This document shows, piece by piece, positions 1 through 64,000 of a stretch of 64,000 nucleotides of DNA. The stretch's first letter is position 1. Every line of letters begins with the position of its first letter. The translations under genes and the position numbers were made by a program. The DNA lies in assembly GCA_948144175.1 (NCBI GenBank), contig CANXME010000202.1, forward strand, positions 1,327,253 to 1,391,252. The letters run 5' to 3'. Source of the DNA: Closterium sp. NIES-65. Taxonomy: Eukaryota > Streptophyta > Zygnematophyceae > Desmidiales > Closteriaceae. Below the pieces are notes generated by a model. The model searched no databases. It was given only the letters and a program-made list of their open reading frames with translations, and had not been told where the DNA came from.

Positions 1-387
1 CAGCCTCGCCTTCTTGTGCTCGACGGTGTCGTCGATGTGGTACTTCGTCGCCAGCACCCACTGGTTCTTCATGATGTTCACACCCGGCGGGCATTCGACC
101 AGCTCTCACGTGCCTATGTTGATGAGGCTGCGGATCTCCTCCTCCAAGGCGGCCTTCACCAGCGGGCCCTTCCAGCTCGCCAACGCCTCCTTCACTGTCA
201 TCGTCGAGATGTCCCAATGGTGTTTGGGGCTGGCATGCATGTCGGGGTCGAGCTCGGAAAACTCCTCATCGTCCTTGGCGTCGTCGTATAGTCGGTCATC
301 GTCGTCCACGTCGTACACCGTGGTGAAGGCAGCGGGGACAAAGAATTCGGCCCGACTACCGAGGTCCAGGCTAAACCTCCACCACAT
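1..387 (-). pseudogene. copia A1 reverse transcriptase, N-terminal part, truncated by window edge
   Basis: The translation contains the block KEALASWKGPLVKAALEEEI, then a GT-stop-ELVE stretch and MKNQWVLATKYHIDD, which is the conserved entry into the copia RT domain (usually GTWELV...NKWV). The stop is TGA at 106-108, where family members have Trp (TGG). The frame stays open on both sides of it. An acidic run lies upstream (DDDDRLYDDAKDDEE). The catalytic part of RT lies outside the window. Identification rests on motif pattern and on continuity with the integrase at 569-2309. Confidence 0.8.
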
Positions 388-568
388 CGCTGTCGGTGTA
401 CTCGTCGGCGTCCCCCCCTTTGTTACCGGCTTTGCTGCCCTCAGCGACGTGCTGTTCCCCGATCGGCGTCTCCGTCTACTACTCCCCTGCGGTCGGCTCC
501 CCTGCCGATTGCCTGATCGCCGACTGTTCCAGCGTCAGCTTGGCCGCTGCCTACTCCCCTGCCGGCTG

Positions 569-2309
569 CTATTTTGCAAGTGCCTCCTTCGCTGGCTTCA
601 CCAAAGTCGGCTGCACCACCTGCTGCGTCCCGATCGGCGTCAGCTTCGCTCCTACACCAACTTGCAGAGCATCACATCGGCCACCGGCGATGGTTGGGGC
701 TGGCGCCACAGGTGACGCCTCACTTCTCCTCTCATCGCCAGAGGTCAACGTAGGGGTCAGCCCATGCAAGTCGGCAACAAGGGGATGGGCTGGTGAAGGG
801 CCGGGAGTGGGGACGTCCTCACCTGCAAGCTCACCGACCTTGGCCAGCAGAGGTAGCGTCGCCGTCGAGGTGTCCGTTGGCGGGTGAACTGGTGTCCGCC
901 CTGACGCCAGCCCGTTCTCCGACTTCCACACCTCCAGCGACATGTCCTCGTAGAATACCATGTCCGACGTGGTGACCACCTGGTTGTTGCTAATGTCAGG
1001 ATTTCCCAGCCCTTGCTGTCCTCCGACACACTGAGATGAAGGCCGCACCGAGCCTTTGGCTGCTGCTTTCCACCACGCTGCTGCTTGAGGACGAGGAACT
1101 GCACCATGCAGCCCGACGCGCGTGCCAGTGACAAGTTCGGCTTCATCCCGGTGAGCAACTGGTACGGCGTCGTCCTCGGCGGCAGCGTCGACCTCTCCAG
1201 GTAGTTGCGGACCTAGACAGCCTGTCGCAGAGTGAGGTGCCACCAGTGGTGCTGCACGCCCATGTGCAGCAGCATCATTTGCACATACTCCACCACCGTC
1301 CTCATCTCCCGCTTCACCATGCCGTTCTGCTGCGAGGTGTACGGGCAGGTAAGGTTGTGGACAATCCCCTTGCCGTCCCCAAAATCGGTGAACACCCGTT
1401 CGAGGAACTCCCCTCCTTGGTCGGAGCGTAGCATCAGCACCAACTTCTTCACTTGCCACTCCACCAACACCAGCCACTTTTGGAACTCCAGCAGCACGTC
1501 CGACTTCTTTTCGACTGGCTGCACCCACACGTAGCGGGTCTTCGGTCCTTCAGCAGCAAGAAGTGCAGGCTGCCATCCTTGGCAGCCACGCGAAACGGCC
1601 AGCACAAGTCGATGTGCACGATGGCCAGCACGTCGTAGGCGTCGGAGCCCTGGTCCCGGAAGGTGTGCCGTGCCAGCTTCCCACCGACACAGGAGACATA
1701 CGTTGAGTCGGCGCACGACGCCGTCTTGAGGTCCAGCCCAGTGGCGACCTCGTGCTTTGCCGAGCTCCGTATGGTGTCCATGCCGGCGTGCGCAAGCTTC
1801 GCACGTAGCCTGTTTGGCGTCAAATTCGTCGTTAAGACTATCGCCCGCAAGGTTACAACCTCCGTGGTGGGCGACGTCGACCTCGTCGAGCAGGGGCGCA
1901 GGTCGTTGCAGAGGACATGCCCGGTGTACATCGCTCGACCGAGCACCTCTCCCGCCGCCGAGACGAGCAGCATCCTGTCGCCGTCCTCCTGCAGCTTAAC
2001 GTCGCTCTCCTTCAGCTGCCCAGCCGAAAGTAGGTTCGTTCGCACACCCGGGACGTAGAGCACGTTGGGGATGAGCACCTGCTTTCCGGTCTCGCCTTGT
2101 AGAGTGACTATGTAGCAGCCCTGGACGTCCTGTAGCACCCCATTGATGCCGCGCACGTGCTTGAGATTGCTGCTCGGCTTCAGGTCGACGAAAGACTCCT
2201 TCGTCCCCATCAAGTGGTGGGAGCAGCCAGTGTCAAGCAGAACCACCGCCGGGTTTGCTTGCACAGCTGCCGCCACAGCTTGGAAGTCCTCGCCAGCCTC
2301 CGGTGCCAA
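569..2309 (-). pseudogene. copia A1 protease and integrase, frameshifted
   Basis: The protease active site reads LLDTGCSHHLMG near 2230-2195, followed by VLYVPGVRTNLLSAGQL, typical of the copia protease C-terminus. The pre-integrase HHCC zinc finger is partly visible (KLAHAGM ... CADSTYVSCVGGK). The integrase core begins at VLAIVHIDLCWPF, shifts frame near 1560, then shows LRSDQGGEF and SQQNGMVKR in place of the usual PQQNG.AER. A TAG at 1213-1215 falls at a likely Trp (AVWV). The C-terminal part has VFYEDMSLE, the usual end of copia integrase, followed by a low-complexity linker. It is not functional: one frameshift, one stop, and the Asp and Glu residues sit in split frames. Confidence 0.85.
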
Positions 2310-2569
2310 GGATGGCAGCCTGCACCTCGACGCCGGCCAGCGGACTTCTTCTTGTCGGCGTCCTTGGACGGCTGCCAGCCACTGCTACCATCGCCGCTAG
2401 ACTGCACACGCTGCCCCGGTCGACCACCCTGCTTCGCTGGGGCGACGTAGTTCACTTGCGCCAGGAGCTCCTGGGACCGCTCAGCCTCCTGCGTGGCTTC
2501 GTCCTGCAGGATGTACGAGGTCAAGGTATCCTGGTTGAGCGTCGCCCGCGTGCTCGGCGCCATTGACAG

Positions 2570-3469
2570 CCGCTTTAGTAGGTTGTAGCTGCTCGGGAGT
2601 CCCTGTATGACGTGCGTGACGTATGATGCCTTCGAGTACTATGCGCTGGCCATCCTGATGGTGGTGAGAGTTCGCCGAGCCCAGTTGCAGTAGTCCGTCG
2701 CGGTCTCCTGGTCGCTCATACGGAGGTGCGTCAGATGCCTCTCAAGCTAGGTGATGAGCAAGTCGCCGTTGACTTGGTAAGTCGACTCGATGAAGTGATA
2801 CGCCCGGTGGCCGGCGTCTAGGTGTTACCTGCATGACTCCAGGGCGATCTGCACGCCCGATGAGCAGCACCGCGAGATGACCGCGAAGGTCAGCAGCTGC
2901 TTGGCGCGGAACTCCGCACGCAGGTCGGGGTCCTCCGGAGTCGCCACAGTGCTTCGAGCTAAGCTGATCAACCCGGCCATCTCCTGCCGGGACTCGATGG
3001 CTTCCTTCCATGTGAGAATGTCGGGTCGACCGACCAGCAGGGGAGTGACCAAGATCCTGTCCGACGTAAACTTGAAGTAGCCATAGCTTGGCGCAATCCC
3101 GCCCGCCATCACCTGGGACGCCGAGATCGGCGACTGTCTGCTTCGACGCCCTCCAACGTTGCCCTGCAAGGAGCCTGCTGCCGCCGCCGACTGCATCCCT
3201 CGCGCCTCAACGCCGTCGATTTCGTCGGCGTGAATCACACCACGCTGCCTCCACGCACCTCCCGCGATGTTGCCGACTTGGCCACAACCGGCGTTGACGC
3301 CCACATCGACGCCACCGTCGTTGTTCACCGGTCGAGGAGAAGCACGTCGGTGCTCCGTCGCCCACATGGTGCGGAGTCTAGCCTCAGCGACCGCCTAGGG
3401 AATCTCTCCGTTCTCCTGGGCCTCATGGCGTCTCCTCGCGTCCTCCAGCTGTGCCTCTGGGGTGTCCAT
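2570..3469 (-). pseudogene. copia A1 gag polyprotein, degenerate
   Basis: I start it at the ATG at 3469-3467 (MDTPEAQLEDARRRHEAQE), which has a clear counterpart in the plus-strand copy at 59403. The reading frame is cut by TAG at 3395 (the other copy has TGG), TAA at 2825 and TAG at 2747 (the other copy has CAG). Conserved blocks are NNDGGVDVGVNAG, SYGYFKFT, PDLRAEFRAKQLL and LTHLRM. These match capsid-type gag of copia elements only in general layout (UBN2-like helical region). I see no intact CCHC knuckle. The gag frame carries on into a basic, Lys/Arg-rich region before the protease at 2309. Confidence 0.75.
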
Positions 3470-3575
3470 CACCTCTGTGTCACCTACGCGCACGCTAGTG
3501 ACAGCACGGCTGCCGGTTTGCGAACAGGATAGGTCAGTGCAAAGTCGACTAGACTGAAATACGTCGCGGTAACTA

Positions 3576-4517
3576 GTACAACTGGAGCTAGGCTTCAGGC
3601 TAGGCACGGGGCAAGAGTGATCTTTGCGTTCGTTCACTTAGTCGTTTACTCGTGCTTGCAGTAATTGCTGATTCACGGGGTAATTTGGCAAAAGTTTCAC
3701 TAGCAAAAGTTCACAGCAATGATAGCAACAACATTGGCATGCAAGACTGCATCAGGCCTAGCAAAGCTGCAGGTCGACCTCCAGCAGCACGGTTGACCAC
3801 GTGCCAGCACGACTTGGTAGACCGCACTCGAGGAGAGCAAGGTCGCGGCTTGCCAACGTTGCACGTCCACGGTGTGCCAACAATGCAACAAGTCGGCTGC
3901 ACAACGTTGCACTCGCAAGACAACGGTGCAGCTACTTCATAGGTGTGCGCAGCTGGTTGGTGCGCCACTCCTTGTCACGAGCGCAGCGCAGACGCCTGGC
4001 AACCTCCACGCCAGCGACTCCGCCCACCAGCCACGTCGACCTCGGGATACCACCCCCGAGGTCGGCCTCGCAGACTCCACCCCGTCGACACTCTCACACG
4101 TTGCCTGGGTATCCCGGTCGATCGGAAAACCACACCTGGTCTACTAGCTCGGTCGGTCGCCGACTACACAGGCCCGGCTTCCCTAATGTTCGGCGCCCAC
4201 CACCTTGGCGTACTACTCCTCGACGCCCTCCAGCTCGGCAGCCCCAGTCTCTCCTATTGAGGTCGATGTCGGCCCCTCCTTCATCGACCACACCGCCCTG
4301 GTCGACCACCTCCTGGTCGGCAAGTCGACGCCCTACACAGGTCGACCTCCCAAGTCAACCTCCCCGAAGTCGGCGCCCTTGCAGTGACCCCGTGCAGGTC
4401 GACCAACCCCGTCGACCAGTCCGCCCACTTTTGCAGGTCGGCTGCTCCCCTCACACCCGACCACGTGGTCGCCTCCGCTCAAGCGAGGACGGGGCCACAC
4501 CCAACTCCCGTTGACAC
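3576..4517 (-). repeat. 5' LTR of family A (copy A1)
   Basis: The boundaries are inferred from short terminal inverted motifs shared by all family A LTRs: CAACGGGAG-type at one end (here CAACTGGAG at about 3579) and CTCCCGTTG at the other (about 4503-4511). The body is extremely rich in GTCGAC-type tetramer and hexamer words. Next to the gag-proximal end comes a shared stretch resembling TAGTTATCTCC, probably the primer-site region. It is about 0.94 kb long, much longer than the family E LTRs. Confidence 0.65.
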
Positions 4518-4727
4518 CATAGAGGCCAGCAAGGTGAGTGTGGGATGCGTAGACAGGTGGCAATGCCAACTGTGACCACACTTCACTGTGGTGGAGTGTG
4601 GTGGAGTGTGGACATGTAATGTGGAGCATAAGGAGAAGGGAAGGTGCAACTACTGAAAATTGAACCCACGATCTATAAGACCAAAGGTGAAAATCTACCT
4701 TCTGGGACATACTTGCTGCACAACACC
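4518..4727. other. flanking DNA without recognised gene
   Basis: This short non-coding stretch contains a few imperfect copies of GTGGTGGAGT (about 4590-4612). I see no coding potential or RNA gene. Confidence 0.4.
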
Positions 4728-5535
4728 TTCTCCCTAGCCGTGCCTTCTCCCTACCTGTGCCTACTCCCTACCCGTGCCTTCTCCCTACCCATGCCTTCTC
4801 CCTACCCGTGCCTTCTCCCTACCTGTGCCTTCTCCCTACCCATGCCTTCTCCGTACCCGTGCCTTCTCCCTACCCGTGCCTTCTCCCTACCCGTGTCTTC
4901 TCCCTACCCGTGCCTTCTCCCTACCCGTGCCTTCTCCCTACCCGTGCCTTCTCCCTACCCGTGTCTTCTCCCTACCGGTGCCTTCTCCCTACCCGTGCCT
5001 TCTCCCTACCCGTGCCTTCTCCCTACTCGTGCCTTTCCCCTACTCGTGCCTTCTCCCTACCCATGCCTTCTCCCTACCCGTGCCTTCTCCCTACCCATGC
5101 TTTCTCCCTACCCGTGCGTTCTCCCTACCTGTGCCTTCTCCCAACCTGTCCCTTCTCCCTACCTGTGCCTTCTCCCTATTTGTGCCTTCTCCCTACCCGT
5201 GCCTTCTCTCTATCCGTGCCTTCTCCCTACCCCTTCTTCCTACCCGTGCCTTCTCCCTACTCGTGCCTTCTCCCTACTAGTGCCTTCTCCCTACCCGTGC
5301 CTTCTCCCTACCCGTGCCTTCTTCCTACTCGTGCCTTCTCCCTACTCGTGCCTTCTCCCTACCCGTGCCTTCTCCCTACCCGTTCCTTCTCCCTACCCGT
5401 GCCTTCTCCCTACCCACGCCTTCTCTCTACCAGTGCCTTCTCTCCACCCGTGCCTTCTCCCTAGCCGTGCCTTCTCCCTACCCGTGCCTTCTCCCTACCC
5501 GTGCCTTCTCCCTACCCGTGCCTTCTCCCTACCCG
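4728..5535. repeat. 17-bp tandem minisatellite, about 48 copies
   Basis: The unit is CCTTCTCCCTACCCGTG with scattered substitutions (ACCCATG, ACTCGTG, ACCTGTG) and a few indels around 5230. Because 17 is not a multiple of 3, all three forward frames are open and give the same Pro/Leu/Ser-rich peptide, so the long frames here are artefacts of the repeat. It decays into a degenerate version up to about 5640. It lies just upstream of the NFX1-type fragment. Confidence 0.95.
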
Positions 5536-5776
5536 TGCCACTTTCTTGCCCGTGTCGCATTCCTTCCCATGCCCCTCTCTTGCCCATATCTGTGTCCTAC
5601 CTATGCCTATTTCCTGCCCGTGCCTATTTCTCGGTCGCCTCTCTTGCAATTTGATCCATCTCAAATGGCAGTTTCCGTGCTTCACAGTTCTCTTGCACAT
5701 GCTGCTCTTTGTCGCGCACTTCCCTCATATCCTCCCTTGACCCTTTCCTCGCTCGACTTCCCATGGCGGCAGGAAA

Positions 5777-6561
5777 ATGTTGAAAGTGACAATGCCGCTG
5801 TGCGGTCACGGGCAGGAAGTCAGGTGTGGCGATGCGGTCGCCACACTCACCAACCCCAAGCGCTGCACGGCTCGCTACGGAGCCTCCCTCTCAGACTCCT
5901 GCAGCCACGCCTGCATCTCACCGTGCGGTCACTGCATCGTTGCCCCAGCTGCTAACACCGACCAAGGCCTGGGCTTGCTACAGCACCAGCAGCGGTTGGA
6001 GAGAAAGCACAAGGAATGCAAACGCGACCTCCCCTACGGCCACCTCTGCCGGGACCCCTGCCACCTCGACAAACCCTGTAAGCCCTGTGCCAAAAGGTGC
6101 CTCGTGGTGTGCCAACACAGTTCCTGCCCCCATCCCTGCCACCCGACCTGCTCCGCATGCGCCGAGGCTTGCGAGTGGAGCTGCAGGCACCAGGGTCGGT
6201 GCTCCCAGCCCTGCGGTGCCCCCTGCGACCGCCTGCCATGCGAGCAGCGCTGTGAGAAACGGCTCATTTGCGGCCACCAGTGGCCGTCTCTAATAGCCAA
6301 GAAGTGCCCTTCCCAGGCGTTTTGTATGGTGGAAGGTTGTGGGTCGATGAAGAAGAGGGAGATGAGAGTGGATCGCATCACATGGGAGACGCTGGGGGAG
6401 ATTGATCCCAATGAGAGCCCTGTGCTCGTGTTGCCATGCCAACATGCTTTCACCGTTGAGTTCCCGACGGCTACCTGGGGCTCAGCCAGGTCTACCATGA
6501 GTTGAAAATTCCCCTCGGGATAGGCTCCAAGGGAGAGCCTTCTTGTGCATTAAATCTACTC
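5777..6561 (+). pseudogene. NFX1-type zinc-finger protein fragment (ZNFX1-like C-terminal region), frameshifted
   Basis: The open frame 5777-6505 encodes about 240 residues with some 35 Cys and many His in the NFX1-type pattern, for example YGHLCRDPCHLDKPC, CPHPCHPTCSACAEAC and CSQPCGAPCDRLPCEQRC. It ends in the block that follows these fingers in ZNFX1-type helicase proteins (IDPNESPVLVLPCQHAFTVE). Near 6465 the frame slips: the annotated frame ends at TGA 6503, but the neighbouring frame continues the expected sequence (DGYLGLSQVYHELK) to a TGA near 6559-6561. The upstream junction ATGGCGGCAG/GAAAATG at 5773 looks like a possible splice acceptor, so this may be a 3' exon. No helicase domain is present. 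Family members act in RNA surveillance or antiviral sensing in animals; the function here is not inferable. Confidence 0.75.
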
Positions 6562-6839
6562 TGATGGTGACGTTGTTCGAGCAATTTTCAAGTAGGTAGA
6601 TCTTTTGGAGAGGAGGTTGACAATCTCTGTTGTGGTATTTGAAATTTGCGTCTGATAAATACTTGCTTTCACGGAGCCAGTGAGACCTCCTCGTGGAACG
6701 ATCTAGGTTCCTGAACTGCTGCTGGTTTGCTGGAAGAGGGAGGGCACCACATTCGAGTCGCGGCCGAACGCGCATGCTTTACTGTGGAGAAGTGAACTGG
6801 ACTGAACTGAACCAAACTGAACTGAACTGAATATTGAAC
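6562..6839. other. non-coding flank with ACTGA short repeats
   Basis: The sequence 3' of the zinc-finger fragment is AT-richer than its surroundings. It includes an irregular run of ACTGA/AACTG pentamers at about 6795-6831. No gene was recognised. Confidence 0.4.
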
Positions 6840-6845
6840 AAATTG

Positions 6846-7060
6846 TAGAGAATTGAGATAAGGACAAAAGAGTATGATTGCACAACAGAATAAGACAAGA
6901 GTGAATAGTGGAATTGTAGCAAATGAGGATGAGCTTGATAGAAGAGAAGATGATACTTAGAACTTGTGACTATAAAGAGAAACTTGTGTAAGGTGGAATG
7001 CTTGATGAGATAAGAACTCAAAAAATAGAAAGAGAGCATGAGCTTGTTGAGAGAATAAGA
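6846..7060. repeat. copy of a segment of the 8702-10346 inverted-repeat arm
   Basis: About 215 bp closely match 9216-9436 in the same orientation, with a handful of substitutions and the same A/G-rich strand. The family D LTR at 7061 begins exactly where the match stops, so this segment was the insertion target of D1 or a broken LTR piece. Confidence 0.75.
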
Positions 7061-7278
7061 TGTCAGAATGTTATTTGTCTAGCTTGCAGTGGGGTGCTCA
7101 ATAGTGAGTACAACCCCTTAGGGTTTGCCATTTTGTGTGTCCTGCTGCTTCCTAGTCCCTCATTCTTCCTTCCAATTCTCCTTCGTAAACCCTAACTCCT
7201 AGTTCTAGAGCAAGCTCACCTACCTCCTAGTGTGGGCCTAGGCTACTAAGCCTAGGCCCCACACCTACTATTCTAACA
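7061..7278 (+). repeat. 5' LTR of family D (D1), 218 bp
   Basis: It starts TGTCAGAATGTTAT and ends ATTCTAACA. The internal block AGTGGGGTGCTC...GAGTACAACCC...AGGGTTTG is shared with all D and E LTRs and probably holds the core promoter and R region. Confidence 0.8.
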
Positions 7279-7292
7279 TGGTATCTAGAGCC
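7279..7292 (+). promoter_or_regulatory. primer-binding site, D1
   Basis: TGGTATCTAGAGCC immediately after the LTR resembles the copia site TGGTATCAGAGC, complementary to initiator tRNA-Met, with a CT-for-C change. Confidence 0.6.
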
Positions 7293-7499
7293 GGCATGAT
7301 CCTGCCGCCTAGTTCATCGGGCCCACCACCTACTTCCGCTGCCGTACTATCCGCCGCGCGCCCCGTGGTGCGCGGCATTGCATTTTCATCCCGCCACGCG
7401 CTTCGAACGCGCGGCAGCTTTTTCTGCCCGCCGCGCGCTCGGGGCGCGCGGCGGTTTTCCCGTCCGTCGGAGCGCCCTCGAGGGGGCCTGCGCGCTGCC

Positions 7500-7770
7500 C
7501 TCCCCGCTGCTCGTCACGGCGCCCCCTGCGGGACCCGCGCGGCGTCGCCCTACTCGTCGCGACGTCCGTGCGGGACCCGCGGGGCGTCGCCCCTGCTCGT
7601 CGCGACGCCTCCTGCGGGACCCGCGCGGCGTCGCCCTGCTCGTCGCGACGTCCGTGCAGGACCCGCGGGGCGTCGCCCCTGCTCGTCGCGACCCCCCCTG
7701 TGGGACCCGCGGGGCGTCGCCCCTGCTCGTCGCGACGCCCCCTGCGGGACCCGCGGGGCGCCGTCAGATC
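7500..7770 (+). repeat. tandem GC-rich repeat in D1 leader
   Basis: Imperfect units of about 45 bp are built around CTGCGGGACCCGCG and GTCGCCCCTGCTCGTCGCGA. Related units recur in the minus-strand D3 leader (56160-56500). Confidence 0.75.
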
Positions 7771-7774
7771 CTGC

Positions 7775-8100
7775 AGCAGCAGCCGCCGCCGCCCTGCAGC
7801 AGTAGCCGCCGCCAGGCCTGCAGCAGCAGCCGCCGCCAGAGCCTGCAGCAGCAGCCGCCGCCAGAGCCTGCAGCTGCCGCCGCCGCCAGAGTCTGCAGCA
7901 GCAGCCACCGCCAGAGCCTGCAGCAGCAGCCGCCGCTGAGCTTGCAGCAGCAGCCGCCGCCAGGCCTGCAGCACCTGCCGCCACCGAGCCTGCAGTAGCA
8001 GCCGCCGCTCTACCAGCAGCAGCAGCCGCCGCCGCTCTGCCGCAGCAGCCACCGCCGCCCATCAGCAGCAGCCGCCGCCAGAGCCTGCAGCAACAGCCGC
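7775..8100 (+). repeat. CTGCAGCAGCAGCCGCCGCC repeat in D1 leader
   Basis: Degenerate CAG/CCG trinucleotide-rich repeats have units of about 24-27 bp (GCCAGAGCCTGCAGCAGCAG). They are open in several frames and I judge them non-coding. Confidence 0.75.
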
Positions 8101-8267
8101 CCTTGGTCCCTGGAGCAGCTGCCCCTGGTGCAGCCGCCGCTGGTACAGCCGCCCCTGGTCCCAGGAGCAGCCGACCCTGCAGCAGCCGCCCCTGGTCCCT
8201 CGAGCAGCAGCCCCTGCAGCAGCCGCCCCTGGACCTCAGAAGCCGCCCCTAAACCCGGTTCGCTATG

Positions 8268-8701
8268 TGCTGCGCGTGCCTGTGCTGCCCGTACGTGTGC
8301 TGCCTGTGCCTGTTGCTGCCCGTGCTTGTGCTGCCTGTGCCTGTTGCTGCCCGTGCCTGTGCTGCCCTGTGCTGCCTGTGCCTGTTGCTGCCCGTGCCTG
8401 TGCTGCCCTGTGCTGCTTGTGCCTGTACTGCCCGTGCTTGTGCTGCCCGTGCCTGTGCTGCCCGTGCCTGTTGCTGCCTGTGCCTGTGCTGCCCGTGCCT
8501 GTGCTGCCCGTGCCTGTGCTGCCCGTGCCTGTGCTGCCTGTGCCTGTTGCTGCCTGTGCCTGTTGCTGCCTGTGCATGTGCTGCCCGTGCCTGTGCTGCC
8601 CGTGCCTGTGCTGCCCGTGCCTGTGCTGCCTGTGCCTGTTGCTGCCCGTGCCTGTTGCTGCCCGTGCCTGTTGCTGCCCATGCCCGTGCCTGTGCTGCCC
8701 T
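8268..8701 (+). repeat. 15-bp tandem minisatellite in D1 leader
   Basis: The unit is about TGCTGCCCGTGCCTG, 15-16 bp, roughly 28 copies. The array stops at 8701 where the inverted-repeat arm begins. It shares the core CCCGTGCC with the unrelated 17-bp array at 4728-5535. Confidence 0.85.
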
Positions 8702-10346
8702 GTACAAAAGTGGCAGCGCTGTTTAGTAGTGGTGGGTACAGAAGTGGAACATCTCTAGCAAAGTCCGATTTTGCCTTGTGAAACCTCGGCACTAATACTT
8801 GTCCTTTTGTGACTTGACATTTTCGGTCTAATTTCCTCATACATGTTTTTTTTTTTAATAGTCAGCAATGCCTGGGCCACACCCATGATTAGGGGTGATG
8901 AGAAAGAAAGTATGTATGTGAGAAGATAAATCCAGATTTCACCACTCCCTAATACCAAAATTGAATGCTCTCAAAGGAATCGCCTCATGGCTGTTATATT
9001 GTGCATGAGGGAACTTGTGGGTGCTTCGCATCAGGCCAGGCTGGGCCGTCACATGGCGACAGCCTTGGCCAGTACGCGACTCGCTGCAATGCACTTTGCT
9101 TCTGAATTTTCCACACCGTGGCGTGATTTATCTGCGCATTTCAGATCGGTAACTTACGTTACGTTGTGGTTAATTTGACCCTGCCTGAAGAGCGCGACTC
9201 GATGCAACCTCATTTGCGTAGAGAATTGAGATAAGGACAAAAGAGTATGATTGCGCAATAGAATAAGACAAGAGTGAACAGTGGAATTGTAGCAAATGAG
9301 GATGAGCTTGATAGAAGAGACGATGATACTTAGAACTTGTGACTATAAAGAGAAACTTGTGTAAGGTGGAATGCTTGATGAGATAAGAACTCAAAAAAGA
9401 GAAAGAGAGCATGAGCTTGTTGAGAGAATAAGAGAGGTAATAAACACTTACTTAAGTGAATCTTACTAGGGATAGTTGTAGAGGTGACTTGTAGGAATGG
9501 CTTGGTCTTGAGAGCTTTACTTGAAGAAGAACATCAAGCTTGGTGTTGGGTGATGAGCCTTCCTCAAGCTTGTAGGTAGTAATGAACCTTATACTCAAGT
9601 AGAGTATGAGGTGACTACTCTTCATTTGATGCTTAACTTTGTGGACTAATGAGAGACACTTTGTGAGCATAAACTTATATTGAAAGAGGTATAGTACAAG
9701 CCGTATAGATCCATGAGGGATACATAGGCATGCATAGAGAGAGTAACCATCAATGGTAGCCTTGGAAGAGAGTTGCATGAGAGTATCAACTTTGGAGACA
9801 TAGAACTTGGTTGCTAGTGAGGAGCCTTTGTAGTAGAAGAGGAGCTTGAAGGAGAAGCTTGGAAATGAGCTTGGTGAAGAAGCTTGGAATGCATTATTGT
9901 CATTGAAGAACCTTCTTGAGAAGTTGTAGAGATGCTTGATGTAGATGAATAGTATTGGAGCATGTGATGGTGGTTGAGCACTTGATGAGTTGGAGATATA
10001 AGCCTTGTTGAGTTGGAAGAGAGCTTAGTGAGTTGGATAAGGATGAGTGGAGGAGATGATGAGCTTTGTTGCCTTGTAATAGGAGGTGATGGGATAATCA
10101 TGAAGTCCTTAGGGATGAGGTGGCAACTTTGGTGACTTGGGAAAGGAAGGAAGGAAGGAAGGAAGGAATAAATGAGAGGCATTTGGAGGTTGATGACTGG
10201 GAAGTGGAAGCATGTGCTTGAAGCCACATGGGAGGTGGATAATTGGAGGAGGTAAATGACTTGGGTAAACTTTGATGAGTAGGAAAGGAAAGCACATGGA
10301 AAATCATGAGGAGTCATGTGCCTTATGGTGGGACTTGAGGATGAGT
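8702..10346 (+). repeat. left arm of a 1645-bp long inverted repeat
   Basis: The arm is the reverse complement of 14151-15795 over its full length. The two arms have equal length and I found only one mismatch (near 8963; T here, C in the complement of the other arm). The inner end reads GAGGATGAGT and then diverges. It contains an 11-T run (8845-8855) and a GGAA microsatellite (about 10140-10165). No credible protein is encoded. Part of it is the 3' LTR or downstream sequence of the family C element. Confidence 0.95.
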
Positions 10347-10607
10347 ATGGGAAGTTGGTTTGAACATTGGTTGAGTTGGACTAGGAATGGCTATGGTGGT
10401 TGGGAGTAGTTAAAGAGGTGGTTGATAGGCTTGAGTTGGGGAAGATGAGTTGGGAAAAGGAGTTTGTAACTTGAGTGGCTGGAATAGGCTTTGGAGGAGT
10501 TGAGTGGTTTGGATGGGTTCTTGGGAAAATGTGTCGAGGGTGTTTTGAGGGGAAGGGGTTGGAGTGGCACAGTAGCGTGGCACGTGAAGAGCGTGCCATT
10601 CACAACA
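10347..10607 (-). repeat. start of family C 3' LTR
   Basis: Reading leftwards, the sequence after the purine tract begins TGTTGTGAATGG at 10607. The LTR continues into the left inverted-repeat arm. Its 3' end was not located because no second LTR survives. Confidence 0.6.
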
Positions 10608-10618
10608 CCCCCCCTCAC
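10608..10618 (-). promoter_or_regulatory. polypurine tract, family C
   Basis: On the minus strand GTGAGGGGGGG lies directly before the TGTTGTG start of the LTR, the position and composition of a plus-strand primer. Confidence 0.7.
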
Positions 10619-11550
10619 TGCAAGCCCGTACCCTCAAATCCGACTGTTGGGACTAACCTGGCTTGAACTCGGTTGTTGATGAAGATGTCACGTGCAACGA
10701 CCTTGGTGAGGAAATCTGCCGCTTGCTCACTCGTGCGGCAAAACAGGGGCTCAATGATTTTCTGCTCCACAAGCTCCCGGACGTAGTGGTACTGCGTCGC
10801 GATGTGCTTGGTCCTCCCATGGAAGACTGGGTTCTTGGTGAGAGCGATCGTCGACGTGTTGTCGATGAAGATGGGAGTAGGGCTCTCTTGTGGGAGGTCA
10901 AGCTCCTTCAATAGGCCTCTTATCCACACTGCTTCTCGAGCTCCTTGGGTCGCGGCCATGTACTCTGCCTCCGTGGTAAATAAAGCCACACAACTCTGCT
11001 TCTTTGACTGCCAAGAGATGGCTGCCCCTCCAAGCATGAAGATGTATCCTCCAGTGGACCTGCGAGTAGGGATATCTCCAGCCCAATTTGCATCCGTGAA
11101 GCCATACAGCATGCTTGCACCCTCAAACCCTTGAAAGAGGAGACCAAAAGAAGAGGATGATTTGAGGTAGCGCAGGGCACGAAGTGCCCCACGCTGATGC
11201 ATGCGAGTGGGTGATGTCATGCATTGAGAGAGCATGGCAACGGTATGGGCAAGATCAGGACGGGTGCAGATGGAGGCGGACATAAGGCTGCCTACTTGGC
11301 TCTGGTAGAGTGAGAGCTCAAGTGGTGTGATGTGGGACGTGGACTGTGGTGCATAGGTGTCATGACCAATGTCCTCAGGAGGCTGAAGGCTCTCGACCTC
11401 ACCCTCAAGCTCAGTGACCTCTGACTCAACAGTGGAAGGGTCAATGCTTTGCTCGTGTGAGATTGGCATGAAGTCTGAGGGGAGTGGGGTCTCAACTGGG
11501 CTGCAGTTAAGGAGACCAAACCTTGAAAGGATCTTCTCAGTGTACCTCTG
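10615..11550 (-). CDS. copia C RNase H domain, C-terminal end of pol
   Basis: The frame opens after the TAG at 11551 and runs to the end of pol. It contains RPDLAHTVAMLSQ, the RNase H block DANWAGD, the SWQSKKQ motif, TEAEYMA, FIDNTSTIAL and ADFLTKVV, which carry the usual Asp/Glu catalytic residues of copia RNase H. The degradation of the RNA template is its known role. It is in frame with the RT upstream apart from the one TAG, so it is part of the polyprotein and not a separate gene. Confidence 0.85.
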   Translation of the reverse strand, partial: QRYTEKILSRFGLLNCSPVETPLPSDFMPISHEQSIDPSTVESEVTELEGEVESLQPPEDIGHDTYAPQSTSHITPLELSLYQSQVGSLMSASICTRPDLAHTVAMLSQCMTSPTRMHQRGALRALRYLKSSSSFGLLFQGFEGASMLYGFTDANWAGDIPTRRSTGGYIFMLGGAAISWQSKKQSCVALFTTEAEYMAATQGAREAVWIRGLLKELDLPQESPTPIFIDNTSTIALTKNPVFHGRTKHIATQYHYVRELVEQKIIEPLFCRTSEQAADFLTKVVARDIFINNRVQARLVPTVGFEGTGLQ

Positions 11551-12933
11551 CTATGAGATGAAAAGTGACTTGGTGGTGCGGTCCCTCACAATGTTCATAC
11601 CGAGGTAGTGTGAGGGCTCACCCATGTCTGTCATGATGAAGTCTTGGGTGAGCATACCTTTGATGCGTGTGAGGAGACTCAAGGATGCTGACACGAGGAG
11701 GATGTCGTCCACATAGACTAGGAGCCACAAGGACTCCCCCTCACTTGTGCGTAGGATGTACAGTGCTGCATCGAACTGTGACTTGGTGAAACCTTGGGTG
11801 AGGAGTGATACCTCAAGGGTGTGAAACCAGACTCGTGGTGCTTGCTTTAGTCCATAGAGGGACTTCAGCAGCCTGCAGACGTTGGCGGTACCATCGGAGT
11901 AACTTTCGGGCTGTACCATGTAGATCTCTTCGTCGAGCTTACCACAGAGAAAGGCGTTCTTCACATCCATTTGATGGATGTGGAGATCCTTCTCTGTGGC
12001 CATTACCAGGAGGCACCTGACTATGGTGTACTTGGCTACGGCAGAGAAGGTCTCTGTGTAGTCCGTGCCTGGCATCTGTGAGAAACCTTTGGCTACCAGG
12101 CGTGCCTTGAATCGGTCCAGTGTACCGTCTCCCTTCACTTTCACTCGGTATGTCCACTTAACCTTTAGTGCTCTCTTACCAGGAGGGAGTGGTGCAAGGA
12201 CCCATGTACCTTGTGCAAGGAGGCTGTTAATCTCTTCTCTCTCTGCCTTTACCCACTCTGCCCTCTCAGCGCTTGCCAGTGCTTGTTTGCGAGTGGATGG
12301 CTCAGGTGGGAGGCAACTGATGGCGTGACACATGGCGACTACCTTGCAGTCCATGCAGTGAGGATCGGCACACTTGGCTGTGACTGGGAAGCATGCACCG
12401 ACTGCGAGGTTCAAGCGCTGCACTAGCTTGCGTGCTCGTTTGGGACGCTGTGAATGCTCGGTGATACCTTCGTGATTCGTGTTACCGTTAGGGATGGTTG
12501 GAGGTGCTGAAAGAGTGATTGTCTCAGGAACATCATTTGGTGGTTGAACGGGTTGAAGCGGCTCGTCTGCTGCATCAGGGATGATGGTTGAAGTGTTGAC
12601 TGGAGGTGAAGAAGTAAATGATACGGTTGAAGACAGCTTCTCTGCGACTGGCTGCTGCACAGGTGTTGACTCTCGCGTTAAGGGCTGCTCCATCGAGGGT
12701 TGGAGCGAAGACGGCTCGTCGGTGAAGAGTGGCGGTGATGTGTGGTTTGGCTCAGGTTGACTATGCTGCTGCTCATGAGGAGGTGTGTTGTTCTCAGGTA
12801 CAGGTGGAGATGGTGTGGTATCTCCAGCAGGTGCACTTGGAGAGGGCTCCATTGCGGGTGTTGTGGTGAGTCCTGGTGGAGTGGGGAGAGGATCTTCGAG
12901 AGAGGGAGAAGGAGGTAGATAGTTTAACTTCCA
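11551..12933 (-). pseudogene. copia C reverse transcriptase with preceding linker, ended by TAG
   Basis: The frame covers a Pro/Thr/Ser-rich linker (near 12852-12480) and then RT: EEINSLLAQGTWVL, VKWTYRVKVKGDGT, RLVAKGFSQMPGTDY, FSAVAKYTIVRCLL, HQMDVKNAFLCGKLDEEIYM, KSLYGLKQAPRVW and the catalytic LLVYVDDILL (YVDD encoded at 11704-11715). The domain looks complete and catalytic Asp residues are present. The frame is stopped by TAG at 11551-11553, at the Gln of the usual FISQ.RYTEKIL, and is preceded by TGA at 12934. Without these stops it would join integrase to RNase H. Confidence 0.9.
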
Positions 12934-14150
12934 TCAAGCGAGGGACATGTCTTCATGGAAGATCACGTCCCTGCTCACAATCTCCCTGGTAAGGAGAGGG
13001 TCCCAAAGAATCCATCCCTTGCTCTCCTTACTCAAGCCAATGTGCACGGCCCAACGTGTCTTGCTCTCAAACTTTCCTCTCTTTTCATCGGGAATGCGGT
13101 ATTGCGCCATGCACCCAAACACACGCAACATGGAAACATCGGGCTTCTTCCCATGCCATGCTTCAAATGGGGTGATACCTAAGGAAAGAGCGGTGGTTGG
13201 GCGACGATTCTTGAGGTGGGCGGCATGGTTCACGGCTTCTCCCCACCATGCATCGTCCAGCTTCATGTGCAAGAGAAGAGATCTTGCAATTTCCTGCAAG
13301 GTGCGGTTGAACCTTTCAGCAATGCCGTTCTACTGAGGGGTGTAGGGGCATGAAAGCTCTTGTGCAATGCCAATGGATGAGAGGTGATTGCGAAATGATT
13401 TACTCATGTATTCTCCCCCTCTGTCCGAGTGCAGAGTCTTGACTTGAAGGCCGGTTGTGTTCCTGATGTGTTCATGCCACACTTTGAATGCTTCGGGAAC
13501 AAGGTCTTTGGATTCAAGAAGGAAGACCCATGCAAAACGTGTCTTATGATCGATGAGGGTCATGATGAATCGCTTGCCCGTGCGACTGAGCGTGCGAGCA
13601 GGACCAATGATGTCACTATGAACAAGGTCAAGAGGACTTGAGACTTGAACATTGACAGGGGGATGAGGATGGTGTGCGTGCTTGGCTTCGACGCATGAAG
13701 GGCATGGAGAAAGTGAGGAGGGTGACTCGGAGCTTGGTGTGATGCGAAGACCTTCAAGACTTGCATGTGCGGTGATGGACTTGGAGGTTGATGCTCCAGG
13801 GTGACCCAAGCGACAATGCCAAATGTAGGGTTTGGTAGCCGTACCTGGGTGAGGCTTTATAGTAGTTGATGCGGCGGCGGTGTAGCCATGGAGTCGACGA
13901 TACTCCGGGTTCACGTCGAGCTTGAGGCGGTAGAGGCGACCAACTCGCTCGCCACGTGCAATGAGGAGTCCCTGGTAGCGTATCTGCACGGTGCCACTTT
14001 CGAAGGAAAAGATGCAGTCTTTCTCCTCGAGTTGTCCAACCAACAATAGGTTGGCTCCAAGGTTGGGAACGAGGAGGACACCTGAGATGGAAACCGGCTT
14101 GCCGGTGGGGTTGAGAAAGGTGAGAGTTCCTTCTCCCGCGGTAGGAGTTG
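12934..14150 (-). pseudogene. copia C protease end and integrase
   Basis: It starts inside the protease (VPNLGANLLLVGQL) and continues through the HHCC zinc finger (WHCRLGHPG ... CPSCVEAK), the first catalytic Asp (HSDIIGPA), the second (LHSDRGGEY) and the Glu (NGIAERFNRTLQE), with KKPDVSMLRVFGC and VIFHEDMSLA near the end. TAG at 13330-13332 replaces the second Gln of PQQNG, and TGA at 12934 ends the frame. All DDE residues are present. The N-terminal half of the protease, including the DSGA site, is lost at the 14151 junction. Confidence 0.9.
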
Positions 14151-15795
14151 ACTCATCCTCAAGTCCCACCATAAGGCACATGACTCCTCATGATTTTCCA
14201 TGTGCTTTCCTTTCCTACTCATCAAAGTTTACCCAAGTCATTTACCTCCTCCAATTATCCACCTCCCATGTGGCTTCAAGCACATGCTTCCACTTCCCAG
14301 TCATCAACCTCCAAATGCCTCTCATTTATTCCTTCCTTCCTTCCTTCCTTCCTTTCCCAAGTCACCAAAGTTGCCACCTCATCCCTAAGGACTTCATGAT
14401 TATCCCATCACCTCCTATTACAAGGCAACAAAGCTCATCATCTCCTCCACTCATCCTTATCCAACTCACTAAGCTCTCTTCCAACTCAACAAGGCTTATA
14501 TCTCCAACTCATCAAGTGCTCAACCACCATCACATGCTCCAATACTATTCATCTACATCAAGCATCTCTACAACTTCTCAAGAAGGTTCTTCAATGACAA
14601 TAATGCATTCCAAGCTTCTTCACCAAGCTCATTTCCAAGCTTCTCCTTCAAGCTCCTCTTCTACTACAAAGGCTCCTCACTAGCAACCAAGTTCTATGTC
14701 TCCAAAGTTGATACTCTCATGCAACTCTCTTCCAAGGCTACCATTGATGGTTACTCTCTCTATGCATGCCTATGTATCCCTCATGGATCTATACGGCTTG
14801 TACTATACCTCTTTCAATATAAGTTTATGCTCACAAAGTGTCTCTCATTAGTCCACAAAGTTAAGCATCAAATGAAGAGTAGTCACCTCATACTCTACTT
14901 GAGTATAAGGTTCATTACTACCTACAAGCTTGAGGAAGGCTCATCACCCAACACCAAGCTTGATGTTCTTCTTCAAGTAAAGCTCTCAAGACCAAGCCAT
15001 TCCTACAAGTCACCTCTACAACTATCCCTAGTAAGATTCACTTAAGTAAGTGTTTATTACCTCTCTTATTCTCTCAACAAGCTCATGCTCTCTTTCTCTT
15101 TTTTGAGTTCTTATCTCATCAAGCATTCCACCTTACACAAGTTTCTCTTTATAGTCACAAGTTCTAAGTATCATCGTCTCTTCTATCAAGCTCATCCTCA
15201 TTTGCTACAATTCCACTGTTCACTCTTGTCTTATTCTATTGCGCAATCATACTCTTTTGTCCTTATCTCAATTCTCTACGCAAATGAGGTTGCATCGAGT
15301 CGCGCTCTTCAGGCAGGGTCAAATTAACCACAACGTAACGTAAGTTACCGATCTGAAATGCGCAGATAAATCACGCCACGGTGTGGAAAATTCAGAAGCA
15401 AAGTGCATTGCAGCGAGTCGCGTACTGGCCAAGGCTGTCGCCATGTGACGGCCCAGCCTGGCCTGATGCGAAGCACCCACAAGTTCCCTCATGCACAATA
15501 TAACAGCCATGAGGCGATTCCTTTGAGAGCATTCGATTTTGGTATTAGGGAGTGGTGAAATCTGGATTTATCTTCTCACATACATACTTTCTTTCTCATC
15601 ACCCCTAATCATGGGTGTGGCCCAGGCATTGCTGACTATTAAAAAAAAAAACATGTATGAGGAAATTAGACCGAAAATGTCAAGTCACAAAAGGACAAGT
15701 ATTAGTGCCGAGGTTTCACAAGGCAAAATCGGACTTTGCTAGAGATGTTCCACTTCTGTACCCACCACTACTAAACAGCGCTGCCACTTTTGTAC
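14151..15795 (-). repeat. right arm of the 1645-bp inverted repeat
   Basis: It is the reverse complement of 8702-10346. The inner junction with the family C pol lies in the shared word GATGAGT, which suggests a microhomology-guided join. The outer end (GTACAAAAG complement) abuts unrelated DNA on each side. Confidence 0.95.
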
Positions 15796-16038
15796 TGTGC
15801 ACGTCGCAGCGCGAATGCACTTGACTGCTCCAGCATACATCCCCCCCCCCCCCCCCCGCTGAAATCGCATGGTTGTGGCAAGTTTCGCATGTTATTGATA
15901 CGAAGCGACAATTTGGTTGCATTTCGTAGGGAAATGTGTGGCAAAATAGTACAAGTGCATATTTTGCATAAGACAGGGTAGTGGGAGCTTATGTGTTGAT
16001 ATAAACGGGAATCGTAGTGGATAGGAATAAGACCTGCT
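15796..16038. other. remnant flank and end of family F 3' LTR, with a 17-C run
   Basis: Non-coding. It contains 17 consecutive C at 15841-15857. The last about 30 bp (TGGATAGGAATAAGACCTGCT) match 28681-28710 of the family F LTR, so this is the left half of the LTR into which E1 inserted. Confidence 0.65.
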
Positions 16039-16173
16039 TGTCAGATTATATTTAGCTGATGCATGTATTGTAGGCTGTAGTGGGGTAGCCCATATGGGGT
16101 ACAACCCAATTAGGGTTGGTACTTGTACTTGTTTCATTTCATAGTGCACTCATTCCTCGCCTCTATCTCAACA
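16039..16173 (+). repeat. 5' LTR of E1, 135 bp
   Basis: It starts TGTCAGATTATATTTAGC and ends TATCTCAACA. It is unusually short for a copia LTR. Confidence 0.95.
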
Positions 16174-16185
16174 TGGTATCAGAGC
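16174..16185 (+). promoter_or_regulatory. primer-binding site, E1
   Basis: TGGTATCAGAGC follows the LTR with no gap and is the standard copia site for (half-)initiator tRNA-Met. Confidence 0.9.
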
Positions 16186-17151
16186 AGGTTCCCTAGTAGG
16201 AACTGTTCCTAGGGCCCACCCACTATTTCGTCCTGCTCGGAGCGCGCTCTACCCTAGTCCGAGTTGCGCTGGGCCTCTTTTTCCTTTGGCGGCCCGATCG
16301 CGTCGAGCCGCCCGACTTTTTTTTGGCGCGCCACTTCCGCGGCCTCGTCGCGCCGCCCTTAGACGGCCGCGCCGCGTCGCGCGCCGCCCCCTCTGACGGT
16401 CGCGGCCCCGCCGTCCCCTCTGACGGCCCCGCCGCTGCACCCGACGGCCCCGCCGTCCCCTCTGCCGGCCCCGCCACTACTTCAGACGGCCCCGCCGCTG
16501 CACCCAACGGCCCCGCTGTCCCCTCTGCCGGCCCCGCAGCTGCACCCGACGGCCCCGCCGTCCCCTCTGACGGCCCCGCCGTCCCCTCTGCCGGCCCCGC
16601 AGCTGCACCCGACGGCCCCGCCGTCCCCTCTGACGGCCCCGCCGTCCCCTCTGCCGGCCCCGCCGCTGCGCCCGACGGTCCCGCCGTCCCCTCTGCCGGC
16701 CCCGCCGCTGCTTCAGACGGCCCCGCAGCTGCGCCCGCCGGTCCCGCTGTCCCCTCTGCCGGCCCCGCCGCTGCTTCAGACAGCCCCGCCGCTGCACCTG
16801 ACGGCCCCGCCGTCCTCGCTGCCGGCCCCGCTGCTGCATCTCCCAGCCCCGCCGCCCCAGCAGCCGAGCCGTCCCAGAGGCCGAGCCGCCCCAGCAGCCG
16901 AGCCGCCGTAGCAGCCAAGCCGCCCCAGTAGCCGAGCCGCCCCTGCAGCCGAGCCGCCCCAGCAGCCGAGCCGCCCCAGCCGCCGTGCCGCCCGAGCCGC
17001 CCGAGCCGCCGAGCCGCCCGAGCCGCCCAGCAGCCGAGCCGCCGAGCCGCCCGAGCCGCCCGAGCCGCTTGAGCCGCCCGAGCCCCCTGCACTGCCCTGT
17101 CTGGTGAGCACTGAGCTTTACTCTGCGCACTGCCCTCACCCTACTGCTGTC
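16186..17151 (+). repeat. GC-rich leader of E1 with tandem repeats
   Basis: At 16370-16850 there are 18-39-bp units built from GACGGCCCCGCC, GTCCCCTCTGCCGGCCCC and GCTGCACCC. At 16860-17090 there are units of GCCGAGCCGCCC. Open frames exist on both strands but are not conserved in frame with the E2 leader (31260-32135), so I treat it as a non-coding leader. The minus strand is G-rich with many GGG runs. Confidence 0.85.
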
Positions 17152-17376
17152 ATGGCTACCCCCAGTGTCCTCACCTTTGACGCTGAGGGCAGAGCCATCG
17201 ACTTTGACGTGTGGGTAGACGACCTACTGCTTTTCCTACAGTGCGACAGAGCTGACGGCCTCTCTCTATTTGATCTCACTTCTGGTGCCTCTCCCGCCCC
17301 TGCTGCTACTGAGGATGCCACTGTTCGCTCACAGTGGGCCACACGCGATGCTGCTGCACGTCTTGCTGTGCGTCGC
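17152..17376 (+). pseudogene. truncated family E (type 1) gag
   Basis: It begins at the ATG of MATPSVLTFDAEGRAIDFDV and reads VDDLLLFLQCDRADGLSLFD..., almost identical to the gag of E2 at 32136. It is cut at codon 75 (LAVRR) where the internal LTR starts. The 5 bp before the LTR (GTCGC) would be the target duplication of the nested insertion, but the partner copy is lost. Confidence 0.85.
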
Positions 17377-17510
17377 TGTCAGAACATTATAGCTTACTTA
17401 TTTGTGTAGGCTATAGTGGGGTATCCCATAGGGGGTACAACCCAGTTAGGGTTTCCTATTTGTACTCACTTTGTTCGTAGTCAATTCATTCTCTCGTTCA
17501 TTTCTTCTCA
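17377..17510 (+). repeat. internal (nested) family E type-2 LTR, 134 bp
   Basis: It begins TGTCAGAACATTATAGC and ends TTTCTTCTCA. It matches the LTRs at 52621-52747 and (reverse) 62920-63050 more closely than the outer LTRs of E1, so it belongs to a distinct subfamily. Confidence 0.85.
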
Positions 17511-17522
17511 TGGAATCAGAGC
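17511..17522 (+). promoter_or_regulatory. primer-binding site of the nested E element
   Basis: TGGAATCAGAGC is one base different from the standard TGGTATCAGAGC and directly abuts the LTR. Confidence 0.75.
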
Positions 17523-18693
17523 AGGTTCCCCTGTGGGAACTGTGCTTAGGGCCCACCACCTAATTTTTTTTTTTTTTTCTCTGCCCTAGCGCCTTAGTGC
17601 CCTAGCGCCTTAGTGCCCTAGCGCCCGCCCTAGCGCCCACCTCGGGGCCCGCCCTTTCGAGCCGCCCGTTAGCGCCGCCCGTTAGCGCCGCCCGTTAGCG
17701 CCGCCTGTGCGGCCGCCCGTTCACGCCGCCCGTTAGCGCCGCCCGTTAGCGACGCCCGTTAGCGCCGCCTGTGCAGCCGCCCGTTCGCGCCGCCTGTCAG
17801 CGCCGCCAGTAACGCCGCCCGTGCGGCCGCCCGTAGCGCCGCCCGTGAGCCGCCGCCCGCAGCGCCGCCCGTGAGCCACCGCCCGTCGCGCCACCCGTTA
17901 GCGCCGCCCGTGAGCGCCGCCCTTGCAGCCCCCCTTAGCGCCGCCCACTAGCGCCGCCCGCCGCGCTGCCCGTGCGGCCGCCCTAGCGCCGCCCGTCGCG
18001 CTGTCCGCTGCCCGCCAGAGCGCCGCCCGTTGCGCTGCCCAACGCGCCGCCCGTCCCGCTGCCCAGACCGCCGCCCACGCGCCGCCCTGACGCCGCCCGG
18101 CGACCAGCCTGTGCAGCCGCCCGTGTCGCCGCCCGTGCACCCGCCCGTGCACCCGCCCGTGCACCCGCTCGTGCACCCGCCCGTGAGCCGCCCGTGCACC
18201 CGCCCGTGTAGCCGCCCGTGCACCAGCCCGTTCACCCGCCCGTGTAGCTGACCGTGCAGCAGCCCGTGAGGCCGCCCGTGCACCCGCCCGTGTTCCCGCC
18301 CGTGCACCCGTCCGTCCGCCTACCCGTGCAGCTACCCGTGCAGCAGCCCGTGAGCCGCCCGCTAGCCGCCCACGAGCCACACCAGCCGCCCGTGCAGCCG
18401 CCCGAGCGCCGCCCGAGCCGCCTGAGCCGCCCGTGCCGCCGCCCGAGCCGCCTGAGCCGCCCGAGCCGCCCGAGCCGCCCGAGCCGCCCGAGCCACCCGA
18501 GCCACCTGTGCCGCCGCCCCAGCCGCCTGTGCCGCCGCCCGAGCCGCCTGAGCCGCCCGAGCCGCCTGAGCTGCCCGAGCCGCCAGAGGGGCCGCACTTC
18601 TGCTCCTGTTGGGCTACTGCTGCTCCTGGGCTGTGTTCCTGTGCCGCTGACCTTCCCGACTCTTCCTGCCCGGTGATACTGTCAGCTGCTGTC
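17523..18693 (+). repeat. GC-rich leader of the nested E element
   Basis: The blocks in order are CCTAGCGCCTTAGTGCC, GTTAGCGCCGCCC, CCCGTGCACCCGCCC and GAGCCGCCC (18410-18590). The last block is open in frame with gag and would give EPPEPP repeats, but the corresponding part of E2 is not in frame, so an N-terminal gag extension is unlikely. Confidence 0.8.
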
Positions 18694-20388
18694 ATGGCCA
18701 CCCCCAATGTCCTAGCTTTTGACGCTGAGGGTAGAGCCATTGACTTTGCAGTCTGGATTGAGGACCTGCAGCTGTACTTACTGTGTGATGCGATCGATGA
18801 GGTCTCTCTCATTGACTTTGTCTCTGGAGCTGTCCCTGCCCCTCCTGCTGATGCTGATTTCGCCGTTCGCTCCAAGTGGGCGACCCGCAATGCTGCTGCA
18901 CGCCTTGCTGTGCGTCGCCACCTCCCTTCCTCTGAGCGTGCCCACTTTAGTCAGTGCAAGACCGCTCAGGCCTTGTACGATGCTGTAGTTGCACGCTACT
19001 CCTCCCCTTCCTCCGCTACGCCGAGCCGCCTCATGCTACCGTTTCTCTTCCCTGACCTCGCTGCATTTCCCACTGTCGTTGACCTCGTTACCCACCTCCG
19101 CGCTAGTGACGCTCGCTACCGCGCTGCCCTTCCTGCTGAGTTCCGCTCCGCAAACCCTCCTCCCATGTACATCACTCTCTACTTTCTCGTCACTCGTCTC
19201 CCTGAGTCCCTTCGTGTAGTTAGGGACCAGTTTCTCTCTGTCTGTCCCACCACCCTCACTGTCGACCTCCTTGAGGAGTCCCTGCTAGCAGCTGAGAAGA
19301 GCATAGTCGCTGTAGGGGCCTCTCGGGGTGACCCTCGCACCCCCATCTTTGAGGGGTGTTCTCCTTCCCCCCTGCTGCCCTCTATCGCCTCTGCCGCTGC
19401 GGCCGACCTCGCTGGTTTTGAGTCGGTCGGTGCGGCGTCTGCCCTCAGCGGTAAGCGCCGCTCTAGCAGCAAGGGGGGCAAGGGAGCGGGTGGAGCTAGA
19501 GGAGGCAGTGGCGGAGGAGGTGGGGGTGGCGGGGGGAGTGGGAGTGGCGGTGGAGGTGGTGGCGGGAGTGGAGGTACTGGTGGAGGCGGTGGAGGCGGAG
19601 GTGGCGGCGGAGGCGGTAGCGGAGGAGGCGGGGGCGAGGGTACCGGTGGGGGCGGTGGCGGTGGAGACGGGGGTGGCGGTGGAGGCGGGAGTGGCGGTGG
19701 CGGCGGGGGTCGGAGTGGCTCGTCCCAGCGGAGCAGCTCTGGGGGTGGTCAGCGCCAGCAGCAGCAGCAGCAGCAGCGCTCTCGCACCGTCCCCGCCCCT
19801 CAGCAGCTCCGTGAGTGGTACTTGCAGCGTCAGTGTGGTGGTGCGTTTGGTCCCTGCCCCTACGTTCTTCGCACCGGCGACCGTGCGGGGGAGAGGTGTG
19901 GAGGCACCCACACAGCCCGCCGCTACTTTGGCCTTCTGACCGACGCCTGGCGTCAGCAGTTTCCGGAGGCCGCTGAGATCCCCCGCTGGGGGGAGCTGTC
20001 TAGGGCTGGTGAAGCCATTTATGATCTTGACTTTGATGCTATTCTTTCTGCTATGTATGCTGTGACTGGTAGTGATGAGGATGACTGTTACCGGTGTTTC
20101 CCGCCCGACCCGGGCATTGGTACTGCTGCGTCAGGTGCTAGTGAGGCTGCTGCTCTAGGTGCCAGTGCGTCTGTGCTCTCAGGTACTGTGTCGGCTTCGG
20201 CCTCTCACACCTTCACCTTTGACTCTGGAGCGTCTCGCTCCTTCTTTCGGGACCGCACCACACTCACGCCGCTGAGTCGGCCGGTTGCGGTGTCCCTGGC
20301 TGACCCCTCTGGGGGGCCTGTCCTGTCTCGCTTCTCCACGGTCCTTCCGTGTCCGGCGGCCCCTTCCCCTCGTTCTCGACAAACCTAG
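18694..20388 (+). CDS. family E (type 2) gag and protease N-terminal part
   Basis: I start it at the ATG after TGCTGTC (MATPNVLAFDAEGRAIDFAV), the position conserved in four copies. Capsid-type gag covers about residues 1-265 (AARLAVRRHLPSSERAHF, MLPFLFPDLAAFP, LLAAEKSIVAVGASRGDPRTPIFEG). A polyglycine linker of about 75 residues follows (19490-19710), then SSQRSSSGGGQRQQQQQQQR. A Cys/His motif follows (C-x13-C-x3-H, with the last Cys changed to Tyr in this copy). Next come an acidic region and the protease active site FDSGASRSFF (GAC at 20221). The frame is lost at about 20356-20372 by a deletion relative to E2 (CCCCTTCCCCTCG where E2 has about 26 more bases), which truncates the protease. 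Confidence 0.85.
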   Translation: MATPNVLAFDAEGRAIDFAVWIEDLQLYLLCDAIDEVSLIDFVSGAVPAPPADADFAVRSKWATRNAAARLAVRRHLPSSERAHFSQCKTAQALYDAVVARYSSPSSATPSRLMLPFLFPDLAAFPTVVDLVTHLRASDARYRAALPAEFRSANPPPMYITLYFLVTRLPESLRVVRDQFLSVCPTTLTVDLLEESLLAAEKSIVAVGASRGDPRTPIFEGCSPSPLLPSIASAAAADLAGFESVGAASALSGKRRSSSKGGKGAGGARGGSGGGGGGGGGSGSGGGGGGGSGGTGGGGGGGGGGGGGSGGGGGEGTGGGGGGGDGGGGGGGSGGGGGGRSGSSQRSSSGGGQRQQQQQQQRSRTVPAPQQLREWYLQRQCGGAFGPCPYVLRTGDRAGERCGGTHTARRYFGLLTDAWRQQFPEAAEIPRWGELSRAGEAIYDLDFDAILSAMYAVTGSDEDDCYRCFPPDPGIGTAASGASEAAALGASASVLSGTVSASASHTFTFDSGASRSFFRDRTTLTPLSRPVAVSLADPSGGPVLSRFSTVLPCPAAPSPRSRQT

Positions 20389-20397
20389 TGAGTGGTG

Positions 20398-23375
20398 CTG
20401 ACCTACAGGATGCGGGTGTCCACCAGTTCACTCCTGCTCGTCAGCGAGTGACCCACTGCACGGAGGCTAGCACGGGACGCCACCTGGCTACGTTTACACG
20501 TCGGCCAGGGTCGAGCCTGTACACACTGACCACTGCTTCTGCTCCAGGTGCTGAGTCTGGTAGGGTCCCTTCGTCTGGTCAGGTGTTTGCCGCAGCGTCC
20601 AGGTCTGGTCCTGAGTCTGCCCCCTGTTCGTGTTGTCGTCTGTCTCACGAGACCTTCCTCTGGCACCACCGCCTTGGCCACCCGTCTCTGCTTCGGCTCA
20701 GAGGCATGGCCTCCCGTCTTCTTGTGTCTGGTCTCCCCCGGTCTCTACCTCCCCTTCCTCAGGGCCCTGGCCCTACCTGTGTCCCCTGTGTCGAGGGGCG
20801 CCAGCGTGCTGCCCCTCACTCCTCCTAGTTTCCTCCGACAGAGGCCCCGTGGCAGACGCTTCACATGGACGTGTGGGGCCCAGCCCGCATCCGTGGACAG
20901 GGTCAGGAGCGCTACTTCCTGCTCGTTGTTGACGACTACTCGCGTTACACCACACTCTTCCCCTTGCGCAGCAAGGGTGAGGTTACTGAGGTGCTGATTG
21001 ACTGGATCCGCGCAGCTCGTCTTCAGCTCAGGCAGAGCTTTGGCTCGGACTTTCCTGTGTTGCGTCTGCACTCTGACAGAGGCGGAGAGTTCTCCTCTGG
21101 CCTTCTGCGTGCCTACTGTCGGGCGCGAGGCATCCGCCAGTCCTTCACGCTTCCGGACTCCCCGCAGCAAAATGGGATTGCTGAGCGCCGCATTGGCATG
21201 GTCATGGACGTCGCCCGTACGTCCATGATGCATGCGGCTGCCCCCCATTTTCTGTGGCCGTTTGCGGTTAGGTACGCAGCGCATCAGATCAACCTCCACC
21301 CCAGGGTCTCCAGGCCAGAGACCTACCCAGCCCTGCTGTGGACGGGGATGGTTGTCGATGCGTCGGCGTTCCGGGTCTGGGGATCTCGGGCGTTTGTCCG
21401 CGACTTGTCTGCGGAAAAGCTGTCCCCTCGCGCTGCTCCCTGCGTCTTCCTGGGGTTTCCCCCCGACGCCCCTGGGTGGCAGTTCTACCACCCCACCTCT
21501 CGACGTGTTCTGTCCTCCCACAACGCCACGTTCGACGAGTCGGTACCCTACTACCGCCTCTTCCCCTACCGCACTCCGTCCCTCCCCCCGCCCCCGCTCT
21601 TCTTGGTACCAGGTCCCCCCCCGGTAGACCCCCTCCCCCCTCAGGGTCCTGCCCCTTCAGGTGTGTCCCAGGTAGACGCGCTCGAGCCTGTCAAGGTCAC
21701 TGGTGACTCTGGTGCTGCTGCGGGAGCTGAGCCTGGGGGTGCTGAGCTTGGAGGTGCTGAGCCTGGGGGTGCTGAGCTTGGGGGTACTGAGTCTGGGGGT
21801 GCTGAGCCTGGGGGTGCTGGGCCTGGGGGTGCTGAGACTGGGAGTGCGGAGTCTGGGGGTGATGAGCCTGGGGGTACTGAGCCTGGGGGTGCTGAGCCTG
21901 GGGGTACTGAGCCTGGGGGTGCTGAGCCTGGGGGTGCTGAGCCTAGGGGTACTGCGTCTGGAAGTGCTGCGCCTGCTGGTTCTGTTCCTGGTGGTTCGAG
22001 CCGCGAGCCGCTCTCTCCTCTGGAGCTGCGTGAGTGGTTTGCCCGGCGCGGGAGGTGCGCTGCTGGAGCTGGGGGTGCTGCGGGTGCTGGAAGTTCTGTT
22101 GCTGCCGAGGGAGCTGGTACCACGGGTCCCGGAGGTGCTCGTACTGAGAGTACTGGAGCTGCCGGGCCCGGGGGTGCCTCTGGAGCTGGAGCTGCTGCGG
22201 GTGCTGGCGCTGAGACTACAACTGTCGCTCCTGCTGAGGGTACTTCTGGCGCTGCTGGAGGTGCTGGAGTTGGAGCTGCTACTGGTACTGGTGCTGCCTC
22301 TCGAGGTGTTGGTGCTGTCCATGCTGTCTCTCGCGGTGCTGCGCGGCCTCGGCCGTACTTCGTTCCGCTCCTTCAGCAGGTTCTTGGTCTCCCGCCTTCC
22401 ACTGGTCCTTCCCCTCCCGTAGAGTGTCCACAGCCTGTTCCGTCACAGTCACAGTTACAGCCTGCCTCTCCCCTGCCTTCTCCTTCTCCCTACACTGGTC
22501 CTACTAGAGGTCTTGCTGAGCGTCGTGAGCCTGCGTCCCGCCCTGCGTCGCCAGTCCGAGCTGCTCGCCCTAGTGGTCGCGGTTCGCGTCAGCGTCCTCC
22601 TCCTGTCCCTGGCACACACCAGATGTCTCTGCGTCCGTCCACTGCTCCTCTGCGTGCCCCTTTGCCTTCTCCTCCTGAGTCTTCTCTTCCTACTCTTGCC
22701 GACCCGGAGTCGGACTCTCGCCGTGCTGCCAGTCCTACTGTCACGCGTCTTCTTGCTTCTCTTGTCACTGACCCTTCCTTTGAGTCCGCTGCTGCGTCTG
22801 CCCTAGTTGCGGAGCTGGTCGACTTTGCTGCTGCGTGTCGTTTAGACTACGCTGCCAGTCTTGTTGATCGGTCTGCTGAGTCTGCTGAGTCTGTGTCTGC
22901 TGCGTCTGCGTCTGCCTGTCCTCCGTCCGTCGGGGGTGACTGTGCTCTTGGCACGGACGTCCTTGAGGACAGGCAGGAGGAGTTCCAGTGCTTTGCCGCC
23001 GCTTTGCCTCATCTCGTGTCCATGCTTGTTGCCCCTGAGGGAGACCCGGATGCTCTAGACATCCCGACCCCACGCTCTTACGCAGAGGCGATGGCCGGTC
23101 CCTACTCCTCTCAGTGGCAGTCAGCCATGGACGCAGAGATGGCTTCCTGGATGTCCACAGGCACCTACGTTGACGCTGTTCCCCCTCCTGGGGCGAACAT
23201 TGTCAGTGGCATGTGGATTTTCAGGGTGAAGCGGCCGCCGGGTTCTCCGCCTGTCTTCAAGGCGCGCTACGTGGCTCGTGGCTTCAGTCAGCGACAGGGA
23301 GTTGACTTCTTTCAGACTTTCTCCCCGACCCCGAAGATGACCACTCTTCGGGTTCTGCTGCACGTCGCTGCTTAG
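20398..23375 (+). pseudogene. E1 protease end, integrase, EPGGA linker and RT N-terminal half
   Basis: The domains in order are: protease remainder; HHCC finger (HHRLGHP near 20663 ... CVPCVEG); TAG at 20826; integrase core with Asp (MDVWGP, 20868), Asp (HSDRGGEF, 21075) and Glu (NGIAERR, 21183), spaced 69 and 36 residues as in the family; ATFDESVPYYRLFPYRTPS; a tandem EPGGA linker at 21715-21960; and a Ser/Pro-rich stretch. RT then begins with SQWQSAMDAEMASWMSTGTY, MWIFRVKRPPGSPP and RYVARGFSQRQGVDFFQTFS. The frame ends at TAG 23373 where E2 has CAG. The integrase triad is intact, so only the stops inactivate it. Confidence 0.9.
21715..21960 (+). repeat. 15-bp tandem repeat coding EPGGA
   Basis: The unit is GCTGAGCCTGGGGGT, about 16 copies with GAGCTT/GAGTCT variants. 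In the pol frame it codes AEPGG. It sits between the integrase C-terminus and RT in all family E copies (35250-35450, 49660-49865, and reverse at about 47990-48170), with copy number differing between them. Confidence 0.9.
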
Positions 23376-24641
23376 CGTGACTACGAGCTACACTCTCTTG
23401 ACTTCAGCACTGCTTTCCTGCAGGGTCGCCTGCACGAGGAGATCTGGCTGCGCCGCCCTCCTGGTTTCAGTGGGTCGTTCCCTCCTGGTACTTAGTGGAG
23501 CCTCCGGCGGCCAGTCTACGGTCTCCGCCAGGCGCTGCGCGAGTGGCACGACACACTGAGGACTACACTTGCGGCTCTTGGGTTTGCTCCTTCTACTGCT
23601 GACCCGTCGCTGTTTCTGCGCACCGACACCTCGCTGCCGCCGTTCTACATCCTCGTGTACGTCGATGACTTGGTCTTTGCCACTGCGGACACTGCCGCAC
23701 TCGCCCACATGAAGTCCGAGCTGCAGAAGAGACACACGTGCACAGACCTGGGTGAACTGACAAGCTATCTTGGCTTGCGGATCACCCGGGACAGAGCACG
23801 CCGCACCATTACCCTGACTCAGTCACACATGGTGCAGCAGGTCCTTCAGCGCTTCGGCTTCACGTACTCCTCGCCTCAGTCCACTCCTCTGCCTACGGGA
23901 CACTCGCTCTCAGCTCTGCCTTCGGATGAGTCCGTAGAGTCGAGTGGTCCGTATCCAGAGCTTGTGGGCTGCCTCATGTACCTGATGACCTGCACTCGAC
24001 CTGACCTCGCATACCCTCTCAGCATCTTAGCACGCTATGTCGCTCCCGGCCGTCACCGGAAGGAGCACATGGATGCAGCTAACAGGGTGTTGCGCTACTT
24101 GTGCAATACGTCGGGCATGGGGCTAGTGCTTGGAGGGCGTGAGCGGCCTGTGCTCACTGGGCACTCAGACGCTTCTTGGGCTGACGACCAGGCTACTCAG
24201 AGGTCGTCTCAGGGTTACACCTTCAGTCTTGGCTCTGGCTCTGTCTCTTGGCGCTCTACTCGCTCTTCTTCGGTTCTCAGCTCCAGTTGTGAGGCTGAGA
24301 TCTACGCCACGGCCATGGCTGCCCAGGAGCTTCGCTGGCTCACCTACCTGTTGACTGACCTTGGGGAGCGGCCTCGTTCTCCTCCAGTGCTGTACGTCGA
24401 CAACAAGGCAACCATTGCCTTGTATCAGGAGCACAGACTGGAGCACAGGACGAAGCACATTTCTCTGCGCTACTTCCTTGCTCGAGAGCTGCAGCAGCGT
24501 GGTCAGCTTCGCCTGCGTTTCGTGGCCACTAAGGCCAACACTGCTGATGTGTTCACCAAGGCACTTCCGCCTCGTGACCATCAGCGCTTTTGCACTCTGC
24601 TAGGCCTTGTGCCCACTGGGCCTCACTTGCTTACCTCTTGA
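23376..24641 (+). pseudogene. E1 RT C-terminal half and RNase H
   Basis: It continues the RT (DYELHSLDFSTAFLQG), is stopped by TAG at 23493-23495 (E2 has CAG), and then reads PVYGLRQALREWHDTL, the catalytic LVYVDDLVFA (23658-23669), the RT thumb SYLGLRITRDRA, and RNase H with SDASWADDQ, SWRSTRSSS, EAEIYATAMA, YVDNKATIAL and ANTADVFTKAL. It ends at TGA 24639 after HLLTS, an ending conserved in all E copies. All expected catalytic residues are visible. Confidence 0.9.
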
Positions 24642-24842
24642 CCTTGCTTGTACTGCTGCATATATATATCCTTGCTCTTGCTTGTTTAGCACTGTTATAT
24701 ATATATGCTCTGCTGCATGTGAACTGGCCTTGTGGCCTTGACCTTGTGCTCGGAATTTGTGTGGTATCCTTGAGATCCACCCTGAGCTTGCTTTGCTTCT
24801 CTTTGCTTGTCTTACTTGACTGGTCTTGTGACCCCTTGCTCT
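24642..24842 (+). other. 3' untranslated region of E1
   Basis: Non-coding, with two ATATATAT runs (24660-24669 and 24695-24704). It is conserved at high identity in E2 (38119-38319) and recognisable in E3 to E6. Confidence 0.75.
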
Positions 24843-24865
24843 CCCCCACTTTGCCTATGGGGGTG
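24843..24865 (+). promoter_or_regulatory. conserved hairpin and polypurine tract before 3' LTR
   Basis: CCCCCA-CTTTGCCTA-TGGGGG forms a 6-bp stem with a 9-nt loop, followed by TG and then the LTR TGTCAG. The GGGGG arm is the only purine run next to the LTR, so it is the likely plus-strand primer. The same arrangement is present in all family E and D 3' ends. Confidence 0.7.
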
Positions 24866-25000
24866 TGTCAGATTATATTTAGCTGATGCATGTATTGTAG
24901 GCTGTAGTGGGGTAGCCCATTTGGGGTACAACCCAATTAGGGTTGGTACTTGTACTTGTTTCATTTCATAGTGCACTCATTCCTCGCCTCTATCTCAACA
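24866..25000 (+). repeat. 3' LTR of E1, 135 bp
   Basis: It has one difference from the 5' LTR and is followed by the target duplication CTGCT. Confidence 0.95.
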
Positions 25001-25005
25001 CTGCT

Positions 25006-25405
25006 AAGTTGAAAGAAGACAATGAAGTCTTGTAATAACCTTGTCAATAATAGTTGAAAGATAACAAGATGATCTCAATATAAGAGTACAATGATATATT
25101 TAGCAATCCTAGCTAGCCAGGTACTCTGAGGGGAACATTCCCTTATTGACTGTATTGCATTGCTGTAGTAACAGTGACTATTGCTCTACTCGTCAGTTAC
25201 CAAGTTGAATCGTATAACCTCCGAGTATGGTTAGTAGATAATCAAGAGTGACTACCGTTAACTATCAGCGACCGTTGACCTTCGGGTGACTCTCGAGCTG
25301 CCACGTGCTCTATATGAGCGTAACGCAAGTACAAGTGCGACACCTTGTTATGCAGCGATGCGCTAACTGAAACCTTCGGGAATGTTACCATAACCATTGG
25401 TTATT
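25006..25405 (-). repeat. family F 3' LTR, main part
   Basis: It matches 28705-29060 over most of its length (GAAAGAAGACAATGAAGTC, CATTCCCTTA.TGA.TGTATTGCATTGCT, GAGCTGCC.CGTGCTCTA) with about 20% divergence and indels. The other end of this LTR is at 16010-16038, separated by the 9-kb E1 insertion. Confidence 0.75.
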
Positions 25406-25418
25406 CCGAATCTCCCCT

Positions 25419-25875
25419 TCATACCTGAAGGTGAGCCGCGTGGGATTTCTTCGAGATCCCACAAAGGTTGGTGTAGTGCTGAAACTTCAGACGTGATAGC
25501 TTCTTGGTAAGAAAATCCGCTGCCATTTTGCCAGTTGGGCAATACGCGAGTTTGACTCCGCCCTTGTCAATCTCGTCCTTGACGAAGAAGTAATGGAGTG
25601 CGATGTGCTTGGTACGGTTCACAGAGCCGGGCTTGTTTGCTATTTTTATCGCGCTCTGGTTATCGCAGAGTAACGTAAAATGCCCATTCATCGTCACTTT
25701 TGCTTTGTGCAAAAGCTCCATCAGGTGCAGTCCTCTGTGAACAGCTGCGCTGGCGGCAATGAACCAGCTTTGGCTGACAAAAGGGTGACGAGCTCCCGCT
25801 TTTGGGAGCTCCAGGAGATGAGTCCAGCAGGTTGAAGTTGAGCAGGTGTAGGTGCGGAGATAACTGCAGCAACGG
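25419..25875 (-). pseudogene. copia F RNase H, C-terminal part
   Basis: The translation contains GLISWSSQKRELVTLLSAKA, LLCDNQSAIKIANKPGSV, RTKHIALHYFFVKDEI and KMAADFLTKKL, the standard end of copia RNase H. A frame change occurs near 25740. The N-terminal continuation lies beyond the inserted family A LTR at 26985. Confidence 0.8.
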
Positions 25876-26956
25876 GAGCTAGGCTACGGGCTAGGCACGT
25901 GTGCTCGTGTGATCTCTGCGTTCGTTCACTTAGTCGTTTCCTTGTATTCACGCTGCTTGCTAGTTCACGGAGAGAATTGGCAGGAGTTTCACTAGGAAAA
26001 CATAACAAAAATGGTACAATGAAGTTGGCATAGCAAGACTACATCACAGCAAGCATTCAGGTCGGCCAACTGCCAGCGCAGTTTGGTCGACCGCGTTCCA
26101 GCACGACTTGGTCGACCGCACTCCAGCAAGGCAAGGTTGACGGCATGCCAACGTCGCAGGTTGATGGCGTGCCAGCGTTGCTTGCGCAGAACAGTAGTGC
26201 ACCCGCTTTGCAGGTGCGCGCAGATGATGGCGTGTAGAGTCTCGTCACCTGCACAGCGCACACACCACGTCAACCTCGTGCTGGCGACTGCTTCTGATCG
26301 GCCACGTCGACCTCGGGATACCACCACCGAGGTCGGGCTCGCCAACTTCGCCTGGGCAACCGTCGCACTCCTCCGCAGCACTTCGTCACCCAGGTAACCT
26401 GGTCGACCGGGCAACCACGTCGACCAGCAGCTCCCGTACGTGGCTGTCGACCTCCCAAGTCGACGGCCACCTCCGGTCGACCTCACCAGGTTGACCACAC
26501 CCTCGGTCGAGCTCCTCCAGGTCGACGTCCCTTCTGGTCGACCAGCTCCACGTCGACCAGTACAATCGTCGGCCGACTACCCACATCGGCCACCCGAAGT
26601 TGGCGTCACGAAGTTGACACCCCGCTACTCGACGCCCAACTTCTCAGCGTCCTAAGTCGAGGTCGACGTCGGCCCCTCCTTCGTCGACCACCATGTCCAG
26701 TCGACCACCCGCAGGTCGACTAGCAGTCCGTTAGCCGACCACCGAAGTCGGCTTCCCCAAGTTAACGTCCTCCGCAGGTCGACTCCCAAGTCAACCTCCC
26801 CAAAGTCGGCGCCCGTGCAGTGGTCCCTGTGCAGGTTGACCTCCTCGTCAACGAGCTCGCCCACTGCTGCAGGTCGGCTGCTCCCCTCACACCCGACCAC
26901 GATGTCGGCTCCGCCCAAGTGAGGACGGGGCCAACACACAACTCCCGTTGACAGTA
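25876..26956. repeat. solo LTR of family A, inserted in family F RNase H
   Basis: It begins CAACGGGAGCTAGGCTACGG and ends AACTCCCGTTG, the terminal inverted motifs of family A LTRs. The first 170 bp (GTTCGTTCACTTAGTCGTTT, AGGAGTTTCACTAG) parallel 3590-3760, and the GTCGACC-rich body and the end (CCCCTCACACCCGACCACG) parallel 4440-4510. There is no internal element sequence, so it is a solo LTR left by recombination. Confidence 0.75.
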
Positions 26957-26984
26957 GGACCGTTGTCATCATCTCCTGCGCGGT

Positions 26985-27560
26985 GTACATAGCAGTGAAG
27001 CTGTAGAGTAGCTGTTAAGTTGGCAATGTAGGTGAGCCCAACGTCAGGGGCAGAGATGAAGCATTGAAGTGCTTGGCGTAGGTCCAGTAGATTCTCCCCT
27101 TCAGGTCGGCGCAGGTACTGTGCGAGCTGGCTTGCGACGTAGAAGAGATCCGGCTGGTGAACACTAGGCATCCCACTTGATGCTCATAGAGGCGATGGTT
27201 TTTGATTGACAGCGGCGTGTTGTCAGGTTCATGGTCCCGGAGGAGTATAGAAGGGGGTGGTGAGGTTGATCGGAGTGATCACAAAATTCTTCGCGAGCAT
27301 TTCTGCGTATTTGGCAGCGGAGAGATGGATAGGGGTGGATGTTTGGGTGATGTTGATTCCCAGGAACTGTATGACCTTGTGGTTGATTGTCACCTCCAGA
27401 TTCTCCTTGATTTCTTCCTCGAACTGGTCAAGTAGCTCCCTGTCATAGCTGGTGTAGAGCAGGTCGTCGATATAGGTGACGATCAGGATGAAATTTCTGC
27501 GTGATTCCTTCTAGTAAATGCCTTGGTCGTGCGGTAGCTGGATGAAGCCGAGTTCGATGA
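26985..27560 (-). pseudogene. copia F reverse transcriptase and RNase H fragment
   Basis: In shifting minus frames I read a catalytic block YIDDLLYTSYDRELLDQF, then FLGIN and AAKYAEMLAKNF, and further on HQPDLFYVASQLAQYLRRPE and FISAPDVGLTY. YIDD in place of YVDD is a common copia variant. The N-terminal half of RT is deleted. Confidence 0.75.
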
Positions 27561-27955
27561 GAATGGTACAGTGGCATAGTCAGTTTCTTGTAGAAGATGC
27601 AGTCACGTAATTTCGTCACTTTGTGCGTCACGTAGTCCAGCACGATCCACGCCTTGAATTATTTTTCGATCCCGAAATGAATACCCTAGCATGCCCGATC
27701 AGCAAAATTTCCGGTCCTTGCTGTGTGGGGCCTTTACCGCACCATGCAACCGAACGCTTGAAGAATATGCGTGCCAGCTTTCCTGCCCGTCCAAGCCTTG
27801 TAAGGTGAGGTGTTGTTCTCAAGGCTTTGAAAGGACTGCAAGTTGTGCAGCCGCACGGCGTGGTTCATCGCAAATGGCCAAAGCTTTGTTGGGATGGCAG
27901 ACTGCTATGGTCCCGCTTTCCCCCCTTGATTCACTCTAATAAAAGTCAGTTGATT
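27561..27955 (-). pseudogene. copia F integrase C-terminal region
   Basis: Frame-broken translation gives AMNHAVRLHNLQSF, SPYKAWTGRKAGTHILQAFG and then FKAWIVLDYVTHKVTKLRDC, the pattern of the integrase C-terminal domain and its exit. The catalytic core and the protease are missing. It abuts RT sequence abruptly at about 27560. Confidence 0.65.
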
Positions 27956-28084
27956 GAGCATGTGACTCATGGTAACTGGATCTGCTGCCATGCATGAATT
28001 GCGTAGGTGCTCCCACAACACTTGTGCGGGTGCCTACTCTGTTTCGTAAGAGCGGATGCCAAGTTGCTCGACAGGGGAGAGATT

Positions 28085-28574
28085 TCATAATAGAGCAGTG
28101 TACGCGAGAAGTGACTCGTGGTAGTACCAGTTCTGCTCTTGGAGAGTTCCTTCCGTCGGGACAGGCAAGCTCCCGTCGTAGTACATCCAGATCTGCGCAG
28201 TTGTTGCGAGGAATTCAAACTCGAAGCTCCACGTGTAGAATTCTTTGTCGTCAAACGAGGTTGAAGTCTTCAGCTTTGAGGCAAGCTTTGTTTGCATGGT
28301 TGCAATTGCCTCTCTTTGTGCACGTTGTTGACCACCATGCGCAGGGGCTGAAGGTTGACGGTTGTCAAATGTGAATGATCTCTTGGAGTTGATATGGTGG
28401 TCTTCTCCTTGGAGAGGCAATCTAGCAACTCCTCGGGCATAGCTTGAGCCATCGATGCTTATTGCTTCATGGCTCTCAAGAACGTTGATGCGAGCAACGA
28501 GTTGGTCAATGAGGGCGGAGCTGACGGAGGTCATCGCTGAAGGCGCATTACTAGGTTTTCCTTCAAGAGCCATT
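28085..28574 (-). pseudogene. copia F gag
   Basis: I start it at the ATG at 28574 (MALEGKPSNAPSAMTSVSS), the first ATG after the primer-site region. A helical region (SALIDQLVARINVLESHEA) is followed by gag-like FDDKEFYTWSFEFEFLATT. It ends at TGA 28085-28087, but the frame beyond still reads gag-like sequence (APAQVLWEHLRNSCMAAD, MLNQLTFIRVNQGG) to about 27910. The knuckle and protease are not visible. Confidence 0.6.
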
Positions 28575-28678
28575 GTGATGCAAACCTGTAATAAGTGTTT
28601 TAATGAAAAGGTTTGAAAGGAGTTCGTTCTGGGAAGAACAGGAACTTGTAATCCACTCCAGCTCTCATAGCCAGGAAT

Positions 28679-29060
28679 TGTTGTGGATAGGATAAGACTA
28701 GCTAAGCTGAAAGAAGACAATGAAGTCTTGTAATGACCTTGTTAATAATAGTTGAAAGAGAACATGATGTTAGTTTAGATAAGTGTACAAGGATATAAAC
28801 AGCAATGCCATGTACCCCAATGGGGCACATTCCCTTACTAATTGTATTGCATTGCTACAGTAACCGTGATTATTGCTCTAACCGACCTCCGAGCACTGTT
28901 ACTAGAGAGTCAACAATCGCGACCGTTGACTATCAACGACTGTTGGCCTTCAGGTGACCTCTTGAGCTGCCGCGTGCTCTACATGAATATAACGCGAGGC
29001 GACGCCTCGTTATGAAGCTATGTGCTAAGCGAAACTGGCTGGCGGCTGGCCAGTGTCGTA
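28679..29060 (-). repeat. family F 5' LTR
   Basis: It is homologous to 25006-25405. Read on the minus strand it ends CCACAACA at 28679 and is followed by TGGCTATGAGAGC, a degenerate match to TGGTATCAGAGC. The outer end is approximate. Confidence 0.65.
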
Positions 29061-29640
29061 GCCGCTGGTGATCATGGGCACGCATGTGCGCACCGACCAA
29101 GTAGGTGCAGATAGACGATTACGTGCACGTTGTGCGCCATCACACACATTGCGCAGGTGCTAGGTCGTTGAGCACGTGATGCACGACCCGCAAGTGAACT
29201 TTGCCAAAACCTCAATGGGAGAAGTTTGCGCACCCCCACACAACTTCGCAGATTTGTTACTTGGTCGAGCAGAAGAGGCCACAAAACCGGTGTCGACTTG
29301 ACGGCCGGTTGTCGCCCGCAGATTGGCGTCATGTCGACGAACACCTACGTCATCCACCGAGGCTCGACGTCGTACGCCCACTTCGTCGGCGTAGGAGTCA
29401 TCGTGCTGCACTGAAGTTGGCCAACCATGCCCACCGACTCGCTCCTCCAAGTCGCCGCCGTCCGCCGACTTGCACCTCGGCGGCCTACGTCTCGCTGGCT
29501 TCGCTAAAGTCGGTTTCGCAAGAGTCGGCTTCGCCGTTCGTTGAAGTCAGGTTCGCCGTGGTCCGCTTCACCAATGTTGGCTCCACCGAGGTTGACCAGC
29601 CAAGCTGACTTGTTTGACCAAGTCAATGTCGACCACAAGC
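29061..29640. other. GTCGAC/GTCGGC-rich non-coding DNA, unclassified
   Basis: The word composition (TCGCCAAAGTCGG, GTCGACGAAC) resembles family A LTR bodies and the region 560-640, but I could not define ends. No credible protein was found on either strand. Confidence 0.4.
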
Positions 29641-29960
29641 CTAGCCAGCTATGAAGTCGTCTTCGCCCAAACGAGAGCGGGGCCTTTTCTCATCAACATA
29701 GGATACGCGAGGTCCGGTCGAGTACACATTATCAGGTACATGAGGCAACCCCATAAGCTCTACGTAGCAACCACTAGGCTCAACCGGCTCGTTAAGAACA
29801 AGAGTAGTGAGCCGATGGTCAATAGCAAAGGAAGTGCGCTCTGTGGAGGAGAGCCAGAAGCCGAACCGCTGAAAGACATGCTGCACCAGGTGCCACTGAA
29901 TCAGAGTGATGGTGCGCGATGCTTTGTCCCGGGTGATCTGCAAGCCAAGATAGCTGCGCA
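29641..29960 (-). pseudogene. copia RT scrap related to family E
   Basis: The minus translation has GELRSYLGLQITRDKASRTI, LVQHVFQRFGF and VEPSGCYVELMG, the RT C-terminal region of family E with many substitutions. It is an old, short fragment. Confidence 0.75.
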
Positions 29961-29964
29961 ACTC

Positions 29965-30135
29965 ACCAGACGCGAAACCCAGACGTGACACCAGGAGACA
30001 CAGTCCAGCAAAAGGTATGTGAAACCTCGCCAACTCACTAGGTCAATGCATGCATCCAAGTCAGACTCAGACGTGAAACTTAGATGTGACACCAGGAAAC
30101 ACAGTCCAGTGAAAGTTCTGTGAAACATCTGGGCA
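29965..30135. repeat. imperfect direct duplication, two copies of about 80 bp
   Basis: CCAGACGTGACACCAGGAGA...CAGTCCAGCAAAAGG.ATGTGAAACCT at 29980 recurs as TTAGATGTGACACCAGGAAA...CAGTCCAGTGAAAGTTCTGTGAAACAT at 30081. Confidence 0.75.
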
Positions 30136-30179
30136 TGAAACATGTGACTAGGGGTTCAGCTGGTGCGCGGCGTAGCGAA

Positions 30180-30490
30180 TCGCAAAGGGTCATAGAAAAT
30201 GGGTGGACGTTCCATGACCAAGCCTATGTGGTGCTCAGCAACCCTATTCTACAGCGGTGAGCTCGAAAGCATGAAGAACCGCATGATGGCCTGCTCGCGA
30301 CAGAACTTGGCAAGAACACGAAAGCGGAACTCACCCCCACGGCTGGAGTGGAGACAAAGCATAGGGAGGGCGCACTGGGCGCTAGTGGCTAGCAACCACT
30401 GCTTCAGGGGAAACACCATGGTATAGCAGGAGAAGTCATCCACAACAAGGAAGAACCTCTTGCCGCGCGGTCTAGCAAACGTGCTTGTCC
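30180..30490 (-). pseudogene. copia integrase core scrap
   Basis: The minus translation has RGKRFFLVVDDFSCYTMVFP, then LHSSRGGEF (Asp to Ser at the second catalytic position) and REQAIMRFFML. It is related to family E integrase and is degenerate. Confidence 0.7.
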
Positions 30491-30884
30491 TATAGTAAAT
30501 ACAACAGAACGAGCACGATCGAAGGACATACCAAACACATGGCAAAGCAGAGCAAGCAAGCACAGACGCTCATGGTAGAGGTCGTCGAGGCAACTGAATT
30601 AGCGCAATGCCGAGTGGTCAGGACGCCTACAAGTAGTGCCAGCACCAGAGCCATCCAGAACCCGATACCGGCAGGGCCTTACTTCATGGCAATCATGACG
30701 AGCCTCCTAGATTTTTGGACTGTTGCTGCGTCTGACGCTCCTTGCGGCTCCCTGCGTCTGAGGATGCGTGCTAGTAGGGCGCGCGGTGGCTAGCGAGGTG
30801 TGCGAGTGCTGCACATGTGTCCTGGTAGCGGGGTGCGCGCTGGCTAGCGGGGCTTGCAAGTACTCCGGAGATTAATACTACAAC
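30491..30884. other. no recognised feature
   Basis: Mostly non-coding. At 30878-30895 a fragment ACTACAACGGGAGCTTA matches the terminal motif of family A LTRs immediately before the satellite starts. Confidence 0.35.
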
Positions 30885-30895
30885 GGGAGCTTACG

Positions 30896-31102
30896 AACTA
30901 CACATAGTACCAACTATTTGGGTAAGTAACGCACTACACATAGTACCAAGTACTTGGGTAAGTAACACACTTACGCTTAGTACCATTTATAAGGATACAT
31001 CACGCATTTACAATTAGTGCCAACCATAAGGGTAAGTAGCACACTTACACTTAGTACCATTAATAAATCTATGTAACACACTTATACTCAGTATCACCTG
31101 TA
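30896..31102. repeat. 37-bp-unit satellite, left block
   Basis: Degenerate units contain TAGTACCAAC, then TAAGGGTAAGTAACGCACTTA. It is continuous with 38478-39760 once E2 is removed: CTGTA at 31098-31102 is repeated at 38478-38482. Confidence 0.85.
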
Positions 31103-31237
31103 TGTCAGATTATATTTAGCTGATGCATGTATTGTAGGCTGTAGTGGGGTAGCCCATATGGGGTACAACCCAATTAGGGTTGGTACTTGTACTTGTTTCA
31201 TTTCATAGTGCACTCATTCCTCGCCTCTATCTCAACA
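31103..31237 (+). repeat. 5' LTR of E2, 135 bp
   Basis: It is identical by eye to 38343-38477 and to the 5' LTR of E1. Confidence 0.95.
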
Positions 31238-31248
31238 TGGTATCGAGC
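31238..31248 (+). promoter_or_regulatory. primer-binding site of E2, one base deleted
   Basis: TGGTATCGAGC lacks the A of TGGTATCAGAGC. The same deleted form occurs in E7 (62909-62919). Confidence 0.75.
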
Positions 31249-32135
31249 AGGTTCCCTAGTGGGAACTGTTCCTAGGGCCCACCCATTATTTCGTCCTGCC
31301 CGGAGCGCGCTCTACCCTAGCCCGAGTCGCGCTGGGCCACTTTTTCCTTTGGCGACCCGATCGCGTCGAGCCGCCCGACTTTTTTTTTGGCGCGCCACTT
31401 CCGCGGCCTCGTCGCGCCGCCCTTAGACGGCCGCGCCGCGTCGCGCGCCGCTTCCTCTGACGGTCGCGGCTCCGCCGTCCCCTCTGACGGCCCCGCCGCT
31501 GCACCCGACGGCCCCGCCGTCCCCTCTGCCGGCCCCGCCACTACTTCAGACGGCCCCGCCGCTGCACCCAACGGCCCCGCTGTCCCCTCTGCCGGCCCCG
31601 CAGCTGCACCCGACGGCCCCGCCGTCCCCTCTGACGGCCCCGCCGTCCCCTCTGCCGGCCCCTCCGCTGCGCCCGACGGTCCCGCCGTCCCCTCTGCCGG
31701 CCCCGCCGCTACTTCAGACGGCCCCGCCGCTGCACCTGACGGCCCCGCCGTCCTCTCTGCCGGCGCCAGCCGCTACGTTACACGGCCCCGCCGCTTCACC
31801 TACCGACCCCGCCGCTACCCCTGCCGGCCCCGCTGCTGCATCTCCCGGCCCCGCCGCCCCAGCAGCCGAGCCGTCCCAGAGGCCGAGCCGCCCCAGCAGC
31901 CGAGCCGCCGTAGCAGCCAAGCCGCCCTAGTAGCCGAGCCGCCCCTGCAGCCGAGCCGACCCAGCAGCCGAGCCGCCCCAGCCGCCGTGCCGCCCGAGCC
32001 GCCCGAGCCGCCGAGCCGCCCGAGCCGCCCAGCAGCCGAGCCGCCGAGCCGCTTGAGCCGCCCGAGCCCCCTGCACTGCCCTGTGTGGTGAGCACTGAGC
32101 TTTACTCTGCGCACTGCCCTCACCCTACTGCTGTC
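31249..32135 (+). repeat. GC-rich leader of E2
   Basis: It has the same GACGGCCCCGCC / GCCGGCCCC and GAGCCGCCC repeats as the E1 outer leader, with fewer units and a divergent block at 31770-31850. Confidence 0.85.
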
Positions 32136-34160
32136 ATGGCTACCCCCAGTATCCTCACCTTTGACGCTGAGGGCAGAGCCATCGACTTTGACGTGTGGGT
32201 AGACGACCTACTGCTTTTCCTACAGTGCGACAGAGCTGACGGCCTCTCTCTATTTGATCTCACTTCTGGTGCCTCTCCCGCCCCTGCTGCTACTGAGGAT
32301 GCCACTGTTCGCTCACAGTGGGCCACACGCGATGCTGCTGCACGTCTTGCTGTGCGTCGCCACCTCCCCCCCGCTGAGCGTGCACACTTTGGGTCGTACA
32401 AGAGTGCTCAGACCTTGTACGACGCCGTTATTGCACGCTACTCCACCCCTGCCACTACTGCACTGAGCCGCCTCATGCTACCGTACCTCTTTCCCGACCT
32501 TGCTGCTTTTGCCACAGTCGCTGACCTCATTACCCACCTGCGCACTAGTGACGCTCGCTTCCGCGCTGCACTTCCTGCTGAGTTCTGCGCCAAGAACCCC
32601 CCCCCCCACAGTACTTCACTCTCTACTACATTGTCACCCGCCTCCCTGACTCCCTTCGCGGAGTCAGGGACGACTTACTCTCAGTCTGCCCCACCACTCT
32701 CACTATTGAGATCCTTGAGAAGTCCCTCCTTGCAGCCGAGAAGAGCATTCTCGCTGTAGGGGCCTCTCGTGGTGACCCGCGCACCCCCATCTTTGAGGGG
32801 TGTTCCCCCTCCCCCCTCATGCCCTCTGTCGCCTCTGCTGCCACGGCCGACCTCGTTGGTTTTGAGTCGGTCGGTGCGGCGTCTGCCCCCAGCGGGAGAC
32901 GTCGCTCCGGCAAGGGCAAGGGGGGCAGGGGCGGTGGGGGAGGCGGCGGGGGCGGTGGAGGCGGCGGTGGAGGCAGCGGAGGAGGTGAGGGTGGTAGCGG
33001 GAGTGGTGGCGGGAGTGGAGGTGTCAGCGGCGGCAGTGGAGGCGGGGGTAGCAGCGGCGGTGGTGGTGGGGGTGGAGGCGGGGGCGGTGGTGGCGGCGGC
33101 GACGGTGGAGGTGGCGGTGGCAGCGTAGGTGCTGGCGGCGGCGGCGGAGGAGGCGGCGGAGGAGGCGGCGGAGGTCGTGGCTCGTCACGGAGGAGTGGCT
33201 CCGGTGGTGGTCAGCGCCAGCAGCAGCAGCGTGGTCCGGAGACCCTCTCCCCGCAGCAGCTCCGTGAGTGGTACACTGCACATCAGAGGGGTGGGGGTCC
33301 TGGTCCGTGCACCTACGTCCTGCGCACTGGCGACCGTGTGGGTGAGCAGTGTGGTGGTCCACACTCCTCCCAGCGCTGCTTCGGCCGCCTGACTGACGCT
33401 TGGCGCCGCCAGTTTCCTGATGCCTCTGAGATCCCTCGCTGGGACCAGCTGTCTAGGGCAGGAGTAGCTATCTTTGATCTTGACTTTGATGCTATTCTTC
33501 GTGCCATGTATGCTGTGACTATTAGTGAGGAGGGTGACTGTTACCGGTGTTTCCCTCCCGACCCAGGCATTGGTACTGCGGCTCTAGGTGCTGTTGCGGC
33601 TGCTGCTCTAGGTGCTGTTGAGGCTGTCGCTCTAGGTGCCAGTGAGTCTGTGTCCCCAGGTGCTGGTGAGTCTGCTCTCTCAGGTACAGCGTCGGCTCCG
33701 CCCTCTCTCACCTTCACTCTTGACTCAGGAGCGTGTCGCTCCTTCTTTCGAGACCGCACCACACTCACGCCGCTTAGTCGGCCTGTGGCAATCTCCCTGG
33801 CGGACCCCTCTGGGGGTCCTGTTCTGGCTCGCTACTCCACTGTCCTTCCGTGCCCTGCGGTCCCGTCTGGCTCCCTGTCCGGTCTCTACCTCCCCTCGTT
33901 CTCTACGAACTTGGTGGCGGGTGCTGACCTCCAGGATGCAGGGGTTGACCAGTTCACCCCTGCACGCCGACGAGACACCCACTGTACGGACGCGGACACG
34001 GGTCGACACTTGACCACGTTCACACGTGGGCCGGGGTCGAGCCTGTACACCCTCACTGTTCCGTCTCCTCCTCCTGCGTTTGGTCAGGTAGCTGCGTCGG
34101 GTCAGGTGTTTGCTGCAGCGTCCAGGTCTGGTCCTGAGTCTGCTCCCTGCTCGTGTCGCT
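32136..34160 (+). pseudogene. E2 gag and protease, one frameshift
   Basis: ATG at 32136 (MATPSILTFDAEGRAIDFDV). Gag runs to about 32600, where an 11-C run shifts frame; the correct frame is resumed by the reading that includes 32819-34160. Polyglycine linker at 32920-33180 (about 85 residues), then RQQQQRGPETLSPQQLREWY and a Cys/His motif C-x13-C-x3-H-x4-C (CTYVLRTGDRVGEQCGGPHS..RCF). The protease site is LDSGACRSFF (Asp at 33722) followed by the LADPSGGP and LYLPSFSTNLVAGADLQDAG blocks. Apart from the C-run it would be one open gag-PR frame, so the shift may be biological or a sequencing error. Confidence 0.85.
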
Positions 34161-36596
34161 ACTGTCCCACGAGACCCTCCTGTGGCACCACAGGATGGGT
34201 CACCCCTCCCTGCCTCGTCTCCGGGGCATGGCCTCTCGCCTTCTTGTCTCTGGTCTTCCCCGGTCCCTCCCTCCCCTTCCTCCGGGGCCTGGCCCTCCCT
34301 GTGTCCCCTGTGTCGAGGGTCGCCTGCGGGCTACCCCTCACTCCTCCCCGTTTCCTCCGACGGAGGCCCCGATGCAGACGCTTCACATGGACGTGTGGGG
34401 CCCAGCCCGCGTCCGTGGACAGGGTCACGAGCGCTACTTCCTGCTGGTGGTTGACGACTACTCGCGTTACACCACAGTCTTCCCCTTGCGCAGCAAGGGT
34501 GTGGTCACTGAGGTGTTGATCGACTGGATCCGCACAGCTCGTCTCCAGCTCAGGCGGAGCTTCGGCTCGGACTTTCCTGTTTTGCGTCTGCACTCGAACA
34601 AAGGCGGAGAGTTCTCCTCCGGCCTTCTGCGAGCCTACTGTCGTGCACGAGGCATCCGCCAGACCTTCACGCTTCCGGACTCTCCACAGCAGAATGGGAT
34701 TGCTGAGCGCCGCATCGGCATTGTCATGGACGTCGCCCGTACGTCCATGGTGCATGCGGCTGCCCCCCATTTTCTGTGGCCGTTTGCGGTGAGGTACGCC
34801 GCGCATCAGATCAACCTTCAGCCCAGGGTCTCCAGACCGGAGACCTCCCCAGCTCTGCTGTGGACGGGGAAGGTTGGCGATGCGTCGGCGTTCCGGGTCT
34901 GGGGATCTTGGGCGTTTGTCCGCGACTTGTCTGCGGACAAGCTGTCCCCTCGTGCTGCTCCTTGCGTCTTCCTGGGTTTCCCCCGTGACTCACCTGGGTG
35001 GCAGTTTTACCACCCCACCTCTTGTCGTGTTCTGTCCTCCCAGGACGTCACGTTCGACGAGTCGGTTCCCTTCTACCGGCTCTTCCCCTACCGCACTCCG
35101 TCCCTTCCCCCACCGCCCCTCTTCCTGGTCCCAGGTCCCCCCCCGGTAGACCCCCTCCCCCCTCAGGGTCCTGCCCCTTCAGGTGTGTCTCAGGTAGATG
35201 CGGTCGAGCTTGTTGAGGTCACTGGTGACTCTGGTGCTGCTGCGGGTGCGGAGCCTCAGGGTGCTGAGTCTGGGGGTGCTGAGCCTGGGGGTGCTGAGCC
35301 TGGGGGTGCTGGGCCTGGGGGTGCTGAGCCTGGGGGTGCTAAGCCTGGGGGTGTTGAGCCTGGGGGTGCTGAGCCTGGGGGTGCTGAGCCTGGGGGTACT
35401 GAGCCTGGGGGTGCTGAGCCTGGGGGTGCTGAGCCTAGGGGTACTGCGTCTGGGAGTGCTGCGCCTGCTGCTTCTGTTCCTGGTGGTTCGAGCCGCAAGC
35501 CGCTCTCTCCTCTGGAGCTGCGTGAGTGGTTTGCCTGTGGAGGCGCGCTGCTGGAGCTGGGGGTGCTGCGGGTGCTGGAGGTTCTGTTGCTGCCGAGGGA
35601 GCGGGTACCACGGAACCTGGAGGTGCTCGTACTGAGAGTACTGGAGCTGCCGGGCCCGGGGGTGCCTCTGGAGCTGGAGCTGCTGCGGGTGCTTGTGCTG
35701 AGACTACGATTGTCGGTCCTGCTGAGGGTACTTCTGGCGCTGCTGGAGGTGCTGGAGTTGGAGCTGCTACTAGTACTGGTGCTGCCTCTCGAGGTGTTGG
35801 TGCTGTCCCTGCTGTCTCTGGCGATGCTGCGCGGCCTTGGCCGTACTTCGTTCCGCTCCTTCAGCAGGTTCTTGGTCTCCCGCCTTCCACTGGTCCTTCC
35901 CCTCCCGTAGAGTGTCCACAGCCTGTTCCGTCACAGTCACAGTTACAGCCCGCCTCTCCCCTGCCTTCTCCTTCTCCCTACACTGGTCCTACTGGAGGTC
36001 TTGCTGAGCGTCGTGAGCCTGCGTCCCGCCCTGCGTCGCCAGTCCGAGCTGCTCGCCCTAGTGGTCGCGGTTCGCGTCAGCGTCCTCCTCCTGACCCTGG
36101 CACACACCAGATGTCTCTGCGTCCGTCCACTGCTCCTCTGCGTGCCCCTTTGCCTTCTCCTCCTGAGTCTTCTCTTCCTACTCTTGCCGACCCGGAGTCA
36201 GACTCTCGCCGTGCTGCCAGTCCTACTGTCACGCGTCTTCTTGCTTCTCTTGTCACTGACCCTTCCTTTGAGTCCGCTGCTGCGTCCGCCCTAGTTGCGG
36301 AGCTGGTCGACTTTGCTGCTGCGTGTCGTTTAGACTACGCTGCCAGTCTTGTTGCTCAGTCTGCTGAGTCTGCGTCTGCTGCGTCTGCGTCTGCCTGTCC
36401 TCCGTCCGTCGGGGGTGACTGTGCTCTTGGCACGGACGTCCTTGAGGACAGGCAGGAGGAGTTCCAGTGCTTTGCCGCCGCTTTGCCTCATCTCGTGTCC
36501 ATGCTTGTTGCCCCTGAGGGAGACCCGGATGCTCTAGACATCCCGACCCCACGCTCTTACGCAGAGGCGATGGCCGGTCCCTACTCCTCTCAGTAG
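34161..36596 (+). pseudogene. E2 integrase, EPGGA linker, RT N-terminal part; catalytic Asp lost
   Basis: The HHCC finger (HHRMGHP ... CVPCVEG) leads to the integrase core with MDVWGP (Asp 34390). The second catalytic residue reads HSNKGGEF: AAC at 34597-34599 where E1 has GAC. The Glu block is NGIAERR. TFDESVPFYRLFPYRTPS, the EPGGA repeats (35250-35450) and the Ser/Pro linker follow. The frame shifts near 35530, relative to E1, and continues to TAG 36594 (TGG in E1). Even without stops this integrase should be inactive. Confidence 0.9.
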
Positions 36597-38118
36597 CAGT
36601 CAGCCATGGACGTAGAGATGGCTTCCTGGAAGTCCACAGGCACCTACGTTGACGAGGTACCCCCTCCTGGGGCGAACATTGTCAGTGGCATGTGGATTTT
36701 CAGGGTGAAGCGGCCGCCGGGTTCTCCGCCTCTTCAAGGCGCGCTACGTGGCTCGTGGCTTCAGTCAGCGACAGGGAGTTGACTTCTTTCAGACCTTCTC
36801 CCCGACCCCGAAGATGACCACTCTTCGGGTTCTGCTGCACGTCGCTGCTCAGCGTGACTACAAGCTACACTCTCTTGACTTCAGCTCTGCTTTCTTGCAG
36901 GGTTGCCAGCACGAGGAGATCTGGCTGCGCCGCCCTCCTGGTTTCACTGGGTCGTTCCCTCCTGGTACTCAGTGGAGCCTCCGGCGGCCAGTCTACGGTC
37001 TCCACCAGGCGCCGCGCGAGTGGCACGACACACTGAGGACTACACTTGCGGCTCTTGGGTTTGCTCCTTCTACTGCTGACCCTTCGCTGTTTCTGCGCAC
37101 CGACACCTCGCTGCCGCCGTTCTACATCCTCGTGTACGTCGACGACTTGGTCTTTGCCACTGCGGACACTGCCGCACTCGCCCACGTGAAGTCCGAGCTG
37201 CAGAAGAGACACACGTGCACAGACCTGGGTGAACTGACAAGCTATCTTGGCTTGCGGATCACCCGGGATAGAGCACGCCGCACCATTACCCTGACTCAGT
37301 CACACATGGTGCAGCAGGTCCTTCAGCGCTTCGGCTTCACGTACTCCTCGCCTCAGTCCACTCCTCTGCCTACGGGACACTCGCTCTCAGCTCTGCCTTC
37401 GGATGAGTCCGTAGAGTCGAGTGGTCCGTATCCAGAGCTTGTGGGCTGCCTCATGTAGCTGATGACCTGCACTCGACCTGACCTCGCATACCCTCTCAGC
37501 ATCTTAGCACGCTATGTCGCTCCCGGCCGTCACCGGAAGGAGCACATGGATGCAGCTAAGAGGGTGTTGCGCTACTTGTGCAGTACGTCAGGCATGGGGC
37601 TAGTGCTTGGAGGGCGTGAGCGGCCTGTGCTCACTGGGCACTCAGACGCTTCTTGGGCTGACGACCAGGCTACTCAGAGGTCGTCTCAGGGTTACACCTT
37701 CAGTCTTGGCTCTGGCTCTGTCTCTTGGCGCTCTACTCGCTCTTCTTCGGTTCTCAGCTCCAGTTGTGAGGCTGAGATCTACGCCACGGCCATGGCTGCC
37801 CAGGAGCTTCGCTGGCTCACCTATCTGCTGACTGACCTTGGAGAGCGGCCTCGTTCTCCTCCAGTGCTGTACGTCGACAACAAGGCAACCATTTCCTTGT
37901 GTCAGGAGCACAGACTGGAGCACAGGACGAAGCACATTGCTCTGCGCTACTTCCTTGCTCGAGAGCTGCAGCAGCGTGGTCAGCTTCGCCTGCGTTTCGT
38001 GGCCACTGAGGCCAACACTGCTGATGTGTTCACCAAGGCACTTCCGCCTCGTGACCATCAGCGCTTTTGCACTCTGCTAGGCCTTGTGCCCACTGGGCCT
38101 CACTTGCTTACCTCTTGA
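36597..38118 (+). pseudogene. E2 reverse transcriptase and RNase H
   Basis: RT restarts after TAG 36594, loses two bases near 36732 (CCGCCTCTTCAAG against CCGCCTGTCTTCAAG in E1) and continues with ARGFSQRQGVDFFQTFSPTP, LDFSSAFLQG, YGLHQAPREWHD and LVYVDDLVFA (37135-37146). TAG at 37456 replaces Tyr of LMYLMTCTRPDL. RNase H follows with SDASWADD, EAEIYATAM, YVDNKATISL and NTADVFTKAL, ending at TGA 38116. Confidence 0.9.
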
Positions 38119-38319
38119 CCTTGCTTGTACTGCTGCATATATATATCCTTGCTCTTGCTTGTTTAGCACTGTTATATATATATGCTCTGCTGCATGTGAA
38201 CTGGCCTTGTGGCCTTGACCTTGTGCTCGGAATTTGTGTGGTATCCTTGAGATCCACCCTGAGCTTGCTTTGCTTCTCTTTGCTTGTCTTGCTTGACTGG
38301 TCTTGTGACCCCTTGCTCT

Positions 38320-38342
38320 CCCCCACTTTGCCTATGGGGGTG
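38320..38342 (+). promoter_or_regulatory. hairpin and polypurine tract before E2 3' LTR
   Basis: CCCCCA-CTTTGCCTA-TGGGGG followed by TG and the LTR start, as in E1. Confidence 0.7.
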
Positions 38343-38477
38343 TGTCAGATTATATTTAGCTGATGCATGTATTGTAGGCTGTAGTGGGGTAGCCCATATG
38401 GGGTACAACCCAATTAGGGTTGGTACTTGTACTTGTTTCATTTCATAGTGCACTCATTCCTCGCCTCTATCTCAACA
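38343..38477 (+). repeat. 3' LTR of E2, 135 bp
   Basis: It is identical by eye to the 5' LTR and is followed by the target duplication CTGTA. Confidence 0.95.
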
Positions 38478-39760
38478 CTGTAAGGGTATAAATACACTTA
38501 TACTTAGTACCAACCATAATAGTAAGTGATGCAATTACTCTCAGTACCTACTATGAAGGTAAATAATACACTTACACTTAGTACAAAACTATAAGGATAT
38601 GTAACGTAGTTACACTTAGTACCAACCAAGTTGGTAAGTAACGCACTCACACTTAGTTCCAACTATAAGGGCAAGTAACGCACTTATACGCAGTACCAAC
38701 TCCCGGGGTAAGTAAACTTGGTTACTCTTTGTACCAACCATATGGGTAAATAACGCACTTATACTTAGTACCAGCTATAAGGATATGAAATATAGTTACG
38801 CTTAGTACCAACTATAAGGTTAAATAACACCTTTATTTTTAGTACCAACATAAGGGTATGTAACGCATTTACTCTTAGTACTTACTACAAGGGTAAGTAA
38901 CGGAGTTAATCTTAGTACCAACCAAGTTGGTAAGTAACCCACTTATACTTATTACCAACTAAAAGGGTAAATAACGCACTTACTCTTTGTAACATCTGCA
39001 AAGGTAAATTACGCACTTACACAAAGTTCGAACCACAAATTCATGTAACGCAATTACACCTAGTACCAACCAAATAGATATGTAACACAGTTACATTTAG
39101 TACCAACTATATGGGTAAGTGATACACTTACATCTAGAACCAACTACAAGGGTATGTAACGCACTTATACTTAGTACCAACTACAAGGGAAAGTAACGCA
39201 CGTACTTATAGTACCAACCATATAGGAAAGTAACGTACTTAGTCTTAATAGCAACCAAGTTGGTAAGAAACATACTCACGCTTAGTACCAACTATGAAGT
39301 TAAACATCGGCTTTACTCTTAGTACCAATACGAAGGTAAGTAACACATTTAGTCTTAGTACCATAAGGCTAAGTAATGCACTTATAGTTGGTACTAACTG
39401 TAAAGGTAAGTAACGTACTTGCTCTTAGTATCAACTATCAGGATAAGTAACGCACTTATTTTTGGTACCAACCAAGTAGGTAAATAACATACATTCGTTT
39501 AGTACCAACTACTAGGTTCAATAACGCCTTTACACTTAGTACCAACATAAGGGTAAATAACGCATTTATTCTTAGAACCAACTACAAGGGTACATAATGT
39601 ACTTACCCTTAGTACCAACTACAAGGGTATGCAACGCAGCCTATCTTAGTACCAACCAAGTTGGTAAGTAACGCACTTATACTTAGTAACAATTGCAAGG
39701 GTAAGTCATGCACTTAATCATTGTAACAACAAGGGCAAGTCATGTCACACTTGTATGAAT
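38478..39760. repeat. 37-bp-unit satellite, main block, about 34 units
   Basis: Each unit has TAGTACCAAC, a variable TATAAGGGTAAGTAACG core and CACTTACACT, with about 10-25% divergence between neighbours and units of 30-40 bp. No unit is repeated exactly. It codes for nothing. The same satellite is at 30896-31102, 44899-45331 and, inverted, 63051-63915. Confidence 0.9.
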
Positions 39761-40439
39761 GTTATAGGGGAGCGTGAAAACGCATATCAGGTGTATCGAT
39801 TGTACATTTTGTACATAGTGAGTGAAGAGGCAAGCGAGTATGGAAGACGAAGTGTCAGGAGGCGTTTCAAGGGATGAGTAGTGATAGGAGGAACTAACAC
39901 CTACTGACGCGAGGGGTGGAGGAGCTACATGGGTTTTGGATGGGGTAGCACTTACGTAAGCACATGAGGACGGACTGAAACATCACAGTACTCGGCAGCG
40001 GCATTGGGAAGATGGGTGGTGAAACTGTAGTTAGAGGGGTGTTTGCGGGCATGCATGTTTGTTTTCCTTTTTGTTTCCAGGTTCGCACTGACGAGCCAGT
40101 TGGAACAGCACACTGCCAGCTGGAGGCAAGGTGGTTAGAGACAGGAGGGGTGGCAAGAAGCATCACTGATGTAAACCTGCTCAAAGGCAGTCCTATCTGC
40201 TGGTAACTAGGCTATAGATGACGGGACATGCATTAGGAGGTGGCAATGGTGGAAGAATAGGCGGATTCTTGCTCTTTGAACCTCATTGCTTGTGTGTTTC
40301 CTTTCAACACGATATTCTTGCAGTGAACCGAGCAAATACTGACCCTACGAAGATAAGGCAAGCTAAGAATGAAGAGAGGTGTGAGGTTATGTGACAGAGC
40401 ACAACGCTCATCACTTGCAAGCAATTAGCATCGGAGGGA
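39761..40439. other. untranslated leader or flank of the gypsy remnant
   Basis: Non-coding. A phrase GTGGAGGAGCT.CATGGGTTTTG occurs twice (39915-39938 and 40505-40528), suggesting an old internal duplication. TTTGTTTCCAG at about 40069-40079 looks like a splice-acceptor-type tract, but I cannot assign exons. Confidence 0.35.
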
Positions 40440-41416
40440 ATGCCCACGAGATCCGAAGTAGGCTACGCAGCGAAGGAAGTAGTGGAAGAAACAGGAACGA
40501 TGGATGGTGGAGGAGCTGCATGGGTTTTGTATGTTTTTCTCCGCGGGTTGGCGAACACCCTGACAAGAGAAGCTGAATTTTATGACCGCATCTGTAGGAG
40601 GGAGTTACTAGAATGGGCGGCAAGAGGAAGGCCATCAGCGTAGTTCTTAGAAATGCTTAGGGAGCGGTTCCCACAGCAAACCCCAAGCGTGTCGTGGCAT
40701 TCCAGGAAATCAGGAGGAGGCCAGGAAAATCACGTCTAGCTTACTATGGGCACCTCATTGAGCTGGGGGAGGACATGAGCTGTTTTGATCAAGGCCGACT
40801 CATAAGCAAATTCTGCGATCTAGGCATGGGCGCGACATTGAAGGAAGCTTACGAGGCAGCTACACGGGTGGAGATGGGGAGGTGACTGTTTGAGGTTTAG
40901 CACACGGCGGCAGAGCGCCAAAGGCCAGCCTAGAGTGCGGCACCAGTAGAGAAAGATCGACCGTCGAGGGGACCCTTGGATGTGCGGAAGTGTCACAACT
41001 GTGGCGAGACGGGGCATCTAAGGTGCGACTGTCATAATCCCTCGGTGTGTTTTATCTATGGCTAGGAGGATTAGCTAAGGCACGACTGCTTGGAGGCTCC
41101 GTTGTATGGAAAATGTGGCCGGAAAGGGCAGTCGTACCGGGACTACTATTTGCGAAAGGTGGAAGGTAGAGGAGAAAACCGGGAGAGAAACGAGATGGCC
41201 GAGATGCGGGCACAAATCGAGAGGTCACGGTTGGACCAGGAGGGGCGTGATTCAGGTAGTGAAAGGAAGCTGGCCATGGTGGCGAGGGAAGAGGAGAAAG
41301 AAAGCAGTGAAGAAAAGTTCTGCCTGATGGCGAGATCGGCACATGACATTGAAGAGCTGGGTCTAAGGCCAAGGGTGAGGTATTCGAGGCCGCGGATTGA
41401 AGAAAGGTGGAAATAA
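40440..41416 (+). pseudogene. gypsy-type gag with three CCHC knuckles
   Basis: Capsid part in shifting frames: AEFYDRICRRELLEWAARGR, FLEMLRERFPQQTPS, RPGKSRLAYYGHLIELGEDM and ATLKEAYEAATRVEM. The first knuckle is intact at about 40990-41031 (CHNCGETGHLRCDC, C-x2-C-x4-H-x4-C). The second (CFIYG...LRHDC) has lost a Cys and carries two TAG codons. The third (YGKCGRKGQSYRDYY) has lost two ligands. A charged coiled region (RNEMAEMRAQIERSRLDQEG) follows to 41416. Stops include TAG at about 40641 and TGA at about 40882. Confidence 0.7.
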
Positions 41417-41529
41417 GGACCGAGGAGAACGGCAGAAGATTAAGAGGAGCAGCAGCCGCCGCGTCGCCACCCGCTAGAGCGACTCAGCTACGTAGCATCA
41501 GCCCGGGTGGCCGAAAAAGGGTATATCAC

Positions 41530-41880
41530 GGTGAAGGCATATCGGCGACTATAGAAACTAGGGCGAATCCCGTGTTCATTGGAAGGAGGCTTGCGGAGCA
41601 ATAGTAGCTGTACAAGCTAGAGCGATAGATAGAAGATATTGCTCCTGATGACAGCAGAAGGCGGGACCACAAAGTGGATGCCAAAGACGAGGGGCACGGT
41701 GGAGATCATGCTATGGCAGGGAAGCCGGAAGGAGTGTTTGGTGAAGCTACAATGCGGAATATCACCGTCGGAAGACTACGACCTGCTGCTAGGAGTGGAG
41801 TTTGTGTACAGCATTGACGCGACCATCTGCATGTGGAAGGAAAACTCACATGACGAGTCATTGACTGGGAGAAGAACTGC
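41530..41880 (+). pseudogene. retroviral-type aspartic protease remnant
   Basis: ATIETRANPVFIGRRLAEQ at about 41545-41602 resembles the active-site region of gypsy proteases (D-T/S-G-A-x-x-x-F-I), with the DTGA core mutated to ETRA. About 55 residues later DYDLLLGVEFVYSIDATI matches the conserved block that follows in this protease (usually D.ILG.DWL). Two stops separate the two halves. The function is lost. Confidence 0.55.
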
Positions 41881-42052
41881 CCGATGGTGTTGCTACTCGT
41901 GAGATTTATTTGCAAGGAACCACGTGAGGCATATCAAGCGGAGATCAAGACGCTGGAGGAGGAGTTGGGCATACTGAGTTGGGAGAAAGTGAAAGAGGAG
42001 AGAAGGCTCCGCGGGTGGCACCGGCAGTAGTGGGGTGTTTCAAAAACCGATA

Positions 42053-42501
42053 GTGTTTCTAGAACTGTTTGGTGGCATCAACACGGGGCTGACAGCAGTG
42101 CTGAAGGCAGGTCTCAGGGTAGAGAAGTACCTTCATATGGAAAATGTTGAGGCAAAAGTCGAATAGCATGGCACCACCTGAAGAATTTAGAGGAGAGGTA
42201 CCCGTCCCTGCTGTATGAGGGAGCGGTGGACAAGTGAGTGGAGTGGACCTATCATAGGGTGGAGAATGTTTGGGAAGAGGCGCTAGCCCACTGGGGCCAC
42301 ATCGACTTGGTTGTTGCGGGGTGGGAGTGCCAAGGAATGTCACGAGCAGGGGAAGGCAAGGGGATGGAGGATCCCCGAAGCAGGTTGTTTTGGGAGCTCA
42401 TGCACATCCTGAAGCTGGTCAAGAGCAAGCAAGGAGAGGTGGCTTACATACTGGAGAACGTAAACACTAGAGATGACATGAAGGATGATGTTGCGGTTAA
42501 A
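42053..42501 (+). pseudogene. C5 cytosine-DNA methyltransferase domain (Dnmt3-like motifs), truncated
   Basis: Motif I is ELFGGINTGLTAVLKAGLRV (42059-42118), the AdoMet-binding F-x-G-x-G loop. After a frameshift near 42160 and a TGA at 42235, the frame holds WGHIDLVVAGWECQG, with the catalytic-loop Cys at 42328-42330 (the usual Pro-Cys has Glu-Cys here), then GMEDPRSRLFWELMHILKL, and motif VI AYILENV with its Glu at 42454-42456. Spacing I-IV (about 87 residues) and IV-VI (42 residues) suits a C5 methyltransferase. The G.edprS.LFwE phrase between IV and VI resembles the Dnmt3 class. Target-recognition domain and motifs VIII-X are missing; a family A LTR starts at 42502. Present as a pseudogene only. 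Confidence 0.7.
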
Positions 42502-43120
42502 ACTTGTACAACGGGAGCTAGTCTACAGGATAGGCATGGCTGTGAGGGTGATCTTCGCGTTCCTTAATTGTTTGCTTGTCTTCACACGACTTGCACATTC
42601 ATGGGAAAATCTAGTAAGAGTTTCATTAGCAAAGAGTGACAACAATGGTCAACAATGCAAAGCAATAATGGACTACATCAGATGCTAGCAAGCATGCAGA
42701 CCGACTGCTAGCGCCGCGCGGTCGACCCATTCTAGCACTGCAAGATCCACAGTGGTCCCGAAGTGCAAATTCGCGCTTTGTCAACGCTGCAAGTCAACGG
42801 CCTGCCAACGCTGCACCAAGGCGGCTGTACAGCGTTGCATTCATATGACAGCAATGCACCTGCTTCGCAAGTGATGGCAGCTGGTTGGCGTGCTGTGCCT
42901 CATCATGTAGTTGACCATGTGCCCACGATTGCACCTGATCCTCCATGTCAACCTCGGGATACCACACCGAGGTCGGCTTCGCAAGAATCTCGTGGGCGAC
43001 TCTCGCGCACCCCATGCAGGTCGACCTGCGTGCCAAAGTCGGTGTCACCCACCGCAGAAGATCGGCTGCACCTCCCATACATCTGAAACACAACTAACAA
43101 CTCCCCTTCCGTGTTCACGC
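42502..43120 (-). repeat. 3' LTR of A2, short variant
   Basis: The left end ACAACGGGAGCTAGTCTACAGG and the following 180 bp match the start of the solo LTR at 25876. The right end has ACAACTCCCC-type sequence near 43097-43110, preceded on the minus strand by a purine-rich tract. It is about 0.6 kb, so it is shorter than other A LTRs. Confidence 0.65.
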
Positions 43121-43249
43121 TGAGGCCTCCAGCCTTCACCGCAGCAATGCCCAGAGAATAGCCCGTTGGCCTGCACACTATACATAGCACTCCGATCATC
43201 GCACCAGCCATGAGAGAGTGCATGGCACCTACTGCTGCACGTTGTCGTC

Positions 43250-43990
43250 ACCATCGCTACGTCAGCCAAGCGCACCTGGCCGATTGCGATGGAGCACCGA
43301 TTGAAGGCCAGAAAGTGCAGCACCTTCGTCAGGAAGTTGGTCGGCTGCTCGGTGGTCGGGATCTACTTCAGCGTGAATTTCCCACACTTCACCATGTGCT
43401 GTAGCTAGGCGTATCGCCACTCAACATGCTTGAGGTTACCCTACAGATCCAGGCCCTCAGTGACCGTGATGGCTGATTTGTTGTGCACCCGAAGGAAAGT
43501 CGGCGTCCCTGCATCCAGCAACCGGAACTCTACAAGGAGGGAGCGAAGTCGGCGTCCCTCCTTGCCGGCCTCAGTGGCCGCTCCCCAGCTTGCTGCACGC
43601 AAAGGCGATGTCTGACCTCGTTGTTGTCACCGCGAACTGCAGCAAGCCGACCTTCTGCTGGTACTCCTCCTCCTCGCGCTCATGGGCTTCCTCGTTGTCA
43701 GATGTCAGCTCTTTGTAGGCATTGACGGATACTGGCGTCTTCGGGACTCAATCGCCCTGCTCCTCATCGATGAAGTACCTGCGCAGCTTGATGGCATAGC
43801 CCTTATGGTGCAGCCACAACATCCTTGCCGGCCTGTAGCACGAGGTACTTCACGACCGGATGGATCTTGCAAAGCTCGAAGGCAGCCTCTTGCAGCTCCT
43901 TCAAAATTGCGGTGCTGCTACTGGCAGCGAACACGTCATCGACGTACATGAGCACCTAGCAGGTCACTCCGTCGGCACCGGTATGAACCA
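43250..43990 (-). pseudogene. copia A2 reverse transcriptase end and RNase H
   Basis: In minus frames: VLMYVDDVFAASSSTAIL, LCKIHPVVKYLVLQ, LHHKGYAIKLRRYFIDEEQG and YKELTSDNEEAHEREEEEYQ, then RNase H end pieces KCGKF, LPDEGAAL and FLAFNRCSIAIGQVRLA. The acidic insertion EEAHEREEEEYQQKVGLLQF is characteristic of this family. Several frameshifts are present. Confidence 0.7.
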
Positions 43991-44000
43991 ACAAGGCTCT

Positions 44001-44803
44001 TCAATTTTGCAGCTGCCATGCTTTTTCTACTACGAAATGGCCTGAGGTAACCCCATCGTGTGCCTCCTGTAGTAACAGCTCCCTTAGTAAAGTGTAGCCC
44101 GGAGCCCAGATGCGATCGGTGCCTGCTTTTACATAATAAACCCCCTTTGCTGCTACGAACTGCTGCGAGTTTCCTCCGGTGAAGGATGAGTCGTGGGTAA
44201 ATAGTCCCGTGAGCAGTGGGCTGGTCTGGGTGAGTAGTATAGCATGGATTTGGGCAGTGCGGTGGGTCAGTGCATCGGTGATGTTTGATGCCCCCTTTTG
44301 TAGGTGACCGTTATAGTGGAAGTTTGACTCGAAGAAATAGAGTTGGCGAACCTGTCGTTGATTGAGGTGTGGTTGTGCGTGAATGGGCGGTGTGGGTGGG
44401 CATTGTGCAGTACGGGTGGTGAACAAAGAAAATCTTTTAGGGCAGAAAAGCCAGCATGTCATTCCCCCCCCCCCCCCCCCCGTCCCCCCCACGTAAAAGC
44501 AACCCCCTCCCGCAGCAAATCCGTTAGTGGGGCTGTTAACCATGCCATGACGGGGACAAACGGACGCACATAATTAACGAACCCTAAAAAACTCTGTAGC
44601 TCGGTGATATTTGTCAGGGGGTGCCAAGCTTTTACCATGTCCAGCTTCTTTCGGTCGATCTCAGCTCCAGCCTCTGAAAAAACAAGCCCCAAAAATTCTA
44701 ACCTATCCTTAAAAAACTCGCTTTTGGAACCCTTAGTCACCGACAAGGCTCTATAATTTTGCAAGGCTCTTTCCTCAGGCCAAATTTCCCTGTGAACTAG
44801 CAA
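44001..44803 (-). pseudogene. Ty3/gypsy RT thumb, RNase H and integrase zinc-finger remnant
   Basis: Minus translation: RLEFLGLVFSEAGAEIDRKK, FLGFVNYVRPFVPVMAWLTA and PLTDLLREGVAFTW (RT connection, gypsy type). After a frame change at an 18-C run (44464-44481) it reads FFESNFHYNGHLQKGASNIT (the RNase H exit) and GVYYVKAG...LRELLLQEAHDGVTSGHF (integrase H2C2 finger). It ends at about 44001 where family A sequence begins. It could be the same gypsy family as 40440-42501 but lies in the opposite orientation. Confidence 0.8.
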
Positions 44804-44898
44804 GCAGTGTGTGCACTAGGAAACGACTTGTGAACGAACGCAAATATCACATGAGCACCCGTGCCTAGCCCGTAGTCTAGCTCTTGTTGTGGTAGTTA
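44804..44898 (-). repeat. terminal fragment of a family A LTR
   Basis: GTGAACTAGCAAGCAGTGTG, GAGCACCCGTGCCTAGCCCG and TAGTCTAGCTCTTGTTG match the LTR end seen at 57505-57580 and 59229-59262. It is followed by TGGTAGTTATC, the same flank as in A1 and A5. Confidence 0.7.
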
Positions 44899-45331
44899 TC
44901 ACTCCATTACCAACTACAAGGGTAAGCAACATACGTATTATTAGTACCAAAAAATTGGGTAAGTTACACACGTACACTTGGTACCGACTATAAGGATAAG
45001 AAAAGCACCTTATTCTTAGTACCAATTAAAAGGTTCAGTAACACACATACGCTTTCAGCCAACTAAAAGGTAAATAACGCTCTTACACATAGTACCAACC
45101 AAAAGGGTAAATAACCTACTTAGATACAGTACATAGTAGAAAGGTATTTAACACACTTATACTTAGTATCAAATATATGTGTAAGTATCACACCTACACT
45201 TTAGTACCAACTGAAAGGGTCGGTACACACTTATACTTAGTAGCAACAGTAATGCACTTACTCTTAGTACCATTCATCTAGGTAAGTAACGCATAGTACC
45301 AACAATAATCTAAATATCGTACGTACACTAG
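44899..45331. repeat. 37-bp-unit satellite, third block
   Basis: About 12 degenerate units, same consensus words as 38478-39760. It is bounded by a family A LTR end on the left and a family E LTR on the right. Confidence 0.85.
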
Positions 45332-45661
45332 TGTGAAAGAACGAGGAATGAATGAACTAGGAAACAGTTGGATACAAATGTGAAACCCTAGAAACCTGTA
45401 CCCCTTAGAGTCTACCCCAATACGGCCTACACACGCAAAGTCATATATATCTGACACACCCTCATAGGCAAAGTGGGGGGAGAACTAGGGGTCACAAGGC
45501 CAGTCAAGCAAAGATAAACAAAGCAAGCTCAGGGTGGATCACAACGTCACCACACAGTCCGAGCATAGGTTCAAGGCCACAAGGCCAGTTCACATACAGG
45601 AATATATATAAAGGTAAACAAGCAAGTGCAGGTATAAATAGATCATAGTACAAGCAAGGTC
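45332..45661 (-). mobile_element. 3' end of a family E element: LTR plus 3' UTR
   Basis: LTR 45332-45456 (125 bp; TGTCAGATAT...CTTTCACA on the minus strand), then the hairpin/purine tract and about 200 bp of family E 3' UTR, cut at 45661 by the LTR of E3. Confidence 0.8.
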
Positions 45662-45786
45662 TGTGAGAATTGAGGAATGGGAATGACTAAGGAGAATGTG
45701 GGTACAAGTAGGAAACCTAGAATTGTGGTACCCTATAGTGTCTACCCCACTACAGCCTATATAGACCATAGCATATAAGTTTGACA
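45662..45786 (-). repeat. 3' LTR of E3, 125 bp
   Basis: On the minus strand TGTCAAACTTATATGC ... CAATTCTCACA, followed at 45787 by the complement of the conserved hairpin. Confidence 0.8.
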
Positions 45787-45984
45787 CACCCCCATAGGCA
45801 AAGTGGGAGAGAACAAAGAGGTCAAAAGACCAGTCAAGCAAAGCAAAGCAAGCTCAGGGTGGATCACAACGTCACCACACATTCCGAGCACAAGTTCAAG
45901 GCCACAAGGCTAGTTCACATGCAAGATCATCCATAAAGGTAAACAAGCAAGTGCAGGTATAGAAAGATCACAGTACAAGCAAGG

Positions 45985-46800
45985 TCAAGAAGTGAGCAAG
46001 TGAGGCCAAGTAGGCACAAGACCTAGCATCGTACAGAAGCGCTGATGATCACAAGGGGGAAGTGCCTTGGTAAATATATCGGCAGTGTTGGCCTCAGAGG
46101 CCACGTAAGCAAGGCGCAGCTGGCCATGCTGCTGCAGCTCATGAGCAAGGAAGTAGCGAAGAGCAATGTGATTCGTTCTGTGCTCCAGTCTGTGCTCCCG
46201 ACACAAGGCCAGCATGGCCTTGTTGTTTACGTACAAAAATGGAGGAGAACGAGGCAGCTCTCCTAGGTCAGTCAGCAGGTAGGTGGGCCAGCGTAGCTCC
46301 TGTGCAGCCATGGCCCCCGCGAAGATCTCAGCCTCACAACTGGAGCCGAGAACAGAAGACGAACGGATAGACCGCCACGAAACAGAGCCGGAACCAAGGC
46401 TGAAGGTGTAACCCTGTGACGACCGCTGCGTAGCCTGGTCATCAGCCAAAGAAGCGTCTGCGTGACCTATGAGGACCACTCGACATCGCCCTCCAAGCAC
46501 TAGCCCCATGCCCGACGTACTGCACAAGTAGCGCAACATAGCGTGCGAGAATGTTTAAGAGGGTATGCAAGGTCAGGTCGAGTGCAGGTCATCAGGTACA
46601 TGAGGCAGCCAAGAAGCTCTCGGTACGGGCCACTCGGCTCTACGGACTCATCCGAAGGCAGAGCTGAGAGGGAGTGGCGAGTAGACAGAGGAGTGGCCTG
46701 AGGCGATGAGTACGTGAAGTCGAAGCGCTGAAGGACCTACTGCACCATGTGTGAGTGAGTCAGGGTAATGGTGCACTGTGCTCTGTCCCGGGTGATCTGC
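45985..46800 (-). pseudogene. E3 RT end and RNase H
   Basis: RNase H: VLIGHADASLADDQATQRSS, CEAEIFAGAMAAQELRW, YVNNKAMLALC (Asp to Asn), HRTNHIALRYF and NTADIFTKAL, ending HLLTS at TGA 45985. Upstream, RT has a TAG at 46737-46739 replacing a Gln (HMVQ.VLQRF) and a frame break near 46550. About 550 bp of RT (up to the GELRSYLG block) is deleted at 46830. Confidence 0.8.
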
Positions 46801-46826
46801 AAGCCAAGGTAGCTGCGCAGTTCACG

Positions 46827-48237
46827 TCAAGGTAATGGTGCACTGTGCTCTGTGCACGTGTGTCTCTTCTGTAGCTCAGACTTCACGTAGGCGAGGCTAG
46901 CAGTGTCAGCAGAGGAGTAGGGACCCTTGATCGCCTCAGCGTACGATCGAGGAGTCGGGATGTCTGGTGCATCCGGGTCTCCCGCAGGGGCAATCAGCGT
47001 GGACACGAGATGAGGCAAAGCAGCAGCAAAACACTAGAACTCCTCCTGCCTGTCCTCAAGGACGTCCGTGCTAAGAGCACACTCACCCTTGACCGACGGA
47101 GGACAGACAGACTCAGACTCACCAACGAGACTAGTGGCGTAGTCTAGATGACAGCGAGCAGCAAAGTCGACAAGCTCAGCAACTAAGGCAGACACAGCAC
47201 TGGACTCAAAGGAAGGGTCAGTAACAAGAGTGGCCAGGAGACGCAAGACAGTAGGACTGGTAGCACGAAGAGAGTCAGACTCCGGGTCAGCAAGAGCAGG
47301 AAGCAAGGACTCTGGAGGAGACGGCAACGGGACACGCAGAGGAGCAGTGGAAGGACACAGTGCCATCTGGTGTGTGCCTGGGACTGCAGGAGGACGCGGA
47401 CACAGAGCACGACTACTAGTGCGAGCAGCACAAACACGCAACGCAGGACGAGACTCAGGCTCACGACTGTCAGCAAGACCTCCAGTAGGACCAGTGTAGG
47501 GAGAAATAGCATGTAGGGGGGAGGCGGGCTGTAACTGTGACCGCGACTGGACAGGCTGTAGAGACTCTAAGGGAAGAGCAGGACCCGTAGAGGGCGGGAG
47601 ACCAAGAACCTGCTCAAGGAGCGGAACGAAGTACGGCCGCTGCCGCGTTGTGCCTCCAAAACCAGCAGGGACAGCACCAATGCCCCCAGCGGCAGCACAA
47701 GCGCTAGCAGCACCTCCAGCTCCAACAGCGCCAACTAGAGCACCCTTAGAAGCACCAGTGCCAGCAGCACCACCAGCGCCAACACCCCCAGCAGCTCCAG
47801 CTCCAGCAGCACCAACTCCAGCAGGACCGTCCGCTTCAGGACCGCCAGCAGCTCTAGCAGTACCTCAAGCAGGACTAACTCCAGTAGCACGGCTCCAGCG
47901 CCGGGTGAACCACTCGCGCAGCTCCTGCGGAGAGAGTAGCTCCCGCCTTGACGAAGCACCGCCAAAGGCCACACGAGCAGACCCAGCACCCGCACGCTCC
48001 GCATCCCCAGGCTCCGTACCCCCAGGCTCAGCACCCCCAGGCTCCGCACCCCCAGCCTCAGCACCCCCAGGCTCAGCACCCCTAGACTCAGCACCCGCAG
48101 GCTCCGCACCCCCTGACTCAGCACTCCCAGACCCGGCACCCGCAGGCTTAGCGCCCCTAGCAGGACCAGAGTCAACAGCTACCTCGACAGGCTCGACTGC
48201 GTCTCCGTGGAACACAACTGACGGGGCAGAACCTTGA
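46827..48237 (-). pseudogene. E3 integrase-RT linker and RT N-terminus
   Basis: PHLVSTLIAPAGDPDAPDIP and RSYAEAIKGPYS (RT entry), preceded by VLEDRQEEF ending in TAG 47034-47036 (Gln in sisters), a Ser/Pro-rich stretch and the EPGGA-type repeats at about 47990-48170. Several frame changes. The RT N-terminal region joins directly to SADTASLAYVKSELQKRHTC, an internal deletion. Confidence 0.75.
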
Positions 48238-48299
48238 GGGGGGAGAGGGTCTACCGGAAGAGGACCTTGCGGCGGGGGCAGAGCGGCGGCGGGGGGAGG

Positions 48300-49356
48300 G
48301 GCGCAGTGCGGTAGGGGAAGAGACGGTAGTAAGGCACCGACTAGTCAAAGGTGACGTCCTGGGAGGACAGAACATGGCGCGAGGTGGGGTGGTAAAACTG
48401 CCAACCAAGCGCGTCAGGGGGGGAGCCAATGAAGTCGCAAGGAACAGCACGGGGGGGACAGCTTGTTCGCAGACAATTCGCAGACAAACGCCCGAGATCC
48501 CCTGACCTGAAACGCAGACGCATCGCCAACCTTCCCCGTCCACCACAAAGTGGGGGAGGTCTCTGGCAAGGAGACCCGAGTCTGAAGGTTGAGCTGATGT
48601 GCTGCATACTAAACCGCAAACGGCCACAGAAAATGGGGAGCAGCCGCATGGATCATGAACGTACGAGCAACGTCCATGACGAAGCCAATGCGGCGCTCAG
48701 CAATCCCATTTTGCTATGGAGAGGCCGGAAGCGTGAACGTCTAGCGGATGCCCTGTGCACGACAGAAGGCTCCCAGACGGGTAGAGGAAAACTCCCCGCC
48801 TTTGTCAGAGTGCAGACGCAGAACAGAAAGTCCGAGCCCAATCTCTGTCTGAGCTGGAGAAGAGCTGCGCGGATCCTGTCGATCAACACCTCAGTAAAGT
48901 CACCCTTGCTGCGGAAGTAGTAACACCGTGGTGTAACGCGAGTAGTCATCAACCACCAACAGGAAGTAACGCTCGTGACCCTGGCCACGGACGCAGGCGG
49001 GGCCCCACACGTCCATGTGAAGAGTCTGCAGGGGAGCCTCTGTCGGAGGAAACTCGGGGGAGTGACGGGCGGCGCGCTGCCGCCCCTCGACACAGGGAAC
49101 GCAAGTAGGGGCAGGCCCCGGAGGGAGGGGAGGGAGGGACCGGGGGAGACCAGAGACAAGGACACGGGAGGCCATGCCTCGGAGACGAGGCAGGGAGGGG
49201 TGACCAAGGCGGTGGTGCCTAAGGAGAGTCTGGTAGGACAGGAGATGACACGAGCAGGGAGCAGACTCAGAACCAGACCTGGACGCTGCAGCAAACACCT
49301 GACTCGACGCAGCTACCTGACTAGACTTAGCAACTGGAGGAGAATCAGAAGTAGCA
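48300..49356 (-). pseudogene. E3 integrase
   Basis: HHRLGHPSLPRLRGMASRVL ... CVPCVEG, MDVWGPACVRGQGHERYFLL, VVDDYSRYTTV. A frameshift follows at about 48905-48925, then TFDESVPYY-type sequence near 48330. Homology stops at about 49353, in the serine-rich protease-integrase spacer. Confidence 0.8.
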
Positions 49357-50860
49357 AGCTGTCTCCTCGCGCTGCTCCCTGCGTCTTCCTGGGGTTCCCC
49401 CCCGACGCCCCTGGGTGGCAGTTCTACCACCCCACCTCTCGACGTGTTCTGTCCTCCCAGGACGTCACGTTCGACGAGTCGGTACCCTACTACCGCCTCT
49501 TCCCCTACCGCACTCCGTCCCTTCCCCCGCCCCCGCTCTTCTTGGTACCAGGTCCCCCCCCGGTAGACCCCCTCCCCCCTCAGGGTCCTGCCCCTTCAGG
49601 TGTGTCCCAGGTAGACGCGGTCGAGCCTGTTGAGGTCACTGGTGACTCTGGTGCTGCTGCGGGTGCTGAGCCAGGGGGTGCTGGGACTGGAGGTGCTGAG
49701 CCTGGGGGTGTTGAGCCTGGGGGTGCTGAGCCTGGGGGTGCTGAGCCTGGGGGTACAGAGTCTGGGGGTGCTGAGCCTAGGGGTGCTGAGCCTGGGGGTA
49801 CTGAGCCTGGGGATACTGAGCCTAGGGGTGCTGAGCCTGGGGGTGCTGAGATTGAGGGTGCTCCGCCTGGAGGTGCTTCGTCTCGCCGAGAGCCACTCTC
49901 CCCACGGGAGCTGCGTGAGTGGTTTGCCCGGCGCTGGAGGCGTGCTGCTCGTGCTGGAGGTTCTTCGGCTGCGGAGGGTACTGCTGCCACGGGTCCCGGA
50001 GGTGCTCGTACTGGTGGTACTGGAGCTGCTGGACCTGAGGGTTCTTCTGGGACTGGTACTGCTGAGGGTGTTGGCGCTGAGACTACCACTAGCAGTCCGG
50101 CTAGCGGTGCTCCTGGGGCTGCTGGGGGTTCTGGGGATACTGGAGGTGCTGCTGGGGGTTCTGGAGCTGCTGGAGGTGCTGCTGGAGGTACTGCTGGAGC
50201 GGGTACTCCTGCTAGAGGTACTGTTGCTGTCCCTGCTGTTCCTGGCGTCGCCACGCGGCCTCGACCGTACTTTGTTCCCCTCCTGCAGCAGGTTCTTGGT
50301 CTTACACCTTCTCCTGGTCCTCCTCCTCCTCCCTTAGAGCGTCCACAGCCTGTCCAGTCACAGATACAGCTTGCCTCCCCTTTGCCTGCTCCTTCTCCCT
50401 ACGCTGGTCCGACTGGAGGTCTTACTGAGCGTCGTGAGCCTGCGTCTCGTCCTGCGTCACCTGTTCGTACTGCGCGCACCAGTGGTCGCGGTTTGCGTCA
50501 GCGTCCTCCTCTTGTCCCTAGCACGCACCGGATGTCTCTGCGTCCGTCCACTGCTCCTCTACGTGCCCCTTTGCCTTCTTCTCCTGCTTCCTCTCTTCCT
50601 GCTCTTGCCGACCCGGAGTCGGACTCTCTCGTGCTGCCAATCCTTTTGTCACGCGTCTTCTTGCAACTGCTGTCACTTACCCTTCTTTCGAGTCTTCTAC
50701 TGCGTCTGCCCTTGTCAGTGAGCTCGTCGACTTTGCTGCGCGCTGTCGTCTAGACTACGCTGCTAGTCTTGTCGCTGAGTCTGAGTCTGCCTGTTCTCCG
50801 TCCGTCGGGGGTGAGTGTGCCCTTGGCACGGACGTCCTTGAGGACAGGCAGGAGGAGTTG
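49357..50860 (+). pseudogene. E4 integrase C-terminus and linker
   Basis: PGWQFYHPTSRRVLSSQDVT, DESVPYYRLFPYRTPS, EPGGA repeats (49660-49865), REPLSPRELREWFARRWRRA and a Gly/Ala-rich then Ser/Pro-rich linker. A one-base shift near 50628 (GACTCTCTCGTG against GACTCTCGCCGTG in E1) throws the frame off. The catalytic integrase core is absent. Confidence 0.85.
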
Positions 50861-52408
50861 CAGTGTCTGGCCGCCGCTTCACCTCATCTCGCGTCTGTAC
50901 TGCTCGCCCCTGAGGGAGACCCGGATGCACTAGACATCCCGACTCCGCGCTCTTACGCGGAGGCGATAGAGGGTCCTTACTCCTCTCAGTGGCAGGCAGC
51001 TATGGATGCAGAGATGGCTTCCTGGAAGTCCACAAGCACCTACGTTGACGCTGTTCCACCTCCTGTGGCGAACATAGTAAGTGGCATGTGGATCTTCAGG
51101 GTGAAGCGGCCGCCGGGTTCTCCGCCTGTCTTCAAGGCGCACCATGACTACGAGCTGCACTCTCTCGACTTCAGCACTACTTTCTTGCAGGGCAGCCTGC
51201 ACGAGGAGATCTGGCTGCGTCGCCCACCTGGCTTCACTGGGTCTTTCCCTCCTGGTACCCAGTGGAGTCTTCGGCGTCCAGTCTACGGTCTCGGCCAGGC
51301 GCCACGTGAGTGGCACGACACACTGAGGACTACGCTGGCGGCACTCGGGTTTGCTCCTTCTACTGCCGACCCGTCGCTGTTTCTGCGCACTGACCCCTCA
51401 CTGCCGCCGTTCTACATCCTCCTGTACGTCGACGACTTGGTCTTTGCCACAGCTGACACTGCTGGACTCGCCTACGTGAAGTCCGAGCTGCAGAAGAGAC
51501 ACACGTGCACTGACTTGGGTGAACTGCGCAGCTACCTTGGCTTGCAGATCACCCGGGACAGAGCACGCGGCACCATTACCCTGACTCAGTCACACATGGT
51601 GCAGCAGGTCCTTTAGCGCTTCCGCTTCAAGTACTCCTCGCCTCAGGCCACTCCTCTGCCTACTCGCCACTCGCTCTCAGCTCTGCCTTCGGATGAGTCC
51701 GTAGAGTCGAGTGGCTCGTACCCAGAGCTTGTTGGCTGCCTCATGTACCTGATGACCTGCACACGACCTGACCTTGCATACCCTCTTAGCATTCTTGCAC
51801 GCTATGTTGCTCCTGGGAGACACCGACCAGAGCACATGGCTGCATCGAAGAGGGTGTTGCGCTACTTGTGCAGTACGTCGGGCATGGGGCTAGAGCTTGG
51901 AGGGCGCAGTCCAGTGGTCCTCACTGGGCACGCGGACGCTTCTTGGGCTGACGACCAGGCTACGCAGCGGTTGTCACAGGGTTACCCCTTCATCCTTGGT
52001 TCTGGCTCTGTTTCGTGGCGGGCTACCCGCTCGTCTTCTGTTCTCGGCTCCAGTTGTGAGGCTGAGATCTACGCCGGGGCTATGGCTGCACAGGAGTTAC
52101 GCTGGCTCACCTACCTGCTGACCGACCTTGGAGAGCCGCCTCGTTCTCCTCCAGTCCTGTACGTAGACAACAAGGCCATGCTGGCCTTGTGTCGAGAGCA
52201 GCGACTGGAGCACAGGACAAAGCACATTGCTCTCCGCTACTTTCTTGCTCGTGAGCTACAGCAGCGTGGACAGTTGCGACTTGCGTACGTGGCCTCTAAG
52301 GCCAACAATGCTGATGTCTTCACCAAGGCACTTGCGCCTTGTGATCATCAGCGTTGCTGCACGCAGCTGGGTCTTGTGCCAGTCTTGCCTCACTTGCTCA
52401 CTTCTTGA
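50861..52408 (+). pseudogene. E4 reverse transcriptase (internal deletion) and RNase H
   Basis: YAEAIEGPYSSQWQAAMDAE, MWIFRVKRPPGSPPVFKA and then directly HHDYELHSLDFSTTFLQGSL: an in-frame deletion of about 37 residues at 51142 removes the RYVARGF...FSPTPKM block of RT. It continues with YGLGQAPREWHDTL, LLYVDDLVFA, SYLGLQITRDRARG and TAG 51614 (CAG in sisters). RNase H: LTGHADASWADDQ, CEAEIYAGAMAAQELRW, YVDNKAMLAL and ANNADVFTKAL, ending at TGA 52406. Confidence 0.85.
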
Positions 52409-52597
52409 CCTTGCTTGTACCTTCACCTATATATATTCCTGCTCTTGCTTGCTTGACTCTTGTATATCTCTATATATGATCTTGCATGTGAACTGGCCTT
52501 CTGGCCTTTGAACTTGTGCTCGGAATGTGTGGTGACTTTGTGATCCACCCTGAGCTTTGCTTTGCTTTGCTTGACTGGTCTTGTGACCCCTTGTTCT

Positions 52598-52620
52598 CCC
52601 CCACTTTGCCTATGGGGGTG
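52598..52620 (+). promoter_or_regulatory. hairpin and polypurine tract before E4 3' LTR
   Basis: CCCCCA-CTTTGCCTA-TGGGGG, then TG and the LTR. Confidence 0.65.
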
Positions 52621-52747
52621 TGTCAGAACATTATAGCTTTCTTATTTTTGTAGGCCATAGTGGGGTATCCCATAGGGGGTACAACACAATTAAGGTTTCC
52701 AATTTGTACTCACTTCGTTCATAGTCATTCTCGTTCTTTCTTTCACA
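52621..52747 (+). repeat. 3' LTR of E4, type 2, 127 bp
   Basis: TGTCAGAACATTATAGC ... TTCTTTCACA, closest to the LTRs at 17377 and 62920. Confidence 0.85.
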
Positions 52748-52968
52748 CCCTCTCCATGTGCATCCCGAGGTAGTACTTTACCTCCCCAAGGTTTTTGCAC
52801 TTTAAGTTCTCCATCAGTTGCTGCTGCGCATTATGAACTCCTTCATGCTGCTGCTAAAGAGAAGAATGTTGTCCACGTAGACCAGAAACAGCACCAGCTT
52901 CTCCCCCTCCCCCTTGAGAAAGAGGCTCTCATCACGGCTGCTGATCTTGAATCCCATCTCTTTTAAAA
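52748..52968 (-). pseudogene. unrelated copia RT scrap
   Basis: The minus translation has FKISSRDESLFLKGEGEKL, LFLVYVDNILLFSSS (catalytic YVDD changed to YVDN) and further pieces CKNLGEVKYYLG in another frame. It is not family E; it resembles family A-type or another copia lineage. Confidence 0.65.
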
Positions 52969-54009
52969 CACCTGGGTGAACTGCGCAGCTACCTTGGCTT
53001 GCAGATCACCCGGGACAGAGCACAGCGCACCATTACCCTGACTCAGTCACACATGGTGCAGCCGGTCCTTCAGCGCTTCGACTTCACGTACTCCTCGCCT
53101 CAGGCCACTCCTCTGTCTACTCGCCACTCGCTCTCAGCTCTGCCTTCGGATGAGTTCGTAGAGCCGAGTGGCCCGTACCCAGAGCTTGGTGGCTGCCTCA
53201 TGTACCTGATGACCTACACTCGACCTGACCTTGCATACCCTCTTTGCATCTTGGCACGCTATGTTGCTCCTTGGAGACACCGACCAGAGCACATGGCTGC
53301 AGCGAAGAGGGTGTTGCGCTACTTGTGCAATACCCTCGATGGTCCTCACAAGTCATGCAGACGCTTCTTGGGCTGACGACCAGGCTACGCAGCGGTCGTC
53401 ACAGGGTTACACCTTCAGCCTTGGTTCCGGCTCTGTTTCGTGGCTGTCCACCCGCTCGTCTTCTATTCTCGGCTCCAGCTGTGAGGCTGAGATCTACGCG
53501 GGGGCCATGGCTGCATGGGAGCTATGCTGGATCACCTACCTGCTGACTGACCTGGGAGAGCCGCCTCGTTCTCCTCCAATTCTGTATGTAGACAACAAGG
53601 CCATGCTAGCCTTGTGTCGGGAGCACAGACTGGAGCACAGAACAAAGCACATTGCTCCTGGTCAGCTGCAGCAGCGTGGTCAGCTGCGCCTTGCTTACGT
53701 GGCCTCTCAGGCCAACACTGCTGATATCTTTACCAAGGCACTTCCACCTTGTGATCATCAGCGCTGCTGTAGGATGCTGGGTCTTGTGCCTACTTGGCCT
53801 CACTTGCTCACTTCTTGACCTTGCTTGTACTGTGATCTATCTATACATGCACTTGCTTGTTTAGCTTTATATATGATCTTGCATGTGAATTGGCCTTGTG
53901 GCCTTGAGCTTGTGCTCAGAATGTGTGGTGACGTTGTGATCCACCCTGAGTCTGCTTTGCTTTGCTTGACTGGTCTTGTGACCTCTTGTTCTCCCCCACT
54001 TTGCCTATA
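52969..54009 (+). mobile_element. family E copy E5: RT end, RNase H, 3' UTR
   Basis: It starts within the RT thumb (LGELRSYLGLQITRDRAQRT). RNase H: about 30 codons are lost at 53330 (CNT then DGPHKSCRRF in a shifted frame), then ADDQATQRSSQGYTFSLGSG, CEAEIYAGAMAAWELCW, YVDNKAMLAL and ANTADIFTKAL, with TGA at 53816. The 3' UTR runs to the first arm of the hairpin (CCCCCACTTTGCCTATA), where it is joined tail-to-tail to E6. Confidence 0.8.
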
Positions 54010-55262
54010 GCAGATAAGTTTCACACACCCCCATAGGCAAAGTGGGGGAGAACAAGAGGCCAGAAGACCAGTCAAGAGAAACAAAGCAAGCTCAGAGTGG
54101 GTCACAACGTCACCACACACATTGAGCACAAGCGAAGGGCCACAAGGCTAGTTCACATGCAGAGGTTTATATGCAACAACAACAGCACAATGATCTCTAC
54201 CTAGTAGAGCAAGCATGCAGGTATATATATAGATCACCATACAAGCAAAGTTTACAGCAAGTGAGGAAACGTGGGCACAAGGCCTAGCAAAGCACAAAAA
54301 CGCTAATGATCGCCAGACGGAAGTGCATTGGTGAATTTATCAGCAGTGTTGGCCTGAATGGCCACGTGAGCAAGACGAAGCTGACCACGCTGCTGCAACT
54401 CTTGCGCGAGAAAGTAACGCAGAGCGATGTGCTTCGTTCTGTGCTCCGGTCTGTTCTCCTGATACAAGGCTATGGCGGCCTTGTTGTCTACGAATAGCAC
54501 TGGAGGAGAACGAGGACGCTCTCCCAGGTCGGTCAGCAGGTAGGTGAGCCAGCGTAAGCTCTTGTGCAGCCATGGCTGTGACGTAGATCTCAGCTTCACA
54601 GCTGGAGCCGAGAACAGAGGACAAGCGTGTAGACCGCCAAGAAACACAGCCAGAGCCAAGGCTAAAGGTGTAACCCTGTGACGACTGCTTCGTAGCCAGG
54701 TCGTCAACCCAAGACGCGTCCGAGTGCCTAGTGAAGACAACTGGGCTCCGCCCTCCAAGCACGAGCCCCATGCCCGATGTACTGCACAAGTAGCGCAGTA
54801 CCCTCTTAGCAGCATAAATGTGCACCATTCGGTGCCTACCAGGAACCACGTAGCGAGCCAGAAGGCCAAGAGGGTACGCAAGGTCAGGACGAGTGCAGTT
54901 CATCTGGTACATGAGGCAGCCCACTAGCTCTGGGTAAGGACCACTCGGCTCTACGGATTGGTCCGAAGGTGGAGCTGAAAGCAAGTGACCTGTGGCCAGA
55001 GGACTGTGCTGTGGCGAGGACCAGGTGAAGCCAAAGCGCTGAAGGACCTGCTGCACCATGTGTGACTGAGTCAGTGTGATGGTGCGGCGTGTTCTGTCCC
55101 GGGTGATCTACAAGCCAAGGTAACAGTGCAGCTCACCCAGGTCTGTGCACGTGTGTCTCTTCTGCAACTCCGACTTCAGCAGGGCGAGAGGCTCAGTGTC
55201 AGCAGTGGCAAAGACCAAGTTGTCAACGTACACGAGGATGTAGAACAGCGGAAGTGAAGTGT
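54010..55262 (-). mobile_element. family E copy E6: RT part, RNase H, 3' UTR and stub of 3' LTR
   Basis: On the minus strand: RT thumb GELHCYLGL-stop-ITRDRTRRTI (TAG at 55108-55110 for Gln), HMVQQVLQRFGFTWSSPQ, GPYPELVGCLMYQMNCTRPD, RNase H HSDASWVDDLATKQ and CEAEIYVTAMAAQE, frame shift at about 54560, then FVDNKAAIAL, RTKHIALRYFL and NTADKFTNAL, ending near 54303. Only about 16 bp of the 3' LTR remain (TGTGAAACTTATCTGC). An upstream piece NLVFATADTEP ends the copy at about 55262. Confidence 0.8.
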
Positions 55263-55289
55263 CAGTGTGAAGAAACAGTGACGAGTCAG

Positions 55290-56515
55290 TGTGAAAGAAT
55301 AGGTATAGTTAGGTGCCATAGCTAGGTAAGTCCTAGCTAGGAAAGAGTGAATAAGCAAAGGAGGGGTCTTCACTAACAGCAATGAGGATACATATCGCAA
55401 ACCCTAGATGGGTTGTACTCGTTATGGAGCACCCCAATACAGGCTAGAGAATAACATTCTGACACACCCCCATAGCCAAAGTGGGGTGTAATCAGTACAA
55501 TGAGCAAGCTGGTATAGAGCAGGAGTTTACAATAGTAAGCAAAGCTAGAGCTAATCACAGAGCGAAAGTGAGTAGGAGGAGAGACTGTGGAGGAGAGAAG
55601 ATGGGAGGCAACGACTGAAGCTGCAGAGGCACGGGCACAGGAGCGGCTGACTCTGTGGCTACCGAAGCAAGGGCGACGGACTGCTGGAGTAACTGGCTCC
55701 GCGGCTATAGACGAGCGGCAGGAGCAACGGACCCACTAGCGACTGGTGCAACAGGCTCACTGGCTACCGAAGCAAGGGCGACGGACTACAGGCGCTGCAA
55801 GCGACACGACCGCTACCTCCACACAACCTCCTCCAGCTGCCCCACGCCCCTCTCACACACCCCTTGCTCAAGCCCTAGCTTCACTCCCACAGCACCCCCC
55901 TTAAACCCTAAACCCCAGACTCCCACACATCCACCCCCCTCAGCGACAGCTGCAGCAGTGGGAGACAAAGGAGGAGGAGGAGGAGGGGACGCCGCACAGA
56001 ATTGACACCCCCACAACCGCCACCCCCACACTCCTCACCCCCAAAACCCTAAAACGGGTGGGATAGGGGCAGGAGCGCGGGAGATGGTGAGGGGGGGACA
56101 GCGCGCGATCCCCAGGGCGCCAGAACTGACGAACTGGGCGGGTGTAGGGGGGTGGTGCGCGCTGCTCCCCAGGGCGCCGCGACGGACTGGCAGGAGGGAC
56201 GCGCGCGCGGCTCTCCAGGGCGCCACGACGGCCTGACGGGGCGCGCGCGGGCTCCCGAGGGCGCGGCGACGAAATGGCGGGGCGCGCGCGGGCTCCCTAG
56301 GACGTCGCGACGAATGGGCGGAGGGCTCGCGGGCTCCCAAGTGCGTCGCGACGGACGGGCGGGGCGCTCGCGGGCTCCCCAGGGCATCGCAAAGGACGGG
56401 CGGGGCGCTCGCGGGCTCCCCAGGGCGTAGCAACGTGCAGGGTGGGGGGCCGTGCGTGCTCCTCAGGGCGCCGAGACGGACAGGCGGGGCGCGCGCGGGC
56501 TCCCCCACGGCAAGA
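55290..56515 (-). mobile_element. family D copy D3: 3' LTR, UTR and leader, 5' truncated
   Basis: LTR 55290-55464 (175 bp; TGTCAGAATGTTATT ... TTCTTTCACA on the minus strand), the hairpin-type purine tract (CACCCCCATAGCCAAAGTGG at 55465), a short UTR and a GC-rich leader with telomere-like AAACCCTAAACC words (55903-55914) and units of about 60 bp containing GGGCGCGCGCGGGCTCCC (56160-56500). No gag or pol. The 5' end is lost at the family A LTR (56518). Confidence 0.7.
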
Positions 56516-56517
56516 AA

Positions 56518-57580
56518 CCGCTTGGGCGGAGCAGACATCGTGGTCGGGTGTGAGGGGAGCAGCCGACCTGCAGTAGTGGGCGAGCTGGTTGACGAGGAGG
56601 TTGACCTGCACGGGGACCACTGCACGGGCGCCGACATCAGGGTGGCGCCAACTTTGGGGAGGTCGACGTGGGAGTCGACCTGCGGAGGAAGTCAACTTGG
56701 TGACGTCAACCTGGTGAAGTCGACTTCGGTGGTCGGCTGATAGACTGCTGGTCGACCTGCGGGTGGTCGACTGGACTTGGTGGTTGACGAAGGAGGGGCC
56801 GACGTCGACCTCGACTCAGGACGCCGAGCAGTTGGGCGTCGAGTAGCGGGGCGTCAACTTCGTGACGCCAACTTCGGGTGGTCGACGTGGGTGGTCGGCC
56901 GACAACTGTGCTGGTCGACAAGGAGCAGGCCGACGAGGAGTGCTGGTCGACCTGGGGCTGGTCGACCAGACGGGACGTCGACCTGGAGGAGGTCGACCGA
57001 TGGGCGTGGTCGTCAACTTAGGAGGTCGACAGGCACGTACGGGAGATGCTGGTCGATGTGGTTGCCCGGTCGACCAGGTTACTTGGGTGATGAAGTGCTG
57101 CGGAGGAGTGCGACGGTCGCCCAGGCGAAGTTGGCAAGCCCGACCTCGGTGGTGGTATCCCGAGGTCGACGTGGCCGATCAGAAGCAGTCGTCAGCGCGA
57201 GATTGACGTGGTGCGTGCGCTGTGCAGGTGACGAGACTCTGCACGCTAATCATCTGCGCGCACCTGCGAAGCGGGTGCACTACTGTCCTGCATGAGCAAC
57301 GCTGGCACGCCGTCAACCTGCGACGTTGGCACGCCGTCGACCTTGCCTTGCTAGAGCGCAGTTGACCAAATCGTGTTGGAACGCGGTCGACCAAGCTGCG
57401 ATGGCAGTTGGCCGACCTGAATGCTTGCTCTGATGTAGTCCTGCTTTGCCAACTGCATTGTACCATTGTTCTGAACTTTTTCCTAGTTGAACTCTTGTCG
57501 ATTCTCCCCGTGAACTAGCAAGTAGTGTGTGCACAAGGAAACGACTAAGGAACAGAGAACGCAGAGATCACACGAGCACC
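56518..57580 (+). repeat. family A 5' LTR (copy A5), first part, split by D2
   Basis: CTTGGGCGGAGC.GACATCGTGGTCGGGTG at the left matches the reverse complement of the solo LTR at 26876-26930; the GTCGAC-rich body and the end GTGAACTAGCAAGTAGTGTG, CACACGAGCACC follow. The LTR resumes after D2 at 59229 (GCCTAGCCCGTAGTCTAGCT). Confidence 0.7.
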
Positions 57581-57582
57581 TG

Positions 57583-57708
57583 TGTGAAAGCAAGAATGTG
57601 AATGAAGGAGGTTTCACTAGCAGCAATGAGGATACATATAGCAAACCCTAGATGGGCTGTACTTGCTATAGAGCACCCCACTACAGGCTAGAGAATAATA
57701 TTCTGACA
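57583..57708 (-). repeat. 3' LTR of D2, 126 bp
   Basis: About 90% identical to 59104-59228 by eye. The block GGGGTGCTCTATAGC..GTACA is conserved. Confidence 0.8.
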
Positions 57709-58362
57709 CACCCCCATAGCCAAAGTGGGGTCTAATCAGCACAATGAGCAAGCAGGCATAGAGCAGGAGTTCACAATAGGTAAGTAAGGCTAGAGCTAAT
57801 CACAGAGGGCAAGTGAGGAGGAGGAGAGACTGTGGGGGAGAGAAGATGGGAGGCGTCTGCTGACACTGCAGACACACAGACGAGCTGCTGGCTCAGTGGC
57901 TACCGAGGCAAAGGCCCGGACTACAGGAGTAACTGGCTCGGCGGCTAAAAGTAGCAGCAGACGAGCAACTGACCCACAGGCGACTGGCCTACCGGAGATT
58001 GTAGCCTCCGGACTGATGGTGCTGCTGAGGACAAGACTGCTGCCTCCACGCAACCTCCCCTAGCTCTCCAACGCCCCTCTCACACACCCCCTGCTCAAAC
58101 CCTAACCCTACACCCACAGCACCCCCGTAAACCCTAAACCCCAGACGCCCACACATCCACCTCACTCAAAACCCTAACTCCACTCCCAGAGTACCCCCCT
58201 TAAACCCTAAATCCTAGGCTCCCACACATCCACCCCCCTCAGCAACAGCTGCAGCAGTGGGAGACGAAGGAGGAGGAGGAGCAGGGGAGACCACACACCC
58301 GTCACCCCCTTCTTTCCACCCCCAAACCCTAACACAGGGCAGGGCGGGATGGCGGGTAGGGA

Positions 58363-58519
58363 GGGGGGGGGGGGGGGGGGGGGGGCGACGCGCGGCCTCC
58401 CAGGGCGCCAAAGCAGGCGGCAGAAGGGGCGACGCTCGCCCCCCCCCCCCCCCCCCCCCCCCCAAGTTGCCCCTCCCGTCGCCTGTCGAGGCGACCTGAG
58501 GGGGCCGCGTGCGGGAAAA

Positions 58520-58549
<30 letters not shown>
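58363..58549. repeat. three very long G/C homopolymers in D2 leader
   Basis: 23 G at 58363-58385, 25 C at 58439-58463 and about 30 G at 58520-58549. The C run and the flanking G runs could pair as a hairpin. Confidence 0.9.
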
Positions 58550-58550
<1 letters not shown>

Positions 58551-58584
58551 TGCACCGGTGCGCCGCGGCTGGCGGCGGGGCCGC

Positions 58585-59010
58585 TGTAGGCGGCGACGGG
58601 GCCGAGGAAGGGCGGCAACGGGGCCACTGAAGGGCGGCGACGGGGCCGCTGAAGGGCGGCGACGGGGCCGCTGAAGGGTTGGCAGCAACGGGGCCGCTGA
58701 AGGGGCGGCGGCGGGGCCGCGGAAGGGCGGTGACGGGGCCGCTGAAGGGCGGCGACGGGGCCGCTGTAAGGGCGGCGACGGGGCCGCGGAAAGGGCGGCG
58801 TCGGGGTCGCTGAAAGGGTGGCGACGGGGCCGCGGAAGGGCGGCGACGGGGCCGCTGAAAGGGCGGCGACGGGGCCGCGGAAGGGCGGCAACGGGGCCGC
58901 TAAAAGGGCGGCGACGGGGCCACGGAAAGGCGGCGACGGGCCGCGAAAGGGGCGGCGACGGGGCCGCGAAGGGGCCGCGAGGGGCCTGGAAGGGCGGCAA
59001 CGGGGCCGCT
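58585..59010 (-). repeat. GGCGGCGACGGGGCCGC tandem repeat in D2 leader
   Basis: About 20 imperfect units of 20-21 bp (plus strand GAAGGGCGGCGACGGGGCC). Frames on both strands are open only because of the repeat. Confidence 0.85.
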
Positions 59011-59089
59011 AAAAGAAGCGCGAGGGGCACGCCACAGGGCGTGCCGAGCACAGAGTAGCAGCGGGAGCAGTTGGGTCCTAGGATCGGAA

Positions 59090-59103
59090 CCACTCTGATA
59101 ACA
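59090..59103 (-). promoter_or_regulatory. primer-binding site of D2
   Basis: On the minus strand TGTTATCAGAGTGG directly follows the LTR, a variant of TGGTATCAGAGC. Confidence 0.7.
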
Positions 59104-59228
59104 TGTTAAAACAAGAATGAGAATGAAGGAGGTTCACTGGTAGCAATGAGGATACATATATTAAACCCCAGATGGGTTGTACTCGCTATAGAGCACCCCA
59201 CTACAGGCTACAGAATAACATTCTGACA
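59104..59228 (-). repeat. 5' LTR of D2, 125 bp
   Basis: On the minus strand TGTCAGAATGTTATTC ... TTGTTTTAACA, ending exactly at the primer site. Confidence 0.8.
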
Positions 59229-59262
59229 ACCCCTGCCTAGCCCGTAGTCTAGCTCCCGTTGT
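59229..59262 (+). repeat. end of the A5 5' LTR
   Basis: GCCTAGCCCGTAGTCTAGCT and CCCGTTGTA complete the LTR begun at 56518; TAGTTATCTCC follows, as in A1. Confidence 0.7.
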
Positions 59263-59402
59263 AGTAGTTATCTCCTCATGGTGCGGTGAGCGTGGACTGA
59301 ACACCGTGACGTAGTTCAGTCTAGCCGACTTTGCACATATCGATCGTGTTCGTAGACCGGCAGTCGGGTAGTCACTAGCGTGCGCGTAGGCGACGCCGAG
59401 GT

Positions 59403-60267
59403 GATGGACACCCTGGAGGGACGGCTGGAGGATGCGAGGAGACGCCATGAGGCCCAGGAGTATAGGGCGATACCCTGGGCATTCGTCGAAGCCGGACTGC
59501 GCTCCGTGTTGGCGGCGGAGCACCCCCCTTCTCGACCTGCCTCTCCTCGACGGTGAATAACGACGGCGGGGTCGACGTGGGCGTCAACGCCGGTGGAGGT
59601 CAGGTCGGCAGCAGTGCGGGAGGCACGTCGAGGCAGCGAGGTGTGATACACGCCGGTGAAGTCGGCGGCGTTCAGGCGCGAGGGATGCAGTCGTCGGCAG
59701 CTGCAGGCTCTTCGCAGGGTGACGTCGGAGGTCGACGGAGTGGGCTGTCGCCGATGTCGGCGTCCCAGGTGACAGCAGATGGGATTGCGCCGAGCTACGG
59801 CTACTTCAAGTTTACGCCGGACAGGATCTCAGTCGCCTCTCCGCTGGTCAGTCGACCAGACATTCTCACCTAGAAGGAAGCTATCGAGCCCCAGCTGGAG
59901 TTGGCCGGACTGATCGGCTTCGCCCGAGGGACTGTGGCGACCCCGGATGAGCACCACCCCGACCTGCGTGCGGAGTTTCGCGCCGTGAAGCTGTTGACCT
60001 TCACGGTCATCTCGCGGTGCTGCTCGCCGGGCGTGCAGATCACCTTGAAGTGGTGCCGCGAGTACCTCGACGCCGGCCATCGGGCGTGGCACTTCATTGA
60101 GTCAACGTACCAGGTCACCGACGACCTGTTCATCGCCCAGCTGGAGGGACAGCTGACGCACCTGCGTATGGGTGACGAGGAGACAGCGACTGACTACTGC
60201 AACCGAGCCCGGCGAATTCTCGCCACCATCAGGATGGCCGACGCGCAGTACTCCACGGCGTCGTAAA
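59403..60267 (+). pseudogene. copia A5 gag, truncated
   Basis: Starts at ATG 59403 (MDTLEGRLEDARRRHEAQEY). A one-base loss near 59550 shifts frame compared with A1, and TAG at 59871-59873 replaces the TGG of A1 (DILT.KEAIE). It then reads ELAGLIGFARGTVATPDEHH, VISRCCSPGVQITLKWCREY, DAGHRAWHFIESTYQVTDD, LTHLRMGDEETATDYCNRAR and stops being homologous at about 60268, where a minus-strand family E protease abuts. Confidence 0.8.
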
Positions 60268-60445
60268 TCACGACAGGGAGGACTGTGGAGAAACAAGACA
60301 GGACAGGACCCCTAGAGGGGTCAGCCAGGGACACCGCAACCGGCCGACTAAGCGGCGTGAGAGTGGTGCGGTCCCGAAAGAAGGAGCGAGACGCCCCAAA
60401 GTCAAGGGTGAAGGTGTGAGAGGCCGAAGCCGTCACAGTACCTTA
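60268..60445 (-). pseudogene. E7 protease N-terminal stub
   Basis: After TAA 60443-60445 (TCA in sisters) the frame continues SHTFTLDFGASRSFF, with the protease active site DSGA changed to DFGA, then LADPSRGPVL, and ends at the junction where sequence becomes family A. Confidence 0.8.
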
Positions 60446-61948
60446 GAGTGCAGACTCACTAGAACCTGAGAGCACAGACGCACTGGCACCTAGAGTAGCA
60501 GCCTCACTGGCTCCTGACGCAGCAGTACCAATGCCCGGGTCGGGCGGGAAACACCGGTAACAGTCACCCTCATCACTAACAGTCACAGCATACATGGCAG
60601 CAAGGATAGCATCAAAGTCAAGATCAAAGATAGCTACACCAGCCCTAGACAGCTCTCCCCAGCGGGGGATCTCAGAGGCCTCCGGAAACTGCTGGCGCCA
60701 AGCGTCCGTCAAGCGAACAAAGCAGCGGCGGGCGGTGTGGGTGCCCCCACACTGCTCACCCGCGCGGTCGCTGGTGCGAAGGTCGTAGGTGCAGGGACCG
60801 AACGCCCCACCACGCTGACGCTGCGAGTACCACTTACGGAGCTGCTGAGGGGTGGGGACGTCGCGAGAGCGCTGCTGCTGCTGTTGCTGCTGCTGCTGGC
60901 GCTGACCACCCCCAGTGGTGCTCCGCTGGGACGAGCCACTCCGACCACCTCCACCACCGCCACCCCCGCCACCGCCGCCACCGCCACCCTCGCCCCCGCC
61001 GATCCCACCGCCACCTCCGCCACCACCTCCGCCGCCGCCTCCGCCTCCACTGCCCCCACCAGTACCTCCACTCCCACCACCACCTCCACCGCCACCCCCA
61101 CTCCCCCCGCCGCCCCCACCTCCTCCGCCACCGCCCCCGCTAGCTCCACCCGCTCCCTTGCCCCCCTTGCCGCTGCCAGGGCGGCGCCTACCGCTGGGGG
61201 CAGATGCCGCACCGACCGACTCCAAACCAACGAGTTCGGCCGCAGCAGCAGAGGCGAGAGAGGGTAACAGGGGGGAGGGAGAACACCCCTCAAAGATGGG
61301 GGTGCGAGGGTCACCACGAGAGGCCCCTACAGCGACTATACTCTTCTCAGCCGCTAGCAGGGACTTCTCAAGGAGGTCGACAGTGAGGGTGGTGGGACAG
61401 ACAGAGAGAAACAGGTCCCTAACGGCACGAAGGGACTCAGGGAGACAGGTGACTAGAAAGTAGAGAGTGATGTACATGGGAGGAGGATTTGCGGCGCGGA
61501 AGTCAGCAGGAAGCGCAGCGCAGTAGCGAGTGTCACTAGCGCGGAGGTGGGTAAAGAGGTCAGCGACTGTGGGAAAGGCAGCGAGGTCAGGGAAGAGGTA
61601 CGGTAGCATGAGGCGGCTCAGCGTAGCGGAGGAAGGGGAGGAGTAGCGAGCAACTACAGCGTCGTACAAGGCCTGAGCGGTCTTGCGCTGACTAAAGTGC
61701 GCACGCTCGGAGGAAGGGAGGTGGCGACGCACAGCAAGACGTGCAGCAACATCGCGTGTGGCCCACTTGGAGCGAATAGTGGGGTCAGCATCAGCAGGAG
61801 GGGCAGGGACAGCGCCAGAGACAAAGTCAAAGAGAGAAACCTCATCTATCGCATCGCACAGTATGTACAGCTGCAGGTGCTCGACCCAGACTGCAAAGTC
61901 AATGGCGCGACCCTCAGCATCAAAAGCCAGGACACTGGGGGTGGCCAT
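60446..61948 (-). CDS. E7 gag (type 2), long open frame
   Basis: ATG at 61948 (MATPSVLAFDAEGRAIDFAV). Capsid-type region with KWATRDVAARLAVRRHLPSS, MLPYLFPDLAAFPTVAD and LLAAEKSIVAVGASRGDPRT. Polyglycine linker of about 75 residues (61165-60945), SSQRSTTGGGQ and a polyGln run, then the Cys/His motif C-x13-C-x3-H-x4-C (CTYDLRTSDRAGEQCGGTHT..RCF), and FDLDFDAILAAMYAVTVSDE. This is the best-preserved gag in the window: no stop for about 500 codons. It would run on into the protease but for TAA 60443. Confidence 0.9.
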
Positions 61949-61959
61949 TATAGCAGCTG

Positions 61960-62908
61960 ACAGTCTCACCGAGCAGGAAGAGTCGGGTAGCTCAGTAGTA
62001 CAGCAACACAGCAGCACAGCGGCTGCGCCGGTCCAGGAGCAGCAGCAGCCCCACAGGAGCAGGAGCTCGGCACCTCAGGTTGCTCGGGCGACTCGGGCGG
62101 CTCGGGCGGTTCGGGCGGCTCGGGCGGCTCGGGCGGCTCGGGCGGCTCGTGCGGCTCGGGCGGCGCACGGGTGACTGCACGAGCGGCCGGGGCGGGTCAC
62201 GGGCGGCGCGCGGGCGGCTCACGGGCGGCTGGGGTGGCTCACGGGCGGTTGCACGGGCGGCTGGGGCGGCTTGCGGGCGGCTGCACTGGCGGCTGGGCGG
62301 CTCGCGGACTGCTCGCGGGCGTCTTGCGGACTGTGCACGGGCGGCGCGGGCGGCGCACGGGTGGGTGGGTGGCTCGCGGACGGGCGGCACACGGGCGGGC
62401 GGCGCACGGGCGGGCGGCTCACGGACGGGCGGCGCACGGGCGGCGCCAGCGGCTCATGGGCGGGCTGGCGGCGCACGGGGCGGGCGGCTCACGGGCGGCG
62501 CCGGCTCACGGTCGGGCGGCGTGCAGGCAGCGGCTCACGGGCAGGCCGCGGGCGGCTCACGGGCAGGCCGCGGGCGGCTCACGGGCGCTAGGGCAGGCCG
62601 CGGGCGGCTCACGGGCGCTAGGGCAGGCCGCGGGCGGCGGCTCACGGGCAGGCCGCGGGCGGCTAACGGGCGCTAGGGCAGGCGCCGGGCGCTAGGGCGT
62701 TAGGGCTGGCGCTAGGGCGGGCGCTAGGGCGGGCGCTAGGGCGCTAGGGCGGGCGCAAGGGCGCTAGGGCGGGCGGCGCGCTAAGGCGGCGCTCGGGCCG
62801 TTAGGGCAGATCGAAAAAAAAAGTAAGAGCAAGGGCACGGAGGGCGCTCCGGGCAGAAAAAAATATTTGATGTGGTGGGCCCTAAGCACAGTTCCCACGG
62901 GGGAACCT
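61960..62908 (-). repeat. GC-rich leader of E7
   Basis: Plus-strand units GGCGGCTCGGGC (62090-62160), CACGGGCGGC, GGGCAGGCCGCGGGCGGCTC and GCGCTAGGGCG (62690-62790), the complement of the nested E1 leader blocks in the same order. No coding capacity is conserved. Confidence 0.85.
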
Positions 62909-62919
62909 GCTCGATACCA
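62909..62919 (-). promoter_or_regulatory. primer-binding site of E7
   Basis: TGGTATCGAGC on the minus strand, with the same one-base deletion as E2. Confidence 0.75.
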
Positions 62920-63050
62920 TGAGAAAGTTAGAACGAGAATGAAATGACTATGACGAAGTGAGTACTAATAGGAAACCCTAGTTGGGTTGTACCCCCTATG
63001 GGATACCCCACTATAGCCTACACAAATAAGTAAGCTATAATATTATGACA
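62920..63050 (-). repeat. 5' LTR of E7, type 2, 131 bp
   Basis: On the minus strand TGTCATAATATTATAGC ... TAACTTTCTCA, ending at the primer site. Confidence 0.85.
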
Positions 63051-63915
63051 TACGGTACCCTTTTTGTTCGTACTACCTGTTACAGCGTTACTTACCCATA
63101 TGGTTGGTACTAAGACTAAGTGCATAACTTACCATAATATTTTGTACTAAGTATAAGCACGTACCCAAATAGTTGGTACTAAGTGAAAGTGCGTTACTTA
63201 CTAACTTAATTGGTACTAAGAGTAACTGCGTTACGTTCCGTTGTAGTTGGTACTTAAAGTAAGTGTGTTATTTCACCTTGTAGATAGTACTAAGAGTAAA
63301 TTCGCTACTTATCCTTGTGGTTGGTACTAAGTTGAAGTATTTTACTTTCCCTTACAGTTGATACTAAGCACAAGTGTGTTATCTACCCTCTAATTGATTT
63401 TAAGCAGAAGTCGGTACTTACCCAAATGGTTTGTACTAAGTATAAGAGTGTTACACTTAGACTTTGTACTAAGCGTATGTATGGTACTTAATCTTATAGT
63501 TGGTACTAAGTGTACGTGTGATACTTACCCATTTAGTTGGTACTAATGATAGATGCATTACTTACCCTTGTAGTTGGTGCTTAGTATAAGTGCATTACGT
63601 ACCCTTATAGTTGGTACCATGAATATATACGTTACTTACCCATGCGGTTGGTACTAAGTGTAAGTGCATTGTTTACTCTTGTAGTTGGTACTAAGTCTAC
63701 GTGCGTTACTTACTTTTAGTATTGGTACTAATTTATAGTGCGCTACTTACCCTTGTAGTCGGTACTAAGTGTAAGTGTGTTCCTCTTAATAGAGTAAATG
63801 TATCCTAGTTGGTACTAAATGTATGTGCGTTACTTATCCTAGTAATCAGTGCTAAGAGTATGTGCGTTACGTACCAACGCAGTTGTTATAACGAGTAAGT
63901 GCGATACTGCTGGGT
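63051..63915. repeat. 37-bp-unit satellite, fourth block, inverted
   Basis: About 23 units in reverse orientation (GTTGGTACTAAG, AAGTGCGTTACTTACCCTT). As degenerate as the other blocks. Confidence 0.9.
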
Positions 63916-64000
63916 GCTATTTAAAATTACATGACGTCATGCCATCTGTTTGCTCGAGTAAGCATGTGCGAATGTATTTGCGGTTGAATGGTATATTCAT
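63916..64000. other. no recognised feature
   Basis: Unique AT-rich sequence at the window edge, with a palindrome TGACGTCA at about 63954-63961. No coding potential seen. Confidence 0.4.

What the first reader, a model, noticed from the sequence alone, without database searches (positions are those of the whole stretch)
40440..42501. Retrotransposon remnant carrying a cytosine-DNA methyltransferase
Seen: on one strand, a CCHC-knuckle gag, a retroviral-type protease and then motif I (ELFGGINTG), a motif IV-like loop (GWECQG) and motif VI (ILENV) of a C5 methyltransferase, in correct order and spacing. Known: I recall published reports of methyltransferases captured by retrotransposons in charophyte algae and dinoflagellates. 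Inference: this is a decayed member of such a self-methylating gypsy family. The Glu-Cys in place of Pro-Cys, and the position right after the protease and so probably before RT, are points worth comparing with known cases.
Basis: partly seen in the sequence, partly recalled or inferred. Interest (0 to 1): 0.88.

Follow-up and report, generated by a model that had tools for sequence, protein, structure and literature searches.

The report
Dead algal retrotransposon carrying DNA methyltransferase
This is the wrecked front part of a jumping gene, most likely from a Closterium-like green alga, that had captured a DNA-methylating enzyme; better preserved cousins show the enzyme inside the element's own polyprotein with an unusual change right beside its catalytic residue.

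Summary
Window 40440-42500 (+) is a decayed gag-protease-methyltransferase segment. One piece passes Pfam DNA_methylase (E 2e-10), and the stretch aligns to Closterium proteins P0002/P0004 in pieces of 53-78% identity. The MTase profile is closest to DNMT3A among solved structures (1.8e-26), in unrearranged order. DNMT3 capture by Gypsy elements is already published for Klebsormidium (PMC5890265). What looks new: (1) members in Closterium and in unnamed sequences; (2) Glu-Cys instead of Pro-Cys in motif IV is a lineage trait, not decay: 12 of 15 retroelement MTases (not all independent) have it, against 0 of 122 viral and prokaryotic relatives; (3) the MTase sits at two places in pol, before RT or between RNase H and integrase. 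Activity, target and the role of the Glu are untested; whether Klebsormidium copies share the Glu could not be seen. The window copy is dead and ends near 42500, where another repeat begins.

The parts
40440..40496 (+). start of the gag-pol reading frame, MPTRSEVGYAAKEVVEETG
   Evidence: same MPTRS start as P0004
40536..40885 (+). gag remnant in more than one frame; P0004 residues about 20-148 have no clear counterpart between 40496 and 40536
   Evidence: tblastn to P0004: 67% over 55 columns, then 55-56% over the following stretch that runs on to about 41500
40991..41032 (+). CX2CX4HX4C zinc knuckle, followed by degraded knuckles up to about 41160
   Evidence: zf-CCHC E 0.0026, under cut-off; three knuckle stretches scored in P0002
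41520..41845 (+). protease remnant: damaged active-site segment (IETRA for IDTGA) and LLG-type C-terminal part
   Evidence: gag-asp_proteas in P0002 is under its cut-off (23.8 of 28.2 bits), above it in P0006 and P0007
42035..42154 (+). MTase motif I segment (ELFGGINTG at 42062-42088)
   Evidence: 77.5% over 40 aa to P0004 and P0002
42160..42500 (+). MTase stretch with GWECQG (42319-42336) and ILENV (42448-42462), another frame than motif I, one in-frame stop; similarity to the family ends at 42492
   Evidence: PF00145 2.1e-10 for 42238-42567; 71.8% over 110 aa to P0005
42501..44900 (.). segment bounded by inverted copies of a repeat, where the MTase ends; holds minus-strand gypsy-type RT/H2C2 fragments of a different element; whether it is one insertion is not shown
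   Evidence: inverted ends 42508-42610 and 44890-44784, 68%; related ends elsewhere in the window; Integrase_H2C2 E 0.0039, under its cut-off
38495..39744 (.). 37-bp tandem repeat upstream; another array of about the same unit at 44908-45246; not assigned to the element

Best explanation
Shown: 40440-42500 is the 5' part of a dead Ty3/Gypsy-type polyprotein gene whose relatives have the order gag(CCHC)-protease-DNMT3-like C5 methyltransferase-RT-RNase H-integrase (the full order is pieced together from P0002, P0006, P0007 and P0004; no single protein seen has every domain intact). This copy stops inside the MTase near 42500. Inferred: in live copies the MTase is made as part of Gag-Pol, goes with RT into the virus-like particle or pre-integration complex, and puts 5-methylcytosine, most likely at CG, on the element's own double-stranded cDNA before or at integration. 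New copies would then arrive already marked like the host's silent repeats, which could hide them from defences against unmethylated foreign DNA or limit their cost to the host. The Glu before the catalytic Cys is an inherited trait of most of this MTase lineage and probably tunes rather than abolishes the enzyme, since Cys, the motif VI Glu and the motif VIII arginines are kept.
For: Pfam, PDB and tblastn hits. P0004 with MTase at about 617-935 and RT at 1091-1241. The profile of 9 domains is best matched by DNMT3A, 1.8e-26, with matched stretches at the motif I end, the middle and the motif X end in classical order. In these 9 domains the motif VI Glu and both motif VIII arginines are invariant and the Cys is present in 8. 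Long retention: the MTase keeps 33-53% identity between the more distant pairs, and exceeds gag in all 8 distant pairs where both were compared. DNMT3-type domains of dinoflagellate DIRS elements methylate CG in yeast (PMC5890265, section 10).
Against: No activity, expression or methylation data for any Closterium copy. The KnitGypsy-Dnmt3 domain and human DNMT3B both gave nothing in the yeast assay (PMC5890265, section 10). Pro-Cys is the rule elsewhere (122 of 122 controls), so Glu-Cys may weaken or change catalysis. P0013 has lost the Cys (GWPYQG) and has EHV for ENV, and P0012 has no clear motif I, so some copies look inactive. Among the closer relatives RT is better kept than the MTase (71% against 53% for P0004-P0007; 63% against 43% for P0004-P0008). 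In the close pair P0006-P0007 gag (73.0%) and MTase (72.0%) are equal. Ka/Ks was not computed, as only protein sequences were at hand.
Confidence: 0.72

Rival explanations
1. The MTase domain is kept for DNA or cofactor binding, not catalysis: a DNMT3L-like helper or a decoy for host DNMTs, with Glu-Cys marking loss or weakening of catalysis.
For: Motif IV has Glu for Pro in 12 of 15 elements, and one further element, P0013, has Tyr for Cys; KnitGypsy-Dnmt3 was silent in yeast (PMC5890265, section 10).
Against: The Cys is kept in 14 of 15, and domains such as P0004, P0006, P0007 and P0008 keep motifs I, VI, VIII and X as well; a dead domain would be expected to lose the Cys more often.
Confidence: 0.2
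2. The enzyme methylates RNA, such as the element's genomic RNA or its tRNA primer, rather than DNA.
For: It would travel in a particle that holds RNA (inference); an RNA role was raised for SymbioLINE-Dnmt (PMC5890265, section 11).
Against: The profile is far closer to DNMT3A (1.8e-26) than to DNMT2-type chains (3.2e-4, 5.5e-4).
Confidence: 0.08
3. A host DNMT3 gene fragment and a Gypsy fragment lie side by side by chance or by assembly error.
For: The region is a nest of decayed elements.
Against: The same gag-protease-linker-MTase order is collinear with P0002 and P0004, each one reading frame in a public record.
Confidence: 0.01

Closest known systems
KnitGypsy-Dnmt3 of Klebsormidium nitens (de Mendoza et al. 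2018, PMC5890265)
   Same: DNMT3-related, unrearranged C5 MTase inside the Pol polyprotein of a Gypsy element in a streptophyte alga
   Different: another class of alga; the place in pol and the motif IV letters of the Klebsormidium copies could not be seen (figures and supplements not held), so identity or difference there is open
SymbioDIRS-Dnmt3 and SymbioLINE-Dnmt of dinoflagellates (PMC5890265)
   Same: retroelement-encoded DNMTs; SymbioDIRS is DNMT3-type and active on CG in yeast
   Different: DIRS and LINE elements, not Gypsy; the paper calls the acquisitions independent
Animal DNMT3A/B catalytic domain
   Same: best profile match, same motif order, kept catalytic Cys, motif VI Glu and motif VIII arginines
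   Different: Pro-Cys-type motif IV (GGSPC in the aligned DNMT3A chain); no gag/pol context
Plant DRM
   Same: next eukaryotic match: chains 4onj/4onq (labelled DNA methyltransferase; tobacco DRM from recall) 1.3e-13 and 2.9e-13, DRM2 4.4e-11
   Different: motif order is rearranged in DRM (recalled, also PMC5890265 section 9), not here; the DRM match covers only profile positions 4 to about 133

Membership tests
Gypsy-encoded DNMT3 elements (KnitGypsy-Dnmt3 kind) | Gypsy set of RT, RNase H, H2C2 and rve integrase in one Pol | tested here: met
   met in relative P0004; the window copy is truncated before RT
Gypsy-encoded DNMT3 elements (KnitGypsy-Dnmt3 kind) | DNMT domain within the same ORF | tested here: met
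   P0004; also P0003, P0005 and P0008 with RT
Gypsy-encoded DNMT3 elements (KnitGypsy-Dnmt3 kind) | purifying selection on the DNMT (Ka/Ks below 0.2 in K. nitens) | not tested
   no DNA of intact copies was obtained; the genome search did not complete
Gypsy-encoded DNMT3 elements (KnitGypsy-Dnmt3 kind) | repeat arrangement like DIRS, as the Fig. 4 legend says | not testable with these tools
   no element ends found; no match to TGGTATCAGAGC with up to 2 mismatches inside 39740-42500
DNMT3 methyltransferase | closest to DNMT3 among solved C5 MTases | tested here: met
   DNMT3A 1.8e-26, then 3B/3C, DRM-type 1.3e-13 to 4.6e-11, HhaI 2.2e-9, DNMT2-type 3.2e-4
DNMT3 methyltransferase | Pro-Cys in motif IV | tested here: not met
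   Glu-Cys in the window and in 12 of 15 retroelement homologues
DNMT3 methyltransferase | DNA methylation activity | not testable with these tools
   needs expression of an intact domain
DRM methyltransferase | rearranged motif order | tested here: not met
   motifs I to X run in the classical order in P0004

The most novel reading that the evidence does not exclude
A widespread lineage of algal Gypsy elements carries an active DNMT3-type enzyme with a changed catalytic loop (Glu-Cys), fixed long ago, that has been installed at two different places in pol and writes a distinct methylation pattern or acts on a distinct substrate for the element's own benefit.
Probability: 0.3. Interest if true: 0.76.

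Novelty: new variant of a known kind. Interest (0 to 1): 0.55.

Why it matters
[quoted passage not shown] It supplies better preserved protein copies for testing why a transposon would methylate its own DNA, and it points to a natural, lineage-wide exchange of the usual Pro next to the nucleophile of C5 methyltransferases, which can be assayed directly. The window copy itself is a fossil.

Tried and rejected
Rejected: chance reading of motifs (profile and collinear homologues). Rejected: Glu-Cys as decay of this copy (shared by better preserved relatives). Rejected: the minus-strand gypsy RT/H2C2 fragments at 44001-44815 as the 3' half of this element: wrong strand, and only 29-32% identical to the family's RT region.

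Tried: a DNA pattern for VAGWECQ in viral contigs gave 13 stretches, none an MTase on reading the ORFs; the Pro form gave 6 stretches, whose reading frames I did not read, though 4 of the 6 contigs are among the MTase loci. Trees of the MTase (11 rows) and RT (8 and 10 rows), drawn with midpoint roots: the 10-row RT tree groups the MTase-before-RT elements P0003, P0004, P0007, P0008 and P0013 (100/98; P0007 and P0008 have little RT); the MTase tree groups the MTase-after-RNase-H elements P0010, P0012, P0014 and P0015 (99/98) but joins P0013 to those (84/90); P0016 is a long branch. One capture or two is unresolved. Structure prediction of P0006 from a 5-row alignment was poor (mean pLDDT 44.8), so no fold search was made. 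No LTR or primer site was found for the window copy.

Limits and rows dropped: P0011 lacks the motif IV region and was left out of the count (15 of 16 proteins counted). P0002 to P0005 are near-copies (95-96% in the pairs compared: P0004-P0002, P0003 and P0005 against P0004), so the 12 are not independent. P0003 and P0005 lack motif I, P0001 and P0002 lack the C-terminal motifs, P0004 lacks the protease active site, P0006 and P0002 hold no RT in the record. P0003, P0005, P0009 and P0011 look like fusions with copia elements. Pfam scored no DNA_methylase in P0010, P0014 and P0015. admits only proteins of about 1060-3374 aa, so shorter relatives are missed.

Full report
What is there. The + strand of 40440-42500 carries, in order, a gag start (MPTRS), gag body, a CCHC knuckle, a damaged protease and the front half of a C5 cytosine methyltransferase. 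The reading changes frame several times and holds stops: seven in 40670-41503 and one in 42163-42492. Piece 42238-42567 scores 41 bits against Pfam DNA_methylase, E 2.1e-10, cut-off 22, and its best solved relatives are DNMT3B chains, E 3e-6. The motif I piece alone is weak (no Pfam hit; E 0.077 in PDB) but is 77.5% identical over 40 aa to P0002 and P0004. The gag and protease pieces sent to Pfam gave only the sub-threshold knuckle; they are recognised through P0002 and P0004.

Where it comes from. A protein search with the MTase piece found one protein, P0001 of Closterium sp. NIES-54. A longer query of the same region found P0002 to P0004 from Closterium NIES-53/54 at 72-74% identity, and a search with the P0004 MTase domain found 14 proteins including P0004 and P0003. 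Copia-type stretches elsewhere in the window also match Closterium proteins P0005 and P0011. The window is therefore most likely from Closterium or a close relative; this is an inference, as the genome tool did not answer in 14 tries.

Anatomy of the family. P0004 (1928 aa) has CCHC knuckles, DNA_methylase, RVT_1, RNase H, Integrase_H2C2 and rve in that order, but lacks the active-site half of the protease. P0002, P0006 and P0007 show knuckles, protease (above Pfam's cut-off in P0006 and P0007) and MTase. The MTase of P0004 spans about 617-935, its RT 1091-1241. P0008 has knuckle, weak protease, MTase and RT in that order, P0013 MTase, RT, RNase H, and P0016 MTase then RT. In P0010, P0012, P0014 and P0015 the MTase instead lies between RNase H and the integrase part. 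P0010 and P0015 also have a PHD finger behind the integrase. Pfam gave no DNA_methylase line for P0010, P0014 and P0015 at E 0.01; their MTase rests on homology to P0004 (5e-44, 3e-34, 1e-23) and on the aligned motifs.

What kind of MTase. A profile of nine domains (A1) hits DNMT3A first (1.8e-26), then DNMT3B/3C, chains 4onj/4onq (1.3e-13, 2.9e-13; tobacco DRM from recall), DRM2 (4.4e-11), HhaI (2.2e-9) and DNMT2-type chains (3.2e-4, 5.5e-4). The DNMT3A match runs from motif I through the middle to motif X in the classical order, so the domain is DNMT3-like and not DRM-like.

The Glu-Cys loop. In the window the loop is GWECQG. Of 15 retroelement MTases that hold the region, 12 have Glu-Cys (P0001 to P0010, P0014, P0015), two have Pro-Cys (P0012, P0016) and one has Pro-Tyr (P0013). 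P0002 to P0005 are near-copies, so these are fewer than 12 independent cases; Glu-Cys is nevertheless found in three Closterium groups (P0002-P0005; P0006/P0007; P0001/P0009) and in P0008, P0010, P0014 and P0015. As control, scans of viral and prokaryotic contigs with patterns that allowed Glu or Pro gave 80 and 42 relatives, and 122 of 122 have Pro; limits of this control are in Tried and rejected. A DNA pattern for VAGWECQ in viral contigs gave 13 stretches, none an MTase. PMC6709928 (passages) calls PCQ the conserved triad of motif IV. So the exchange looks like an old trait of this lineage, with at least one return to Pro or two gains; host DNMT3 genes of algae were not examined.

Conservation. 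Between the more distant elements the MTase keeps 33-53% identity, gag 28-44%, and RT 31-71% over the short part compared; RT is better kept than the MTase among the closer relatives. This fits long retention of the MTase but is not a test of selection.

The end of this copy. Alignment to the family stops at 42492. From 42501 a repeat begins whose inverted partner ends at about 44900; related sequence lies at 3571, 25859-25870, 57462-57584 and, for 44 bases, 59229-59272. I saw no clear target duplication by eye. The 37-bp tandem arrays on both sides (38495-39744, 44908-45246) have like arrays at 30893-31084 and 63056-63781, and I do not assign them to the element.

Literature. PMC5890265 (abstract, passages, sections 9, 10, 11 and 15 read) reports DNMT3 in Gypsy elements of Klebsormidium nitens and DNMTs in dinoflagellate elements, CG methylation in yeast by the DIRS type, and none detected for the Klebsormidium type, called inconclusive. 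PMC12344493 (passages) mentions DNMT3 in LTR and DIRS elements of streptophytes and dinoflagellates (it writes Copia) and has no occurrence of Closterium. PMC10407611 (passages and term counts), on these Closterium genomes, has no occurrence of retrotransposon or methyltransferase in its main text. PMC6338049 (passages) discusses methylase-bearing retrotransposons and proposes antiviral roles. PMC12730594, PMC9998398, PMC3934875 and PMC13419823 (passages) added nothing on Closterium MTase elements. The searches showed, in their listings and in the passages I opened, no report of Closterium MTase elements or of the Glu-Cys loop; most listed papers were not opened, and subscription papers and supplements were not searched.

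Judgement. The kind is known; the host group, the two placements and above all the Glu-Cys loop make it a variant worth testing. That it is separate from the Klebsormidium family is not shown, because those sequences could not be read here.

Noticed in passing
window 42501-44900, with related sequence at 3571, 25859, 57462-57584 and 59229-59272: A repeat whose ends (consensus about ATAACTACTACAACGGGAGCTAGACTACGGGCTAGGCACGG) stand in inverted orientation around the 2.4-kb segment at which the MTase ends, with four further partial copies in the window; perhaps a foldback or TIR-type element.
   Followed up: partly
window 38495-39744, 44908-45246, 30893-31084, 63056-63781: Diverged 37-bp tandem repeat (unit with CTTAGTACCAACTA) at four places.
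   Followed up: no
window 17152-24566, 32136-38043, 46060-49877, 50624-53743: Several Ty1/copia-type stretches on both strands with matches to Closterium proteins P0005 and P0011.
   Followed up: partly
   Followed up: no
   Followed up: no
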